From Ligustrum vulgare (Eukaryota > Streptophyta > Magnoliopsida > Lamiales > Oleaceae), in assembly GCA_963555705.1 (NCBI GenBank), contig OY743171.1:26840852-26904851 (forward strand): 64,000 bases of DNA, read 5' to 3'. Under the pieces are notes generated by a model that worked only from the letters and a program-made list of their open reading frames with translations, made no database searches and had not been told where the DNA came from. Position 1 is the stretch's first letter. Each line of letters begins with the position of its first letter. A program made the translations under genes and the position numbers. This document shows, piece by piece, positions 1-64,000 of the stretch.

Positions 1-571
1 TAACTTTCATCCAAAATTAAAAATGAGGTTTTGAGATATAATTTTGGCCATATTTTATAAAATTGGAAACTCACCCCCGCCACCGCCGCCATCACCACCA
101 CCACCATCACCACCTCCGTCGCGAAATGACACCGGAAAAAGGAGTAGAAATAGGGATGTAATTGGACTGGGTTGGACCACGATCATCCATCGGGGCCCAA
201 CGATCATTCCGCCCCGTTTATATTTTTTTAATAAGAAGAAAATAAAAGAATAATTAACGGGCCCACGGGGTGGAGTACCCGCACCGCAGACCTCTTTTTT
301 TGGAGTGGGGCACCCCTAATGGATTGGGTTCCCATGGATCTGGAATTCGTCAAATTTTTTTATACCATCCCTAAGACCCTTTTCTATGCAAATCGCACGG
401 AGAAATTGGTGCGAAACCACACCAGTTTGGGGAGAGGGAGGTTTCTCCCCCTTTTTTCTAGTACGAAATCTTACAATATTTCAATGCGATTTCACACCGA
501 AAAACGTGGAGTAAACCTCACCCATTGCATCGGTGAGGAGCAACTCTCGTCCCTTTATTGGTGTGATTTTG
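1..571. other. Unassigned flank of element A
   Basis: No gene is recognised. The stretch holds a CCN-rich low-complexity run (about 75-120) and a GC-rich block with gggcccaacg and ggggtggagtacccgcacc. A short open frame at 319-639 crosses into the LTR of element A at 572, so it is not an intact gene. The last five bases (567-571, ttttg) are the left target-site duplication of element A; the same five bases follow its right end at 31856-31860. It could be an old degenerate repeat or low-copy DNA. Confidence 0.5.
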
Positions 572-1253
572 TGTTGGAAAATTGTGTTTTCAAATGGTTT
601 TTCAAATATTTAAAGATGATAGATGAAGTACACAATTAAATCAATAAAAAGAGGTATTGTGTAACGCCCTGAGTTCCGAGGAGCGCGGGAACGTCACTTT
701 TCTAAATTCTTGAATAAACTTTGTGGTGGAAAAATGATTAAATATTAAATATCGCATTTATCGAATAAAAGTTTAGCGATAATTCAAATGGAATAAGTAT
801 TTTCGTACAAATTTGTAAAAATGACAATTCTTGATAAAATGAAATAATCATTTCAAAGTTCACGACTTTTAAAAAAATATCAATTTGTAATTTGCCGTCA
901 TTGCCCATCACTCGCCATCGTCTTCGAAATCTGCAAAAGTTGTTAAAATAACGGGTTGAGCATTTCAAAAATGAAATACTCAGTAGACTCATCGCTAATA
1001 ATTAATCTACAAGATAATTGAACAAGAAATTATGCAAATAATGTAGTGACATTCTTTTCTTATTCATAGGCATCACATAGTGAACACAAATGAACACATT
1101 CTTTTCTTTTCTTGGCTAGCAGATAAGTTATGCCCAGCATAACATAATTCTTTATCTCAAAAGAGATATTCTTTTCTCATGCAATTAAGCATAAAATCAC
1201 ACAGATCTACATAACATATGCAATTATAATATAAATCAATTAGTGGGGGCGAG

Positions 1254-3839
1254 TGTAACGCCCCGAGTTCCTAGGAGCCGGGAACGTCACTTTTCTAAAT
1301 TCTTGAATAAAACTTTTTGTTGCGGAAAATGATTAAATATTAAATATCGCATTTATTGAATAAAAGTTTAGCGATAATTCAAATTGAATAGGTAAATTCG
1401 TACAAAGTTATAAAAATGACAATTCTTGATAAAATGAAATAATTATTTCAAAGCTCACGACTTTTAAAAATATCAATTTGTAATTTTTCGTCATTGCCCA
1501 TCACTCGCCACCGTCTCCGAAATCTGTAAAAGATTTTTAAAAACGGGTTGAGCATTTCATAGAAATACTCAGTAGACTCGCGCATAATAATCATTTAACG
1601 TTATAAATTAAAACACATAATCATGATATTCAAGTCTCAGGTGTCTAACGATCACCAGTATTCTCATGAACATAAAGTTCAAGTTCTCATGCATTTAAGC
1701 AAGTAATTCTCATGAACATAAAGTTCAAGTTCTCATGCATTTAAGCAAGTAATTCTCATGAACATAAAGTTCAAGTTCTCATGCATTTAAGCAAGTAATT
1801 CTCATGAATACAATCATACATGCTAAACTTATAAATCAAATAATTATTGATGCGCACTTTTGAAAAACGTAAATTTGTAGATAAGAGTCTACCTTAAATC
1901 CGACGAGTGCAAAGTTGAGCGGGAAACGACTTAACTCCTTTAAAATCTCCGTACGCTTCGTCTAGCCAATTAGAAGATCAAGTCGAATTAGTCTTTTGAA
2001 ATCTATAGTTTAAAATGATATATTACAATTTGGGGACTTAAATTGATGATTTGAAAGTTCAGGGACTGAAATGAATACTTTGAAAGTTCAGGGACTAAAA
2101 TGAATACTTTTCAAACTTGCGAGACTAACATGTAAATTCTCAAAAACTGGGTCGAAGTTCAAAATGAATATTAAATTGTGGGGCTTGAAATAAGTGATTT
2201 TAAAACTATAGGGATCCATTTGAAACACTTTAAAACTTTGAGGTACTGAAATAGATAACTTGTAAAACTTGAACTTAAAATCAAATGAATTAAATCTACA
2301 GGGACTGAAATGAGTTTGATACTTAGGGTTAAAATAATAACTTTTGAAACTTAAAGTAAGATTTAAAACATTTAAACTGTAGGGACTGTTTTAGATTATT
2401 TTTAAAACTTGAGGACTAATTTGAAACAATTTAAAACCTCAGGGACCAAGCTGAAATTCTGAATAATCAAAATTAAATAAAACCCCTCTCACTCTATCTC
2501 TCTACCATATCGGACGCAGAGAGAGGGGAGGAGCGAGCGACGCCGGCGAGGTCCCCCCTCTGCGCAACTGCGATTTCGCCGGTGAAACGCCGGCGCTGGA
2601 CGCAGCGAGCGACGGCCAAGGAAGGGAGTCGGATTTTTTTGGGATCAGGGTGCGGGAGTAGGTGCGAATCCGAAGTGCAACCGAGGCTTGATTGAGCGAT
2701 CTGGGTCTGAAATTCCGGCGAATAGGTCGGCGGTAGAGGTAAGTTTCTGGGTTTATTTGATTCTTGGGTTTATTGATTTGGTTTTGGTTGGGATTGGGCA
2801 GTGATGATGCTGGGTGTGTGTGGTGGTGTCGCGGCGGAATTGTGGCGGTGGTTGTGACTGTGGTGCTTGGTGGTGATGATGATGATGATGATGATGATTA
2901 TGATTGGTGTTTGGGTTTGAGTCTCGGTTGAGAGGGCAGTGGGCGAAAGTGGTTGCGGTGTCTGTGTGTGGTGGTGGCTGCGGTAGAGGTCGTGGTTTGG
3001 GCGTGGTGATGATGGTGCTGATGATGACGATGAATGGCTAGGCAGTGGAGGCCGATGGTGTGAACTGTGGTGTTGTACGGTGGTGATGACTGGTTTGTGG
3101 GCGTGATGGTGATGATTACTACTGTGGTTGATTGCAAATTGGTTGATGGTGGTTCTTGCAGAGGAGTTCAGGATGGTTCATGGTGATTGGGTGGGGTTCT
3201 TGGTTGTGGATGGTTGATGGGAATGGAGGTGAAGGTGATTGGTAGTGATGGTGGCTGAGGTGCTCAAGTCTTGGCAATGAGGGTGGTTGCTTGGTCGAAA
3301 ATGGTTGAGGCAGTGGAGTTGGATGTTTAGGATTAAGAGTCTGCAGGTTTATGTGATGATGATGAAGGTGAGGAAGGAGGTGGTAGTGGTGTCGGTTGGA
3401 GAATTCTGGTTGTGCATAGGGGGAAGAAGTCTGAAGAAAATAGGGAGGGGGGCAATAAGGTATGGGTTGGGTGTTGGGGAGTGTTGGTGGAAGTATGGGT
3501 TGAAGTAGAATATTTTGGGTATTTTATGGGGTTTGAAACACAAGGAACGGAAATCGAGAAATTAATACGCGTGAATTCAACTGAGTTGGGAAAAATGGAT
3601 CTGATAAAATAAGCTTAACACGATTTGGATTTTAAAACGGTTTTGAAAGAAATAAATAAATAAATGATATAATTTTAGAAATTCGGGAATTTATTTAAAA
3701 TTGAATTAACTCGATATTTCTCGACTTGGCTAGACGAACGCGTCGTGACGTTAACTTAAAATGGATGAGATCGCAGCGACACGCTTTTCGAAACTTTAAA
3801 AATAAATATTAAATTGCGTAAAAATTCTTGGTCGCTACA
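1254..3839 (-). repeat. T1 LTR, left copy (3' LTR in element sense)
   Basis: The LTR has TGTA..TACA ends. In element sense it starts TGTAGCGACCAAGAATTTTT and ends CGGGGCGTTACA. It contains three tandem 46-bp units at 1660-1797, a run of degenerate 26-30-bp repeats built on 'ggactaaaatgaatacttt' at about 2040-2460, and a GC-rich block (2500-2620) followed by GGT/GAT-rich sequence. Small open frames in the latter (for example 2898-3137 minus, rich in His/Thr) are low-complexity artefacts. Confidence 0.9.
1660..1797. repeat. 46-bp tandem repeat x3 in T1 LTR
   Basis: Three uninterrupted copies of a 46-bp unit beginning attctcatgaacataaag. The same array is at 8619-8756 in the other LTR. The solo LTR S1 does not show the array at the matching place, so the amplification is specific to this lineage. 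Confidence 0.9.
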
Positions 3840-3856
3840 ACCTTACCCCCTTAAAA
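3840..3856 (-). promoter_or_regulatory. T1 polypurine tract
   Basis: On the minus strand the sequence reads ..ttttaagggggtaaggt directly before the LTR start TGTAGCGACC. It follows a 'ttcgaggacgaaat' stretch typical of the 3' end of Tekay/Del elements. It would prime plus-strand DNA synthesis. Confidence 0.85.
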
Positions 3857-3857
3857 T

Positions 3858-4400
3858 AATTTCGTCCTCGAAATTAAACTTACTTGATCTGTTCTTTCTG
3901 GATACTTAACCAGACTTCTTCTTCTTCTTTATCTCAGATAGCCTTATCGCTATCATGTCTACCTCACTGGACTTTGACTAATGGAATCTCTTTGTTTCTT
4001 AAGACATGGACTTTTCTCTCTACTATGCACATAAGTGTCTCTTCTTAAGTCAAATTCTTCTTCACTGAAATAGACTGATAATTCACCACATGACTAGGAT
4101 CACGAACGTACCCTCTTAACAGAGAAACATGAAAAATATCGTGAACAACTGCAAGTTCTGGTGGCAAAGCCAACAATAAGCCACATTATCCACTTCTCTA
4201 GTATTTCAAATGGTCCGATGAAACAATACCAAATTTCCCGTTCTTGTCGAAACGAAAATTACCCTTCATAGGAGTTACTTTCAAGAACACTTTCTCTCTG
4301 ATCTCAAATATCAAGTCTTCTATTCTTTGATCGGCATAACATTTCTGTCTGTCTTGGGCAGCTCTAATTCGTACTCTGATCTTTCTCAATAGCATCAACT
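3858..4400 (-). pseudogene. T1 integrase C-terminus and chromodomain remnant
   Basis: Reading the minus strand from 4398, an open stretch of 66 codons contains RIRAAQDRQKCYADQR followed by VFLKVTPMKG, the integrase C-terminal region of Tekay/Del chromoviruses. After frame changes the reading continues through VHDIFHVSLLRGYV and a chromodomain-like stretch HVLRNKEIPLVKVQ up to the polypurine tract. Multiple stops and frameshifts make it non-functional. Such a chromodomain would normally guide integration to marked chromatin. The assignment comes from motif recognition. Confidence 0.8.
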
Positions 4401-7400
4401 GTTCTTCTCAATTAATTCTGAACCCAATGATTTCTTCTCATTAACTTCATCCCACTCGATTGGCGATCAACATCGCCATCCATACAAAGCTTCATAGGGT
4501 GCCATACCAATGGTAGCTCGAAAATTATTTGTTGTAGGCAATCTCTACTGATAGAAAATGTATCTCTCAATTACCATTTGAGTCTAGAACACATGCCATA
4601 AGCATATCTTTCAATGTCTGAATCTGGAGATGGTATAATTTAGTACCCATTGCCACATGTAAACTGTTCCAAATCTCGAAGTAAAACTCGAATCTCTATC
4701 CGAAAAATGAACACTAACAATACATGAAATCGGACAACCTCTCTAACATATATCTGTACCTCATACGAAGCTATGCGAAAATACGCTCGATAGCTATTGA
4801 GTAGAACTAAATCAATCATCCGTCATTATCCAACTTATTAACTCATTCATTAACCTTCTACTCCCAAACTTTCCAGAATCTATACTGATATCGAATCCAC
4901 GATATAAACATCAATTATTCAAATGCTTAAACTAGAAACCAAGAAGATTGATCAAGAATAATACCTTATCACCCAAAACATAGAAACGCGGTATCAATTC
5001 CAAAACATTTGGGTACAAACTCAAACTTGGCAGAATCTTTCTGAAGAGATTTACAAACGAAATCATTTCTAAACTCAACTGAAACTTCCCTTTCAAGATG
5101 AAGGAATTCAAACTTAAATCCTTTAGTCCATACTTTTAAATCATGTATCAAGTACTTGATATCACATACTCATTCTAGCTGAGGACAAAGGTACTTACTT
5201 AAATTATCATCATAAGAATCAGATATGATATTCTCAACTTAAGAAACCTCACTCACTTCCCAATCTGAAGTTCCATATACAATATCTCCTCTTCTCCAAC
5301 TTCAAATCATGTCACACTATGAACAATACTCTGATTAAATCTATCACCAATAAATAAGACTCCTGCGAACCATATAAGATTCTTCATCAAGTTTACTTAA
5401 CCCAAAGATACAATTCCATTATAAGAAAAAGTCACGCAACTGATCTTCTCAAGTTTCCATTATTGTTGCAAAATATCTTACTCACATCAAAAGTACAACT
5501 GATAACAAGTAATCGAAACTGCATAACCAAAATCTTAAATAAATCTCTATATCTTATGACTCAAAATGAAAATTCTCAATCGCAAGTAATATTTCACCAT
5601 AATGCAATAACCCATCAAAATGAGATCAATTGACTCCATATATTCACACAATCCTTCGCGGGATAACCATAACATCTATTACCCGTCTAGTCACCATATC
5701 TTGTAGTAATCATGTAACATGTCACTTATCGTCGCATCATATGACCTCAAATAATCATATCAATCTCTCTAAGATTTCAATATAATAACCATCATCTCTA
5801 TCACGTGAACCTTGTACGTCAATCTGCTCACTAAGATTATATATCAATCTCTTAAACTAAATAAATCTTGGATTCTGTCATATGTCACTATTTCTGCACA
5901 CTACTCCGTAATAAGGCATTACTGTGAAGTCTGATCCTCATTCCACAAATTCTATCCATAAGGACAAATACATAAAATTTCATTTCTTATTCTCGAACCA
6001 AGATACCATTAGTAACTCTTTCCAAAATTTCCAGGTAGGATCTTATCATAAACTTTCCTCCGTTCCAATGCATTACTTCTGCAATACTTGAGCAAATTTA
6101 GGACCTGATAAAATTTCTGTCATCACTTTCTTCTAACAATTTTCTCTCATGATCTTCTAATATCATAAATGAAAACTTATTGTATATCCGTGAATCGTTC
6201 ACTGATCACGAGGCAATCCCGATTTTCCATGACTGAGACTCATCTTTCCTCGAATTCTACTTAGAACCAAATATAGCATAACTGATTCATGAAAAGTCAA
6301 CTTACTTCATAATCTCAATACATCGCCACCTTCAGTTCTCATCATCACATTACTCCTTATAATCATCTATTGCACCCTTAATATTCAAACGACTTTATGA
6401 CCATCATCATTGTCTCACATAATCTCAAACATTCGATCATATGTACCCAATTTCTCACTATAACAAATCTCGATACCTTTAAGGGCATCTCACTGTAAAA
6501 TACTTCCAGTATCTCTCATTCGTGACAACTGACTTTTCCAAATAATCATATTACTTGTAAATAACCAAATCTTACGCATCATCTACCAATCAACTTCCAA
6601 AACAAATCAACAGTATTATCATATATCCTCATCATTTCTAATATTCTCCAATACAAGTGATCATCTCCAACTAGTACTCAATTCGTTCTCAAAATAATCA
6701 AGATTCTTCTCAATAACACCATAATATTTGTCTTCACTGTCTTTCAAAATATAATTTGACATTTCCCAATGTATGCATCAATTCATCACATCACTTCACG
6801 TATATCTTGATATCCCAAAAGTTGTATACATCATCTTGTTTGAAATTTTGAGACAAGGAGAGCACCTCAATAAAACTATATCCATTACAAAATGATCATA
6901 CTTCGAAGAAGCCAAAAATATCTCAAGAGTCATTATCCCTCTATATCACTTACTAAATCTTGCTTGCGGTGTAAATGAACTTGCAAGTCTAACCTCAATT
7001 CTCTTAGTTGGTTGCTCTACCATACCTTGCTCTTAACTTAAAATGATAAAATTCTGGACAGAGTCTCCCTTGTAATTTGAACTTATCCAACCCGTGGGTA
7101 TACTTCATAACCATCAATAACAACCTGTAGTTATACTCCACATCTGACCACCACGATTAAATATTGGCAACAATTCCAACTTACTTCAATACTACCAAAA
7201 TATCCCAGAAAGTTAATTCATCATTCCTCAACATAACGATCTCAAATTATATTTTCCAATATCACGATATCACTTCTTCAATACATTAATTGGCTCAAAT
7301 GACCACTCATTCATCATACTTATAAAATATATGCCACAAATCAATATCTCCAAAATTTCTTCACAAGGTCAAACTTCATAATCAATTTCTCTTCAACATA

Positions 7401-7535
7401 GAGGAATAATTCACTTACTCAAACACAATATCAATTCTTAATTCTCAATAATTTAGAATCAAAACTTTAAATCTCAAAGTTCATAATTCTTCTCATACAA
7501 GTCTCAATAAAATCATATTACTCATAATCGCAACA
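4401..7535. other. T1 interior without recognisable coding
   Basis: About 3.1 kb of CA/TA-rich sequence with stops in all frames. Parts of it, near 5340-6820, are clearly similar to the T2 interior near 25790-26990, for example the shared stretch catatcaatctctctaagat (at about 5757 and 25948). This suggests a common non-coding body rather than random decay of unrelated sequence. Confidence 0.6.
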
Positions 7536-7536
7536 T

Positions 7537-7635
7537 CTCATCACATCTTCATAAAATTGGCTTGCTATCTCTCGTTGATATATTCCGAAAATATTGTCTA
7601 ATCCTTTCTTTTGACTTCTCGTAAATGGTGCCATG
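7537..7635 (-). pseudogene. Possible Gag start remnant of T1
   Basis: A minus-strand start at 7635 opens MAPFTRSQKKGLDNIFGIYQ and is lost within about 35 codons. The position, between the primer site and the rest of the interior, is where a Gag would begin. The resemblance to a Gag N-terminus is weak; chance is possible. Confidence 0.3.
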
Positions 7636-8196
7636 TCTAAAATAAATTATGCAAAGTCCAGTTAGGGTTCATCATTTCTAAGTTCGAGGACAAAAATTAT
7701 TATAAAATCATTCTTAAGTCATATTATTCCCATTATGCTCAACACTCGTTCTCTTTCTTTTCTTTTCTTTCTGAAAAAATTTCTCGTTATGCTTCAAAAC
7801 TCATTTCTTTCTTTCTTATTCGGATAAAATCTCTTTCTCTTTAGTAACGACCCGGCTCCCTCGCTGGGGACTTATCCGAGTCGTACTCATAGTCTTTACT
7901 TCTTTCTCATGCATTTAAGCAAGTAAGTTTTAACAAGCATAACGTCATCATAAATCTTCTTTCTCTTTCTCATAAATCATTAAAATAAGTATCCGAAATA
8001 CTCTTCATTCTTTCTCATAAATCAGTAAAATAAGTATTCGAAATACTGAAATAACTTTAAACATCTTATACTTCTTTACCTCGGAGTCGGTGGAACGAAT
8101 GATGGCAGTGGCAATCTTCATTAATAATTACATAACGAAAAACGTTTTCTTGAAAATTTCTTTTTGAAAACTTACCAGTCTACAGAAACGCAGACT

Positions 8197-8209
8197 GGCT
8201 CTGATACCA
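8197..8209 (-). promoter_or_regulatory. T1 primer binding site (initiator tRNA-Met)
   Basis: The minus strand reads TGGTATCAGAGCC, the standard plant initiator tRNA-Met primer site, three bases inside the right LTR. It fixes the orientation of T1. Confidence 0.93.
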
Positions 8210-8212
8210 AGT

Positions 8213-10798
8213 TGTAACGCCCCGAGTTCCTAGGAGCCGGGAACGTCACTTTTCTAAATTCTTGAATAAAACTTTTTGTTGCGGAAAATGATTAAATATT
8301 AAATATCGCATTTATTGAATAAAAGTTTAGCGATAATTCAAATTGAATAGGTAAATTCGTACAAAGTTATAAAAATGACAATTCTTGATAAAATGAAATA
8401 ATTATTTCAAAGCTCACGACTTTTAAAAATATCAATTTGTAATTTTTCGTCATTGCCCATCACTCGCCACCGTCTCCGAAATCTGTAAAAGATTTTTAAA
8501 AACGGGTTGAGCATTTCATAGAAATACTCAGTAGACTCGCGCATAATAATCATTTAACGTTATAAATTAAAACACATAATCATGATATTCAAGTCTCAGG
8601 TGTCTAACGATCACCAGTATTCTCATGAACATAAAGTTCAAGTTCTCATGCATTTAAGCAAGTAATTCTCATGAACATAAAGTTCAAGTTCTCATGCATT
8701 TAAGCAAGTAATTCTCATGAACATAAAGTTCAAGTTCTCATGCATTTAAGCAAGTAATTCTCATGAATACAATCATACATGCTAAACTTATAAATCAAAT
8801 AATTATTGATGCGCACTTTTGAAAAACGTAAATTTGTAGATAAGAGTCTACCTTAAATCCGACGAGTGCAAAGTTGAGCGGGAAACGACTTAACTCCTTT
8901 AAAATCTCCGTACGCTTCGTCTAGCCAATTAGAAGATCAAGTCGAATTAGTCTTTTGAAATCTATAGTTTAAAATGATATATTACAATTTGGGGACTTAA
9001 ATTGATGATTTGAAAGTTCAGGGACTGAAATGAATACTTTGAAAGTTCAGGGACTAAAATGAATACTTTTCAAACTTGCGAGACTAACATGTAAATTCTC
9101 AAAAACTGGGTCGAAGTTCAAAATGAATATTAAATTGTGGGGCTTGAAATAAGTGATTTTAAAACTATAGGGATCCATTTGAAACACTTTAAAACTTTGA
9201 GGTACTGAAATAGATAACTTGTAAAACTTGAACTTAAAATCAAATGAATTAAATCTACAGGGACTGAAATGAGTTTGATACTTAGGGTTAAAATAATAAC
9301 TTTTGAAACTTAAAGTAAGATTTAAAACATTTAAACTGTAGGGACTGTTTTAGATTATTTTTAAAACTTGAGGACTAATTTGAAACAATTTAAAACCTCA
9401 GGGACCAAGCTGAAATTCTGAATAATCAAAATTAAATAAAACCCCTCTCACTCTATCTCTCTACCATATCGGACGCAGAGAGAGGGGAGGAGCGAGCGAC
9501 GCCGGCGAGGTCCCCCCTCTGCGCAACTGCGATTTCGCCGGTGAAACGCCGGCGCTGGACGCAGCGAGCGACGGCCAAGGAAGGGAGTCGGATTTTTTTG
9601 GGATCAGGGTGCGGGAGTAGGTGCGAATCCGAAGTGCAACCGAGGCTTGATTGAGCGATCTGGGTCTGAAATTCCGGCGAATAGGTCGGCGGTAGAGGTA
9701 AGTTTCTGGGTTTATTTGATTCTTGGGTTTATTGATTTGGTTTTGGTTGGGATTGGGCAGTGATGATGCTGGGTGTGTGTGGTGGTGTCGCGGCGGAATT
9801 GTGGCGGTGGTTGTGACTGTGGTGCTTGGTGGTGATGATGATGATGATGATGATGATTATGATTGGTGTTTGGGTTTGAGTCTCGGTTGAGAGGGCAGTG
9901 GGCGAAAGTGGTTGCGGTGTCTGTGTGTGGTGGTGGCTGCGGTAGAGGTCGTGGTTTGGGCGTGGTGATGATGGTGCTGATGATGACGATGAATGGCTAG
10001 GCAGTGGAGGCCGATGGTGTGAACTGTGGTGTTGTACGGTGGTGATGACTGGTTTGTGGGCGTGATGGTGATGATTACTACTGTGGTTGATTGCAAATTG
10101 GTTGATGGTGGTTCTTGCAGAGGAGTTCAGGATGGTTCATGGTGATTGGGTGGGGTTCTTGGTTGTGGATGGTTGATGGGAATGGAGGTGAAGGTGATTG
10201 GTAGTGATGGTGGCTGAGGTGCTCAAGTCTTGGCAATGAGGGTGGTTGCTTGGTCGAAAATGGTTGAGGCAGTGGAGTTGGATGTTTAGGATTAAGAGTC
10301 TGCAGGTTTATGTGATGATGATGAAGGTGAGGAAGGAGGTGGTAGTGGTGTCGGTTGGAGAATTCTGGTTGTGCATAGGGGGAAGAAGTCTGAAGAAAAT
10401 AGGGAGGGGGGCAATAAGGTATGGGTTGGGTGTTGGGGAGTGTTGGTGGAAGTATGGGTTGAAGTAGAATATTTTGGGTATTTTATGGGGTTTGAAACAC
10501 AAGGAACGGAAATCGAGAAATTAATACGCGTGAATTCAACTGAGTTGGGAAAAATGGATCTGATAAAATAAGCTTAACACGATTTGGATTTTAAAACGGT
10601 TTTGAAAGAAATAAATAAATAAATGATATAATTTTAGAAATTCGGGAATTTATTTAAAATTGAATTAACTCGATATTTCTCGACTTGGCTAGACGAACGC
10701 GTCGTGACGTTAACTTAAAATGGATGAGATCGCAGCGACACGCTTTTCGAAACTTTAAAAATAAATATTAAATTGCGTAAAAATTCTTGGTCGCTACA
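8213..10798 (-). repeat. T1 LTR, right copy (5' LTR in element sense)
   Basis: 2586 bp, the same length as the left copy and apparently identical base for base by eye. It abuts the primer site at its left edge and the gcgag duplication at its right edge. It would carry the promoter for T1. Confidence 0.92.
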
Positions 10799-11059
10799 GC
10801 GAGTCTACCTTAAATCCGACGAGTGCAAAGTTGAGCGGGAAACGACTTAAATTCTTTAAATCTCCGTACGCCTCATCAGCCAATAAATTAAATTAGTCTT
10901 TAGAAATTTATAGTTTAAAAATGATAATTTACAATTTGAGGACTAAAATTGATGTTTTGAAAGTTGAGGGACTAAAATGAATACTTTGAAAGTTGATGGA
11001 CTAAAATGAATACTTTGAAAGTTGATGAACTAAAATGAATACTTTTGAAAGTTGATATT

Positions 11060-11064
<5 letters not shown>

Positions 11065-11122
<58 letters not shown>
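11065..11122. repeat. (AT)n microsatellite in S1
   Basis: About 58 bp of uninterrupted AT dinucleotides inside the S1 solo LTR. T1's LTRs have no such tract at the equivalent place. Confidence 0.95.
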
Positions 11123-11124
<2 letters not shown>

Positions 11125-13174
11125 TTTTAAATCAATATGAACAAAATCAAAAGACTTTAAAATATGGGGGCTTAAATGATTGCTTTTAAACCTTTGGGGA
11201 CTAAAATGTAAATCTTTTAAAAGATGGGTCGGAGCTCAAAACGAATATTAAACAATAGGACTGAAATAATAGATTTTAAAAATGAAAGGGCTAATTAAAA
11301 CTCATTTAAAACTTAAGGACTGAAATTGATGATTTGAAACCAAAAGGGAATGAATTGATCATTTTTCAAACGTAGGGACCAAAGTGTAAATTTTCGAAAC
11401 TCAAAATATATTCTCAGATTTCTCTCTCTCTCTTTACCACTTCGATCTACAATTCAGACGATGAGAGAGAGAGAGGCAACTGGCGAGCGAAAAAACAGGG
11501 AAGAAGACCGGTGGTTACTGCTGGCCCATTCCGTCGGCGATTTCACGACGGTATCACCGCCGTCGTGTGGCGGTGATAAGGAGGAAGAGGTGGTGGTAAG
11601 AGGGTAAGGTTTGGTTTGTTTTAAGCGGCTGATTTATGTGGATTATGAGAAGACAGTGGAGGTGGTTACGGTGGTGCGCGGACTTAGAGCTAGGCAGTAG
11701 CGGTGGTGATGATTTGAGTTCTTGACATTTGGTGGTGACTCTGTTGGTGAAGAAGGTAGTGATGGCATTGGGTGTTGATTTGGGGCTACAACGAATCTTG
11801 GGTGTAGCTTGTGGTTCTGTATTGATTCGGTAGTGGTGATTGGTTTTTTTTTTGTAGAAATTATGGTTTAGGTGGTGTGGTTGAATTGTGGTTGCAGACA
11901 ATTGGTTTGAGGAAATCTGATGATGGTGGTGATAGTTGATTTGCAAATTTGGTTTTAGATTGATGTATATGATGGTGGTTGAAATTGGCATTGATGGTTG
12001 ATAAATCCAGTGTTACAGTGAGGTTGGTTTGATAGTGATAAAACAGTGATGGCGTCTGTGGCTTAAATGGTTGGTTGGTGACTGATGATGGTGGTATTGG
12101 GGATGAAGGTGGAAGTGGATGGCTGGTGATGCTGGTTGGTGCAGTGTGGTGAGGTTGGCCAGGCTTTGATGTATTGAGACTTTGGTTGCAGAGAAATTGG
12201 GTTGGTTTGGCAGTGATGGAGCTGCAGGTGGTTTTGGGCTATGGAGATGGAGGTAGTGGTGATGATGATGGAGGCAGAGTGGTGTTGCCGGTTGGTTTGC
12301 AGTGGATGGATTCCGGTGATGGTTATGGCAGGATCTTAATGGTGGTTTGTGATGCTGGTTTTGGAGTTCAACCGGGGCAGGGGTGATGGCTGGATTGAGA
12401 AATTGCAGGTGATAACATTTTGGTAGTAATTGTGGTTTGACAGTGGTGATGATCTTGCAAATGGAAATTGCTGGCAATGGAAATTGTATTGGATGGAGTT
12501 GAATTGGAGGGGACTGAGAGGAACTGGCCGTGATTGTGATGGAGAAGGCCTGGAGACAAATTTGCTGCAGACAATGGAAGTTTTGTGATGATAATGATGG
12601 TGCTTAGTGTGATCCAGTTGTTCATGTGTGAAGATGCTGAAATCTTGGTATTAAATTAGGAATTATAGGAAAGAATAATGGAAAACATCCTAATTGATTG
12701 ATATGGAAATGATGATGGAATTGGTGTAAAGATATGATAGTTGATTAGATTAATTTGTAAATTTTGATATATATTTTGGACTGAAAATAAATTTGAGAAT
12801 GAATAAATCTTGAAATAAAATTTGAATTTCGTATTTTGGACTTAAAATAATTTAATAAGGAAAAATGGAGATATTTTTAATAAATTTAGAATTTAAAATG
12901 ATTTTGAAAATAATAATTTGAATAAATAATTAAAATACTATAATTTTAGAAATTCGGACATTTAATTTAAAATCGAACGAATTCAACATTTCTTGATATT
13001 TCACAACTTGGCTAGACGAGCGCGTCATGACGTTAACATAAAAATAAATGGGTGAGATAGCAGCGACACGATTTTCTAAATATTAAAGTAATTATTAATT
13101 GCGTAAAAATTCTTGGTCGCTACATATTGAAAAGGAAGACAAAAGAATGAGAAAATCGGAACATAGATGGCCAT

Positions 13175-13333
13175 GCGATCGCATGGCATTGGGTTCATGC
13201 GATCGCATTAAAGGATTATTATAAAACAGAATGATTTTCTGCTATGCCATGCGATCGCATAAAAGGATTATTATAAAGCAGAATGATTTTTCGCTATGCC
13301 ATGCGATCGCATGGCACATAACCATGCGATCGC
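13175..13333. repeat. GCGATCGC palindrome array in A 5' LTR
   Basis: Perfect GCGATCGC cores start at 13175, 13199, 13251, 13303 and 13326. Most extend to CATGCGATCGCATG or the full 16-bp CCATGCGATCGCATGG. The first two are 24 bp apart and the last two 23 bp apart, so they form pairs; the single at 13251 belongs to a duplicated unit. The array lies about 110-270 bp upstream of the TATA box, in the U3 part of the LTR. Confidence 0.92.
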
Positions 13334-13440
13334 ATGGTGGTTTCCGAAAGGCACCTTTTGGTGCCTAAGTTGGTTTTTGGCACCAAAAGGAGCCCTTTTG
13401 TCCAAGAGGTGTGTACTTTAGTAAAAGGTGGATCAATTTC

Positions 13441-13450
13441 TATATAAAGG
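13441..13450 (+). promoter_or_regulatory. TATA box of element A 5' LTR
   Basis: TATATAAAGG, a strong plant TATA box, conserved in the 3' LTR at 31445-31454. Confidence 0.7.
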
Positions 13451-13767
13451 ATGTTATATTGATCAATTCAATATATATGAAAAACAAAAGAGAGAACATC
13501 TATCAAATATAGAGATCCTTTCCACCAAAATAAATACTCATTTTTCAATTATTTTTTGTTCATTTTCCATGGATTATTAGTGCTTAATAAATACATGGTT
13601 TGAAGTTTTGATTAATCCGCTAAAGCATTTGCAATCTAACCCTTTAAGCATCTCGAACGAGAGGGGCAAATGTACTTTTAGGACAACGTGTAATCATGTG
13701 TTCAAACCTCTTATTTGATTTCATAATTCGGTGTTATTTCATTCATATCATGATTTCAAGTGGATGT

Positions 13768-15165
13768 TGTTGGGAACCAGGATTGATCTATTCACAAAAA
13801 TTGATTTGTTGTGACTAGATCATCCCGTTACAGGATTTTCTGTTCTATGTATTCAACTTGGAATAAATAAGTTTGCACACAAAAATGATTTTAAGAAGAT
13901 TACCCTTGTAGCGTGCTTTACAATAATCTTCATCAACTGCTTCTTGATTCCACCAAAGCTTCAAACCCTCAAGCTTTCCCCGATGTTCTCCAATGGCAGC
14001 TATGCAGGTGTGTGGTCACCTTTCTCAAGACCTAGGTTAAACTAGGATTAGTGTTTCTTTGTAAAGAGGAAACACACACTATACACTTTAGTGTGCGTCT
14101 CACCACTTTTCCATTTAGGTTAAGAAAAATAGTCTTAAGAGACTATTTATAACCTCTTTACATTCCAAAACCCTACTAGGCCTAGTACCATAACCCAGAC
14201 CCATTTCTGTACAGCCCAATACAGGTAGTAAGCCTGTATAAACCCATTATAGTGAAGCCACCGAGGGAACCTGATCGGACCCAATTAAACTAAGCTCCAA
14301 TAAATTAATTATAACCCGATCAACTCTTGATCAGTCAAAATTAATTTATTAATCACGTTCTATTCCACTAAAAGAACGAGATTGCACTCTTAGTAAAATT
14401 AAAATTACTGAAACAATTAATCAATAATTATATCCTCTGACTTATCATTCTTACATGTTACCCCCGTCGATCAACTCGAATATTTAGAGCAAGTTAAAAT
14501 GACCAAAATGCCCTTCTCTAAATATTCACAAATTCTCATCTTCTATCTGACAGTTCGATGTGATCCCATCACATCATAGAATTCAACAGTCACTGTCGAG
14601 TTACTGAGGTCAGATTCAACTGTCCACTAGAAGAACCAGTGAGATTATGATCATACCTAAAAGGTGACGGATTCCAAAATATGAATATATGTTCCTTGTT
14701 AGTTCATTTTAATTCCCAAAGTACCGAGATATTGATTAGCAATTTGATCTCACCCATTGATACCTCAAAGAACTTCAAGTTAGTAATCGAAGTCCATTAT
14801 CCGATTAGGATTAAGGTCCCACGTACGATAGTCAAGTGAAATTAAATTTGTATGGTCAACGTCACAAATTAATTTCACGTGGTCCCGTCCAATACGTTCC
14901 AAACGTACTCTCAATTTTATTACTAAAGTCAAAGATAGACTTTAATAAAATTGAGACGATCTTATCAAAATAAATTGTTCATATTTATTTACTGATCGTG
15001 AATGTCAATTTTAGATCGAATTACAAATTGAATCTTTTTGTATTTAAAAACTTAAACACTCAATTTGTAATATCAAGTCGACCCGTGGACAAACGCAACT
15101 TCATATTAATACAATCAATTAATATTTTATTTCGAATGTCGTGAATTATACTATATGGGCATATA
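13768..15165 (+). mobile_element. Solo-LTR-like insertion in A 5' LTR
   Basis: Comparison with A's 3' LTR shows that 13768-15165 is an insertion, flanked by the duplication gatgt (13763-13767 and 15166-15170). It begins TGTTGGGAACC, typical of Copia LTRs, but ends ..GGGCATATA rather than ..CA. It has no open frame of note. A long Copia solo LTR with a mutated terminus is the simplest reading; strand is inferred from the TG start. Confidence 0.6.
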
Positions 15166-15368
15166 GATGTTTCCATGTGTTTTGACTTGTGATTCTTCAA
15201 GTGGCATTCGATAATTTCGTTTCAAACCTCTCGAGGTAAGTTTATTTTACTAACAATCTAAAAGTACGTTTTGACCGATGGAGTCGAAATTATTTGAATC
15301 ATGATAGTTTCAATATCATTAATAAATTCTGGTAAGATTTTCTTTTATGAAAGTCGTTTAAATTTTTA

Positions 15369-16199
15369 GGTGGCGTTCTGTTTGTATTTTATTTCGTATT
15401 TTCATTTTCGAAAATGTTTTGTATTTCCTGTTTTCATTTTTATTTTCAAATTTGCTGAAAACGCGTTTGGTTTGTCATTTCTGAAAACTGTTTTTGAAAA
15501 TGAAAAGCTGGAAAACACGTTCTGTTTGAAATTTTGCAAAATACTATTTAAGCTATTTTTAATTAATTTGCTTGCAGAATGACTCAAATTTAAATTTTCT
15601 TTCACAATACACTGAAAACATGGTTACATACAACACACTAATGTGAGCATTAAGAATCTATATTAACACAGCTTGATAAGGTTTGAAATTTGAGGAAGTT
15701 CTAGTTCTATTAAAATCCAGAAAATGCAAGTTCTTTCAAACCTATCAGAGTCCATTTATCAAAGTATTTTTTGAAATATAACAAAAAGAATTTGCACTTA
15801 ATTTTTTTTTGTAATGTTGATATTGAATTAAATAAAACTTTATTTAAGTTTAGTTCTAAGTTAGGATAATTCTAAAAAAAAAAAAATCTTTATTTAGGCT
15901 TCGTTCCAAGCTAGGATAGAAGAAAAAAAAAAAAAAAAAACTTTATATTAAGCTTAATTCCAAGTTAGGATAATTCTTAAAAAAAAAAATTCCAAAACTC
16001 GTTTTCCGCATTTTGAACATTTTTTGCTAAAATACACACAAAACGTCCAAAATGAGGTTTTGGACGTTTTGCGTTTTGTGTACAAATTAGTTTTTTATTT
16101 TTCAAAATACGTTTTCGAAAATGATAAAGAGAATGCATTTTTAGTGTTTTCAAAAATAAAAATGAAAAACGATCTCAAAACAGTAAAGAGAACATGACC
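15369..16199. mobile_element. PIF/Harbinger-type MITE
   Basis: An 831-bp insertion flanked by TTA (15366-15368 and 16200-16202), the target-site duplication of PIF/Harbinger elements. Terminal inverted repeats are imperfect: GGTGGCGTTCTGTTTG at the left and, on the reverse strand, GGTCATGTTCTCTTTACTG at the right. Long AT-rich inverted stretches near both ends (for example tttcattttcgaaaatg) would fold. There is no transposase. Confidence 0.75.
15836..15990. repeat. Tandem ~60-bp repeat x3 inside the MITE
   Basis: Three degenerate copies of 'tttatttaagtttagttcc', each followed by 'aagttaggataattct' and ending in an A-run of 11-18 bases. The A-runs differ in length. Confidence 0.8.
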
Positions 16200-17247
16200 T
16201 TATATTCTTATATAAACCATGCATGATAAATCTTGAGAAAAGATGTGCCCTTTCATGAAGAGAAGGCATTAATAAAGTTATTTGTGTCCTTACAAATTTT
16301 CAATTGATTCCAAAATTTTTAGTTGCCGATATATATCTATTTATATGTGCTGATAGTATCATGGTAAATATTATATAATTTATTTACTATTCTAAGGGAT
16401 ACTCTTTGCTGTTATTTTTAAAATATTAAATGGATCTTCATAACATTTATATAAGTGGCGAAATTGGGTGTTTGAAGAATCCAAAAGTGAACTTACTGTA
16501 ATTGCCTTGATTTGGTGATTTATATGTGACGTGTATGCATAAAAAGAAATTAATTCAAGGGGATTAGATATTGCATAACAGCTTGATCATTCATTCGTTC
16601 CAGTTTTGTATATACACTTTTATGCATGTATTAAGTTGCATTTTAAATGGATCTCGGTAAAAAAAAAGTGTTATGGCATTTTTATTTTCTCTAATCATGA
16701 TCATTAAGTTTATCATGATAAATATTTGTTTTAAATTTGAATAATTGAGATATGATGATTTTGTGATTATTCATTGTGAAGAAATTTTTCATAATAGTGA
16801 AAATTTGAAAGTATATGCTCTTTCAATAACATTGTTTCCATTCGATTCATTTATGAGAAGTGTATTTCTCTTTTACATTATGCAAGTATATTGATATATG
16901 AATCAATTTGACTCTTGAAAATGGCATGAGAATTTTATAAATTGGTGAATAAAATTATGCTTATTTGTGATGCCATTTTATTATATGTGAAATAGAGTTC
17001 CTAAAATATTGAGGCATGCAAGTACGAATATTTGCACTAGTTCCTTTAACAATATTTAATCAAATATTATAGAGAAAGTAAATATGATAGTTTACTTCAA
17101 TTAACTCATGCTATGTTTGCTAATAATGTTATTAGTATTAATAAAGTGACCATTTTCAAATGGTAAATTGAAGACTACCACTTGTATTGAAAAATGCCCA
17201 TTGTTGGTTTAAATGTGGTAGTGAAAAATCTTGATACTTATTGTTGT

Positions 17248-17942
17248 CACTACAAGAAAAAGAAGCGAAAAAGACGAAAAATTAGAGACGACACGAAAAG
17301 TCGTCTCTATTAGTCGATCAATATAGACGACAAAAAAGTCGTCTCTATTGGTCGACTAATAGAGATGACTTTTTAAGTTGTCTCTATTAGTTGTCAACCT
17401 GTAATGTCGTCTCTATTGACGACAAATAGAGACGACATTATGGAGTCGTCTCTATTTGTTGACCTTTTTAATTATTTACATTTATATAATTAATATTAAA
17501 GTTAATTTGTTAAGAAAATATTATTAAGTTAACTAATATATATTATTTAAAACAAAATTTAACACAAAAATTCAATTGCCTTAGTGGTTGGGGCATCACC
17601 ACCCAACACTTAGGTCCCGAGTTCGAATCTTTGTCATGCACAATTATCATATGAATTAAAGAAAATTCGTGGGTCGACGGTTTGGATCGAGAATTGGGTC
17701 GGGTTAAAAAGAGATTGAATCGGGTCAAAATAAATAAATAGAAAATTAATTAAATATTTTCACAAATAGAGACGACAATGTCTTCTCAATTGCCCCGGAT
17801 GAAACAGAGACGACTCTGTCATCTCTAATTATCTTCAGCCACGAACCTACAGAGACGACTTTGTCGTCTCTAATAACCAATAGAGACGACTTTAGGTCCT
17901 TTAGGACTTTTGTCGTCTCTGTTGGGCTGGATTCTTGTAGTG
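17248..17942. mobile_element. Non-autonomous CACTA (En/Spm) element
   Basis: The 695-bp element has perfect 11-bp terminal inverted repeats CACTACAAGAA and a 3-bp target duplication tgt (17245-17247 and 17943-17945). Both subterminal regions carry many direct and inverted copies of the motif TAGAGACGAC, the arrangement expected for CACTA transposase binding sites. There is no transposase frame. It is inserted in the interior of element A. Confidence 0.92.
17568..17650 (+). other. Pol III A/B-box-like sequence inside CACTA element
   Basis: ccttagtggttgggg (A-box-like) is followed about 45 bp later by gagttcgaatctt (B-box-like). This resembles a tRNA-derived SINE head or tRNA relic captured in the CACTA interior. 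No folded tRNA could be completed by eye. Confidence 0.4.
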
Positions 17943-20021
17943 TGTATTAAGAAATGTGAAATGATTCTACAACAAATTATGGAGATGTCATATTTTGCTT
18001 TTGAAAGCAATGTTATTTTCCTAATTAAGGAATTATGGGGGTGAGATCAAACTAAGATCAAGAAGATTATTGATGAATATTGAGATTTATCATATTGTTT
18101 ATCTCTTTTGAAATAAAATACTTATATGAAGTATTTTTTATGAATGCATAGATATGCATAACAATTATTGAAAATTTGTAAATTTTCATTGAGAATACAT
18201 GAGATTGGATTTGTCTATACTTATTGTGATTATTACAATGGTCATGTGAAAAGTGATAAATATTTACACAATTGGATGATGAGATCACAAATATGATTTT
18301 ATAACGACCATTGATTAACGTTGATATTTGTTTTGTAAAACAAATTTGCTCATATCTCGAAAAACAAAGTCTTTCAATGAGTGAAAGAATTACAAATTTA
18401 TTTCTTTCAAATTGAGTTAAAGAATTAAGAAACTTATGCTTATTCCAAATATGTGGGAATAAGGCGTATTACAAAAGAAAATTATATTGTGCTCATAGTG
18501 GAGATAATAATCTTTTGCAAATATAAATAAAACAATTGAGGTTTTATTACATAACGTTTCTTTCAATTGAGTTGAAAGATTATACATAAAAGTTGAATTT
18601 AGCCTAAAATGAAGAGTGGCATTTTGGCAAAAAATTCAAACTATAATTTCTGAATTAATGAAAATTATATTGTGATTGTGATCAAATATCATAGCAGAAA
18701 TTTTGACAAGTTTAAAGGATATTAAAATGCAAATAATTGATTAAGTTGGATCACATAAACAAAATTTATCTATACTTCTAAAAGAGAGAAGTGTAAATTA
18801 ATAAAGTGATAGAGTCACTTTATGTATTTAACAATATTGTTATCAATTGAAGAAGTGATTAAGTGTAATCACTAAAATACATTTGAAAAATGTATTGTAA
18901 ATTCATTCTTTTAGCGAAAAAGAATATTGAATTTAATTTTATTATACCTCAAATGTGGGGTTAATATGATTAAGTCCTAAAAGAGACTTTTAAAAGTTGT
19001 GAGGGGATGGATACAAGCAGTGGAGGAAGAAAAAACATGGAGTGCAGTGACAAAGGTAAGTAAGTTATCTTGCATTATAAATTTATATAATATATTCTAT
19101 GCATGGAATACATGTTAAATTTGCAATATAGAATACTATATTGTTATACCTTATTTTGACATATAACATATCATTGAAATTGGATTTAGTTATTAAATAC
19201 CATATTTAATAATATTGTTGGTGCATTGATTATGTGAGAATCTATCTTATTGCATATTGCTTATTTGGTTGAAAATTATGAAGTATATGATTTTCAAACT
19301 TTAAATGAAAGTATAGTTTCATGAATGCATGAGATTCTAATAACCTTAGTGGTTTCCTTAAAATTCTCATTATGATAAGTATGTTACTCTTTATAACAAC
19401 ACGATATTGTTGAATCATGTAAATTTCATTTGCTTGGACTCTTTGAGGAACAAATATATGCTACATTTATTCATAGTATAAATTGCTACATACTAAATGA
19501 ATTTGGTATATGAGATAATTATAAGGCATTGATATGAGGCAAATGATAAATATTTATCACGCAACAATAAAGCATTTTTGTCTTAAAACATGTGAATCAT
19601 TTACAAATACTTATGTGAAGTATTTATTATCAGTTTGTCTTATTTGAGAAATTTGAACAAATAGAAATTTATTTACTATACATAAATACATTTTATGCAA
19701 TTTTTGTTCAAATTTGTTATCATCTTATTTCATACTATTGTGTATAATCATGTTTGATTATTATTCTCATATAATTTGAGAAAATATGCTAGATGATATG
19801 ATAGAATGAGTCTATCTAATTGATATTGATATCAACCATTGATATCATATGTGAAAAGCATTATTATTAATGGAGAGTAATAATATGAAACATACAAGTG
19901 AATATAGATTATTGTTGAATATTGTGGTTCACAAAGAGAATCATCCACTTAAATAAAATTGAGAAATTTGAATTTTATCCCAAAGTATGGGGTTAACACT
20001 CAAACAAATATTGTAAAATAT

Positions 20022-20887
20022 TGATGCGATCCCGGGATGGGGTCACGACGAACACGCGGAAATAACGCCGGGAAAGTTCCGAATTCAGGTTGGAAAGGAC
20101 GATAACACTACGACCCGAGCCTCACGACGCAAGAACCAGGGGCATATTAAACCCGAGACCCGTTACGATGCGGAAACAAGAACCGTAATGGTTTGAACGC
20201 CACAAGGAATGTCCAAATCCTTGATAAGTTCGATTTGGTGAACGCCACAAATATCTCACAATATTTGATAAGTTCGAAAGTTCATTCAAGAACAATATTT
20301 GGGAGAGAAATAACTCAACACAATTTTCATTAATCAAAGTCTTATCTCTTTCTGTATTACAATGCAGACGCCTTTATATAGGCAACCAAAATAAAGATCC
20401 TAGTCTACTTTGAAAACTAAATAAAATCTAATCTAATTAGGGAATAGATAAAATCTATCAAAATAGAGTCCTAATTTAATTGGAAACAATAACAAAAATA
20501 AAGTAAATCTAATCCTATAATTAAGGAAATAAAAAATCCGCAAATCTTGGAATTACGGCCGTGACAACATTCCTTATGGTCGTAACTGTACTTCTGCTTA
20601 AGGATTACGGCCGTGACCATAAACTTACGGCCGTAACTTTGAAAACCTGAAATTCTTCTTTTTAATCCGAGAGTGACTTACGGTCGTAACTTTGCTTCTG
20701 CCTAATTTTTTTATTTTCTCGATTTCCAACTCGATTCTCGGCTTGTCTCTAATCTTCCTCACTTGGTTTAGCCTCGAACCTTGTTCACTCTCGCAATGCT
20801 TGATCTGTGAAGCTCTTCGAACATGCTGGAAGGTTTGTTTGGCTTGATTTGTAGTTCTTTCCGTCAAGCCCGCCATGATTCTCATCA
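20022..20887 (-). mobile_element. Solo LTR of the CRM-like / Gag-only family
   Basis: An 866-bp LTR, TGATGCG..CTCATCA, with exact duplication aatat (20017-20021 and 20888-20892). It matches the CRM-type LTRs on the minus strand. It has two hairpin modules (20195-20231 and 20240-20275, minus sense) and an array of ACGGCCGT palindromes at 20556, 20577, 20608, 20628 and 20680. Two hairpin modules make it closest to the LTRs of elements C and 57210-61448. Confidence 0.9.
20556..20687. repeat. Paired ACGGCCGT palindrome array (solo LTR)
   Basis: Cores start at 20556/20577 (21 apart), 20608/20628 (20 apart) and 20680 (partner lost). Non-consensus members are ATGGTCGT and ACGGTCGT, changed by C-to-T transitions. 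Confidence 0.88.
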
Positions 20888-21823
20888 AATATTTATTGTA
20901 CTTGTTGAGTAGACAATTAAATTATTGATAGAACAATTGTGTTCATGGAATTACGATTCTATTTCTTTCAATTGAGTGAACGAATAATTTTGAGTCTACC
21001 CTATAAGTGTGGGTAGTACAACAACTTTAAATAAAGTTTAAATTAATATTATTTTGAAGTCTATAAAGTGCATAAAATAGACTACAAAATATTGTGAAAT
21101 ATTTGACAAGTGTTGTCAAATAATTGAGAAGTGATCACATTTAAATATTCTAAAGAAGTCTAGACATAAATTGAATCATAGAGTGATTTAATAACTTGTG
21201 AAATAGTTAAGCTAAAACTTGACTTTATAGCTTATGTAAAATCATAAGAATATAATTGAGTAGGATGAAGTGAAACTCCTTTGTAAAAGATTCGCCAATA
21301 ACGGCAACCCTACCTGTCATTACGAAATGAGTAATTCACGGGTTCAAAGGGTAACAACAAGTCATTCGATAAGTGGATAGTTTCAACACTTTATCAAAAC
21401 ATACCTCATTCTAGATTAAAAGTGTTGGTTGTTGCAGTTGGAGGGCTGAGTTTTAAAACTCTTAATGAAGTTCAGAATTACAAGTATTTCTAAATGTAAC
21501 AAAGATACTGGAAGAACTTCACCTATATGAACTTAGAAGTGGTGCTGCTTCAAGGAAAGTTTGGAGTTACTTTCTGAAAAGTTCAGGAATCCGATAGGTG
21601 CAAGGCCATTAATGCGCTAAAGAAAAAAGTTGTGTGGAACAAAAGATTTTGAGTGTTGTGTGTGTGATGTTGCCGGTATTGTCACATGGAATAACGGATT
21701 CAAAGCTAAAGCTACCTGGGATTTCGATAATACTTTGTGACGTTTACACTAAAGTAAGGTTCAAATCGAAAGATACCTTATTTTATGCATGAGACCGTTA
21801 TAAAATGAGTTGGTGAAGATATT

Positions 21824-21839
21824 TGAAAAAGTGGGGGAT
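21824..21839 (+). promoter_or_regulatory. Polypurine tract of element A
   Basis: gaaaaagtgggggat immediately precedes the 3' LTR start at 21840, in the position and style of Copia polypurine tracts. Confidence 0.8.
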
Positions 21840-21967
21840 TGTTGGAAAGTTGTGTCTTCAAATGGTTATTCAAATATTTAAAGATGTTTGATGAAGTACA
21901 CAATTAAATCAATACAAAGAGGTATTGAAAAAGAAGACAAAAGAATGAGAAAAACCAGAACATAGAC

Positions 21968-24693
21968 TGTAACACCCCAAGTTCAAGAATCTTAAACCTA
22001 GGTGTTAACTCCCCTTTTTCTTTTAATGCGGAAATAAATCGTTTAAATATTAAAATGCGGAATTTAAATCGTTTACACGACAAAAATATTCATTTATCTA
22101 TTATAAAATTTTAGCGAAATTTCGGCAGAGTCTCCTCTACAAATTGGACATAGCCAACCTGTAGAGGAGCATCAAAACCATTTATAAATACACATCACAA
22201 CTCACTCCATCCCAAACATCATCCAAACCATTATAATAAGTCCCAAACTCCTCAACAATACAATTCCAAGTAAATAAACTTTAGCAAATGAAATAAGAGG
22301 TATTTTAACCTCAATAATACATGAATTAAAGGATTAATAATTAGAAATTGAAATAAATTCTAATCTAACTTTATTTTAAAAGAGTTGATGCGGGTATAGC
22401 CTGAGTCAGCTGCCGAGTGCTCTCCTCGGATCACCTAACTTTCATCACCTGAAATATTGGGGAGGGATTGGGGTGAGCTAAAGCTCAGTAAGTAAACTGT
22501 ATGCATGAATGCATGCTTATGACATGAATGCTTTTTCAAAAATTCCATGTATCCCCATTCACTTTAACCTTTCAAAACTCTCAACATTTCGAACTTTCAC
22601 TTAACATTTCAAAACTTCACTTCATTCCATCGTGAGCTCACTTGATGTAACTTCTAGTCAATCAGATAACAGTGGGCCATTCTTATTTGGAACCAGATTA
22701 ACATGCGCATTTCCACCGCAAAGCGGTTTAACATTCACTTTCCCACCGCAAAGCGGCTCATTCATTCATTCCACCGCAAAGCGGCTCATTACATTCATTC
22801 CACCGCAAAGCGGCTCATTACATTCGGGTACGCCAGTCCCCCGCGCCCCATTTCCCACTCGCATCTTTCATAACATAGAAGTACACCCATTCTTTCAAAA
22901 ACTTGGGATACATAATTTTTGACAAAAATTGTACTTTGACACATTCGTTTCATTAAAACATTTGACTTTCTCATTTCGATGCCAATGCATGCTTGATGAT
23001 GCAATGACATGTAACGTGCATGCTTGAACATTTCCTTAACTACACATAATTGCATATGGTAGACCAAAAACATTAAAATTCCATAATTAACACGAATGTC
23101 AATTAAGCACATTAATTCCACATTAACATTCAACTTTGATGAAAGTAGGGGGAAGTTTACTTACTTGCAATCCTTAGTAATTTACCGTTTTCTGGATTTG
23201 CAAGTGGAGGAGCCTCGACTGCCAGTGTCTTCAATGTACCAAAATCCTAGTTGTACCCATTCATTAAGTGAAATATAATTTTAGTTCAAAATCACATTTC
23301 ACACTTCTAAATAAGGTTGAGACTTTCATGTTACTCACAATTCAAACCAAATGGGATCTTAAGTCATGTCAAATACAAATCATACTTCATTCGAAATAAG
23401 AGATTAACTTAGATGCCAAAATTGAAATCTAACTAATCAAATTACACAAAGGTTCAATCTATGGAATCTTCATCACAACTTGAATTTCACAAGGACAATT
23501 CCAATTAGCATTCTACTATTCATAAATTTGAAAATCACCATTTATTCAAACTTTACCCGAACAGTTAACTAAATTACAAATTTTCATAAATCTCAAAATC
23601 AGAAATTTATATATATATATACATATTTTAAAACAAATCAGAAATTTATTCACGTTACCCAAATTCTAAAATTCTCAATTTAACCCTTCATTAAACTAAA
23701 TCTGGGAAACATGAAATTGAATTTCCACTTTAAAAATCAAAGTAAACTAACCGCTAAATCCTTACATTTTTAAATCTGAAATTTGTACACATTTACATAA
23801 TCTACCCTAAACTGAAAATATAATAAATTTCCACTTTAATTAGAAATCCAACAAAACCAATTTATTCTCTGAATCCATAAATCTGAAAAAGTACACACAT
23901 ATGTATACACACACACATATATACGCCCCAAATCTGAGGTTAACAATTAAAAATTCGAAATTTGACTACAACTCAATTTGAAAAAAATCTGAAATGTTCA
24001 TATAAAATATATACATACAACATATATACATCATTACATAAAAACCCGTTTGTGTGCGTGTAGAAATGTGTGTTGTGTGTGTAAAAACGTGAGTGACCGA
24101 GCGAATTTGGGTGGTGTGTTCGGTTCGGTGTGTGCACAGAAAGAGAAGGGGAAGCCGGGGTTTTTACCGCCGGTGCAGGGACGACCAGTGGCGGTCGATA
24201 ATCAGGCGGAGACGGTGCCGGGAGCTGCGAGCGGCATGAGAGAGGCAGAGACCGAGAGTGAGGAGCGTTGCGGTCGAAGAGAGGAGAGGGAGCAAGTTTT
24301 GAGTCTTTAGGTTAGGATTTAAAAGTTAATCTTTTGAAATTTGCAATTCAGTCCCTCAATCTCCTCTATGTACATAACTTAGTCCATAAGTTCTATTTAC
24401 TCTCCAATTGTCACCAAAGTTTCCCCCAACTTTCCATTTAACACAATAAAATAGAAAATATCATGTTTAAGCAATAAAAATTTAATCACATAAAATTACA
24501 CGTAAACTATTAAAATAAACAATTTATAAACTTTTAATTGGTACATTGATCGAGACGGCATCCGAGTCCTTCCACTGCAAAATAATTCGAATTATCGACA
24601 TTAAAATATCATTAAATTTAAAATTTATAATAACATTAACATAATTATTACGTGAAATCAAGAACGCACGTAAAACGAAAAACTGGTATTACA
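21968..24693 (-). repeat. T2 LTR, left copy
   Basis: 2726 bp, plus-strand ends TGTAACACCCC and ..GGTATTACA. It contains a four-unit CCGCAAAGCGG array at 22716-22813. A GC-rich open stretch at 24050-24310 is low in similarity to anything recognised and is repeated in the other LTR (30576-30836); I treat it as LTR leader sequence, not a gene. Confidence 0.9.
22716..22813. repeat. CCGCAAAGCGG inverted-repeat array in T2 LTR
   Basis: Four copies of CCGC-AAA-GCGG start at 22716, 22746, 22774 and 22803 (spacing 30, 28, 29). The other LTR has copies at 29242, 29272, 29300 and 29329, the second damaged (gcgg to gcat). Each can form a 4-bp stem with a 3-base loop. Confidence 0.9.
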
Positions 24694-24716
24694 ATTCCTT
24701 ACCCCCTAAAAAGAAA
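24694..24716 (-). promoter_or_regulatory. T2 polypurine tract
   Basis: Minus strand reads ..ctttttagggggtaagga up to the LTR, preceded by the same 'ttcgaggacgaaat' motif as T1. Confidence 0.85.
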
Positions 24717-24739
24717 TTTCGTCCTCGAAATTAAAATTT

Positions 24740-25130
24740 ACCAAAACTTATGGATACTTAGTACGCATTTCGTCCTTAAGTTTTCAAGTAGCCTCTTCTA
24801 CTGCATAATACCTCCAAAGAACCTTAACTAACGTTACCTTCTTTCTTCTAAGTTCCTTGTCGGCTTTCCTTAGGATTTTCATAGGTAATTCTCATAAGTT
24901 AGATCCTCACAAAGATCTAATGACTCATAACTGAGACTATGGGAGGAATCCGAAATATACTTTCTCAACATTGATGCATGAAAAACATTGTGCACTCCCA
25001 ATATTGCTGATGGCAATGCAACCTGATGAGTCAAGTCACCTACCCATTCAATTATCTCAAAGGGACCAACAAATCGCGGACTTAACTTTCCTTTCTTCCC
25101 GAATCTCATAACTCATTTCGTTGGAGCTAC
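24740..25130 (-). pseudogene. T2 integrase C-terminus and chromodomain remnant
   Basis: Minus-strand codons from 25109 read MRFGKKGKLSPRFVGPFEII (GPF/Y motif), then VHNVFHASMLRKYI, the conserved link of Tekay/Del integrases. After a frameshift near 24880 a chromodomain-like stretch ELRRKKVTLVKVLW follows, then stops. It is more intact than the T1 equivalent but still broken. Confidence 0.85.
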
Positions 25131-27375
25131 CTTCAAAAAGATCATATCACCTGCGGCGAATTCCAAAGATTTCATTCTTTTGTCCGCATAGCTTTTCTGT
25201 CTACTCTGTGCAATTTTCATCCGCTGACGAATCTTTCCAGCAACTACTGTTGTACTATTTCTGGACCCAATAATTTTCTTTCTCCTAACTCACCCTCGTA
25301 AATGTCAATCCACACTTTCTATCGTATAGTACTCAATACGGATCAAAGTTTGATAGTTCTTGTTGTAAGAGACCATCAACCGACGTTATCCCACTTATGA
25401 ATCCATTCACTAACTTTCCATTTCCAGCCTTTCACAGGATCTATTCAATCGTCTAAACCTTAATATATATATTGATTGATCACATTCTTAAAACTAAAAT
25501 CAAGATTGACCAAATTAAAACTTTATAATCCACAATTAGTGAAACTTGACGTCCATACCAAAATATACAGTAGATATACTAAAACTTTGACAAAATCTTT
25601 CTGAAAAATTTTACAAACGAAATCATTTCTGAACATGCTGACATTTCCTTTAAAATCAAAGGATCAACTTAAATCCTGTAATCCATACTTATATATTGTA
25701 ATCAAGTATTCAGCATCATAAACTCATCTAAGAACTAAAGCCAAGGTACTAATTTAAGAATTCATGCTTTCAAAATCATCATAACAACAATACTCTAACC
25801 AAGTATTTTATAAATAAATCATTGACATATCCCCAATGAATAAATCTTTTGTGATTCATATAGAATTCCTCATCAAGTTTACTTAACCCAAAGATAGAAT
25901 CCCATTATAAGTAAAAGTTACACAACTGACCTCAATTAATCATATCAATCTCTCTAAGATTACAACATAATAACCATCATATCCTTCACACGAACCCTTT
26001 TACGTCAATATACTCACTGAGATTTTTATATCGATCTCTCAAACTCAATAAATCTTGGACTCTGCCATAGTCACTCTTTCTGCACACTACTCCATAATAA
26101 ATAATCATTGTGAAGTCTTATTCTCATTTTCCACAAATCCTATCCACAAGGACAATTGCCTAAAATTTCATTCCTTATTTTTGAATCAAGATACCATCAA
26201 TAATAATCTCCACAATTTCATGGTATGTACTATCATAAACTTTCTTCCGATCAGATGCATTACTTCTGCAATACTTGTACAAATCTAGGACCTGATAAAG
26301 TTTCTTTCATCAATATTAAAAACTTAATGTACATCAGTGAATCATTCACATTATGAGGAAATCCTGATTCATTTTCTATGACTGAGATTCATCATTTTTT
26401 TTTTCGAATTCCACTTAAAACCAAATATAGCATAACTTATTCATGGAAGGTCAACTTATTTCATAATCTCAATACATCGTCACCTTCAGTTCTCACCATA
26501 AGAGCAATCGCATTATTCCTTATAATTATCTCTTGTACCTTTTATATTCCAATGACCTTATGACAATCATCATTATCGCACATAATCCCAAACCTTCAAT
26601 CATATGTCCCCAAATTCTCATTTCGAATAAATGGTTACTCCTTTAAGGCATCTCACCATAAAATACTTTCAATATCTCCCAATAATGATAACTGACTTCC
26701 CAAATAATCATATTGCATGTAAATAACCAAATCTTTAACACATCATCTATCAATCAACTTCCAAAATAAATCAATAGTATTATCACTTACCATCATGATT
26801 TATAATATTCTCTAATATAAGTGATCATTTCTCACTAATAATCAATAAGTTCCCAAGAATAATTAAAATTCTTTCCAATAATGCCATAACATTTGTCTTC
26901 ACTCATCTTTTCAAAATATGACTTGACATTTCCCAATATACGCATAAGTCATCACATAACTTCATGTATACCTTGATATCCCAGAAAATCAATTCTTAAT
27001 TCCTCAACATAACAATCTCAAATCATAGTTTCCAATATCAATATCTCACTTCCTTCAATACATTAATTGGCTCAAATGACCACCCATTAGTCATACTTAT
27101 AAATATATGACACAAATCATAATCCCAAAATTTCTTAGTTACAAGACCAAACAACATTATAAATTTCTCTCAAAATAGAGGAATAATTCACTTACTCAAA
27201 CACAATATCCATTCCTTAATTCCCCAATAATTAAGAATCAAATCTTTAAATCTCAAATTTCATACTTTTTCTCATTTTTCTCATAGAAGTCTCAATAAAA
27301 TCATATCACTCATAATCTCAACATTTCATCACAACTTCATAAAACTGGTTTTGCCATGTCTAATTTCAATTATGC
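25131..27375. other. T2 interior without recognisable coding
   Basis: Stops in all frames. The part near 25790-26990 is collinear with T1 near 5340-6820. There is no sign of integrase core or RNase H. Confidence 0.6.
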
Positions 27376-28130
27376 AAAGTCTCATAAAACCATCTTTCTT
27401 CTTCAGGTATAGCTCCTGAGCACCCCATGGCAAAAAGCTAGGTCGAACAAAACCGTTGTCCATGAGATTCTATAGTTGCACTTTGAGCTCTCTTATAAGT
27501 TACGAAGGAGTCATCCGATATTATACCTTGGATACTAGAGTTGCGTACTTAATCGATGACGAATTCAATTTCTCTTTTAGGCGGTAAATCACAAAGATTG
27601 TCTGAGAAATCTTTAGTCATTCTTGAATAACTGAAATTTGTTCGAGAGAAGTATTCACCTTAGACACTTCAATTATTGCAACTAGGTAGGCCTAATAACT
27701 CTTATTCATCAATTGACGAGCCTTCATCACTGATAATATCGATATGAAAAATTCTACCTTTACCTCAACAAGGCGAAAAAGGGTTTCATTTGAAGGTTCA
27801 AATACCACCTTAACGTAGCCAGTGATTGAAACCTTATACCATAATAATCATTCCATTCCTAGTATGACATCAAGTTTGTGGGTATTCAGTGTTATGAAAT
27901 CCATCATCTACTCCTTCCCATTCACCATGATTGGGACATTTCTCAACACATAACTTTAGTTCAACAATTCTTCAAATGGCGTTAACAATATAAACTTGGT
28001 CTCCAGCTACTGAGATGAGTAAATCAATTTTCCTATAACTGTTGGACTATCAAATGAGTGGGTAGACCCGAGATCAAACATGATAAGTGCTTAATACTAA
28101 GTTCGATGACTTCTCAACTTCTCGTTTGGA
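27376..28130 (-). pseudogene. T2 protease to reverse-transcriptase junction remnant
   Basis: Near 28070-28100 the minus strand reads MFDLGSTHSF, matching the gypsy protease active-site region with the catalytic D-S-G changed to D-L-G. Near 27405-27445 it reads [13 protein letters not shown], the start of the RT domain. Stops and frameshifts separate them and the RT catalytic FDD region is gone. Confidence 0.7.
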
Positions 28131-28476
28131 CATTGTATACTCTCGTGCCGATATACCATTCATATCCATTTCGTATTTCACAAAAAGAACTAATAAACAA
28201 CACCCAAATTTTAATAACCATTCCCTGTTCACTTCCTCATTAATATAACCAAGATATACTAGTCATATTCACTAATAACATTCTTAACCTTTCACTTTAC
28301 AACATTACACATTAACATGCAAGAATTTGCAATAATTGTCATATCAATTAACATTTCATAATTTAAACAAAAATTAACTTACCAGATGATCGAGGGAGAA
28401 GCACTTGAGGCGTGACTCAGTACCCGAACCATTTCAAATAACTTTAAAAGTCTACAGAATCGCTTTTAAAACTCTT

Positions 28477-28489
28477 AGCTCTGATACCA
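28477..28489 (-). promoter_or_regulatory. T2 primer binding site
   Basis: Minus strand TGGTATCAGAGCT, matching initiator tRNA-Met, four bases inside the right LTR. Confidence 0.92.
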
Positions 28490-28493
28490 AAAA

Positions 28494-31219
28494 TGTAACA
28501 CCCCAAGTTCAAGAATCTTAAACCTAGGTGTTAACTCCCATTTTTCTTTTAATGCGGAAATAAATCGTTTAAATATTAAAATGCGGAATTTAAATCGTTT
28601 ACACGACAAAAATATTCATTTATCTATTATAAAATTTTAGCGAAATTTCGGCAGAGTCTCCTCTACAAATTGGACATAGCCAACCTGTAGAGGAGCATCA
28701 AAACCATTTATAAATACACATCACAACTCACTCCATCCCAAACATCATCCAAACCATTATAATAAGTCCCAAACTCCTCAACAATACAATTCCAAGTAAA
28801 TAAACTTTAGCAAATGAAATAAGAGGTATTTTAACCTCAATAATACATGAATTAAAGGATTAATAATTAGAAATTGAAATAAATTCTAATCTAACTTTAT
28901 TTTAAAAGAGTTGATGCGGGTATAGCCTGAGTCAGCTGCCGAGTGCTCTCCTCGGATCACCTAACTTTCATCACCTGAAATATTGGGGAGGGATTGGGGT
29001 GAGCTAAAGCTCAGTAAGTAAACTGTATGCATGAATGCATGCTTATGACATGAATGCTTTTTCAAAAATTCCATGTATCCCCATTCACTTTAACCTTTCA
29101 AAACTTTCAACATTTCGAACTTTCACTTAACATTTCAAAACTTCACTTCATTCCATCGTGAGCTCACTTGATGTAACTTCTAGTCAATCAGATAACAGTG
29201 GGCCATTCTTATTTGGAACCAGATTAACATGCGCATTTCCACCGCAAAGCGGTTTAACATTCACTTTCCCACCGCAAAGCATCTCATTCATTCATTCCAC
29301 CGCAAAGCGGCTCATTACATTCATTCCACCGCAAAGCGGCTCATTACATTCGGGTACGCCGGTCCCCCGCGCCCCATTTCCCACTCGCATCTTTCATAAC
29401 ATAGAAGTACACCCATTCTTTCAAAAACTTGGGATACATAATTTTTGACAAAAATTGTACTTTGACACATTCGTTTCATTAAAACATTTGACTTTCTCAT
29501 TTCGATGCCAATGCATGCTTGATGATGCAATGACATGTAACGTGCATGCTTGAACATTTCCTTAACTACACATAATTGCATATGGTAGACCAAAAGCATT
29601 AAAATTCCATAATTAACACGAATGTCAATTAAGCACATTAATTCCACATTAACATTCAACTTTGATGAAAGTAGGGGGAAGTTTACTTACTTGCAATCCT
29701 TAGTAATTTACCGTTTTCTGGATTTGCAAGTGGAGGAGCCTCGACTGCCAGTGTCGTCAATGTACCAAAATCCTAGTTGTACCCATTCATTAAGTGAAAT
29801 ATAATTTTAGTTCAAAATCACATTTCACACTTCTAAATAAGGTTGAGACTTTCATGTTACTCACAATTCAAACTAAATGGGATCTTAAGTCATGTCAAAT
29901 ACAAATCATACTTCATTCGAAATAAGAGATTAACTTAGATGCCAAAATTGAAATCTAACTAATCAAATTACACAAAGGTTCAATCTATGGAATCTTCATC
30001 ACAACTTGAATTTCACAAGGACAATTCCAATTAGCATTCTACTATTCATAAATTTGAAAATCACCATTTATTCAAACTTTACCCGAACAGTTAACTAAAT
30101 TACAAATTTTCATAAATCTCAAAATCAGAAATTTATATATATATATACATATTTTAAAACAAATCAGAAATTTATTCACGTTCCCCAAATTCTAAAATTC
30201 TCAATTTAACCCTTCATTAAACTAAATCTGGGAAACATGAAATTGAATTTCCACTTTAAAAATCAAAGTAAACTAACTGCTAAATCCTTACATTTTTAAA
30301 TCTGAAATTTGTACACATTTACATAATCTACCCTAAACTGAAAATATAATAAATTTCCACTTTAATTAGAAATCCAACAAAACCAATTTATTCTCTGAAT
30401 CCATAAATCTGAAAAAGTACACACATATGTATACACACACACATATATACGCCCCAAATCTGAGGTTAACAATTAAAAATTCGAAATTTGACTACAACTC
30501 AATTTGAAAAAAATCTGAAATGTTCATATAAAATATATACATACAACATATATACATCATTACATAAAAACCCGTTTGTGTGCGTGTAGAAATGTGTGTT
30601 GTGTGTGTAAAAACGTGAGTGACCGAGCGAATTTGGGTGGTGTGTTCGGTTCGGTGTGTGCACAGAAAGAGAAGGGGAAGCCGGGGTTTTTACCGCCGGT
30701 GCAGGGACGACCAGTGGCGGTCGATAATCAGGCGGAGACGGTGCCGGGAGCTGCGAGCGGCATGAGAGAGGCAGAGACCGAGAGTGAGGAGCGTTGCGGT
30801 CGAAGAGAGGAGAGGGAGCAAGTTTTGAGTCTTTAGGTTAGGATTTAAAAGTTAATCTTTTGAAATTTGCAATTCAGTCCCTCAATCTCCTCTATGTACA
30901 TAACTTAGTCCATAAGTTCTATTTACTCTCCAATTGTCACCAAAGTTTCCCCCAACTTTCCATTTAACACAATAAAATAGAAAATATCATGTTTAAGCAA
31001 TAAAAATTTAATCACATAAAATTACACGTAAACTATTAAAATAAACAATTTATAAACTTTTAATTGGTACATTGATCGAGACGGCATCCGAGTCCTTCCA
31101 CTGCAAAATAATTCGAATTATCGACATTAAAATATCATTAAATTTAAAATTTATAATAACATTAACATAATTATTACGTGAAATCAAGAACGCACGTAAA
31201 ACGAAAAACTGGTATTACA
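28494..31219 (-). repeat. T2 LTR, right copy
   Basis: 2726 bp, equal in length to the left copy. Differences include aactccca for aactcccc near the start, one damaged CCGCAAAGCGG unit at 29272, and single substitutions near 29362, 29596, 29756 and 30184. Confidence 0.92.
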
Positions 31220-31230
31220 TAGACGGCCAT

Positions 31231-31337
31231 GCGATCGCATGGCCTTGGGTTTATGCAATCGCATGAAATGATTATTATAAAGCAGAATGATTTTCCGCTA
31301 TCCCATGCGATCGCATGGCACATAACCATGCGATTGC
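31231..31337. repeat. GCGATCGC palindrome pairs in A 3' LTR
   Basis: Cores GCGATCGC at 31231, GCAATCGC at 31255, GCGATCGC at 31307 and GCGATTGC at 31330: two pairs with internal spacing 24 and 23 and pair-to-pair spacing 76. Both variants are single CG to CA/TG transitions. Confidence 0.9.
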
Positions 31338-31444
31338 ATGGTGGTTTCCGAAAGGCACCTTTTGGTGCCTAAGTTGGTTTTTGGCACCAAAAGGTTCCAT
31401 TTTGTCCAAAAGGTGTGTACTTTAATAAAAGGTGGATCAATTCC

Positions 31445-31454
31445 TATATAAAGG
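31445..31454 (+). promoter_or_regulatory. TATA box of element A 3' LTR
   Basis: TATATAAAGG, same context as 13441-13450. Confidence 0.65.
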
Positions 31455-31860
31455 ATGTTATATTGATCAACTCAATATATATGAAAACAAAAGAGAGAAC
31501 ATCTATCAAATATAGAGATCCTTTCCACCAAAATAAATACTCATTTTTCAATTGTTTTTTGTTCCTTTCCATGGATTATTAGTGCTTAATAAATACATGG
31601 TTTGAAGGCTTGATTAATCCACTAAAGAATTTGCAATCTAATCCTTTAAGCATCTCGAACGAGATGAGGCAAATATACTTTTAGGACAACGTGTAATCAC
31701 ATGTTCAAACCTCTCGTTTGATTCCATAATTCGGTATTATTCCATTCATATCATGATTTCAAGTGGATGTTTCCATGTGTTTTGACTTGTGATTCTTCTA
31801 GTGGCATTCGATGATTTCGTCTCAAACCTCTCGAGGTAAGTTTATTTTACTAACATTTTG

Positions 31861-33174
31861 CAGCGATGGTAGTGGTCGAGATGGGGATGGTTTTGGTTCC
31901 AGATGGGGTGGTATTATAAAATGGGGTCAAAATTATTCCTCAACTATTCATCTTTAATTTTGGTGAAAGTTAATCCCAAATTATCATAGTCAAAACTATT
32001 TGTAACTTCAGTGACCAGCACCGTAAGAATGAAACTTTAGTGATCACTTTGAAATCTTCGTTTAACTTGAGTGAAGGTTTGTGAAATTAACCCCTTAAAT
32101 AATACCACATCATTATGAAGGAAAAATTGTAGCTGGAGTCCCAAGCCTTTTCAAAAAGTACAAATAATTTTTCAATTTTTCATCTTGGCTTACAATCCGA
32201 TAACAATGTAGCATTTATAAATTGATTTATTTATATTTTGAGGTAAAATGTGTTGTTAAAAAGTGAAGAGGGAAAATCTGTGTGGTTAAAAAGTAATTTT
32301 AGAAATTGTATTTTTATAAATTTCAATGATTACGTTAAAGGGCGCATAGGCTAAATAAGAAGTAATAGACCTTTCAATGATTTTTGTTCATAAGTTTCGT
32401 TAATGCAACCACTGACAAAATTTTAACTATTTTTACGGTGGAAAAATTGGCAATTTACATTTTCCCATGAAAAGAAATTAAATTAATATTAAAATAAAGA
32501 GGAAAAAGTTAAAATCGTTGTAAGTTAATTATTATTTGTGAACGGCTATTTTACCCTTGCAGCCCTTGTTAAATATGGTAATTGTATCTCTTGCAACCTT
32601 AACTCTTCACTATAAATATGACCTTTAGTTCTCAATAAAATATGCGAAAGTCTATTTTTCTTTCTAATTTATAACACGTTATCAACACGACTTTTAGCCA
32701 ATTGAGTTAGTAAAATTATTTTCTTTCTATTCACAAATCTCAAGCAAGTTACAATACGAACTAAAATTTTTCCTCCAATCAAAGAATGATAAGATATTCT
32801 AAAAGATAGAGTTTACAAAATAAGTGTTCTTTTCTACTCAAAGTAAATGTCGGTATTATCTTAACTTTAAATTTTCAGAAGAAAGCAGTATAATTATTCG
32901 ATTTGCCAAATTGTATCAATATTCTAGAAAAATAAACGATATAAATCAATATCCAGAAGAATGTTGATCTAAATCAATATTTCAGAAGAATATTGTTGCA
33001 TTAAGAATATTTTATTTGACTTATTTACTAAAATATATTCAAGAAGAATATAGTATTGTTATTCTTGAAAAAGAAATAATCTAAATTAGCATTCAGGAAG
33101 AATATTGTAGCATTGTTTGTAAATGAATGTGTTATTTGGGGTTTTTAGTACAATATTCTACATAATATATTATT
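31861..33174. other. Unassigned degenerate sequence with LTR-end-like segment
   Basis: No open frame of note. A TATA-like cactataaatatgacc near 32610 is followed by tttataaca then cgttatcaacacga at 32669-32690. This resembles an LTR 3' end plus a primer site seen in some plant retrotransposons, recalled and not verified. Downstream are repeated 'cagaagaatattg'-type phrases. No second LTR was found. Confidence 0.4.
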
Positions 33175-35851
33175 TGTAGCGATCGAGAATTTTTCATGAC
33201 TTATTTAAATAAATATTTATTTTAAAAATGTGTCGCTACGACTTTGTCAATTTATTTTAAAAACGTGATAGTCTAGCCAACGAAGTAAAATTATAATTTA
33301 AACTTATCTTAGTCAAATTCCAGTTCCATTAAAGTGAATTATTTTCAGTATTTATTCTTAAGTCCAGATTTCAACTTTTAATAGATTATCCAAATTATTT
33401 GATTTTATGTCCAAGTCCATTATTTATTTTAAAATTCAATTTTCAATTTATGGAATTCAAATTATTTTAAATCCAAAATATTTTATCTCCAATTTAAATT
33501 CATTCTCGAATTTTAATTATTTTAAAACCCCAATTATCCCAAAATTTTGATCACAACCAAATTCAAGCCAAACCATTTTCTTCTTGGCCATTTTAGAATC
33601 CCAATCACAAATCATTCCCTCCTCAATCACCAACACCAGCCCTAACCTACCATTTCTTACCATTTTTCCCTATATGGACACACCCATGATCACTCCTCTA
33701 TCCCTTTTAATCAGCCGTTCAACTTAAATTAATCCTAAATCACTCTCAATTTTTCAGTTCCTGCTGACTTACCAAAGTTTAATTCATACACTAGCCAACA
33801 TCCTCCCAATTTCACACTTTTCTTCCCCATCATCACTCCACGTTCTCTTCCTATCATTCACAGCCAAAAATTCATTCACATGTTTATTTCCCCTAACTGG
33901 TGACCTCTAATCACTCTTCAATTCCATAATTTTTCCCAGTTTCCTCAATTTTTTCCCTCACTCTAGCCTACCATTTGAAGACAGCCAAAGCAACAGATAT
34001 ACCGCACTTCACTCTGATAACCACACACAAGACTTTCAGTAGACACTACAGGGGTAAGAGTCCCTTCCTCCTCCACTGAAAAACATGGCTACTCTGTTAG
34101 AAATTTCACCTGCAAGACTCTTCTATCCAATAAATAGAATTCGGGAAAGTCAAAGTTCGTCACCTCGATTCAATCAATGGGTCAAAGGGGACAAAAAAAA
34201 AAAGAAATTCAAATTAGACATCATCACACAGACACAAATTTTACCAGCTCCATAGACGACTCTCAACCACCAAACCTCCATTGTGAGTCCTCTGCCGACT
34301 TTAACCACCACACCATCACCCTCATTCGTTTCAAATCCAATTAATGGAATTTGGGGCATTTGAAGGTAGTTTTCCTTCAATCCAAACAATGGATTCGAAG
34401 AAGGTAAGAAATTCATACTTCGTATTTGCCCAACTACAATCACCTACATCAGCAACCACCATACTCGCGACCACCTACTGCCACTTCAACACCCCCGTCC
34501 GCAGACTCCAAACCAACCTCGAGGCTCCAACTGTTAACCGTGAACAACCACCACACCTCCACTGCCTCACCCAAAATCCACAACCAAATCAACCCACACA
34601 GAACCAAAAATCAAGAAATAAAATAAACCCAATACCTTACCTCAACCCTCAACCTATTTCTGGCCGGATTACCGCCGGGAAACCCAATGATCCGAACCCT
34701 CCAAGCCTCGGCCCTTCCCGTAAAACCCGCACAAAATTCGGCCAAGCACCCACTGGCGCCACCACGCGAAGGTGGCGCTGCCGTCGGTTCTGCCTTCCGG
34801 CGGCTGTGGGTGGAACGAGCGAGCCAGTTCGCCCGTCGTGATCTCTCTCTCTCCCTTTTACTCTCTGTTGCCGAGCTTTGAGAGAGAGAGTGATAACTTT
34901 GTTTTATATTTTTGAAAATTAATGTTTGATCCCCGACTTTTCAAAAATATTTATTTCAGTTCTTAAACTTTTAAAACATTTTACTTAGCTCCTACAGTCT
35001 CAATCAACTCCTATTAAGTTTCAAAATATTCCTAGTCAGCCCACTAATTTTTGAAAAGTCTATTTAATCCCCCAAGCTTTAGCTATTCACTTTAATATTT
35101 TAATTTTTAAAATACTAAATTAAATTAATTTTCTTTTGGCTAGGCGATACTTTTGGTGATTTAGAAGATTGACGTGACTTTCCAGCTTTATTTTTCAAAC
35201 TCGTGATATAAGGGAGACTCGCTTCCACTAATTAGTTTAAATTATAATTTACATGCCTTATGTGAAATTACGTGATTTATATGCTTTGATGCATGAGATG
35301 AGACGAGAATATCTCTTATGAGATAAGAATGAGAAATGATGTTATGCATAACTTACATGCTTTAAATGCATGAGACGAGACTACCAAACACCCTATGATT
35401 TTAAAGAGCCTTTGATTTTATTAAAATAGCCTATGATGATGATGATGAAGTCACTGTATGATTGCATAATTACGTGTTAAATTATTCTGTAAATTAATTA
35501 TTGACGATGAGTCTACTGAGTATTTCTTTCGAAATACTCATTCCATTATTTTAAAAGTTTTTGCAGATCCCGGAGATGGCAGCGAATGAATGGGCAGTGT
35601 TGGCAAATAAAATAAATGATGATAATTTTTAGAAAATTTTATGAATGTTACTGATTGGATTATTTATCGTTAATTTCATTTAAACAATTGAGACAACAGT
35701 TTTATGAATTGTTTTATATTTCAAGTAATTAAGTTTCCGCTTATGTTTCAAAAAAATGAATGTGATGTTTTGAATTAAATTGATTTTCCGCAATAAAGTC
35801 AGTTTTAAAGGACGAAGTGGCGTCCCGGGCTCCGCGAAATTCGGGACGTTA

Positions 35852-35853
<2 letters not shown>
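33175..35853 (+). mobile_element. Solo LTR S2, Tekay/Del-like
   Basis: 2679 bp, TGTAGCGATCGAGAATTTTT.. to ..TTCGGGACGTTACA, flanked by ttatt (33170-33174 and 35854-35858). It has the same family landmarks as T1's LTR (TGTAGCGA start, ggctaggcga motif, ctactgagtatttc) in plus orientation and no internal sequence. Pro/Thr-rich open frames at 34344-34841 are LTR leader sequence. Confidence 0.9.
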
Positions 35854-35933
<80 letters not shown>

Positions 35934-35960
35934 TTTCTTCTTCTTCTTCTTCTTCTTCTT
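35854..35960. repeat. (TTA)n(TTC)n microsatellite
   Basis: About 80 bp of TTA units followed by TTC units, starting exactly at the right target-site duplication of S2. The apparent Tyr/Ser-rich open frame is an artefact. Confidence 0.95.
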
Positions 35961-38596
35961 GAAAAGAAATAATCTAAGCCTCCATTTTGTAACACTATAG
36001 TAGTTTATAAATTGGTTTATCTATGATTTTGAGGTAATTAAATGTGTGGTTAAAAAGTGGATAGAAAAAATGTGTTTGGTTGAAAAATGATTTGAAAAAT
36101 TGTGTAATTTATAAACAGTTTATAAACCATTCATCAAACGAAGGCTAAATCAATATTCCAGAAGTATATTGTAATATTGTTTGAAAATAAAAGTTTCGTT
36201 TGGATTATTTTGTTGTTGTTGAAAAAGCACAAATTCGTAAAATAACAATTTTAAAAATAATATTGGGTTGCTACAAGTTCCATGTCAATGTTCTTAGTGA
36301 AACATGACTTTATTTAAATAATTCTATGAAAATATAGTGTAAATACTTTTGAAAAAGTATAAACACTTCATATGTTACTTCTTTATGATCAAAATTCTAG
36401 ATGAAAATTGGATTGATATTGGTGAAAAAGCCGTGTGACTCTATATACTATGAAAGAATTATATTATTATTTTGGAATCAATAGTGTAGAAATTTGCAGG
36501 ATATGGACAACATGCAAAGCTGTGATCAAACATTGATACCTCAGAAACTCATAGTCCGATCATAGTGGAATTTTGACATCATGTTCAAAACTCATGAATA
36601 AAAAATATCCAAATGTTCATTCTTAAGTAATATTTATCTAAATATTGTCCAACTTTGATGTATTCAACATGAAAACTATTTTCACAAATTGATTTACTAC
36701 TACTACTACTACAACTACAAAGCATAACATGGTTTTCTCCTGAAGAGCAAAATATAATGAGAATATTATCAATTGTGAATTTTATTTTATTTTTTTATTT
36801 TTATTTTTTTTATATATAAAGAAAATGCAATATGTGTATATTTTAGAAGAATTTCTCATTTTTACTCTTGAAGAAGTAAAACTTTATTTTACATTAAATA
36901 TTCAAGTTTAATGTGTTTAATTTGTTGTTTCTGATCCCGAAGAAGCACAAAAATTATGAAAGAATATTATTACAATTTCAATATTTTAGAAGATTAATGA
37001 TATATTGCTCCAGAAGAAGCATATTTTGATTTTAAACTGAATAAGCACAAATATTCAATTATGTCAATACTCTTGGAGAATCATAATTGAAAATTTTATT
37101 TATTTTAGACAAATATATTGTTGATGTTCATGAAAAAGTACAACCAAATTTTTTTCAATATTCAGAGGATTTTGATACTCCAGAAGAGTTAACAATGCAT
37201 TATGTGAGAGTGAGAAAAAAAAACTTATTATTGATAGTAATTACTGACTACTATATTTTTTAAAAAAAAAAAACATAATAAGTTTCTAAAATGTGTGTCA
37301 TAATGATATTGATACAATTAAAATAAATATTGTATGGAACTAGAAATTTAGCCTTTGTTTGACACCCAATAAATTGTAACTCATTTTTCTCTCTTACTAT
37401 TAACAACACATTTTCTAATAAAATAATATTATACTTTCTCTCTCTTATATTAAATCACACATTCTCCCAAAAATCTCTATTCTAAAATACATTTTCCTTA
37501 ACAATTTCATTATAATGGGGCTCAAATATGGGCTTAATAAGATGAAAAAATTATTGGTTGACATAATCGGTAAGACCATACTGGATCAATAAGATACATA
37601 GAATTTTTGAGAATTTGAAACAAGAGATTCTTTGATCCAATAAATTCTCATATGTCACTTGTGCTCAATAAGTTGGTTATATATATTCTTGAAATGAATT
37701 GATATTAGACCATCACCACTAACTAAAATTAGGATTGAATTCAAACATATTTGGAATAAGGGTGGATTATATGAGCTCACTCACCCTCTATATTGACTAT
37801 CTCGAAATTATATGGCTCCACTAGTTAGTCGAATTTTATTGAGACTCGTAATTTGAAGTATACGAGATTATTTGCTCATAGTCAAGTTTTATTGAGACTC
37901 GTAATGGGAAGTATACGAGATTATTTTTTAACTTGTGTAGTACGAGCACAATTTCAAGATTTCTAAAATAAGGAAATTTTGTCTTGATAATGCTAGTTTG
38001 AGAAAATGCAATAGAATCCCCCAATTGTTGTTTCAATGAATTATGAGAATACATGTTTAGTTTGAAATTTAATATTTATGAATAACATAGACGACAAAGA
38101 TTATATTTTATAACTTATAACACGATCTTTCAGAGTTAGGGAAGGATTAGTAGATTGAAATAATACATGAATACATCATATTATTTTATCTATATCCTCG
38201 CTCTTGATAATACAAGCTAAAAGTCTTATTGATAATATGAACTAGAATTTCAGGAGATGACTCAAATGTAATATGCACTTACTCAATATCTATAAGATAT
38301 TAATAAAATTGAGATTAATAAAGTCATGATTACCAACTATGGATGCTCTAATATTTTATTATTATTATTATTTTATATGGCACTCTTGAAGTGTAGCGAC
38401 ATTTTACTCCATCAAGAATCCCCAAATAAAAAAATGCAGCAAATAATAATAATAGTCATATTGGACATAAACTCTTGGTGACTATATAGACATAATTAAT
38501 TATAAAACCCTATAAGATTTTCAAATACTTGAAATTTGAGATATATGAGATAAGTTATGTTATTATAGAGAAAGAAATTGAATTGAAAAGAAAAAC
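35961..38596. other. Unassigned AT-rich sequence
   Basis: Stops in all frames. Phrases such as 'ccagaagaagcat', 'gaagaagcacaaa' and 'gaagaatattg' recur, as they do at 32880-33120, suggesting both sides of S2 belong to one decayed repeat. No termini were found. Confidence 0.4.
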
Positions 38597-39321
38597 TGAT
38601 TCGGTTCCTTTTGGGAAATCCGACAAGAAACGCGAAATAACAATTTAATAAAGCAGGAAATATCTAAATTTAGAATAACAAAAATAATAAAAATGTAGAC
38701 GATAGGACCTTGATCCAAGATTCACGACGCAATGAATTGACGATGCGGAACAAGAACTAAGGTTTTCGAACGTCACAAGGGATGTCTAATTCCTTGATAA
38801 GTTTTGAGTTGGAACGCCACAAAGATTCAAGAATATTTGATAAGTTTGATGGGTTATTCAAGAAAAAGAATTCCTCACTTTTCTAGAGAAAACACTCAAA
38901 TTCATTCAATAATATCCAAATTAATGTTTCAATAATGAAAAAACACAATATAAGGTAAGAAAAAAACATGCTCAAAATAACCCTAGCTGCATTAGGATTC
39001 CTATTTGCGAAATATAATAATTAAAACAGAGAATAAATTTAAATCGTGAAATTCTGGAATCGTTAGAGCCATGCAATCACTTTGCAATCGCGTGGTTGAG
39101 TCAATTTCCTCTCGGGTCCTTTTTTGGTGACACCGTGCGATCGTGTGCCACTTTGCCTCACGCGATCGCATGGTTTCCCGTTGGTTTCCTCGTCCACTCC
39201 TTAAAGTGATTTGATTCTTGATTCGGGTCCAACATGAAACTTGTTTATTTTTCCATGTAGCTTGTTGTTACATTGCCTGTAGCTTGATTTTTCATGTGAT
39301 CTCCTACCTTGGATCATATCA
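38597..39321 (-). repeat. Left LTR of element C, GCGATCGC-type
   Basis: 725 bp, TGATTCGG.. to ..ATCATATCA, followed by the complement of a polypurine tract (ttccccctctttt). By its hairpin modules (38768-38803 and 38812-38847) and downstream blocks it belongs to the CRM/Gag-only LTR group. Its palindromes, however, are GCGATCGC-type: degenerate cores at 39073 and 39084, GCGATCGT at 39137 and GCGATCGC at 39162. It would be the 3' LTR of minus-strand element C. No matching target duplication was found at the other end. Confidence 0.75.
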
Positions 39322-39582
39322 TTCCCCCTCTTTTGAAAAAGATTCAACATCGAATGTGCAACATGATCAATCCTCTTGTAACTTCTGTAATTGTTGGTTA
39401 TTGGAACACGCTTATATTTGGTGTTGTCCTTCAACATTATGGATTGTTCTTCCTTGCAAGTAAATTTATTCTTGCTTTAATGTTATGATTTGGTTTTGGT
39501 ACCTGCAAAACATAAGTAACCAAACTAGGGAGGGATGTGTTAGCATGGCCAAGTGCAAGGATTGGTTCCTTATATTTACCTT
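39322..39582 (-). pseudogene. C-terminal tail of element C Gag-protease-only polyprotein
   Basis: A minus-strand frame (39201-39437) includes HSMLNLFQKRGNDMI, matching the tail SRSNPFQEREYDVI of the intact Gag-only element at 60500-60540. As there, it reads directly into the LTR. Upstream minus-strand sequence (39480-39582) matches the region joining protease to tail. The join to the rest of C is broken by insertion of B, whose duplication acctt is at 39578-39582. Confidence 0.7.
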
Positions 39583-40425
39583 TGATATGATCTATTATGG
39601 GGATCACGAAGAACATGCGGAAATTAGACTCGAAACGCCGAAAAGCCCCAAATCCAATTGGTTGACGATTACAATGCAACCCCGACCTCACGACTCAAGA
39701 ACCAGGGGTATATTAAACCCGAGACTTGTTACGATGCAGAGATAAAAACCACAAAGGGGTGAACGCCACAAAGGTTTGTCTAATCCTTTGATAAGTTTGA
39801 TTTGTTCAATAAGAACGAAGAAGAACAAGGGAATAACTCACCTTCAATTATCAATAATCTCAAAGTTGTGTTTTACAATGGAAAAGAAACTTAATATAGC
39901 AAACAAAATGCAAAAAAAATAACCCTAGCCACAAAACAGTAATTAAAACGCGGCTCTAGTTACGACCGTAACATATGGCTTTACGGCCATAAGTGACCCT
40001 CGGGTTCAAAAGTTGTTTTATTTCTTACGGCCGTGACATAGGTTCTTACGGCTGTAAGTTACATGTTGAATCAAAATCCCATAAATTACGGCCGTGAAAA
40101 GGATGTTTACGGCCGTAAGTCCCTTGCTGCCCAATTTATGCGATGAAGAAGTTACCCCGTAACTTCAGCTTTTACGGCCATTAAAGGCCTTCTGCCTTCT
40201 TCCGGTTGTTCTTTGACCCAAATGCATTGTAATGGTGTTGGATCTTCTTCCATCTTGTCATGCATTGAAAATGGAGTCTTCGAGCTTGCACTCGAGCACT
40301 CATCCATCCAAGCTTGCATAAATCCCTGCATTGCCTGCTTGATCTTCTTAGCTCTCAGCCTCGTTATTGGACCTACTGGTACATGCAACGGGTCCTTGCT
40401 TGTTGGGCCACTCCTGTACTCATCA
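39583..40425 (-). repeat. Element B left LTR (3' LTR)
   Basis: 843 bp. Palindrome cores (minus or plus, same site) at 39962/39983, 40027/40048, 40088/40109 and about 40153/40174, each pair 21 apart. One hairpin module at 39761-39797 in minus sense. The polyprotein's last frame (40152-40388) lies within it. Confidence 0.9.
39962..40181. repeat. Paired palindrome array, B left LTR
   Basis: Four pairs, start-to-start 21 bp in each, pair-to-pair about 65, 61 and 65 bp. Variants include ACGACCGT, ACGGCCAT and ACGGCTGT. The first member of the fourth pair is damaged (accccgt). Confidence 0.88.
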
Positions 40426-41306
40426 TCCCCTCCCTGTTGAAAATGATTTGTCCCTGAATCATCACATGCATCAAACAGAGAAAGGTTAGGGACGTTAAAA
40501 GAAGCATATACATTATACTCACCCAGAAGATCCAGCTTGTATGCATTGTCGTTTATCTTCTCGATGACTTGAAAGGTCCATCTCCCCTTGGCTGCAGCTT
40601 AGATTTCCGTTGTGTCGGGATCCGCTCCTTTCATAAGTACACCCAGACCCAATCACCCGGTTTGAACTTCACATGCCTCCGCCCTTTGTTTGCTCGGGAT
40701 GCATAATGTTCGTTCTTATTTTCTATTTGGTCCTTCACCTTCTCATGGATTTACTTTACAAGCTTAGCATTTTTCTCCCCATCCAAAATGTTCCTTTCGT
40801 CTACAGGCAAAGGAATTAAATCAAAAGGAGTTAACGGGTTGAAACCATAAACAGTCTCAAAAGGAGAATATGATGTAGTAGAATGCACAACCCTATTATA
40901 AGCAAATTCTACAAATGGTAAACATTCTTCCCAACTTTTTAGGTTCTTATTTATGATGGTGCTAAGGAGTTGGGTTAATGTTCTATTTACTACCTCTGTT
41001 GGTCCATCAGTCTGAGGGTTAAATGTAGTAGAAAACAACAATTTGGTACCCATCTTCCCCCACAAAACCTTCCAGAAGTACGTCCCTATCTGATATAATG
41101 CCCCTGGGTACCCCATGTAGCCTTACAATTTTCCTAAAGAACAAATCTGCTATGTTTGTAGCATCATCAGTTTTGTGACATGGGATAAAATGCGTTATTT
41201 TGCTAAACCTATCTACTACCACAAATATGGAATCCCTACCTTTTTTTGTCCTAGGCAGACCTAAAACAAAATCTATAGATATGTCCACCCAAGGTTCATT
41301 AGGCAC
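40152..41306 (-). pseudogene. Element B integrase and CR-like C-terminus
   Basis: Minus-strand frames read [20 protein letters not shown] and [20 protein letters not shown] (integrase core, first catalytic Asp), then [20 protein letters not shown], and across the LTR border PVGPITRLRAKKIKQAMQ. The last phrase matches the CR motif at the C-terminus of CRM integrases. The N-terminal zinc-binding region is decayed. Frameshifts occur near 41100 and 40750. Confidence 0.85.
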
Positions 41307-41583
41307 AGGTAAAGGAGTACAATCCCTGTGGTAGGAACCTAGAGTTAGCCTGTTTACAAGTCTTGCATCGGTTACAGATGTGATAAATATCCATTTTCAT
41401 TTTAGGCCAATAAAAGTACTCCTACAATATTTCTAAGATTTTCAAGACACCAAAATGCCCCATTAACCCCCCACCATGAGCCTCAAGCACTAACAATTCA
41501 CGCATAGAGCAATTTGGGGCACAAAGTTTATTTTCCCTAAACAAGTATCCATCATGCCTATAAAACTTATCGATTGCACACTT

Positions 41584-42288
41584 TTAACAAGAAGCATAAA
41601 TGGTAGAAAAATCAAGGTCATCAATATACATACCTCTAATATATTCAAACCCAAGCAACCTCGCATTTAAAGAGTTTAGAAGTACGTACTTATGAGAAAG
41701 GGCATCTGCTACCATATTCTCCTTACCTTGTTTGTAGCGGATGACATAAGGAAAGATCTCTATGAATTCCATCCATTGAGCATGCCTTTTATTTAGCTTA
41801 CCTTGCCCCTTGAGATGCTTTAGTGACTCATGATCAGAGTGTATGACAAATTTCTTTGGCCAAAGATAATGCTTTAAATGTTCAATGTGATCACCTAAGT
41901 CCTTACTATACACCAAAATGTCATCAAAGTATACCACAACAAATTTACCAATGTAAGCACGTAAAACATGGTTCATTAGTCTCATAAAAGTGCTAGAGGC
42001 ATTAGAGAGGCCGAATGGCATAATCATCCATTCATATAAAACATACATAGTTTTGAAGGCGATTTTCCATTCATCACCTTCTTTCATGCGAATTTGGTGA
42101 AAGCTACTTTTGAGATCTATTTTACTAAAAATACTTGCTCCATGCAACTCATCAAGCATGTTATCTAATCTAGGTATGGGATGGCGATACTTTACAGTGA
42201 TATTGTTGACTGCTCTACAATCCACGCACATCCTCCATGTCCCATCGTTCTTGGGTACCAATAAGGTCGATACTGCACATGGGCTCAT
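41584..42288 (-). pseudogene. Element B fused RT-RNase H (internal deletion)
   Basis: A single 234-codon minus-strand frame. RT residues 1-139 include [13 protein letters not shown] (catalytic Asp) and [13 protein letters not shown] (YFDD at 120-123). At residues 139-142 the sequence jumps to the second half of RNase H ([19 protein letters not shown], then VADALSH). The RT thumb and the RNase H part bearing the first catalytic Asp and Glu (ECDAS and KELYAL in fragment F) are missing. The frame stays open across the join, but the enzyme should be dead. Confidence 0.88.
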
Positions 42289-42595
42289 ACTCTCCCTGAC
42301 ATAGCCCTTGCTTGACAGCTCCTCAACTTACCTTTGTAGCTCCTTCGTCTCCTCTGGATTGCTCCTATAGGTTGGCTTGCTTGGAATGACCGCTCCTGGC
42401 ACAAAGTCAATTTGGTGTTCAATCCCGTGAATAGGTGGAATCCCGCTAGGAATCTCCTCTGGAAATAAATCTGCACATTCCTGCAGAAGAGACACAGCTA
42501 AACTGGTGTGATACCTCGGCTAAGAAAGCTTAAAAGAAATGATAGGTACTACTCATACAAAAAAGGTGCACCTTCTTTTCCGGAAGTCCATTGTT

Positions 42596-42665
42596 AGAAA
42601 CTCCACAATTAAACCTGCTTGGCTGGAGCAATTTTGGGATGAGTGACCTCCTAGGAAGTTTTCTC
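42596..42665 (+). ncRNA. 5S-rRNA-derived segment, Cassandra 5' LTR
   Basis: Matches the internal promoter part of plant 5S rRNA: aactccacaattaaacctgc, then ggatgagtgacctcctagg. More diverged than the copy at 43022-43091 (for example aattaaacctgc for agttaagcgtgc). A promoter relic rather than a 5S gene. Confidence 0.85.
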
Positions 42666-43021
42666 GGGGAGCGTGCGAGTGAGGACAAAGTATGCTGAAA
42701 AGACTCGTGTTGGTACAGTGGGGACAGTACGCCGTCATTTAACAGCCGGGATAGCCCGTTAAAGTCGGATCTCGGATCGTTACAAATGTATCAGAGCCGG
42801 CCGCCAGCCGGAAATTGGGAACTAAGTGTTACGCCATAGGGCGGGATCCACCTTAGTATCCTAACGCCTGACAACAGATCCTCAGATGGGTTAAGCGCGA
42901 TGAGGATGTCGTCAGTCTAATAGGGGGTGATTGTAATACCCCGACTAAGAAAGCTTAAAAGAAATTATAGGTACTACTCATACCAACAAGGTGCACCTTC
43001 TTTTCCGGAAGTTCATTGTTA

Positions 43022-43091
43022 GAAACTCCACAGTTAAGCGTGCTCGGCTTGGAGCAATTTTGGGATGGGTGATCTCCTGGGAAGTTTTCTC
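43022..43091 (+). ncRNA. 5S-rRNA-derived segment, Cassandra 3' LTR
   Basis: gaaactccacagttaagcgt (A-box region), then gggatgggtgatctcctggg (C-box region). One C-box substitution (gatctc for gacctc) relative to typical plant 5S. Confidence 0.88.
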
Positions 43092-43369
43092 GGGGAGCGT
43101 GCGAGTGAGGACAAAGCATTCTGAAAAGACTCGTGTTGGTACAGTGGGGACAATACGCCATCATGTAACGGCTGTGATAGCCCGTTAAAGTGGGATCCAA
43201 GGTCTTTACAACTGGGGAGGGGGTGGTTAGCTTCGTCAAGTGTCAAGAAGGATTCCTTGTACATTAGCAAAATCACTGGCTTATTTTCAAATATGGCCCT
43301 GGTAATCTCACTTTGTTTTGCGTAGAAGCTTACTTTTGTTTCTCTCTGTTTTCTTTTCTGGCACTCATC

Positions 43370-43520
43370 ACACCCTCTCCTTTTTCTGGGATCGTGGTCC
43401 CAACTCTCTTCTGATCACTCAACTCTCCTTTTTCTGGGATCGTGGTCCCAACTCTCTTTTGTTCACTCAACTCTCCTTTTTCTGGGAACGTGGTCCTAAC
43501 TCTCTTTTTCTCTTCCTCAC
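43370..43520 (-). repeat. Tandem peptide repeat after the B protease
   Basis: Three ~45-bp units encode KRVGTTIPEKGELS-type repeats on the minus strand (first unit degenerate, KRVRTTFPEKGELS). The Gag-only element has a related repeat KRVEATTSEKGE at the same place. It sits between protease and RT and may be a flexible linker. Confidence 0.85.
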
Positions 43521-43559
43521 TTTTTAGTTTTAATTGGTCCTCATAGACCTGTTGCAGTG

Positions 43560-45267
43560 ACAAAGGCATAAGTTTGACAATTTTCCCGTCCTTGGTGAAG
43601 GTGTATCTATTTTTATAACCGTCGTGAATAACCTTCCGATCAAATTACCACGGCCTGCCATGGGAACCACATCACAAACCACCATATCTTCTTACTTTCC
43701 AATTGCAAGATCAATCACCACTTGCTTATTCACTTCTCTCCTGACTCATTCAACCACTGCAGTCTGTAAGGCTTAGGGTTAAAGTACAGGTAGACACAAT
43801 TTTTCCACAAGGTTAGTAGTAGCCACGTTCGTACAACTACCCCCATCAATTATCAAACTACACACCTTGTTATTCACAAAGCACCTAGTATGAAAGATAT
43901 TTTCCCTTTGCTCACCTGCCTCTTCTAACTTAACATGAGTACTAATGGCCCTCCTAGTGACAAGTGATTTAGCTACAGCGTAGTCCCCATCCTCACAATC
44001 TCTAGCCTCTTCTAAAGCTGGCATATCCTTATACTCATCCTCTTCTTCCTTCTCATCCTCCGAACACAATACCCCATCACGCACAATCAACACCCGCTTA
44101 TTTGGTCATTGTGAAGAGATATGTCCTAAACCTGTACATTTAAAACATCTAATATCTCTATTTCTAGGAGTTTGAGAATAAGAAATAATTTTACCTTTGT
44201 TGGGTGGCTCTTCCTTTCCTTTCGGTGTCTCAAACTTGCTTTTCTGAACAACCCCTTCATTTTTAGAGGTCCCAATCCATGTAGACTTCCCAAAAGGAGT
44301 AGAACCTGTAGAAAATTTAGAGGTCCCCTTCCTTTTCAACTGTCGCTCTACTTTCATGGCCATATGCAACATGTCCTCCAAATCAATGTAATGCTGCAAT
44401 TCAATAACATTAGCAATTTCTCCATTCAAACCGCTTAGGAATCTAGCCATGGTCGCCTCTAGATCCTCTTCAATATTTGCTCTAATCATAGCAATTTCCA
44501 TCTCTCTATGGTAATCTTCCACACTCCTACTACCTTTGGAAAGGGTTTGTAATTTTTGGTAAAGATCCCTATAGTAATGGTTAGGCACAAACCTCATTCT
44601 CATAAGGACCTTCAACTCATCCCAAGTCTTAATATGTCTCTCCCGATTCCTTCTTTTACTAGTCACCAACTGATCCCACCATACTATAGCATAATCTTTG
44701 AATTCTACAACCGCTAATTTTACTTTTTTAGCCTCCGAGTAGTTATGACAAACAAAGATTAGTTCCACCCGCTTTTCCCACTCAAAATAAATTTTCGGAT
44801 TGCTTTTACCTTGAAAAGGAGGGATGGACATTTTTATGTTACCAATATGTCCATCTATGTCATCTCTATCCCTACGTTCACGCCTAAACTCCTTTCTCGC
44901 CTTTCTCCTCGATTCTGTCTCTTACCCACACTAGCCATAGACAAGTCTCCACTATCACCATCACTATCAACATCCTCAACATTTTCATTCCTAACTCCAT
45001 ATTGAGGGTGGAAGTCATACCTTAGTGGTCTCCTCAAATTAGGGAATGCACGCGGTTGTTCCTGAAGCAGTTGAACAATTCCTGCACGACGCGGATCCAC
45101 CTGGTCACATTAGTCCTTCCTAAATTCACACCTGATGGCGTACCCAACCTTGCATCCAATTTTGCATGCATCTTTGCTTTCCATTTTCCCAGCTGTTCCT
45201 CCAACAATGCAAGCATCTGAAATTTCTGGTTATCCGCCCCTGTTGACGATGCTTCCTTCTGTGACAT
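43560..45267 (-). pseudogene. Element B Gag-protease
   Basis: Starts at 45267 with MSQKEASSTGADNQKF, as in element E. The first 77 codons are followed by a frameshift; the Gag core resumes at 44831 (MSIPPFQGKSNPKIYFEWEK) and runs 241 codons to a zinc knuckle, IRCFKCTGLGHISSQ, whose final Cys codon has become a stop (TGC to TGA). Reading resumes at 44093 into the protease with active site [10 protein letters not shown] (DGG). A further frame break follows near 43780. At least three lesions, so non-functional. Confidence 0.88.
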
Positions 45268-45889
45268 GGTTAGTAATTTAAAGAAAAGAAAAGAAAACTT
45301 ATGTAATGATCCTCACTTGTTTATCACTAGTGTATCACTCACTTTTGGCTTTTCCCTCTAATATTCTCACCACTCTTGCCTTTTTCCTCTTGTTTCCCCT
45401 TTTCTCTAGTTCTCAACGAACCAACCAAACTAATTAAGGATTTGACCTCCATGGAATTAACCTCCAAGCTCGAAAACAAGAATTGAATGAGAACACAACA
45501 ACAATGGAAAAACGAATTGAAGATTTTCAAGAAGGTGATTTTCTTGAAATAGAAATTTTGATTGCACGAACCAAGAATGACTTTTAATGTAGTAATGGAC
45601 AATGAGAAATTATCAAGAATGTAGGAAATATTGTAACAGATATCAAGAAAGGTCTTCTTGAATTTGGAATTGTGTTCTTGATCTTGATTTTCAACAATAA
45701 TCACTTTTTTTTTGCTAATCAAGAAAAATCAACAAGAACGAGAATTGAAATTACGACCAATCTTGAATTAGTGAAGAATTTTCAAGAAATCCAATAATTG
45801 AATGAAACTTCAATATAGGAACAAAAACGAAAAATTCAAAACAAGAAATATGAAAAGAATTGGATTTAGAGACCAGCTCTGATACCAGA
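45268..45889 (-). other. Element B 5' untranslated leader and primer site
   Basis: Poorly coding AT-rich leader between LTR and Gag. The primer site TGGTATCAGAGCT (minus) is at 45875-45887. A similar leader is found in C and E. Confidence 0.8.
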
Positions 45890-46738
45890 TGATATGATCC
45901 GTTATGGGGATCACAAAGAACACGTGGAAATTAGACTCGAAACGCCGAAAAACCCCAAATCCAATTGGTAGATGATAACAATGCAATCCTGACCTCATGA
46001 CGCAAGAATCAGGGGTATATTAAACCCGGGACCCGTTACGATGCGGAGGTAAGAACCAAAAAGGGGTGAACGCCACAAAGGTTGTCTAATCCTTTGATAA
46101 GTTCGATTTGTTCAATAAGAACGAAGAAGAACAAGGGAATAACTCACCTTCAATTATCAATAATCTCAAAGTTGTGTTTTACAATGGAAAAGAAACTTAA
46201 TATAGCAAACAAAACGCAAAAAAAAATAACCCTAGCCACAAAACAGTAATTAAAACGCGGCGCTAGTTACGGCCGTACCATATGGCTTTACGGCTGTAAG
46301 TGACCCTCGGGTCCAAAAGTTGTTTTATTTCTTACGACCATGACTAAGGTTCTTACGGCCATAAGTTACATGCTAAATCAAAATCCCATAATTCAATTAC
46401 GGCCGTGAAAATGATGTTTACGGTCATAAGTCCCTTGCTGCCCAATTTATGCGATGAAGAAGTTATGGCCGTAACTTCAGCCTTTACGGCCGTAAAAGGC
46501 CTTCTGCCTTCTTTTCCGGTTGTTCTTTGACCCAAATGCATTGTAATGATTTTGGCTCTTCTTCCATCTTGTCATGCATTGAAAATGGAGTCTTTGACCT
46601 TGCACTCGAGATCTCATCCATCCAAGCTTGCATAAATCCCTACATTGCCTGCTTGATCTTCTTAGCTCTCAGCCTCGTTTTGGACCTACCGGTACATGCA
46701 ACGGGTCCTTGCTCGTTGGGCCACTCCGATACTCATCA
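45890..46738 (-). repeat. Element B right LTR (5' LTR)
   Basis: 849 bp. Hairpin module at 46068-46104 (minus sense: GAAC, TTAT, stem CAAAGG/CCTTTG, TGGC, GTTC). Palindrome pairs at 46269/46290, 46334/46355, 46399/46420 and 46465/46486. Confidence 0.92.
46269..46493. repeat. Paired palindrome array, B right LTR
   Basis: The clearest case: four pairs, each exactly 21 bp apart, with pair-to-pair distances 65, 65 and 66 bp. Several cores have decayed by C/T or G/A transitions only (ACGGCTGT, ACGACCAT, ACGGTCAT, ATGGCCGT). Confidence 0.92.
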
Positions 46739-46743
46739 ACCTT

Positions 46744-48133
46744 TGTGCAAAAAAGCTTATTTAGTTGGTGGACTCTCTTTTCTTTTTCTGTTTGCGAGTC
46801 ACGCTCTCCTTTTGTAGAGGTCGTGGTCTCAACTTTCTTATTATCAATTTTGACTACCTCTTCTTTTTCTGAAGTCATGGCCTCAAGTCTCTTATTTTTT
46901 TCTTCAGAAACACTCTTTATTTTTAATTGATCCCCTTGAACCTCTTTAGGTAACAAAGGAGCAATAGTAATCTTTGTCCCACATGCACCACTCTCCTTTC
47001 ATCTTTCCATGGCCAACCCAACAAAATATGCCCAACATGCATAGGCACCACATCATAAATCACCTCATCTTTGTAACCCCCAATGGTAAATTTAACCTTA
47101 ACCTGCATGTTCACCTTAATTTGCCCAGACTCGGTCAACCATTGCGATTTATAAGGATTATGGTGTTTCATCTTATGCAAATTCAAAATTTCCATCAACA
47201 TGGTACTAACCACACTTATACAACTCCCCCATCAATCACCAAATCACAAACTATTTTATCCACTAAACACCTAGTGTGAAATAGGTTATCCCTTTGTTCA
47301 TCTACCTCATTCACCTTAACTCTAGAACTAACCCTTTACAGCATAAGTTAATTCCTCACCATCACTACTACTAGCCCTAATATCCTCTAATTTAGGTATC
47401 CCTTCAAATTCATCCTCAAAAATCATCTCCCAATTACGTATAACCATTACCCTTTTATTTGGACATTGGGATGCAATATGACCCGAACCCTTACATTTAA
47501 CACATTTAATATTCCTATCCTTAGTAGGTTGAGAATTAGAAATATTTTTACCTTTTTTTGTAGGTTTCTCTCTCAATTTTGGGACATGATCATCGTTGTT
47601 TTCCCGACTTGGTTGTGATGTAGGATATGATCCTGGTGCCTGTCTTGTTGCCCCCTTTTGCTTCAGTTTCCTCTTTACTTTCATTGGTATATGCGTTATG
47701 ACCTCCAACTCCACATAGTACTGCAACTAAACCACATTAGCAACTTCCCAATTTAGCCCACTCAAGAACCTAGCCATAGTATCCTCCCTATCCTCAACAA
47801 TATTGGCCCTAATCATACCAATTGTCCTTATGGTACTCCTCCACACTCCTAAACCTTTGTGTAAGCCCCTGCAACATTTGGTAAATATCCCTATGATAAT
47901 AGCCCGTGACAAACCTCTTCCTCATTAAATCTTTTATCTTATCCAATGTTTCTACCAGTCTCTCACCATTCCTCCTCCTACCCATCATTAATTGATCCCA
48001 CCAAGTTATTGCATATCAATAAACTCCACTACAGCTAACCTCATCTTATTTTCCTCCAAATAGTTATTATGACATTCAAACATCAATATTACCTTCTTCT
48101 CCCAATCTAGACAAGCCTCTGGATCACTCCTGT
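46744..48133 (-). pseudogene. Element C Gag-protease remnant
   Basis: Minus-strand frames match the Gag-only element: [19 protein letters not shown], a zinc knuckle [18 protein letters not shown] (all four ligands kept), and protease parts WLTESGQIKV and DVVPMHVGHILLGWP. The protease active-site region is out of frame. It joins, across element B, to the tail at 39322-39582 without any RT or integrase. Upstream it is cut at 48133, inside the codons for SDPEA. Confidence 0.82.
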
Positions 48134-48690
48134 AACGCCCCTAAAATTTCTATAATTTATGCACATGAATTTATTATATATTTTCTTAGGTGAATATATC
48201 ATCGTTAAAGTTATTGTTGAAATGGATACCCATATATTTATTTTATTCCTTGAAAAATAGGAAACATTTCATTAATTAAAAATTTGGGAACCATATGTCT
48301 ATATATGAAAGTTTTGCCCTAATACAGTAAATTAGGGAATAATGTAGAAATTATGAGAAATCTAGTTAATTACAATTTTTTCCACTTCAACAAGCAATCT
48401 TTGTCATAATCGTATGAATTAATTATTGCCCCGAGGTCGTTGCATGTTATATACCATCCCGTCGTTTGTAGCATGGCGTTAAAATCGATGTATGGAACAT
48501 GTGTTTTCGTATTCGGATGTGCCTGAAAAATCGTGCCTAAGTGGCATAACTGTAATAGCAAGACATTTTGTGGAGTTCTGGTAGCATAAACTGACCTAAA
48601 ACCATGTTTTAAAAGTACTATATTTTATATAACTTCATTTCATAAGATTCTAACCACCAAATGCACAATAAATGCAGGAAAATCTTAAAT
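48134..48690. other. Inserted or recombined fragment beginning TGTAACGCCCC
   Basis: Interrupts the Gag of element C. It starts like a Tekay-type LTR (tgtaacgcccctaaaattt) but I could not find its right terminus or a target duplication. There is no open frame of note. It may be a truncated LTR or a rearrangement junction. Confidence 0.4.
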
Positions 48691-49196
48691 GAATTCATCT
48701 ATAAAGCTGTGAGTAAAGAAAAAATGTGTTCTTTTGTGATTTTAGTCGTTCTTAATCATTTTTATTATATTCAAATTCATGATTTAACCTTGGTTATTAT
48801 ATAAATGTTCTAGATTTCTCTTCTTGGAATCAAGAATTTGATGCAATAAGGAATTTAATATGAACAAGGATTGTTAGAAAGATTTTCCAAAGATTATTTT
48901 CTAAGAAAAGATTTCTTGAATTCTCTTGGAACGAATTTTCTTGATTCTTGTTCAAAAATCAAAACTTTTTTTTTTTTTTTTTTTAATTTTCGGATTTCTT
49001 CTCCTTTTTTTTTTTGGCTACTCAACAAGAATAATCAAGAACAAGAAGCAGAATTTGGCAAATCTTGAATTTCTGACGACTTTCAAGAAACAAGAATTGG
49101 AATGAAAAATTTTTGTTGAATGAATAAAATCCGGAAATAAAAGAAAATAAATGGAATACTAAATACTTGGATTTAGAGACAGACTCTGATACCAGA
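48691..49196 (-). other. 5' leader and primer site next to the D LTR
   Basis: Minus-strand leader with a long A/T homopolymer (48965-48985), like the leaders of B and E rather than that of the Gag-only element. The primer site TGGTATCAGAG (minus) is at 49184-49194, so the LTR at 49197 acts as 5' LTR for this side. Confidence 0.75.
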
Positions 49197-50058
49197 TGAT
49201 ATGACCCGATATGGGGGATCACCAAGAACACGCGGAAATAAACGTTGGAAAACTCTAAAATCCAATTAGTAGACGGTAGAAATGTAACCCCGACCTCACC
49301 ACGCAAGAACTATGGGTATATTAAACTCAAAATCCTTTGATAAGTTCGAGTTTGTTCAACGAGAACAAGAAGAAATTTAAGAGAATACCTAATCTTCAAT
49401 ATCATAAATCTCAAGATAAAAGTTGTTCATTACAATGTTGAATGAAGCCTTAAATAGGCTAACAAAATAAAGTAACCAAAAATAAACTAGAAACAAAATA
49501 ACCCTAACCGCCTAACTTAAGTCAAATATGTGGCGCCTAAGTTACGGTCGTAACTTAAACATTTACGGCCGTAAGTGACTTATGGCTTAAAAATAAAAAC
49601 ACAGTTTACGGTCGTGACACTTTTATATACGGCCGTAAGTGACTTGCTGAACCAAAATAAAAAGTTACTAAACTCTGTTTACGGCTGTGAGTGTTTTGAT
49701 TACGGCCATAAGTACTTCCAATTCAGTTACGACCGTGAGATCATATATTACAACCGTTTTTTCTCTTCTGTCCAATTTCACGATGATAATGTTACGGTCG
49801 TAATTTTGGGTTTTACGGCCGTCAGCTGCTGCATTAATTTCTTGTTGTTCTTTGATCCAAATGCATTGTAATGACTTTGGCTCCTCGTCCACTTTGTTAT
49901 GCAATGTAAATGAGGTCTTCGCACTCGAGCACTCATTCATCCACGCTTGCATAAATCCTTGCATCGCCTACTTAATTCTTTTGGCTCTTTGCCTCGTTAT
50001 TGGCCCCACGGGCACATGCAACGGGTCAACGCTCATCGAGCCACTCCGGAACTCATCA
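49197..50058 (-). repeat. LTR shared by elements C and D
   Basis: 862 bp, TGATATGACCC..ACTCATCA. On its left is a primer site and leader, on its right a polypurine tract and integrase, both on the minus strand. One LTR therefore serves two internal regions, the product expected from LTR-LTR recombination between tandem or unequal copies. It has five palindrome pairs; its hairpin module is truncated (right arm deleted near 49325-49345). Confidence 0.85.
49544..49822. repeat. Paired palindrome array, D LTR
   Basis: Cores at 49544/49565, 49608/49629, 49681/49702, 49729/49750 and 49794/49815: every pair 21 bp apart, pair-to-pair 64, 73, 48 and 65 bp. Decayed cores include ACGGTCGT, ACGGCTGT, ACGACCGT and ACAACCGT. 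Confidence 0.92.
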
Positions 50059-51305
50059 TCCCCTCCCTGTTGAAAAGGATTCGTCCTCGAATCATCACCT
50101 GCGTCAAATAGAGAAAGATCGGCAACATTAAAAGAAGCAGACACGTTATACTCACCTGGAAGATCAAGCTTATATGCATTCTCATTTATCTTTTCAATGA
50201 CTTGAAAAGGTCCATCGCCTCTTGGCTGCAACTTAGACTTCCTTTGGGTTGGGAATCACTCATTTCGCAAGTGCACCCACATCCAATCACCCGGCTCGAA
50301 TGTCACTTGCCTCCTACCTTTGTTGGCATGAGTCGCATAATGCTCATTTTTATTTTCAATTTGCCTTTTCACCTTCTCATGAAGGGTCTTCACAAGCTTA
50401 GCCTTTTTCGCCCCGTCCAAACTGCTCCTTTCATCTACAGGTAAAGGAATCAAATCAAGAGGAGTTAGCGGGTTGAAACCATAAACAACTTCAAAAGGTG
50501 AACATGAAGAAGTAGAATGCACCGACCGATTATAAGCAAACTCCACAAATGGCAAACATTCCTCCTAACTTTTTAAATTCTTATTTATTATAGTGCGCAA
50601 AAGTTGGATTAATGTCTTATTAACTACCTCCGTTTGACCATCAGTTTGCGGGTGACATGTAGTAGAAAATAACAATTTAGTACCCATCTTCCCCCACAAC
50701 ACTTTCCAAAAGTAGCTTAGGAACTCAACATCCCTATCAGACACAATACTCCTAGGTACCCCATGGAGTCTCACAACTTCCCTAAAGAATAGGTCCGCTA
50801 TGTTTTTTGCGTCATTAGTTTTATGACAAGGAATAAAATGTGTCATTTTGTTAAACCTGTCTACCATCACAAATATCGAGTCTCTACCTTTTTTTGTCCT
50901 AGGCAAACCTAAAACAAAATCCATAGATATATGTACCCAAGGCTCATTAGGTACAGGTAAAGGAGTATACAACCCTTGTGGTAGGACCCTAGACTTTGCT
51001 TGTTTACAAGTTATGCATCTGTTACAAATATGGTGGACATCTCTTTTCATTTTATGCCAATAAAAATTTTCCTGCAGTGTTTCTAAAGTTTTCAAGACAC
51101 CAAAATGTCCCATTAATCCCCCACCATGTGCTTCACGCACTAACAATTCACGTATAGAACAATTTGGCACACACAACTTATTTTCCCTAAAAAGATATCC
51201 ATCATGCCTATAAAATTTGTCAACTGCACATTTTTCACATGAAGCATAAATGGTAGAAACATCAGGCAATTCAACATACATACCTCTAACATATTCAAAC
51301 CCAAG
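49850..51305 (-). pseudogene. Element D integrase to CR-like C-terminus
   Basis: Minus strand. The 253-codon frame ending at 50565 holds the zinc-binding region (H67, H74, C101, C104) and the core with D136 (SMDFVLG), D197 (SDRDV) and E233 (QTEVVN), so all integrase catalytic residues are present. A TGG-to-TAG stop follows (SW to S*), then AYNRSVHSTSSCSPFEVVYG, another stop, then [19 protein letters not shown] and, within the [17 protein letters not shown]. Everything upstream of LGFEYVRG is cut off at 51305 by sequence beginning TGATAAGTG. Confidence 0.88.
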
Positions 51306-51704
51306 TGATAAGTGTATTTTATACACTTATTTGTACGTCTAAATTAGAATAAATTATTATCGTTTTAGAATATATGCTATTTAATTTGTGTTTATTTGTT
51401 TACTTTGCAGAAAATATCCCAAAAGATGAAGAATGAAGTAATTGATGAGAAAAATGCATAATTGAATGCTAATTGGAGCTAAAATGAGCAATTGATAAGT
51501 TTATGACGTCAACCGGAAAGATGCAATGTGGCGAAGTAAATGAATAAGAAGCTGGAGGATCCAGTTGCAGGAATTGAGAGTTGAAACGAGCAAATTGAGA
51601 AGACTCCAAAGTATGGAGATTATATTGTTGCAATTGGAAGTTGAAGAACTAAAGAGAAAATTAAACATGAGGGACCAACTTGCAAATATCCAATGATTGA
51701 TTTG
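51306..51704 (+). mobile_element. LTR fragment starting TGATAAGTG (Tat/Ogre-like?)
   Basis: 399 bp beginning tgataagtgtattttatac, a start style I associate with Tat-lineage gypsy LTRs from memory. It is cut off by element E at 51705 and its other part is not seen. No coding. Confidence 0.45.
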
Positions 51705-52539
51705 TGATGAGTACCTGAGTGGCCCAACGAGTAAGGACCCGTTGCATGTACCAGTGGGACCAATAACGAGGCAGAGGGCTAAGAAGATCAAGCAAGCAAT
51801 GCAGGGGTTTATGCAAGCTTGGGTGGATGAATATTCAAATGCATGGTCAAAGACTCCATTTTCAATGCATGACAATATGGGGGATGCGCCAAAACCGTTA
51901 CAAGGCATTTGGGTCAAAGAACAAGGAGAAAAGAATTCAGAGGACCTTTTACGGCCGTAAGGTCTGGGAGTTACGGCCGTAACTTTGCTATCGCACGACC
52001 GTAACAATCAATTCACGGCCGTAATGGAGTTATGCAGTTTTTATTCAGAAGGTGTCTTACGGCCGTAAGAACTAGTGTCACGGCCGTAAGAGTAAAAATC
52101 AGTTTTGGACCTGAGGGGCAATTACGGCCGTAAGGTTGATTTTCACGGCCGTAAATCCCGCCTCGTTTTAATTTGTGTTTTGCGGCTAGGGTTAATTTTG
52201 GACGCGTTTTTAGGTTATATTATGTTTTCTTTGTCATTGTAAAGAGACAATTTTGATGATTAATGAGATTGATTGAATTAGGTGAGTTTATCCCTATTCT
52301 TCTTCGTTCTTGATTGAACCCTTTGAACTTATCAAAGGATTTGACAACCTTTGTGGCGTTCACCCCTTTATGGTTCTTCATTCCGCATCTTAACGGGTCT
52401 TGGATTTGATACATCCTTGGTTCTTGAGTCGTGAGTGTCGGGTCATATTGTTATCGTCAATTAATCTGGATTTGGAACTTTCCAAGTGTTTAATTCAATT
52501 TCCGCGAGATCCCGTGATTCCCCAACAAGAATCACATCA
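51705..52539 (+). repeat. Element E 5' LTR (B subfamily)
   Basis: 835 bp. A frame across it reads [18 protein letters not shown] and ends at 51960 on a TAA within the first palindrome. Hairpin module at 52325-52361 (stem CAAAGG/CCTTTG). TATA-like gttatattatg lies near 52213. Confidence 0.9.
51951..52152. repeat. Paired palindrome array, E 5' LTR
   Basis: Cores at 51951/51973, 51995/52015, 52059/52080 and 52124/52145 (22, 20, 21, 21 apart); pair-to-pair 44, 64 and 65 bp. Seven of eight cores are perfect ACGGCCGT. Confidence 0.93.
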
Positions 52540-52541
52540 TT

Positions 52542-52553
52542 TGGTATCAGAGC
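52542..52553 (+). promoter_or_regulatory. Element E primer binding site
   Basis: TGGTATCAGAGC, complementary to initiator tRNA-Met, two bases after the LTR. Confidence 0.93.
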
Positions 52554-53167
52554 TTGGCTCTAAATCCAGGTTTTGATATAATTCTTATTTTGTTTCATTT
52601 TTTTTTCTTCATTAGATTTCATTGTTCTTGAGCCATCATTGAATCGATAATAGATTCTTGGGTTTCTTGAAATTCTTCACTATTTCAAGATTGGTCGTAG
52701 TTTCAATTTTGTTATTATTGATTGTTCTTGATTAGTCAAAAAAAAAAAAGTACGAAATTCAGATAAAAAAATGATTATTATTGAAGAGCACGATCAAGAA
52801 CACAATTCCATATTCAAGAAGACCTTTCTTGATACCTTTTATTTTTCCCACATTCTTAGTAGTTTTCGTCATCCATCACTACTTTCAAATTCTTTCAATT
52901 CTAGTTACATCAATTTTCTTGAGTCCAATATTCCATCAAATCTTCTTTTCATCTGTTTGTGTCTTGCACCTTGGGTTAATTCCACAAGGACCAAGTCCGT
53001 GACTAGTTTGGTGGGTTATTTGAGAACTTGAGAAAAGGGATACAGAGGAAAAAGACAGAGTGGTGAGATCAATAGAGGGAAAAAGCCAAATAGAGTGAAA
53101 ACACGAGTGCTAAACACGTGAGGATATATTTTCTTGAAAATTATTTCTTTTCTTTTGATCACTAACC

Positions 53168-54970
53168 ATGTCACAGAAGGACGCATCATCGACAGGGGAG
53201 GATAACCAACAGTTCCACTTCCTTGCAATGCTGGAAAAACGATTCGAGAGGTGGGATACGAAGTTGGGGGAGATCAAAAACTCCGTGGACACGCATAGTG
53301 CAGCAATTGCCCAACTACGAAGAGAGCAACCGCATACGGCTCCTAATATCCGGAAGCCGCAAAGGTATGAAAATAATCCTAGGAATAGAGTTTGGGATGA
53401 TGATGATTTTGAGATAGGAGATAGTGTTGACGATGATAGTGAAAGTGTATCAGTGGCTAGCTTGTGTAGGAGAAGAGGTCGTGGTGGTCGGCATGGAAGA
53501 GGAAATAGGCGTGAAAATAGGGATGATGATGGGATGGATAGAAGCTTAGGAAACATTAAAATGTCCATACCAGCTTTCCAAGGGAAAAGTGATCCGGAGG
53601 TGTACTTTGAGTGGGAGAAGAAGGTAGAACTGATTTTTGAGTGCCATAACTACTCAGAGGGGAAAAAGGTGAAGTTGGCGGTTATAGAATTCACAGACTA
53701 TGCACTTGTGTGGTGGGATCAATTAGTGACAAGTAGGAGGAGGAACCGTGAACGACCTATTAAGACCTGGAACGAGTTGAAGGGTTTGATGAGAAAAAGG
53801 TTTGTGCCCAACCATTACTATAGGGACTTGTACCAGAAACTCCAAACTCTGTCTCAGGGTTCGAAGAGTGTAGAAGAATACCATAAGGAGATGGAGATCG
53901 CTATGATTCGAGCAAATATTGAGGAGGATCTGGAGGACACAATGGCCAGGTTTTTGAGTGGTTTGAACAGAGACATTGCAAATGTTATAGAACTGCAACA
54001 TTATGTTGAGCTGGAGGAGATGTTGTACATGGCGATGAAGGTGGGAAGGCAACTGAAGAGTAAAGGGACAGCAAAATACTCTTCAGGATCTACTCCTTGG
54101 AAACCTACGTGGAGTGAAAATAACAAAACTGAAGGAGCTGCTCCAAAGGGAAAACCAGAACCACCGAAGGCTCGAGAGGAATCTGCCAATAAAGGTAACC
54201 CCGCTTCTAACTCTCAACCTCCTAGAAGTAGGGCCATCAAGTGTTTTAGGTGTATGGGAATCGGACACATTGCATCACAATGCCCGAACAAAAAAATAAT
54301 GCTTGTGCGAAATGGGGTGGTTGTATCGGAGGATGAGGTTGAGGATGATGATGAGTTTAAGGATATGCCCGCCTTAGAAGAAGCTAGTGATTGTGACGAT
54401 GGAGATTATGCTGTAGCTCAGTCCCTCATTACTAGGCGTGCTCTTAGTACCCAAATTAAGATGGAGGAGTCGGGTGAGCAAAGGGAAAACATATTCCATA
54501 CTAGATGCTTTGTTAATAATAAAGTGTGTAGTTTGATAATTGATGGGGGCAGTTGTACCAACATGGTTAGTACCACTCTTGTTAAGAAATTGTGTTTACC
54601 CATAATCAAACACCCTAGGCCTTATAAATTACAATGGCTGAATGAGTCCGGTGAGATCAAAGTGAATAAGCAGGTGTTGATCAACCTTTCTATCGGGAAG
54701 TATGATGATGAGTTAATTTGTGATGTAGTTCCAATGCATGCTGGACACATCCTGTTGGGTCGGCCACGGAAATATGACAGGAGGGTGGTACATGACGGGT
54801 ACAAAAATAGGTACAGTTTTACAAAGGATGGAAAAAGTATTAGACTTATGACCCTGATTTTTCTATCATTTATGCTTCATGTGAAAAAGGTGCAATTGAT
54901 AAATTTTATAGGCATGATGGCTATTTGTTTAGGGAAAGTAAACTTTGTGTGCCTAATTTTCTATGCGTGA
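53168..54970 (+). CDS. Element E Gag-protease (600 codons, frameshifted end)
   Basis: The longest uninterrupted plus-strand Gag frame in the window (600 codons), opening [16 protein letters not shown] after accATGt. It has an Arg/Gly-rich stretch (about 100-118), the retrotransposon Gag core (about 133-290, with VWWDQLV), a CCHC zinc knuckle [14 protein letters not shown] (358-371) and a retropepsin-type protease with IIDGGSCTN (DGG at 459-461) and HILLGRP. From about residue 560 the frame is shifted: the last 40 residues translate the wrong frame of the pre-integrase region, because RT and RNase H are deleted. Gag would assemble the RNA-containing particle; protease would process it. Confidence 0.88.
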
Positions 54971-55674
54971 ATTGCTAGTGCGTGAGGCTTATGGTGGGGC
55001 GTTAATGGGACACTTTGGTGTTATTAAGACATTAGAAACTTTACAAGAGCACTTTTATTGGCCTAAAATGAAAAAGGATGTTCACCATATTTGTGAAAGG
55101 TGCATAACTTGTAAGCAATCTAAGTCTAGAGTCTTACCACAAGGTTTGTATACACCTTTGCCCGTACCTAATGAACCTTGGGTAGATATATCCATGGATT
55201 TTGTGTTAGGTCTGCCTAGGACAAAAAAAAGGTAGAGACTCGATATTTGTGGTGGTAGACAGGTTTAGCAAAATGGCGCATTTTATTCCTTGTAATAAAA
55301 TTGATGCATATAAGCTCAATCTTCCAAATGAGTATAATGTGTCTGCTTCTTTTAATGTTGCTGATCTTTCTCTGTTTGATGCAGGTGATGATTCGAAGAC
55401 GAATCCTTTTCAACAGGGAGGGGATGATGAGTTCCGGAGTGGCTCGACGAACGTTGACCCGTTGCACGTGCCCGTAGGACCAATAACGAGGCAAAGAGCC
55501 AAAAGAATCAAGCAGGCAATGCAAGGATTCATGCAAGTGTGGATGGATGAGTGTTCGAGTGCAAAGACCTCGTTTACGTTGCATAAAAAAGTGGAAGAAG
55601 ATCCAAAGTTATTACAATGCATTTGGATCAAAGAAGAACAAGAAAATAAGGCAGAAGTAGAATCACGGCCGTAA
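54852..55674 (+). pseudogene. Element E integrase fragment and CR-like C-terminus
   Basis: Frame 54963-55235 carries the zinc-binding region, but the first His is Tyr (REAYGG, against REAHGG in D), then [12 protein letters not shown] and the core start [13 protein letters not shown]. An extra A in the run at 55224-55231 shifts the frame. The next frame reads [17 protein letters not shown] then jumps to [20 protein letters not shown], a deletion removing the rest of the core. It ends [18 protein letters not shown] inside the 3' LTR and stops on TAA at 55672-55674, in the first palindrome. Confidence 0.88.
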
Positions 55675-56369
55675 CACCTCTTTCACGGCCGTAAAATCAT
55701 CTTGGCTAAATTTGTGCATAAAGGCAGTCACGACTGTAAACCATGATCTCACGACCGTAACATCATCAAGAAAAAATTATGCAGAAGAGGACTCACGGCC
55801 GTAATACAAACCTTCACGGCCGTAAATAAAGTTTAGTAGTTTTTATATTTTTATTCAGAGAGTCGATTACGGCCGTATATAAATTTGTCACGGCCGTAAC
55901 ATATGTTTTTAATTTTTAATCTGTAGCATTCTTACGGCCGTAAACTCATAAGTCACGGCCGTAACTTAGGTGCCGCAATTTAAGATAATGTTAGGCGGTT
56001 TGGTTTATTTACAATTCTAGTCTATTTAGGTTGTTTTATTTTGTTAGTCTATTTATAGGGCTTCATTCAGTATTGTAAAATACACAACTATTATTCTTGA
56101 GATTAATGATATTGAAGGTGAGATATTCCCTTAATTTCTTCGTGTTCTCATCGAACAAATTGAACTTATCAAATGATTTGACAACCTTTGTGGCGTTTCC
56201 CCTTTGTGGTTCTTATCTCCGCATCGTAATGGGTTTTGGGTTTAATATACCCATAGTTCTTGCGTCGTGAGGTCGGGGTTGCATTGTTACCGTCTACTAT
56301 CTTGGATTTTAGAGCTTTCCGGCGTTTAATTCCGCCTGTTCTTGGTGATCCCCGTATCGGATCACATCA
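55425..56369 (+). repeat. Element E 3' LTR (D subfamily)
   Basis: 945 bp, preceded by polypurine tract caacagggagggga. Five palindrome pairs, a TATA-like ctatttataggg at 56049-56060, then a hairpin module at 56162-56198 about 110 bp further on (inner stem with one mismatch). Confidence 0.9.
55665..55962. repeat. Paired palindrome array, E 3' LTR
   Basis: Cores at 55665/55685, 55730/55751, 55795/55816, 55869/55890 and 55934/55955 (20, 21, 21, 21, 21 apart); pair-to-pair 65, 65, 74 and 65 bp. Eight of ten cores are perfect. Confidence 0.95.
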
Positions 56370-56728
56370 AAAATGTTTTTAATTTGCTTAAGGATAGGTT
56401 ATGTTCTACACCGGTTTTGGCTTTTCTTAACTTTAACCAAACATCTGAGATTGAATGTGATGCATCAAGAATAGGGATTGGAGCTGTTCTTATGCAGGAA
56501 AAAAGGTCAATTGCATTCTTCAGTAAAAAGCTAAGTGGAGCGTCATTGAATTATCCTACTTATGACAAGGAGCTTTATGCTCTTGTTCGTGCTTTGGAGA
56601 CATGACAGCGTTATCTGTGGCCAAAGGAATTTGTCATACATTCTGATCATGAGTCGCTAAAGCATCTCAAGGGGCAAGGTAAGCTAAACAAAACGTATGC
56701 TCGATGGATGGAATTCATAGAGACGTTT
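56370..56728 (+). pseudogene. RNase H fragment (element F, part 1)
   Basis: Plus-strand frame with gypsy RNase [20 protein letters not shown] (first Asp), [15 protein letters not shown] (Glu), a TGG-to-TGA stop, then [19 protein letters not shown] (Asp). It begins abruptly after element E and is cut at 56728 by the solo LTR S3; it continues at 63306. It belongs to the same CRM-like family. Confidence 0.88.
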
Positions 56729-57370
56729 TGTAGCGAACAAGAATTTTTACGCATTAAATAATTATTTTAAATTATGAAAACATGCCGCTGCGATCTCACC
56801 CATTTTTAATTTAACATTGCGATGTATTCGTCTAGCCAAGTCGAGAAATGTCAAGTCCATTCGATTTTAAATAAATTCCGAATTTCCAAAATTTTATTTA
56901 TTTATTTAAATTATTATTTTCAAAATCATTTTAAATCCCAATTTACGTCAATCTCGTTTTATCAGTTTCATTCTTCCGACCCAGTTAAATTCACGTACGA
57001 TTTTCCTCGAATTACGTGCAATGCTTGTCTAGATTTTCACACTACCAACTTCCATCTATCACATCAATCTCATACCATGCCATACCCTAACTCTATATCA
57101 CCAACCCACTCCATTTCACACCACCAACCCTCTCTTTCAGCAACACCATTTTCAACGATCAACCACTCCCTCTCAGCAGCCACTCCACCGGTTCTCCCAG
57201 CACCAAAGGTGATATGATCCGGACCAGGCATCGAAGGGCGAAGTCGATCCATTGGCAATATGATAGTGATCTACGTGCAAAACGGAGCATGTTCCGTGTT
57301 GGTGTCGAGCCGAGAAGGCGAAAGGATCGAGCCGAGGCAGGAAATCAAACAATAAGGCAGAACTTGATTC

Positions 57371-57577
57371 ACGGCCGTAACCTTCATTTTTACGGCCGTA
57401 ACATTCTTAAGGCAGAAACAGGCAGAACGTTGATTACGGCCGTAAGAAGTTTATCACGGCCGTAAAACTGAAATTGAAATATTTTATGGCCGTAACATGT
57501 TGATCACGGGCGTAACACCTAATTGAAATTTGAGACAGAATGTTCATTACGGCCGTAAGCTATATATTCACGGCCGT
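57371..57577. repeat. Paired palindrome array, Gag-only 5' LTR
   Basis: Cores at 57371/57392, 57436/57456, 57486/57506 and 57549/57570 (21, 20, 20, 21 apart); pair-to-pair 65, 50 and 63 bp. 'ggcagaa' precedes several pairs. Confidence 0.93.
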
Positions 57578-57813
57578 AATTCAGGATTCCGGATTTTGCC
57601 AATTATTTTGTTTCCTTTTATTATTTTAGGTTATTTTCCTATTTTAGAATTTTAGTCTAATTAGAATTCTATTTTGAGTAATTTAGATGCTAGGTTATTT
57701 TGCTTATTTATACGCTTTTTCAATTCATTGTAAACAGACAAGTTTGAGTTGATTAATAAAATTTGTGAGAGGATTCTCCAAAATTGAGAGGTTGAGTTTA
57801 TTCCCATTTTCTT

Positions 57814-57937
57814 GAACTTATCAAAGATCCGATCTTTGTGGCGTTCTTCCAGCAAACTTATCAAATATTCTCAAGAATATTTGTGGCGTTTCCGAATTCG
57901 AAACTTATCAAGGAAATTGACAAGTCCTTGTGGCGTT
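57814..57937 (+). ncRNA. Three covarying hairpin modules, Gag-only 5' LTR leader
   Basis: Each module is AAC, TTAT, inner stem, loop, inner stem, TGGC, GTT. Inner stems are CAAAGATC/GATCTTTG, CAAATATTCT/AGAATATTTG (10 bp) and CAAGGA/TCCTTG. The outer stem is extended to GAAC/GTTC in the first. TTAT faces TGGC as a 4x4 internal loop every time. They lie downstream of the TATA-like box, so should be in the RNA leader. The same three are in the 3' LTR at 61138-61170, 61179-61214 and 61226-61261. Confidence 0.75.
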
Positions 57938-58125
57938 CACCAATCTTGGTTCTTCAATCCGCATCGCCATAAATTGCGTCGTGATTGTCGGGTCAAGGCT
58001 TTACCGTCGTTCTCTCCTTATTTTTCGTTGTTTGTCTTGTGTCGATCTGATCTAGATCTACCTAGGGTTTTAAATATCGTTATTCCGCGTGTTCGACGAG
58101 ATTCCCCGACTGGGAACTCATCATC

Positions 58126-58137
58126 TGGTATCAGAGC
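58126..58137 (+). promoter_or_regulatory. Gag-only element primer binding site
   Basis: TGGTATCAGAGC two bases after the 5' LTR. Confidence 0.93.
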
Positions 58138-58404
58138 TTAGATCTATTTCAGATTCTTGCGTTTCTTGATTTTCTTAATTTTTTTCGTGTTCTTCGTGTC
58201 AATCATAATTTTTTTCAGTTTGATCCATAAGAGTCAGTCCCAAAAAATTCAAAAGTGTTTTTCATGTTCGTTTTTCGTCCAAATCCAGTTCCGTTTTTTC
58301 TGCCATACTCGTAGTCCAATTCTATGGCAGATTTTAAAAAAAAAAATCCGAAAATTCCCAAATATTCCCCAAATATTACGAATTTCCTTGTTCGTGTCTT
58401 AAAA

Positions 58405-60789
58405 ATGTCTGATAGAGAGGCTTCTACATCTTCATCTTCTGTTGGAGACAGGAAACAGCCCAGGGGCGTGAATAGAAAGGATGAACAGGGTAATGGTGAT
58501 ATTACAGCAATAAGGGCACAATTTGAGAGATTTATGGCACAGATGGTGAATAGAGATGCAGGGCGTGAATAGAGACCTCAGGATCAGTCTCATGATGGTT
58601 CTCGGGTTAGGAGAGGTAATAGACGTGAGGTTGGTGTGGATAATGAAGACATGGGCAGTGAAAGTGGCAGTATATCTTCAGGTAGTATACGAAGGAGGGA
58701 TAGAGGAGATAGGAATGAAAGGAGGCATGATAGGGAGCGTCGTGATGCTAGGAGGCATCGTGGGGGTAGAGATGTTGTTGATGACGACCTTGGAAAAATT
58801 AAAGTGAAAATACCATCGTTCCAGGGTAGGAGTGATCCAGAGGCGTACTTGGATTGGGAGACAAAGGTTGAACGGCTTTTTGATTGTAATAATTATTCAG
58901 AAAAGAAGAAGGTGAAATTAGCCGTGATTGAATTCACCGACTATGCAAATATTTGGTGGGATCAATTAGTGACGGGTAGGAGGAGGAACCTTGAGGAGCC
59001 GGTGGAGAGTTGGGGTGAATTAAAAACCATAATGAGGAAGCAGTTTGTGCCGACTCATTATTATAGGGATATTTATCAGAGGCTGCAGGGTTTGACTCAG
59101 GGGTCGAGGAGTGTAGAAGATTATCATAAGGATATAGAGGTGGCGATGATTCTGGCTAACGTGGTGGAGGATCGGGAAGCTACGATGGCTAGGTTTCTGA
59201 GTGGGCTGAATAAAGATATTGCCAATATCATTGAGCTGCAACATTATGTGGAGCTGGAGGATATGGTGCATATGGCCATGAAGGTGGAAAGGCAGCTAAG
59301 GCGAAAGGGGGCAGCAAGACACTCACCATCTTATCCTACATCACAACCTAAGCAGGAATCCAACGTTGAACATAACCCGAAAGGGAAGGAGGAGCCTACA
59401 ACGAAAGGTAAAAATATTTCTGATTCTCAAACTACTCGGGATAGAAATATTAAGTGTTTTAAGTGCTTGGGTAGGGGTCATATAGCATCCCAGTGTCCAA
59501 ATAGGAAGCTAATGATCTTGCGTGATAATGGTGAAATTAGTTCCGAGGATGAATTTAAGGGAATGCCTAAGTTAGTGGATGTTGGAGCTAGTAGTAGTGA
59601 TGAGGAAGGATTGACCTATCCTGAAAAAGAATCACTTGTTAATCGACGTGTCCTTAGTGCTAGGGCTAGGGTGGATGAAATTGGTGAGCAAAGGGACAAT
59701 CTCTTCCATACTAGGTGCTTAGTGGGTAAAAAGGTTTGTGGTATGATGATTGACGGGGGAAGTTGTACTAATGTGGTTAGTACAATGTTGATTAATAAAT
59801 TGGGCTTAAGCTTGATGAAATATCCAAACCCTTATAAATTGCAGTGGCTGACCGAGTCAGGAGAAATTAAGGTAAATAAGCAGGCTAGGGTCAATTTTTC
59901 CATCGGGGGTTATAAGGATGAGGTGGTCTGTGACGTGGTACCTATGCATGTTGGTCATATATTGTTGGGGCGACCCTGGCAACATGACAGGAGGGTAGTG
60001 CATGATGGGTTTAAGAATCAATATACATTTGTGAAGGGTGGGAAGAAATTTACACTTGTTCCGTTATCTCCAAAAGAAGCTCAAAATGATCAATTGAAAA
60101 TCAAAAGTGAGTTTGAAAAAAGAAATAAGAGTGTTGAGGCCACGACCTCAGAAAAAGGAGAGGGTGTGAAAGTTGAAAACAAGAGAGTTGAGGCCACGAC
60201 CTCAGAAAAAGGAGAGAATGAGTGCAAAAAGAAAAGAGAGTCCACCCCCAAATTGAGTTTATTTGCACATAGGTTGGTGTACGGAGATCCACACCTTGCA
60301 CTTAACCGAGCTAACAATTCCCTCCCCAGTTCTTTAAAATCTGTTTTGCAGGGACATAAATCAAGCCATGGATTTAAGACGAGGCAGAAATTTATTAGCC
60401 AGAATAAGCAGCCCAAGAGTCTAAAGGACTGGACGAAGCTTAAAAATGATCATCGAGCCCAGAAAAGCAGGAGGAGCTTGAAAAGCCGACCAAAAATGGA
60501 TTCGAGGTCGAATCCTTTTCAAGAGAGGGAGTATGATGTGATCCGGACCAGGCATCGAAGGGCGAAGTCGAGCCATCGAAAATATGATAGTGATCTACGT
60601 GCAAAACGGAGCATGTTCCGTGTTGGTGTCGAGCTGAGAAGGCGAAAGGATCGAGCCGAGGCAGGAAATCAAACAATAAGGCAGAACTTGATTCACGGCC
60701 GTAACCTTCATTTTTATGGCCGTAACATTCGTAAGGCAAAAACAGGCAGAACGTTGATTACGGCCGTAAGAAGTTTATCACGGCCGTAA
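58405..60789 (+). CDS. Gag-protease-tail polyprotein with one in-frame stop
   Basis: Reading from ATG at 58405 (MSDREASTSSSSVGDRK) the frame is open except for a single TAG at codon 56 (58570-58572); an open run of 717 codons starts at 58636. Order (numbering from 58405): acidic/Arg-rich region, Gag core (about 135-290), zinc knuckle CFKCLGRGHIASQC (about 351-364), protease with [11 protein letters not shown] (DGG about 450-452) and HILLGRPW, a KRVEATTSEKGE repeat linker, then a basic tail. RT, RNase H and integrase are absent. The tail crosses into the 3' LTR at 60534 and ends SRP-stop within the second palindrome pair. The lone stop may be a mutation or a readthrough site; I cannot tell. 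Confidence 0.9.
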
Positions 60790-61448
60790 AACTGAAATTG
60801 AAATATTTTACGGCTGTAACATGTTGATCACGGGCGTAACACCTAATTGAAATTTGAGACAGAATGTTCATTACGGCCGTAAGCTATATATTCACGGCCG
60901 TAATTCAGGATTCCGGATTTTGCCAATTATTTTGTTTCCTTTTATTATTTTAGGTTATTTTCCTATTTTAGAATTTTAGTCTAATTAGAATTCTATTTTG
61001 AGTAATTTAGATGCTAGGTTATTTTGCTTATTTATACGCTTTTTCAATTCATTGTAAACAGACAAGTTTGAGTTGATTAATAAAATTTGTGAGAGGATTC
61101 TCCAAAATTGAGAGGTTGAGTTTATTCCCTTTTTCTTGAACTTATCAAAGATCCGATCTTTGTGGCGTTCTTCCAGCAAACTTATCAAATATTCTCAAGA
61201 ATATTTGTGGCGTTTCCGAATTCGAAACTTATCAAGGAAATTGACAAGTCCTTGTGGCGTTCACCAATCTTGGTTCTTCAATCCGCATCGCCATAAATTG
61301 CGTCGTGATTGTCGGGTCAAGGCTTTACCGTCGTTCTATCCTTATTTTTCGTTGTTTGTCTTGTGTCGATCTGATCTAGATCTATCCTAGGGTTTTAAAT
61401 ATCGTTATTCCGCGTGTTCGACGAGATTCCCCGACCGGGAACTCATCA
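60534..61448 (+). repeat. Gag-only element 3' LTR
   Basis: 915 bp, nearly identical to the 5' LTR (differences include tgatgtgatcc for tgatatgatcc, cgaccggg for cgactggg). The last 85 codons of the polyprotein lie in it. Confidence 0.92.
60695..60901. repeat. Paired palindrome array, Gag-only 3' LTR
   Basis: Cores at 60695/60716, 60760/60780, 60810/60830 and 60873/60894 (21, 20, 20, 21 apart). Confidence 0.93.
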
Positions 61449-63305
61449 CAAGGTCATGGTAAGAACCACCACCGCCACCTCCTTCATCATCACCATCATC
61501 ATCACCACCTCCATCTCCATCGCAGCCACTGCAGTTGCCTCATCACGCCACCAACCTCCATCATCACCACCTCAATCACCACTGCCCATCCAACACCACC
61601 TACACCTCCACTTTCATCACCCAACCACAACTTCCATAGTTCGAGCTCCATTACCCTGCTGCGAAACCCAACCCATTTCCCACTGTCACCACCGGCACCA
61701 CCAACACCACTACCGCAAACAACCCATCCTCAGAATCAACCCAAAATCAAACCCATAAACCAAGAATAAGACATAAACCCAAAAAAAAAAAACAACTTAC
61801 CCAAGCTACTCACCTTCGACCGCCGCTTCTTCGACCGGAGTTTCATCGCGATTTGAGCCTCGTTTCACCTCTGTATCTCACACCCAATCCTCTCAAAACC
61901 TTAACCCTCCCTTGCCGCCGCTCGCCCCCACCTGCAGTGATGTTTCGCCGGCTGTAGCACTGGTTTCCCCTAATTTTCGCCGTCAGTCGCCACCCCTCTC
62001 TTCCGCCCTCTCTGGTCGTGAATGGGAGAGAAAATATATTCTTATTTTTAAAGCTATTCATTCCGGCCCTTAAGTTTTTAAATGATTTTTATAAGCCATT
62101 TATTTTTAAAATTTCTTATCTCAATCCCCACAATTTAATATCCATTTTTGAGTTTCAACCCAAAGTTTGGAAAAGTATTCATTTTAGTCCCTCAACTTCC
62201 AAAATTTACATTTTAGTTCCTCAACTTTCAAAGTATTCATTTTTGTCTCTCAAGTTTGAAAAGTATTCATTTTAGTCCCTCAACTTTCAAAGTACTCTCA
62301 ACTTTCATGGTATTCATTTTAGTCCCTCAACTTTCAAGGTATTCATTTTAGTCCCTGAAATTTCAAAATCAGCAATTTCAATCCAAAAATTTTAATTTAT
62401 CATTTTTTAGCTATAAATCTCAAAAGTCTAATTCGTCTTATTTTTCTAATTGGCTAGACGAGGCGTACGAAGATTTAAAAGATTGAAGTCATTCCCGCTC
62501 AAACACACTCGTTAAGTTTAAGGTAGACACTCTCCTATTAATTGATTTAAATTATGATTGCATGTGAATGTGTATGTTATGTGACTTATGTGAAAGTTAT
62601 TTTTATAAAAAGAAACGAGAATATATTTCTTCGGAAATATTTATGTTGTTATGCTTGTCATAACTTATATGCTTTTATCCATGAGAAAGAAAGAAGAGAA
62701 TATCTTGCAAGATAAATGATGATGTTATGCATAACTTATGTGCCTTATGTGCACGAGAAGAAAGAGCAACCCACACCCTATGATTTTAAAGAGCCTATGA
62801 TTTTCAAAGAGAAAACCTATGCTTTAATGCACGAGAAGAGCAACCCATACCCTATGATTTCTAAAGAGACTGCATTTACGTGTTCAATTATATTGTAAAT
62901 TAATTAATTGGCGATGTGTCTACTGAGTATTTCTATGAAATGCTCATGTCTATTTTTAACAACATTTGTAGATTTCGGAGAGGGTGACAAGTGATGGATG
63001 ATTGTGGCAATAGTCGCTAAATGGTTGAAAATCGTATTTTAATGATCCGTATTTCCAAACATTGGATAATTTTGAGAATTTCAATTGTTTGAGAAATTAT
63101 GACATTGTCAATTGTTTTACAATATTAATGGCTCGCTTTATTATTTCGAATTGTTTCATAAAGGTTTTAAACTTTATCGACCATTACAGTTTATTTAATG
63201 TTGCCAAAAATGAATTTTAGTTATTTCTTCTGCTAAAATGTTATTTTAAAAGTTAGATCAGACGATGACGTGTTGAACCGGGTATTTAGAAATCGGGGCG
63301 GTACA

Positions 63306-63383
63306 CCTTTCCTTATGTCATTTGCTACAAACAAGGTAAGGAGAATGTGGTAGCAGATGTCGTTTCTCGCAGCCCCTTTAATT
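63306..63383 (+). pseudogene. RNase H fragment (element F, part 2)
   Basis: Continues part 1 across S3: FPYVICYKQGKENVVADVVS, the RNase H C-terminus, with the final ADALS changed to ADVVS. It ends abruptly at about 63383 where LTR-like sequence begins. Confidence 0.85.
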
Positions 63384-63384
63384 C

Positions 63385-64000
63385 TGAAAATTCTCTCAAA
63401 GCAGTCCTAAACCTTTACACTTATCCTTTTAGTCCGAGTTTTACATTTTTAAATTATTTCAATTCAACACTCAAGTTTACTTTCAATTACAAAACTTAAA
63501 TTTCAAGTTCCTAATAGAAGTTATTTATTTATAGGGCTAGACGAGGCGCGAGAGAATTAGAAATATTTTCCCGTTTGCTCAATACTCGAGAAATTAAGGT
63601 AGACTCTAATCTACAAATTTACGTTTTTCAAAAGTGCGCATCAATAATTATTTTGATTATAAGTTTAGCATGTATGGTTGTGTTCATGAGAATTACTTGC
63701 TTTTCTAAGCATGAGACTATGTTACGAGAATTTACTTGCTTAAATGCATGAGACTTGAACTTGTACGTTATTTACTTGTTCATGAGAATACTGGTGATCG
63801 TTAAACACCTGAGACTTGAATATCATGATTATGTGTTTTGATTTATAATGTTAAATGATTATTGTGCGCGAGTCTACTGAGTATTTCTATGAAATACTCA
63901 CGTTTTCCAAAATAAATTTTGCAGATGACGGAGTTGGCGGCGGGGCGTGCGATGGTGGCTATTATTGAGATTTTAGAAATGTTTTCATTTGAAATTGAAA
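63385..64000 (+). mobile_element. Truncated Tekay/Del-like LTR at window edge
   Basis: Lacks the TGTAGCGA start but follows the family in order: 'ttagtccgag' region, ggctagacgaggcg, aggtagactctaatctac, gcgcatcaataatt, catgagaattacttgct and ctactgagtatttctatgaaatactc. It continues past the window end. No duplication is visible at its left edge, so it is a truncated copy joined by deletion. Confidence 0.8.

Follow-up and report, generated by a model that had tools for sequence, protein, structure and literature searches.

The window, which is the whole 64,000-nucleotide stretch of Ligustrum vulgare DNA analysed here, holds a set of long terminal repeat (LTR) retrotransposons, many of whose LTRs carry a small hairpin module (Table 1). 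Pfam matches in the reading frames between or beside the module-bearing LTRs are to gag in three frames, to reverse transcriptase in one and to integrase in one. The gag frame at 58573-60789 enters the 3' LTR of its element at 60534. Another frame, at 55210-55674, passes from integrase-like sequence into an LTR and has no Pfam match. A 15-residue stretch of a frame running into the LTR may resemble the CR motif of group A CRM elements. The window also contains two further LTR elements, with LTRs of 2.6-2.7 kb that are 99.6-99.7% identical (1254-3855 / 8213-10814 and 21968-24693 / 28494-31219), in which a covariance model of the module finds no copies.

Table 1. Features of the window, with strand and supporting evidence.
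Feature	Position	Strand	Sequence and evidence
5' LTR of gag-only element	57210..58123	+	98.4% identical direct repeat with 3' LTR 60534-61448; primer site adjoins
TATA-like box TATTTATA	57705..57712	+	sequence
CATTGTAA, putative transcription start region	57726..57733	+	recurs across arrays
AATAAA, putative poly(A) signal, presumed end of R	57755..57760	+	sequence; poly(A)-like signal common across arrays
Short hairpin GAGA-GGAT-TCTC, 3' of poly(A)-like signal	57767..57778	+	sequence
Hairpin module 1	57815..57845	+	CAAAGAT-CCG-ATCTTTG; pattern match, fold test, covariance model
Hairpin module 2	57855..57890	+	CAAATATTC-TCAA-GAATATTTG; pattern match, covariance model, fold z -2.71
Hairpin module 3	57902..57937	+	CAAGGA-AATTGACAAG-TCCTTG; pattern match, fold test, covariance model
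Second structured domain	57942..58000	+	P1 57942-57948 with 57994-58000; P2 57955-57959 with 57983-57987
Primer binding site TGGTATCAGAGC	58126..58137	+	just 3' of 5' LTR
Same three modules, 3' LTR	61139..61261	+	pattern match, covariance model
Lone module, one stem mismatch, LTR ~55425-56369	56163..56197	+	pattern match, covariance model
Lone module, LTR ~51705-52539	52326..52360	+	pattern match, covariance model
Lone module, LTR ~45890-46741	46069..46103	-	pattern match, covariance model
Lone module, LTR ~39583-40428	39762..39797	-	pattern match, covariance model
Module 2-type, one stem mismatch, LTR ~38597-39568	38813..38846	-	pattern match, covariance model
Module 3-type, TGACGTT variant	38769..38803	-	covariance model
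Module 2-type, LTR ~19833-20709	20241..20274	-	pattern match, covariance model
Module 3-type, LTR ~19833-20709	20196..20230	-	pattern match, covariance model

The constant letters of the module, AACTTATCAA and TTGTGGCGTT separated by 3 to 30 nucleotides, match 13 times in the window and 0 times in 100 dinucleotide shuffles. A further copy on the minus strand (38769-38803) departs from the pattern by a single change, TGACGTT, and brings the total to 14 modules in eight LTRs: three each in G57 and G60, two each in A20 and B38, and one each in C39, C45, E51 and F55. Two pairs among these eight are both LTRs of one element. The original prediction had counted at least eleven copies in seven LTRs; all the copies that it quoted are present with their stems as quoted, and those missing from its list are the three at 61139-61261, in the 3' LTR of the element at 57.8 kb, and the one at 38769. 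A single stem mismatch occurs in each of two modules (56163 and 38813). In a ninth LTR, at about 49197-50060 on the minus strand, a deletion has removed the right half of the module.

A covariance model seeded with 11 of the window modules recovers exactly the 14 at 45.3 bits or more, with the next window match at 13.7 bits; 11 of the 14 are its own seeds and the other three are identical to seeds. As a null we took 119 chance matches with nearly the same constant letters, at least 117 of them bacterial among the matches listed and two viral with the same sequence. The model was run on 40 of these loci and reached at most 35.1 bits. An inner stem of at least six pairs, with G.U allowed, is found in 11/14 window modules against 3/119 of the chance matches listed.

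The source genome (1.385 Gb, 51 contigs) contains at least 27,160 constant-letter matches (13,284 + 13,876), a lower bound, and the reversed control pattern has none in the same 1.385 Gb. The pattern scan of IMG/VR gave just two matches, identical in sequence and with a 3-pair stem, which we rejected as true modules and took as chance; that of plasmids gave none. The integrase-like protein of the window likewise had no match in IMG/VR. We inspected 80 hand-picked stretches of this one genome of one species. Forty of them (20 of 10 kb, 20 of 1.5 kb) surround matches within the first 7.1 Mb of a single contig; the other 40, each 1 kb long, come from a list restricted to G.T at inner pair 4.

The host elements resemble one known group. 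Their LTR termini are TGATG/CATCA, both in the LTR alignment and in two sampled elements, L138 and L140. Among 12 loci that have a repeat pair, these two are flanked by 5-bp target duplications (GTTTC in L138, AAGGG in L140); the other ten have no clean duplication, often because the repeat match stopped short of the LTR ends. Group A of the CRM clade is described, in the available part of the survey, as having these LTR ends, 5-bp duplications and a coding region that continues into the 3' LTR (Neumann et al. 2011, PMC3059260), and the LTR lengths of the window fall within the 299-1,225 bp given there. The LTR ends and the duplications agree with membership in the CRM clade of Ty3/gypsy, and the frames entering the LTR may do so too. 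The earlier assignment of these LTRs as CRM-type is supported as CRM-like.

Across the window and the sampled stretches we recorded 103 arrays, with three modules in 45, two in 36 and one in 22. Neighbouring modules are spaced by about 10 nt, and 84 of 106 spacers in a set of 82 arrays measure 9-11 nt. A TATA-like box lies between -150 and -90 of the first module in 95/102 arrays. The motif CATTGTAA, with at most one mismatch, is present in 92/102, mostly 19-21 nt 3' of the TATA-like box and 78-128 nt 5' of the first module. A poly(A)-like signal was found in 73/102, and all three signals occur in this order in 67/102. A primer site follows the last module within 330 nt in 39/101 arrays, against 0.0007 expected per array, in a tally that includes 3' and solo LTRs, which should have no primer site; its offset from the last module is nearly always 132-135, 176-189 or 199-210 nt. 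The primer site TGGTATCAGAGC is presumably of the initiator tRNA-Met type.

The order of the TATA-like box, CATTGTAA, poly(A)-like signal and primer site supports a placement of the modules in U5, after the poly(A)-like signal and within the genomic RNA leader, provided that transcription begins where these signals suggest. We infer a start near CATTGTAA, by which the modules would be contained in the transcript. The location past a TATA-like box and before the primer site, as originally predicted, is thus upheld by the sequence signals and can be refined to U5. The same signals put the modules where packaging signals of retroelements are located, in untranslated leader sequence 5' of gag or at gag.

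A different repeated motif is found in the U3 of these LTRs. When one mismatch is allowed, the palindrome TTACGGCCGTAA has 51 copies, 14 of them exact. They all fall inside eight of the nine LTRs, the LTR at 38.6-39.6 kb being the one without; example regions are 57369-57579, 51949-52154, 39960-40118 and 60693-60903. Among 43 spacings within an LTR, 21 are 20-22 nt and nine are 40-44 nt, corresponding to two or four helical turns. From its sequence, this array looks like phased binding sites at the DNA level.

In the module itself, the base AACUUAUCAA/UUGUGGCGUU is nearly invariant, and the apical stem is variable with both arms changing together. Many different stems occur among distinct modules, with arms such as CAAGATT, CAAATATT/AATATTTG, CAAAGATC and CAAGGA/TCCTTG. 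The LTR alignment includes a paired insertion, with CAAGG..CCTTG and CAAAGG..CCTTTG at the same module position. Stems of at least six pairs occur in 36/50 distinct modules with exact outer letters, against 25% when arms are swapped between modules.

Covariation was scored against a tree null in which inferred substitutions were permuted on the tree. Inner pairs 4-6 score 0.647 in 76 rows (null mean 0.118, maximum 0.441), a value reached in 0/500 simulations, and 0.654 in a repeat with 92 rows (null maximum 0.430; 0/300). For inner pairs 1-6 the score was reached in 1/500 simulations. A second tool was run on a hand-picked 36 of the 76 rows. It found 92.0% of cells paired and a covariation of 0.274 against 0.151 in shuffles (0/500), with all six slid registers lower. 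The compensatory change originally claimed for the variable stem is supported. The tree null for the modules is lenient, because the helix slid by +1 and +2 also scores high: 0.259 and 0.300 against 0.654 in the true register, reached by 6 and 1 of 300 simulations. The share of paired cells at pairs 4-6 was matched by 45/500 simulations. Significant covariation was found only in tests of named helices. R-scape-like tests of all column pairs, which used a tree derived from the same columns, were not significant (best E 0.275 and 0.39). Since the paired bases change together, the module is very probably a real RNA structure.

The outer stem and the TTAT/TGGC loop had been described as constant, and both are near-invariant. 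The basal pairs AAC/GTT and CAA/TTG give zero covariation signal, and such invariant pairs neither support nor oppose pairing. In an RNAalifold model, however, the proposed 4x4 internal loop becomes a helix that contains tandem U.G pairs and a pair of single-base bulges, which may be the true arrangement. With the middle letters freed, 231 of 270 strand matches still have TTAT/TGGC or its reverse complement, in stretches chosen around exact copies and with a palindromic frame by which one module may count on both strands; a fully pairable middle was found in one of the 270, and that match is not module-like. In a comparison of seven LTRs, conservation is highest in module 3, with a mean identity of 85% (15/21 pairs comparable) against 51-66% elsewhere. 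Folding of lone modules was clearly better than that of shuffles in just 1/7 cases, with energies of -4.5 to -7 kcal/mol (seven folded), and among 12 leaders the minimum-energy fold sometimes lacks the modules. In the AU-rich class, 6/20 distinct modules have GNRA loops (GCGA in three, GTGA in two, GCAA in one).

The modules belong to a larger structured leader, as supported by a second domain that lies between them and the primer site. Two helices make it up, P1 with 7 pairs and P2 with 5, which lie around the conserved letters GGTTCTT, CCGCATCG, GCGTCGTGA and TCGGGT. P2 occurs as CAATC/GATTG, TATTC/GAATA, GATTC/GAATC, CATTC/GAGTG and ACCTC/GAGGT, and the P1 copy at 57942-58000 has one A.C mismatch. 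In 60 rows, from which 5 of 65 distinct U5 domains had been dropped by eye as mis-anchored, covariation is 0.501 for P1 (null maximum 0.308) and 0.576 for P2 (null maximum 0.437), each reached in 0/500 simulations; slid registers score 0.02-0.16. With 78 rows the result was 0/300 for each helix.

Other hairpins are present further upstream. The short hairpin that follows the poly(A)-like signal at 57767 has a counterpart in other LTRs, TTTTATTGA-GGAT-TCAATAAAA, which itself contains the poly(A)-like signal. Many sampled LTRs (L128-L187) have variable-stem hairpins 20-75 nt 5' of the first module, examples being the AATAAA-bearing one, TAATGTG-TGGATT-CACATTA and TGTTCT-TCG-AGAACA.

Retroviral leaders carry packaging and dimerisation structures between the transcript start and gag, and retrozymes are a known case of a small RNA motif in plant LTRs. 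The modules share the latter setting and differ in having no Rfam ribozyme match. Rfam at gathering score gave no matches in the whole window, and at loose E-values the leader gave seven (E 2.4-9.1), none of them a ribozyme. A hammerhead or retrozyme identity is not supported by Rfam, in agreement with the original statement that the modules fit neither a hammerhead nor a named family. Retroviral, Ty1 and Ty3 5' leaders are alike in having structured RNA from the start to gag and around U5 and the primer site, with serial hairpins (Ty3: available part of PMC11381356). The leader here differs from these in that a single type of hairpin, which combines a constant base with a stem that varies but stays paired, is used one to three times and has no Rfam match.

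As for earlier descriptions, the words "hairpin", "palindrom" and "leader" are all absent from the available text of the CRM survey (PMC3059260), and the module is not mentioned in the accessible parts of a survey of LTR structure (PMC3601003) or a screen for structured RNA in plants (PMC12218528). A literature search with the printed motif letters gave nothing related by title among the matches listed, and no description of the module was found in the open-access literature, as far as its text was available. On the grounds of no Rfam match and no mention in the available parts of these three papers, we rate the reiterated module as undescribed; a structured retroelement leader is known.

The leader is also shared by short elements. 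An interior of just 1.4-2.4 kb separates the module-bearing LTR pairs in 10/14 sampled loci, which appear to be non-autonomous relatives. Short elements with this leader are L140 (2857-5895, reverse strand), L128, L130, L133, L138, L139, L141, L142 and L147. The cleanest case is L140, a young element: its LTRs are 99.0% identical over 803 nt, with the AAGGG duplication and a 1,433-nt interior whose only open reading frame (ORF) above 250 aa, of 339 aa, has no match to a Pfam family. It has three modules with paired stems, the same in both LTRs, which have none, one and two changes in the outer letters. The 346-aa ORF of L128 also has no Pfam match, and in L133 Pfam gives an aspartyl-protease match as well as a zinc knuckle that stays below the cut-off. 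The ORFs of L140 and L128 have the stretch YHEYKDPYLVPHEANMSLPILF in common, and for this reason the short relatives may keep an ORF of their own. The retention of modules in L140, an element closely examined as a single case and judged to be without recognisable gag by Pfam on one ORF, suggests a cis-acting role that would be served in trans.

A precedent comes from barley. The gag-less BARE2 parasite retains the dimerisation and packaging signals of its helper BARE1, according to the available part of PMC3735527, where neither "stem" nor "hairpin" occurs. BARE1 and BARE2 belong to the copia lineage, unlike the CRM-type Ty3/gypsy elements of the window.

Our best guess, to which we give slightly less than an even chance, is that the modules serve in Gag recognition or in packaging of the genomic RNA. 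In CRM-type Ty3/gypsy retrotransposons and their short, apparently non-autonomous relatives, they would act in cis as a structure of the U5 leader RNA, a hairpin in which the nearly invariant base AACUUAUCAA ... UUGUGGCGUU and a mismatched or bulged middle carry a paired, variable apical stem. One to three tandem modules would be followed by the second covarying domain and then by the primer site. The invariant base would be the recognition site read by the Gag/nucleocapsid of the element, and read in trans in the gag-less relatives, and in this way genomic RNA would be picked out for packaging and reverse transcription. Recognition by Gag/nucleocapsid, which is also how retroviruses select their RNA and has been suggested for BARE2, would fit the position of the modules, their repetition and their retention in an element without recognisable gag. 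A base whose letters matter, on a stem that needs only to pair, is what a protein recognition site displayed by a hairpin usually looks like. More tentatively, the fixed base might be a short RNA address read by CRM-type Gag; its repetition would allow multivalent binding, and a swarm of parasites lacking gag would have copied it.

Other roles are less probable, in the order of translation control, nuclear export and dimerisation. We regard it as unlikely, though the best of the three, that the hairpins control translation, with ribosomes that scan a long leader towards gag being slowed or redirected by shunting or internal entry. The element at 57.8 kb does have such a leader, with CATTGTAA at 57726 and an open frame from 58573, and L140 and L128 still carry ORFs of 339 and 346 aa. 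However, the combination of fixed base letters and a variable stem is more easily explained by recognition than by simple blocking, and lone modules, at the folding energies given above, are weak. A part in nuclear export or stability of the unspliced RNA, like the mouse RTE and MTE that lead to the NXF1 pathway, seems improbable to us; a repeated internal-loop element in an unspliced leader recalls those of mouse IAP and MusD, but the available part of the source that describes them (PMC12786077) has no plant example.

Dimerisation of the genome through palindromic or kissing hairpins, as proposed for the Ty3 PAL6 site and known from retroviruses, is slightly less probable still. The modules are near the 5' end, in a place that the original prediction called suited to packaging, dimerisation or translation control, and extended duplexes could arise from perfect hairpins; in Ty3 the dimer site is itself a palindrome in a hairpin apex (available part of PMC11381356). 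Against this, only 1/20 distinct AU-rich modules has a palindromic loop (TCGA), the others being GCGA, GTGA, GCAA, GCTA and so on, which disfavours loop kissing in this class.

The one-sided states of the helices bear on whether the structure acts as RNA or DNA, since G.U preserves a pair in the sense RNA and A.C would preserve one on the opposite strand. G.U cells outnumber A.C cells by 72 to 18 in P1 and 20 to 1 in P2 (60 rows). With 78 rows the counts are 93 to 24 in P1 and 26 to 6 in P2, and 54 module rows give 16 to 11. Counted on the tree, changes from a standard pair lead to G.U and A.C in 11 and 6 cases for P1, 7 and 2 for P2 and 9 and 6 for the modules, or 27 to 14 overall (P1 and P2 together 18 to 8); with 78 rows P1 gives 15 to 9 and P2 10 to 5, together 25 to 14. 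The modules of L168-L207, biased to G.T at pair 4 by the basis of their selection, are excluded from both module tallies. The genome-wide number of G.T at inner pair 4, 361, has no A.C counterpart count and is not used as evidence. The wobble excess and the GNRA loops point, modestly, to sense RNA.

It is very improbable that the modules are instead inverted repeats acting in DNA, as protein-binding dyads or cruciforms. The same LTRs do carry the DNA dyads TTACGGCCGTAA in U3, and the wobble preference of the modules alone, 9 to 6 on the tree, is weak. Yet the arms vary between modules and stay paired, the one-sided states in P1 and P2 favour G.U over A.C, and the modules lie downstream of promoter-like signals. 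Equally doubtful is a mutational artefact: template switching at quasi-palindromes is a known mutation process that would yield paired changes and perfect stems, keeping the arms complementary without selection, but it should also perfect the mismatched middle, which is almost never fully pairable, and the arms of P1 and P2 covary although they lie about 25-45 nt apart around conserved letters.

To our knowledge, the choice of the RNA that plant LTR retrotransposons package is poorly defined. Outside BARE, little was known of the packaged RNA in 2013, according to the available part of PMC3735527. The question bears on non-autonomous relatives, which may ride on helpers and which shape plant genomes. 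With at least 27,160 matches, the covarying motif offers a concrete candidate binding site, a marker for finding and orienting LTRs and a candidate new Rfam family. If the fixed base is indeed an address read by Gag, a plant Ty3/gypsy lineage would have a packaging code defined by sequence, and tens of thousands of natural variants would separate the bases that need their identity from those that need only to pair.
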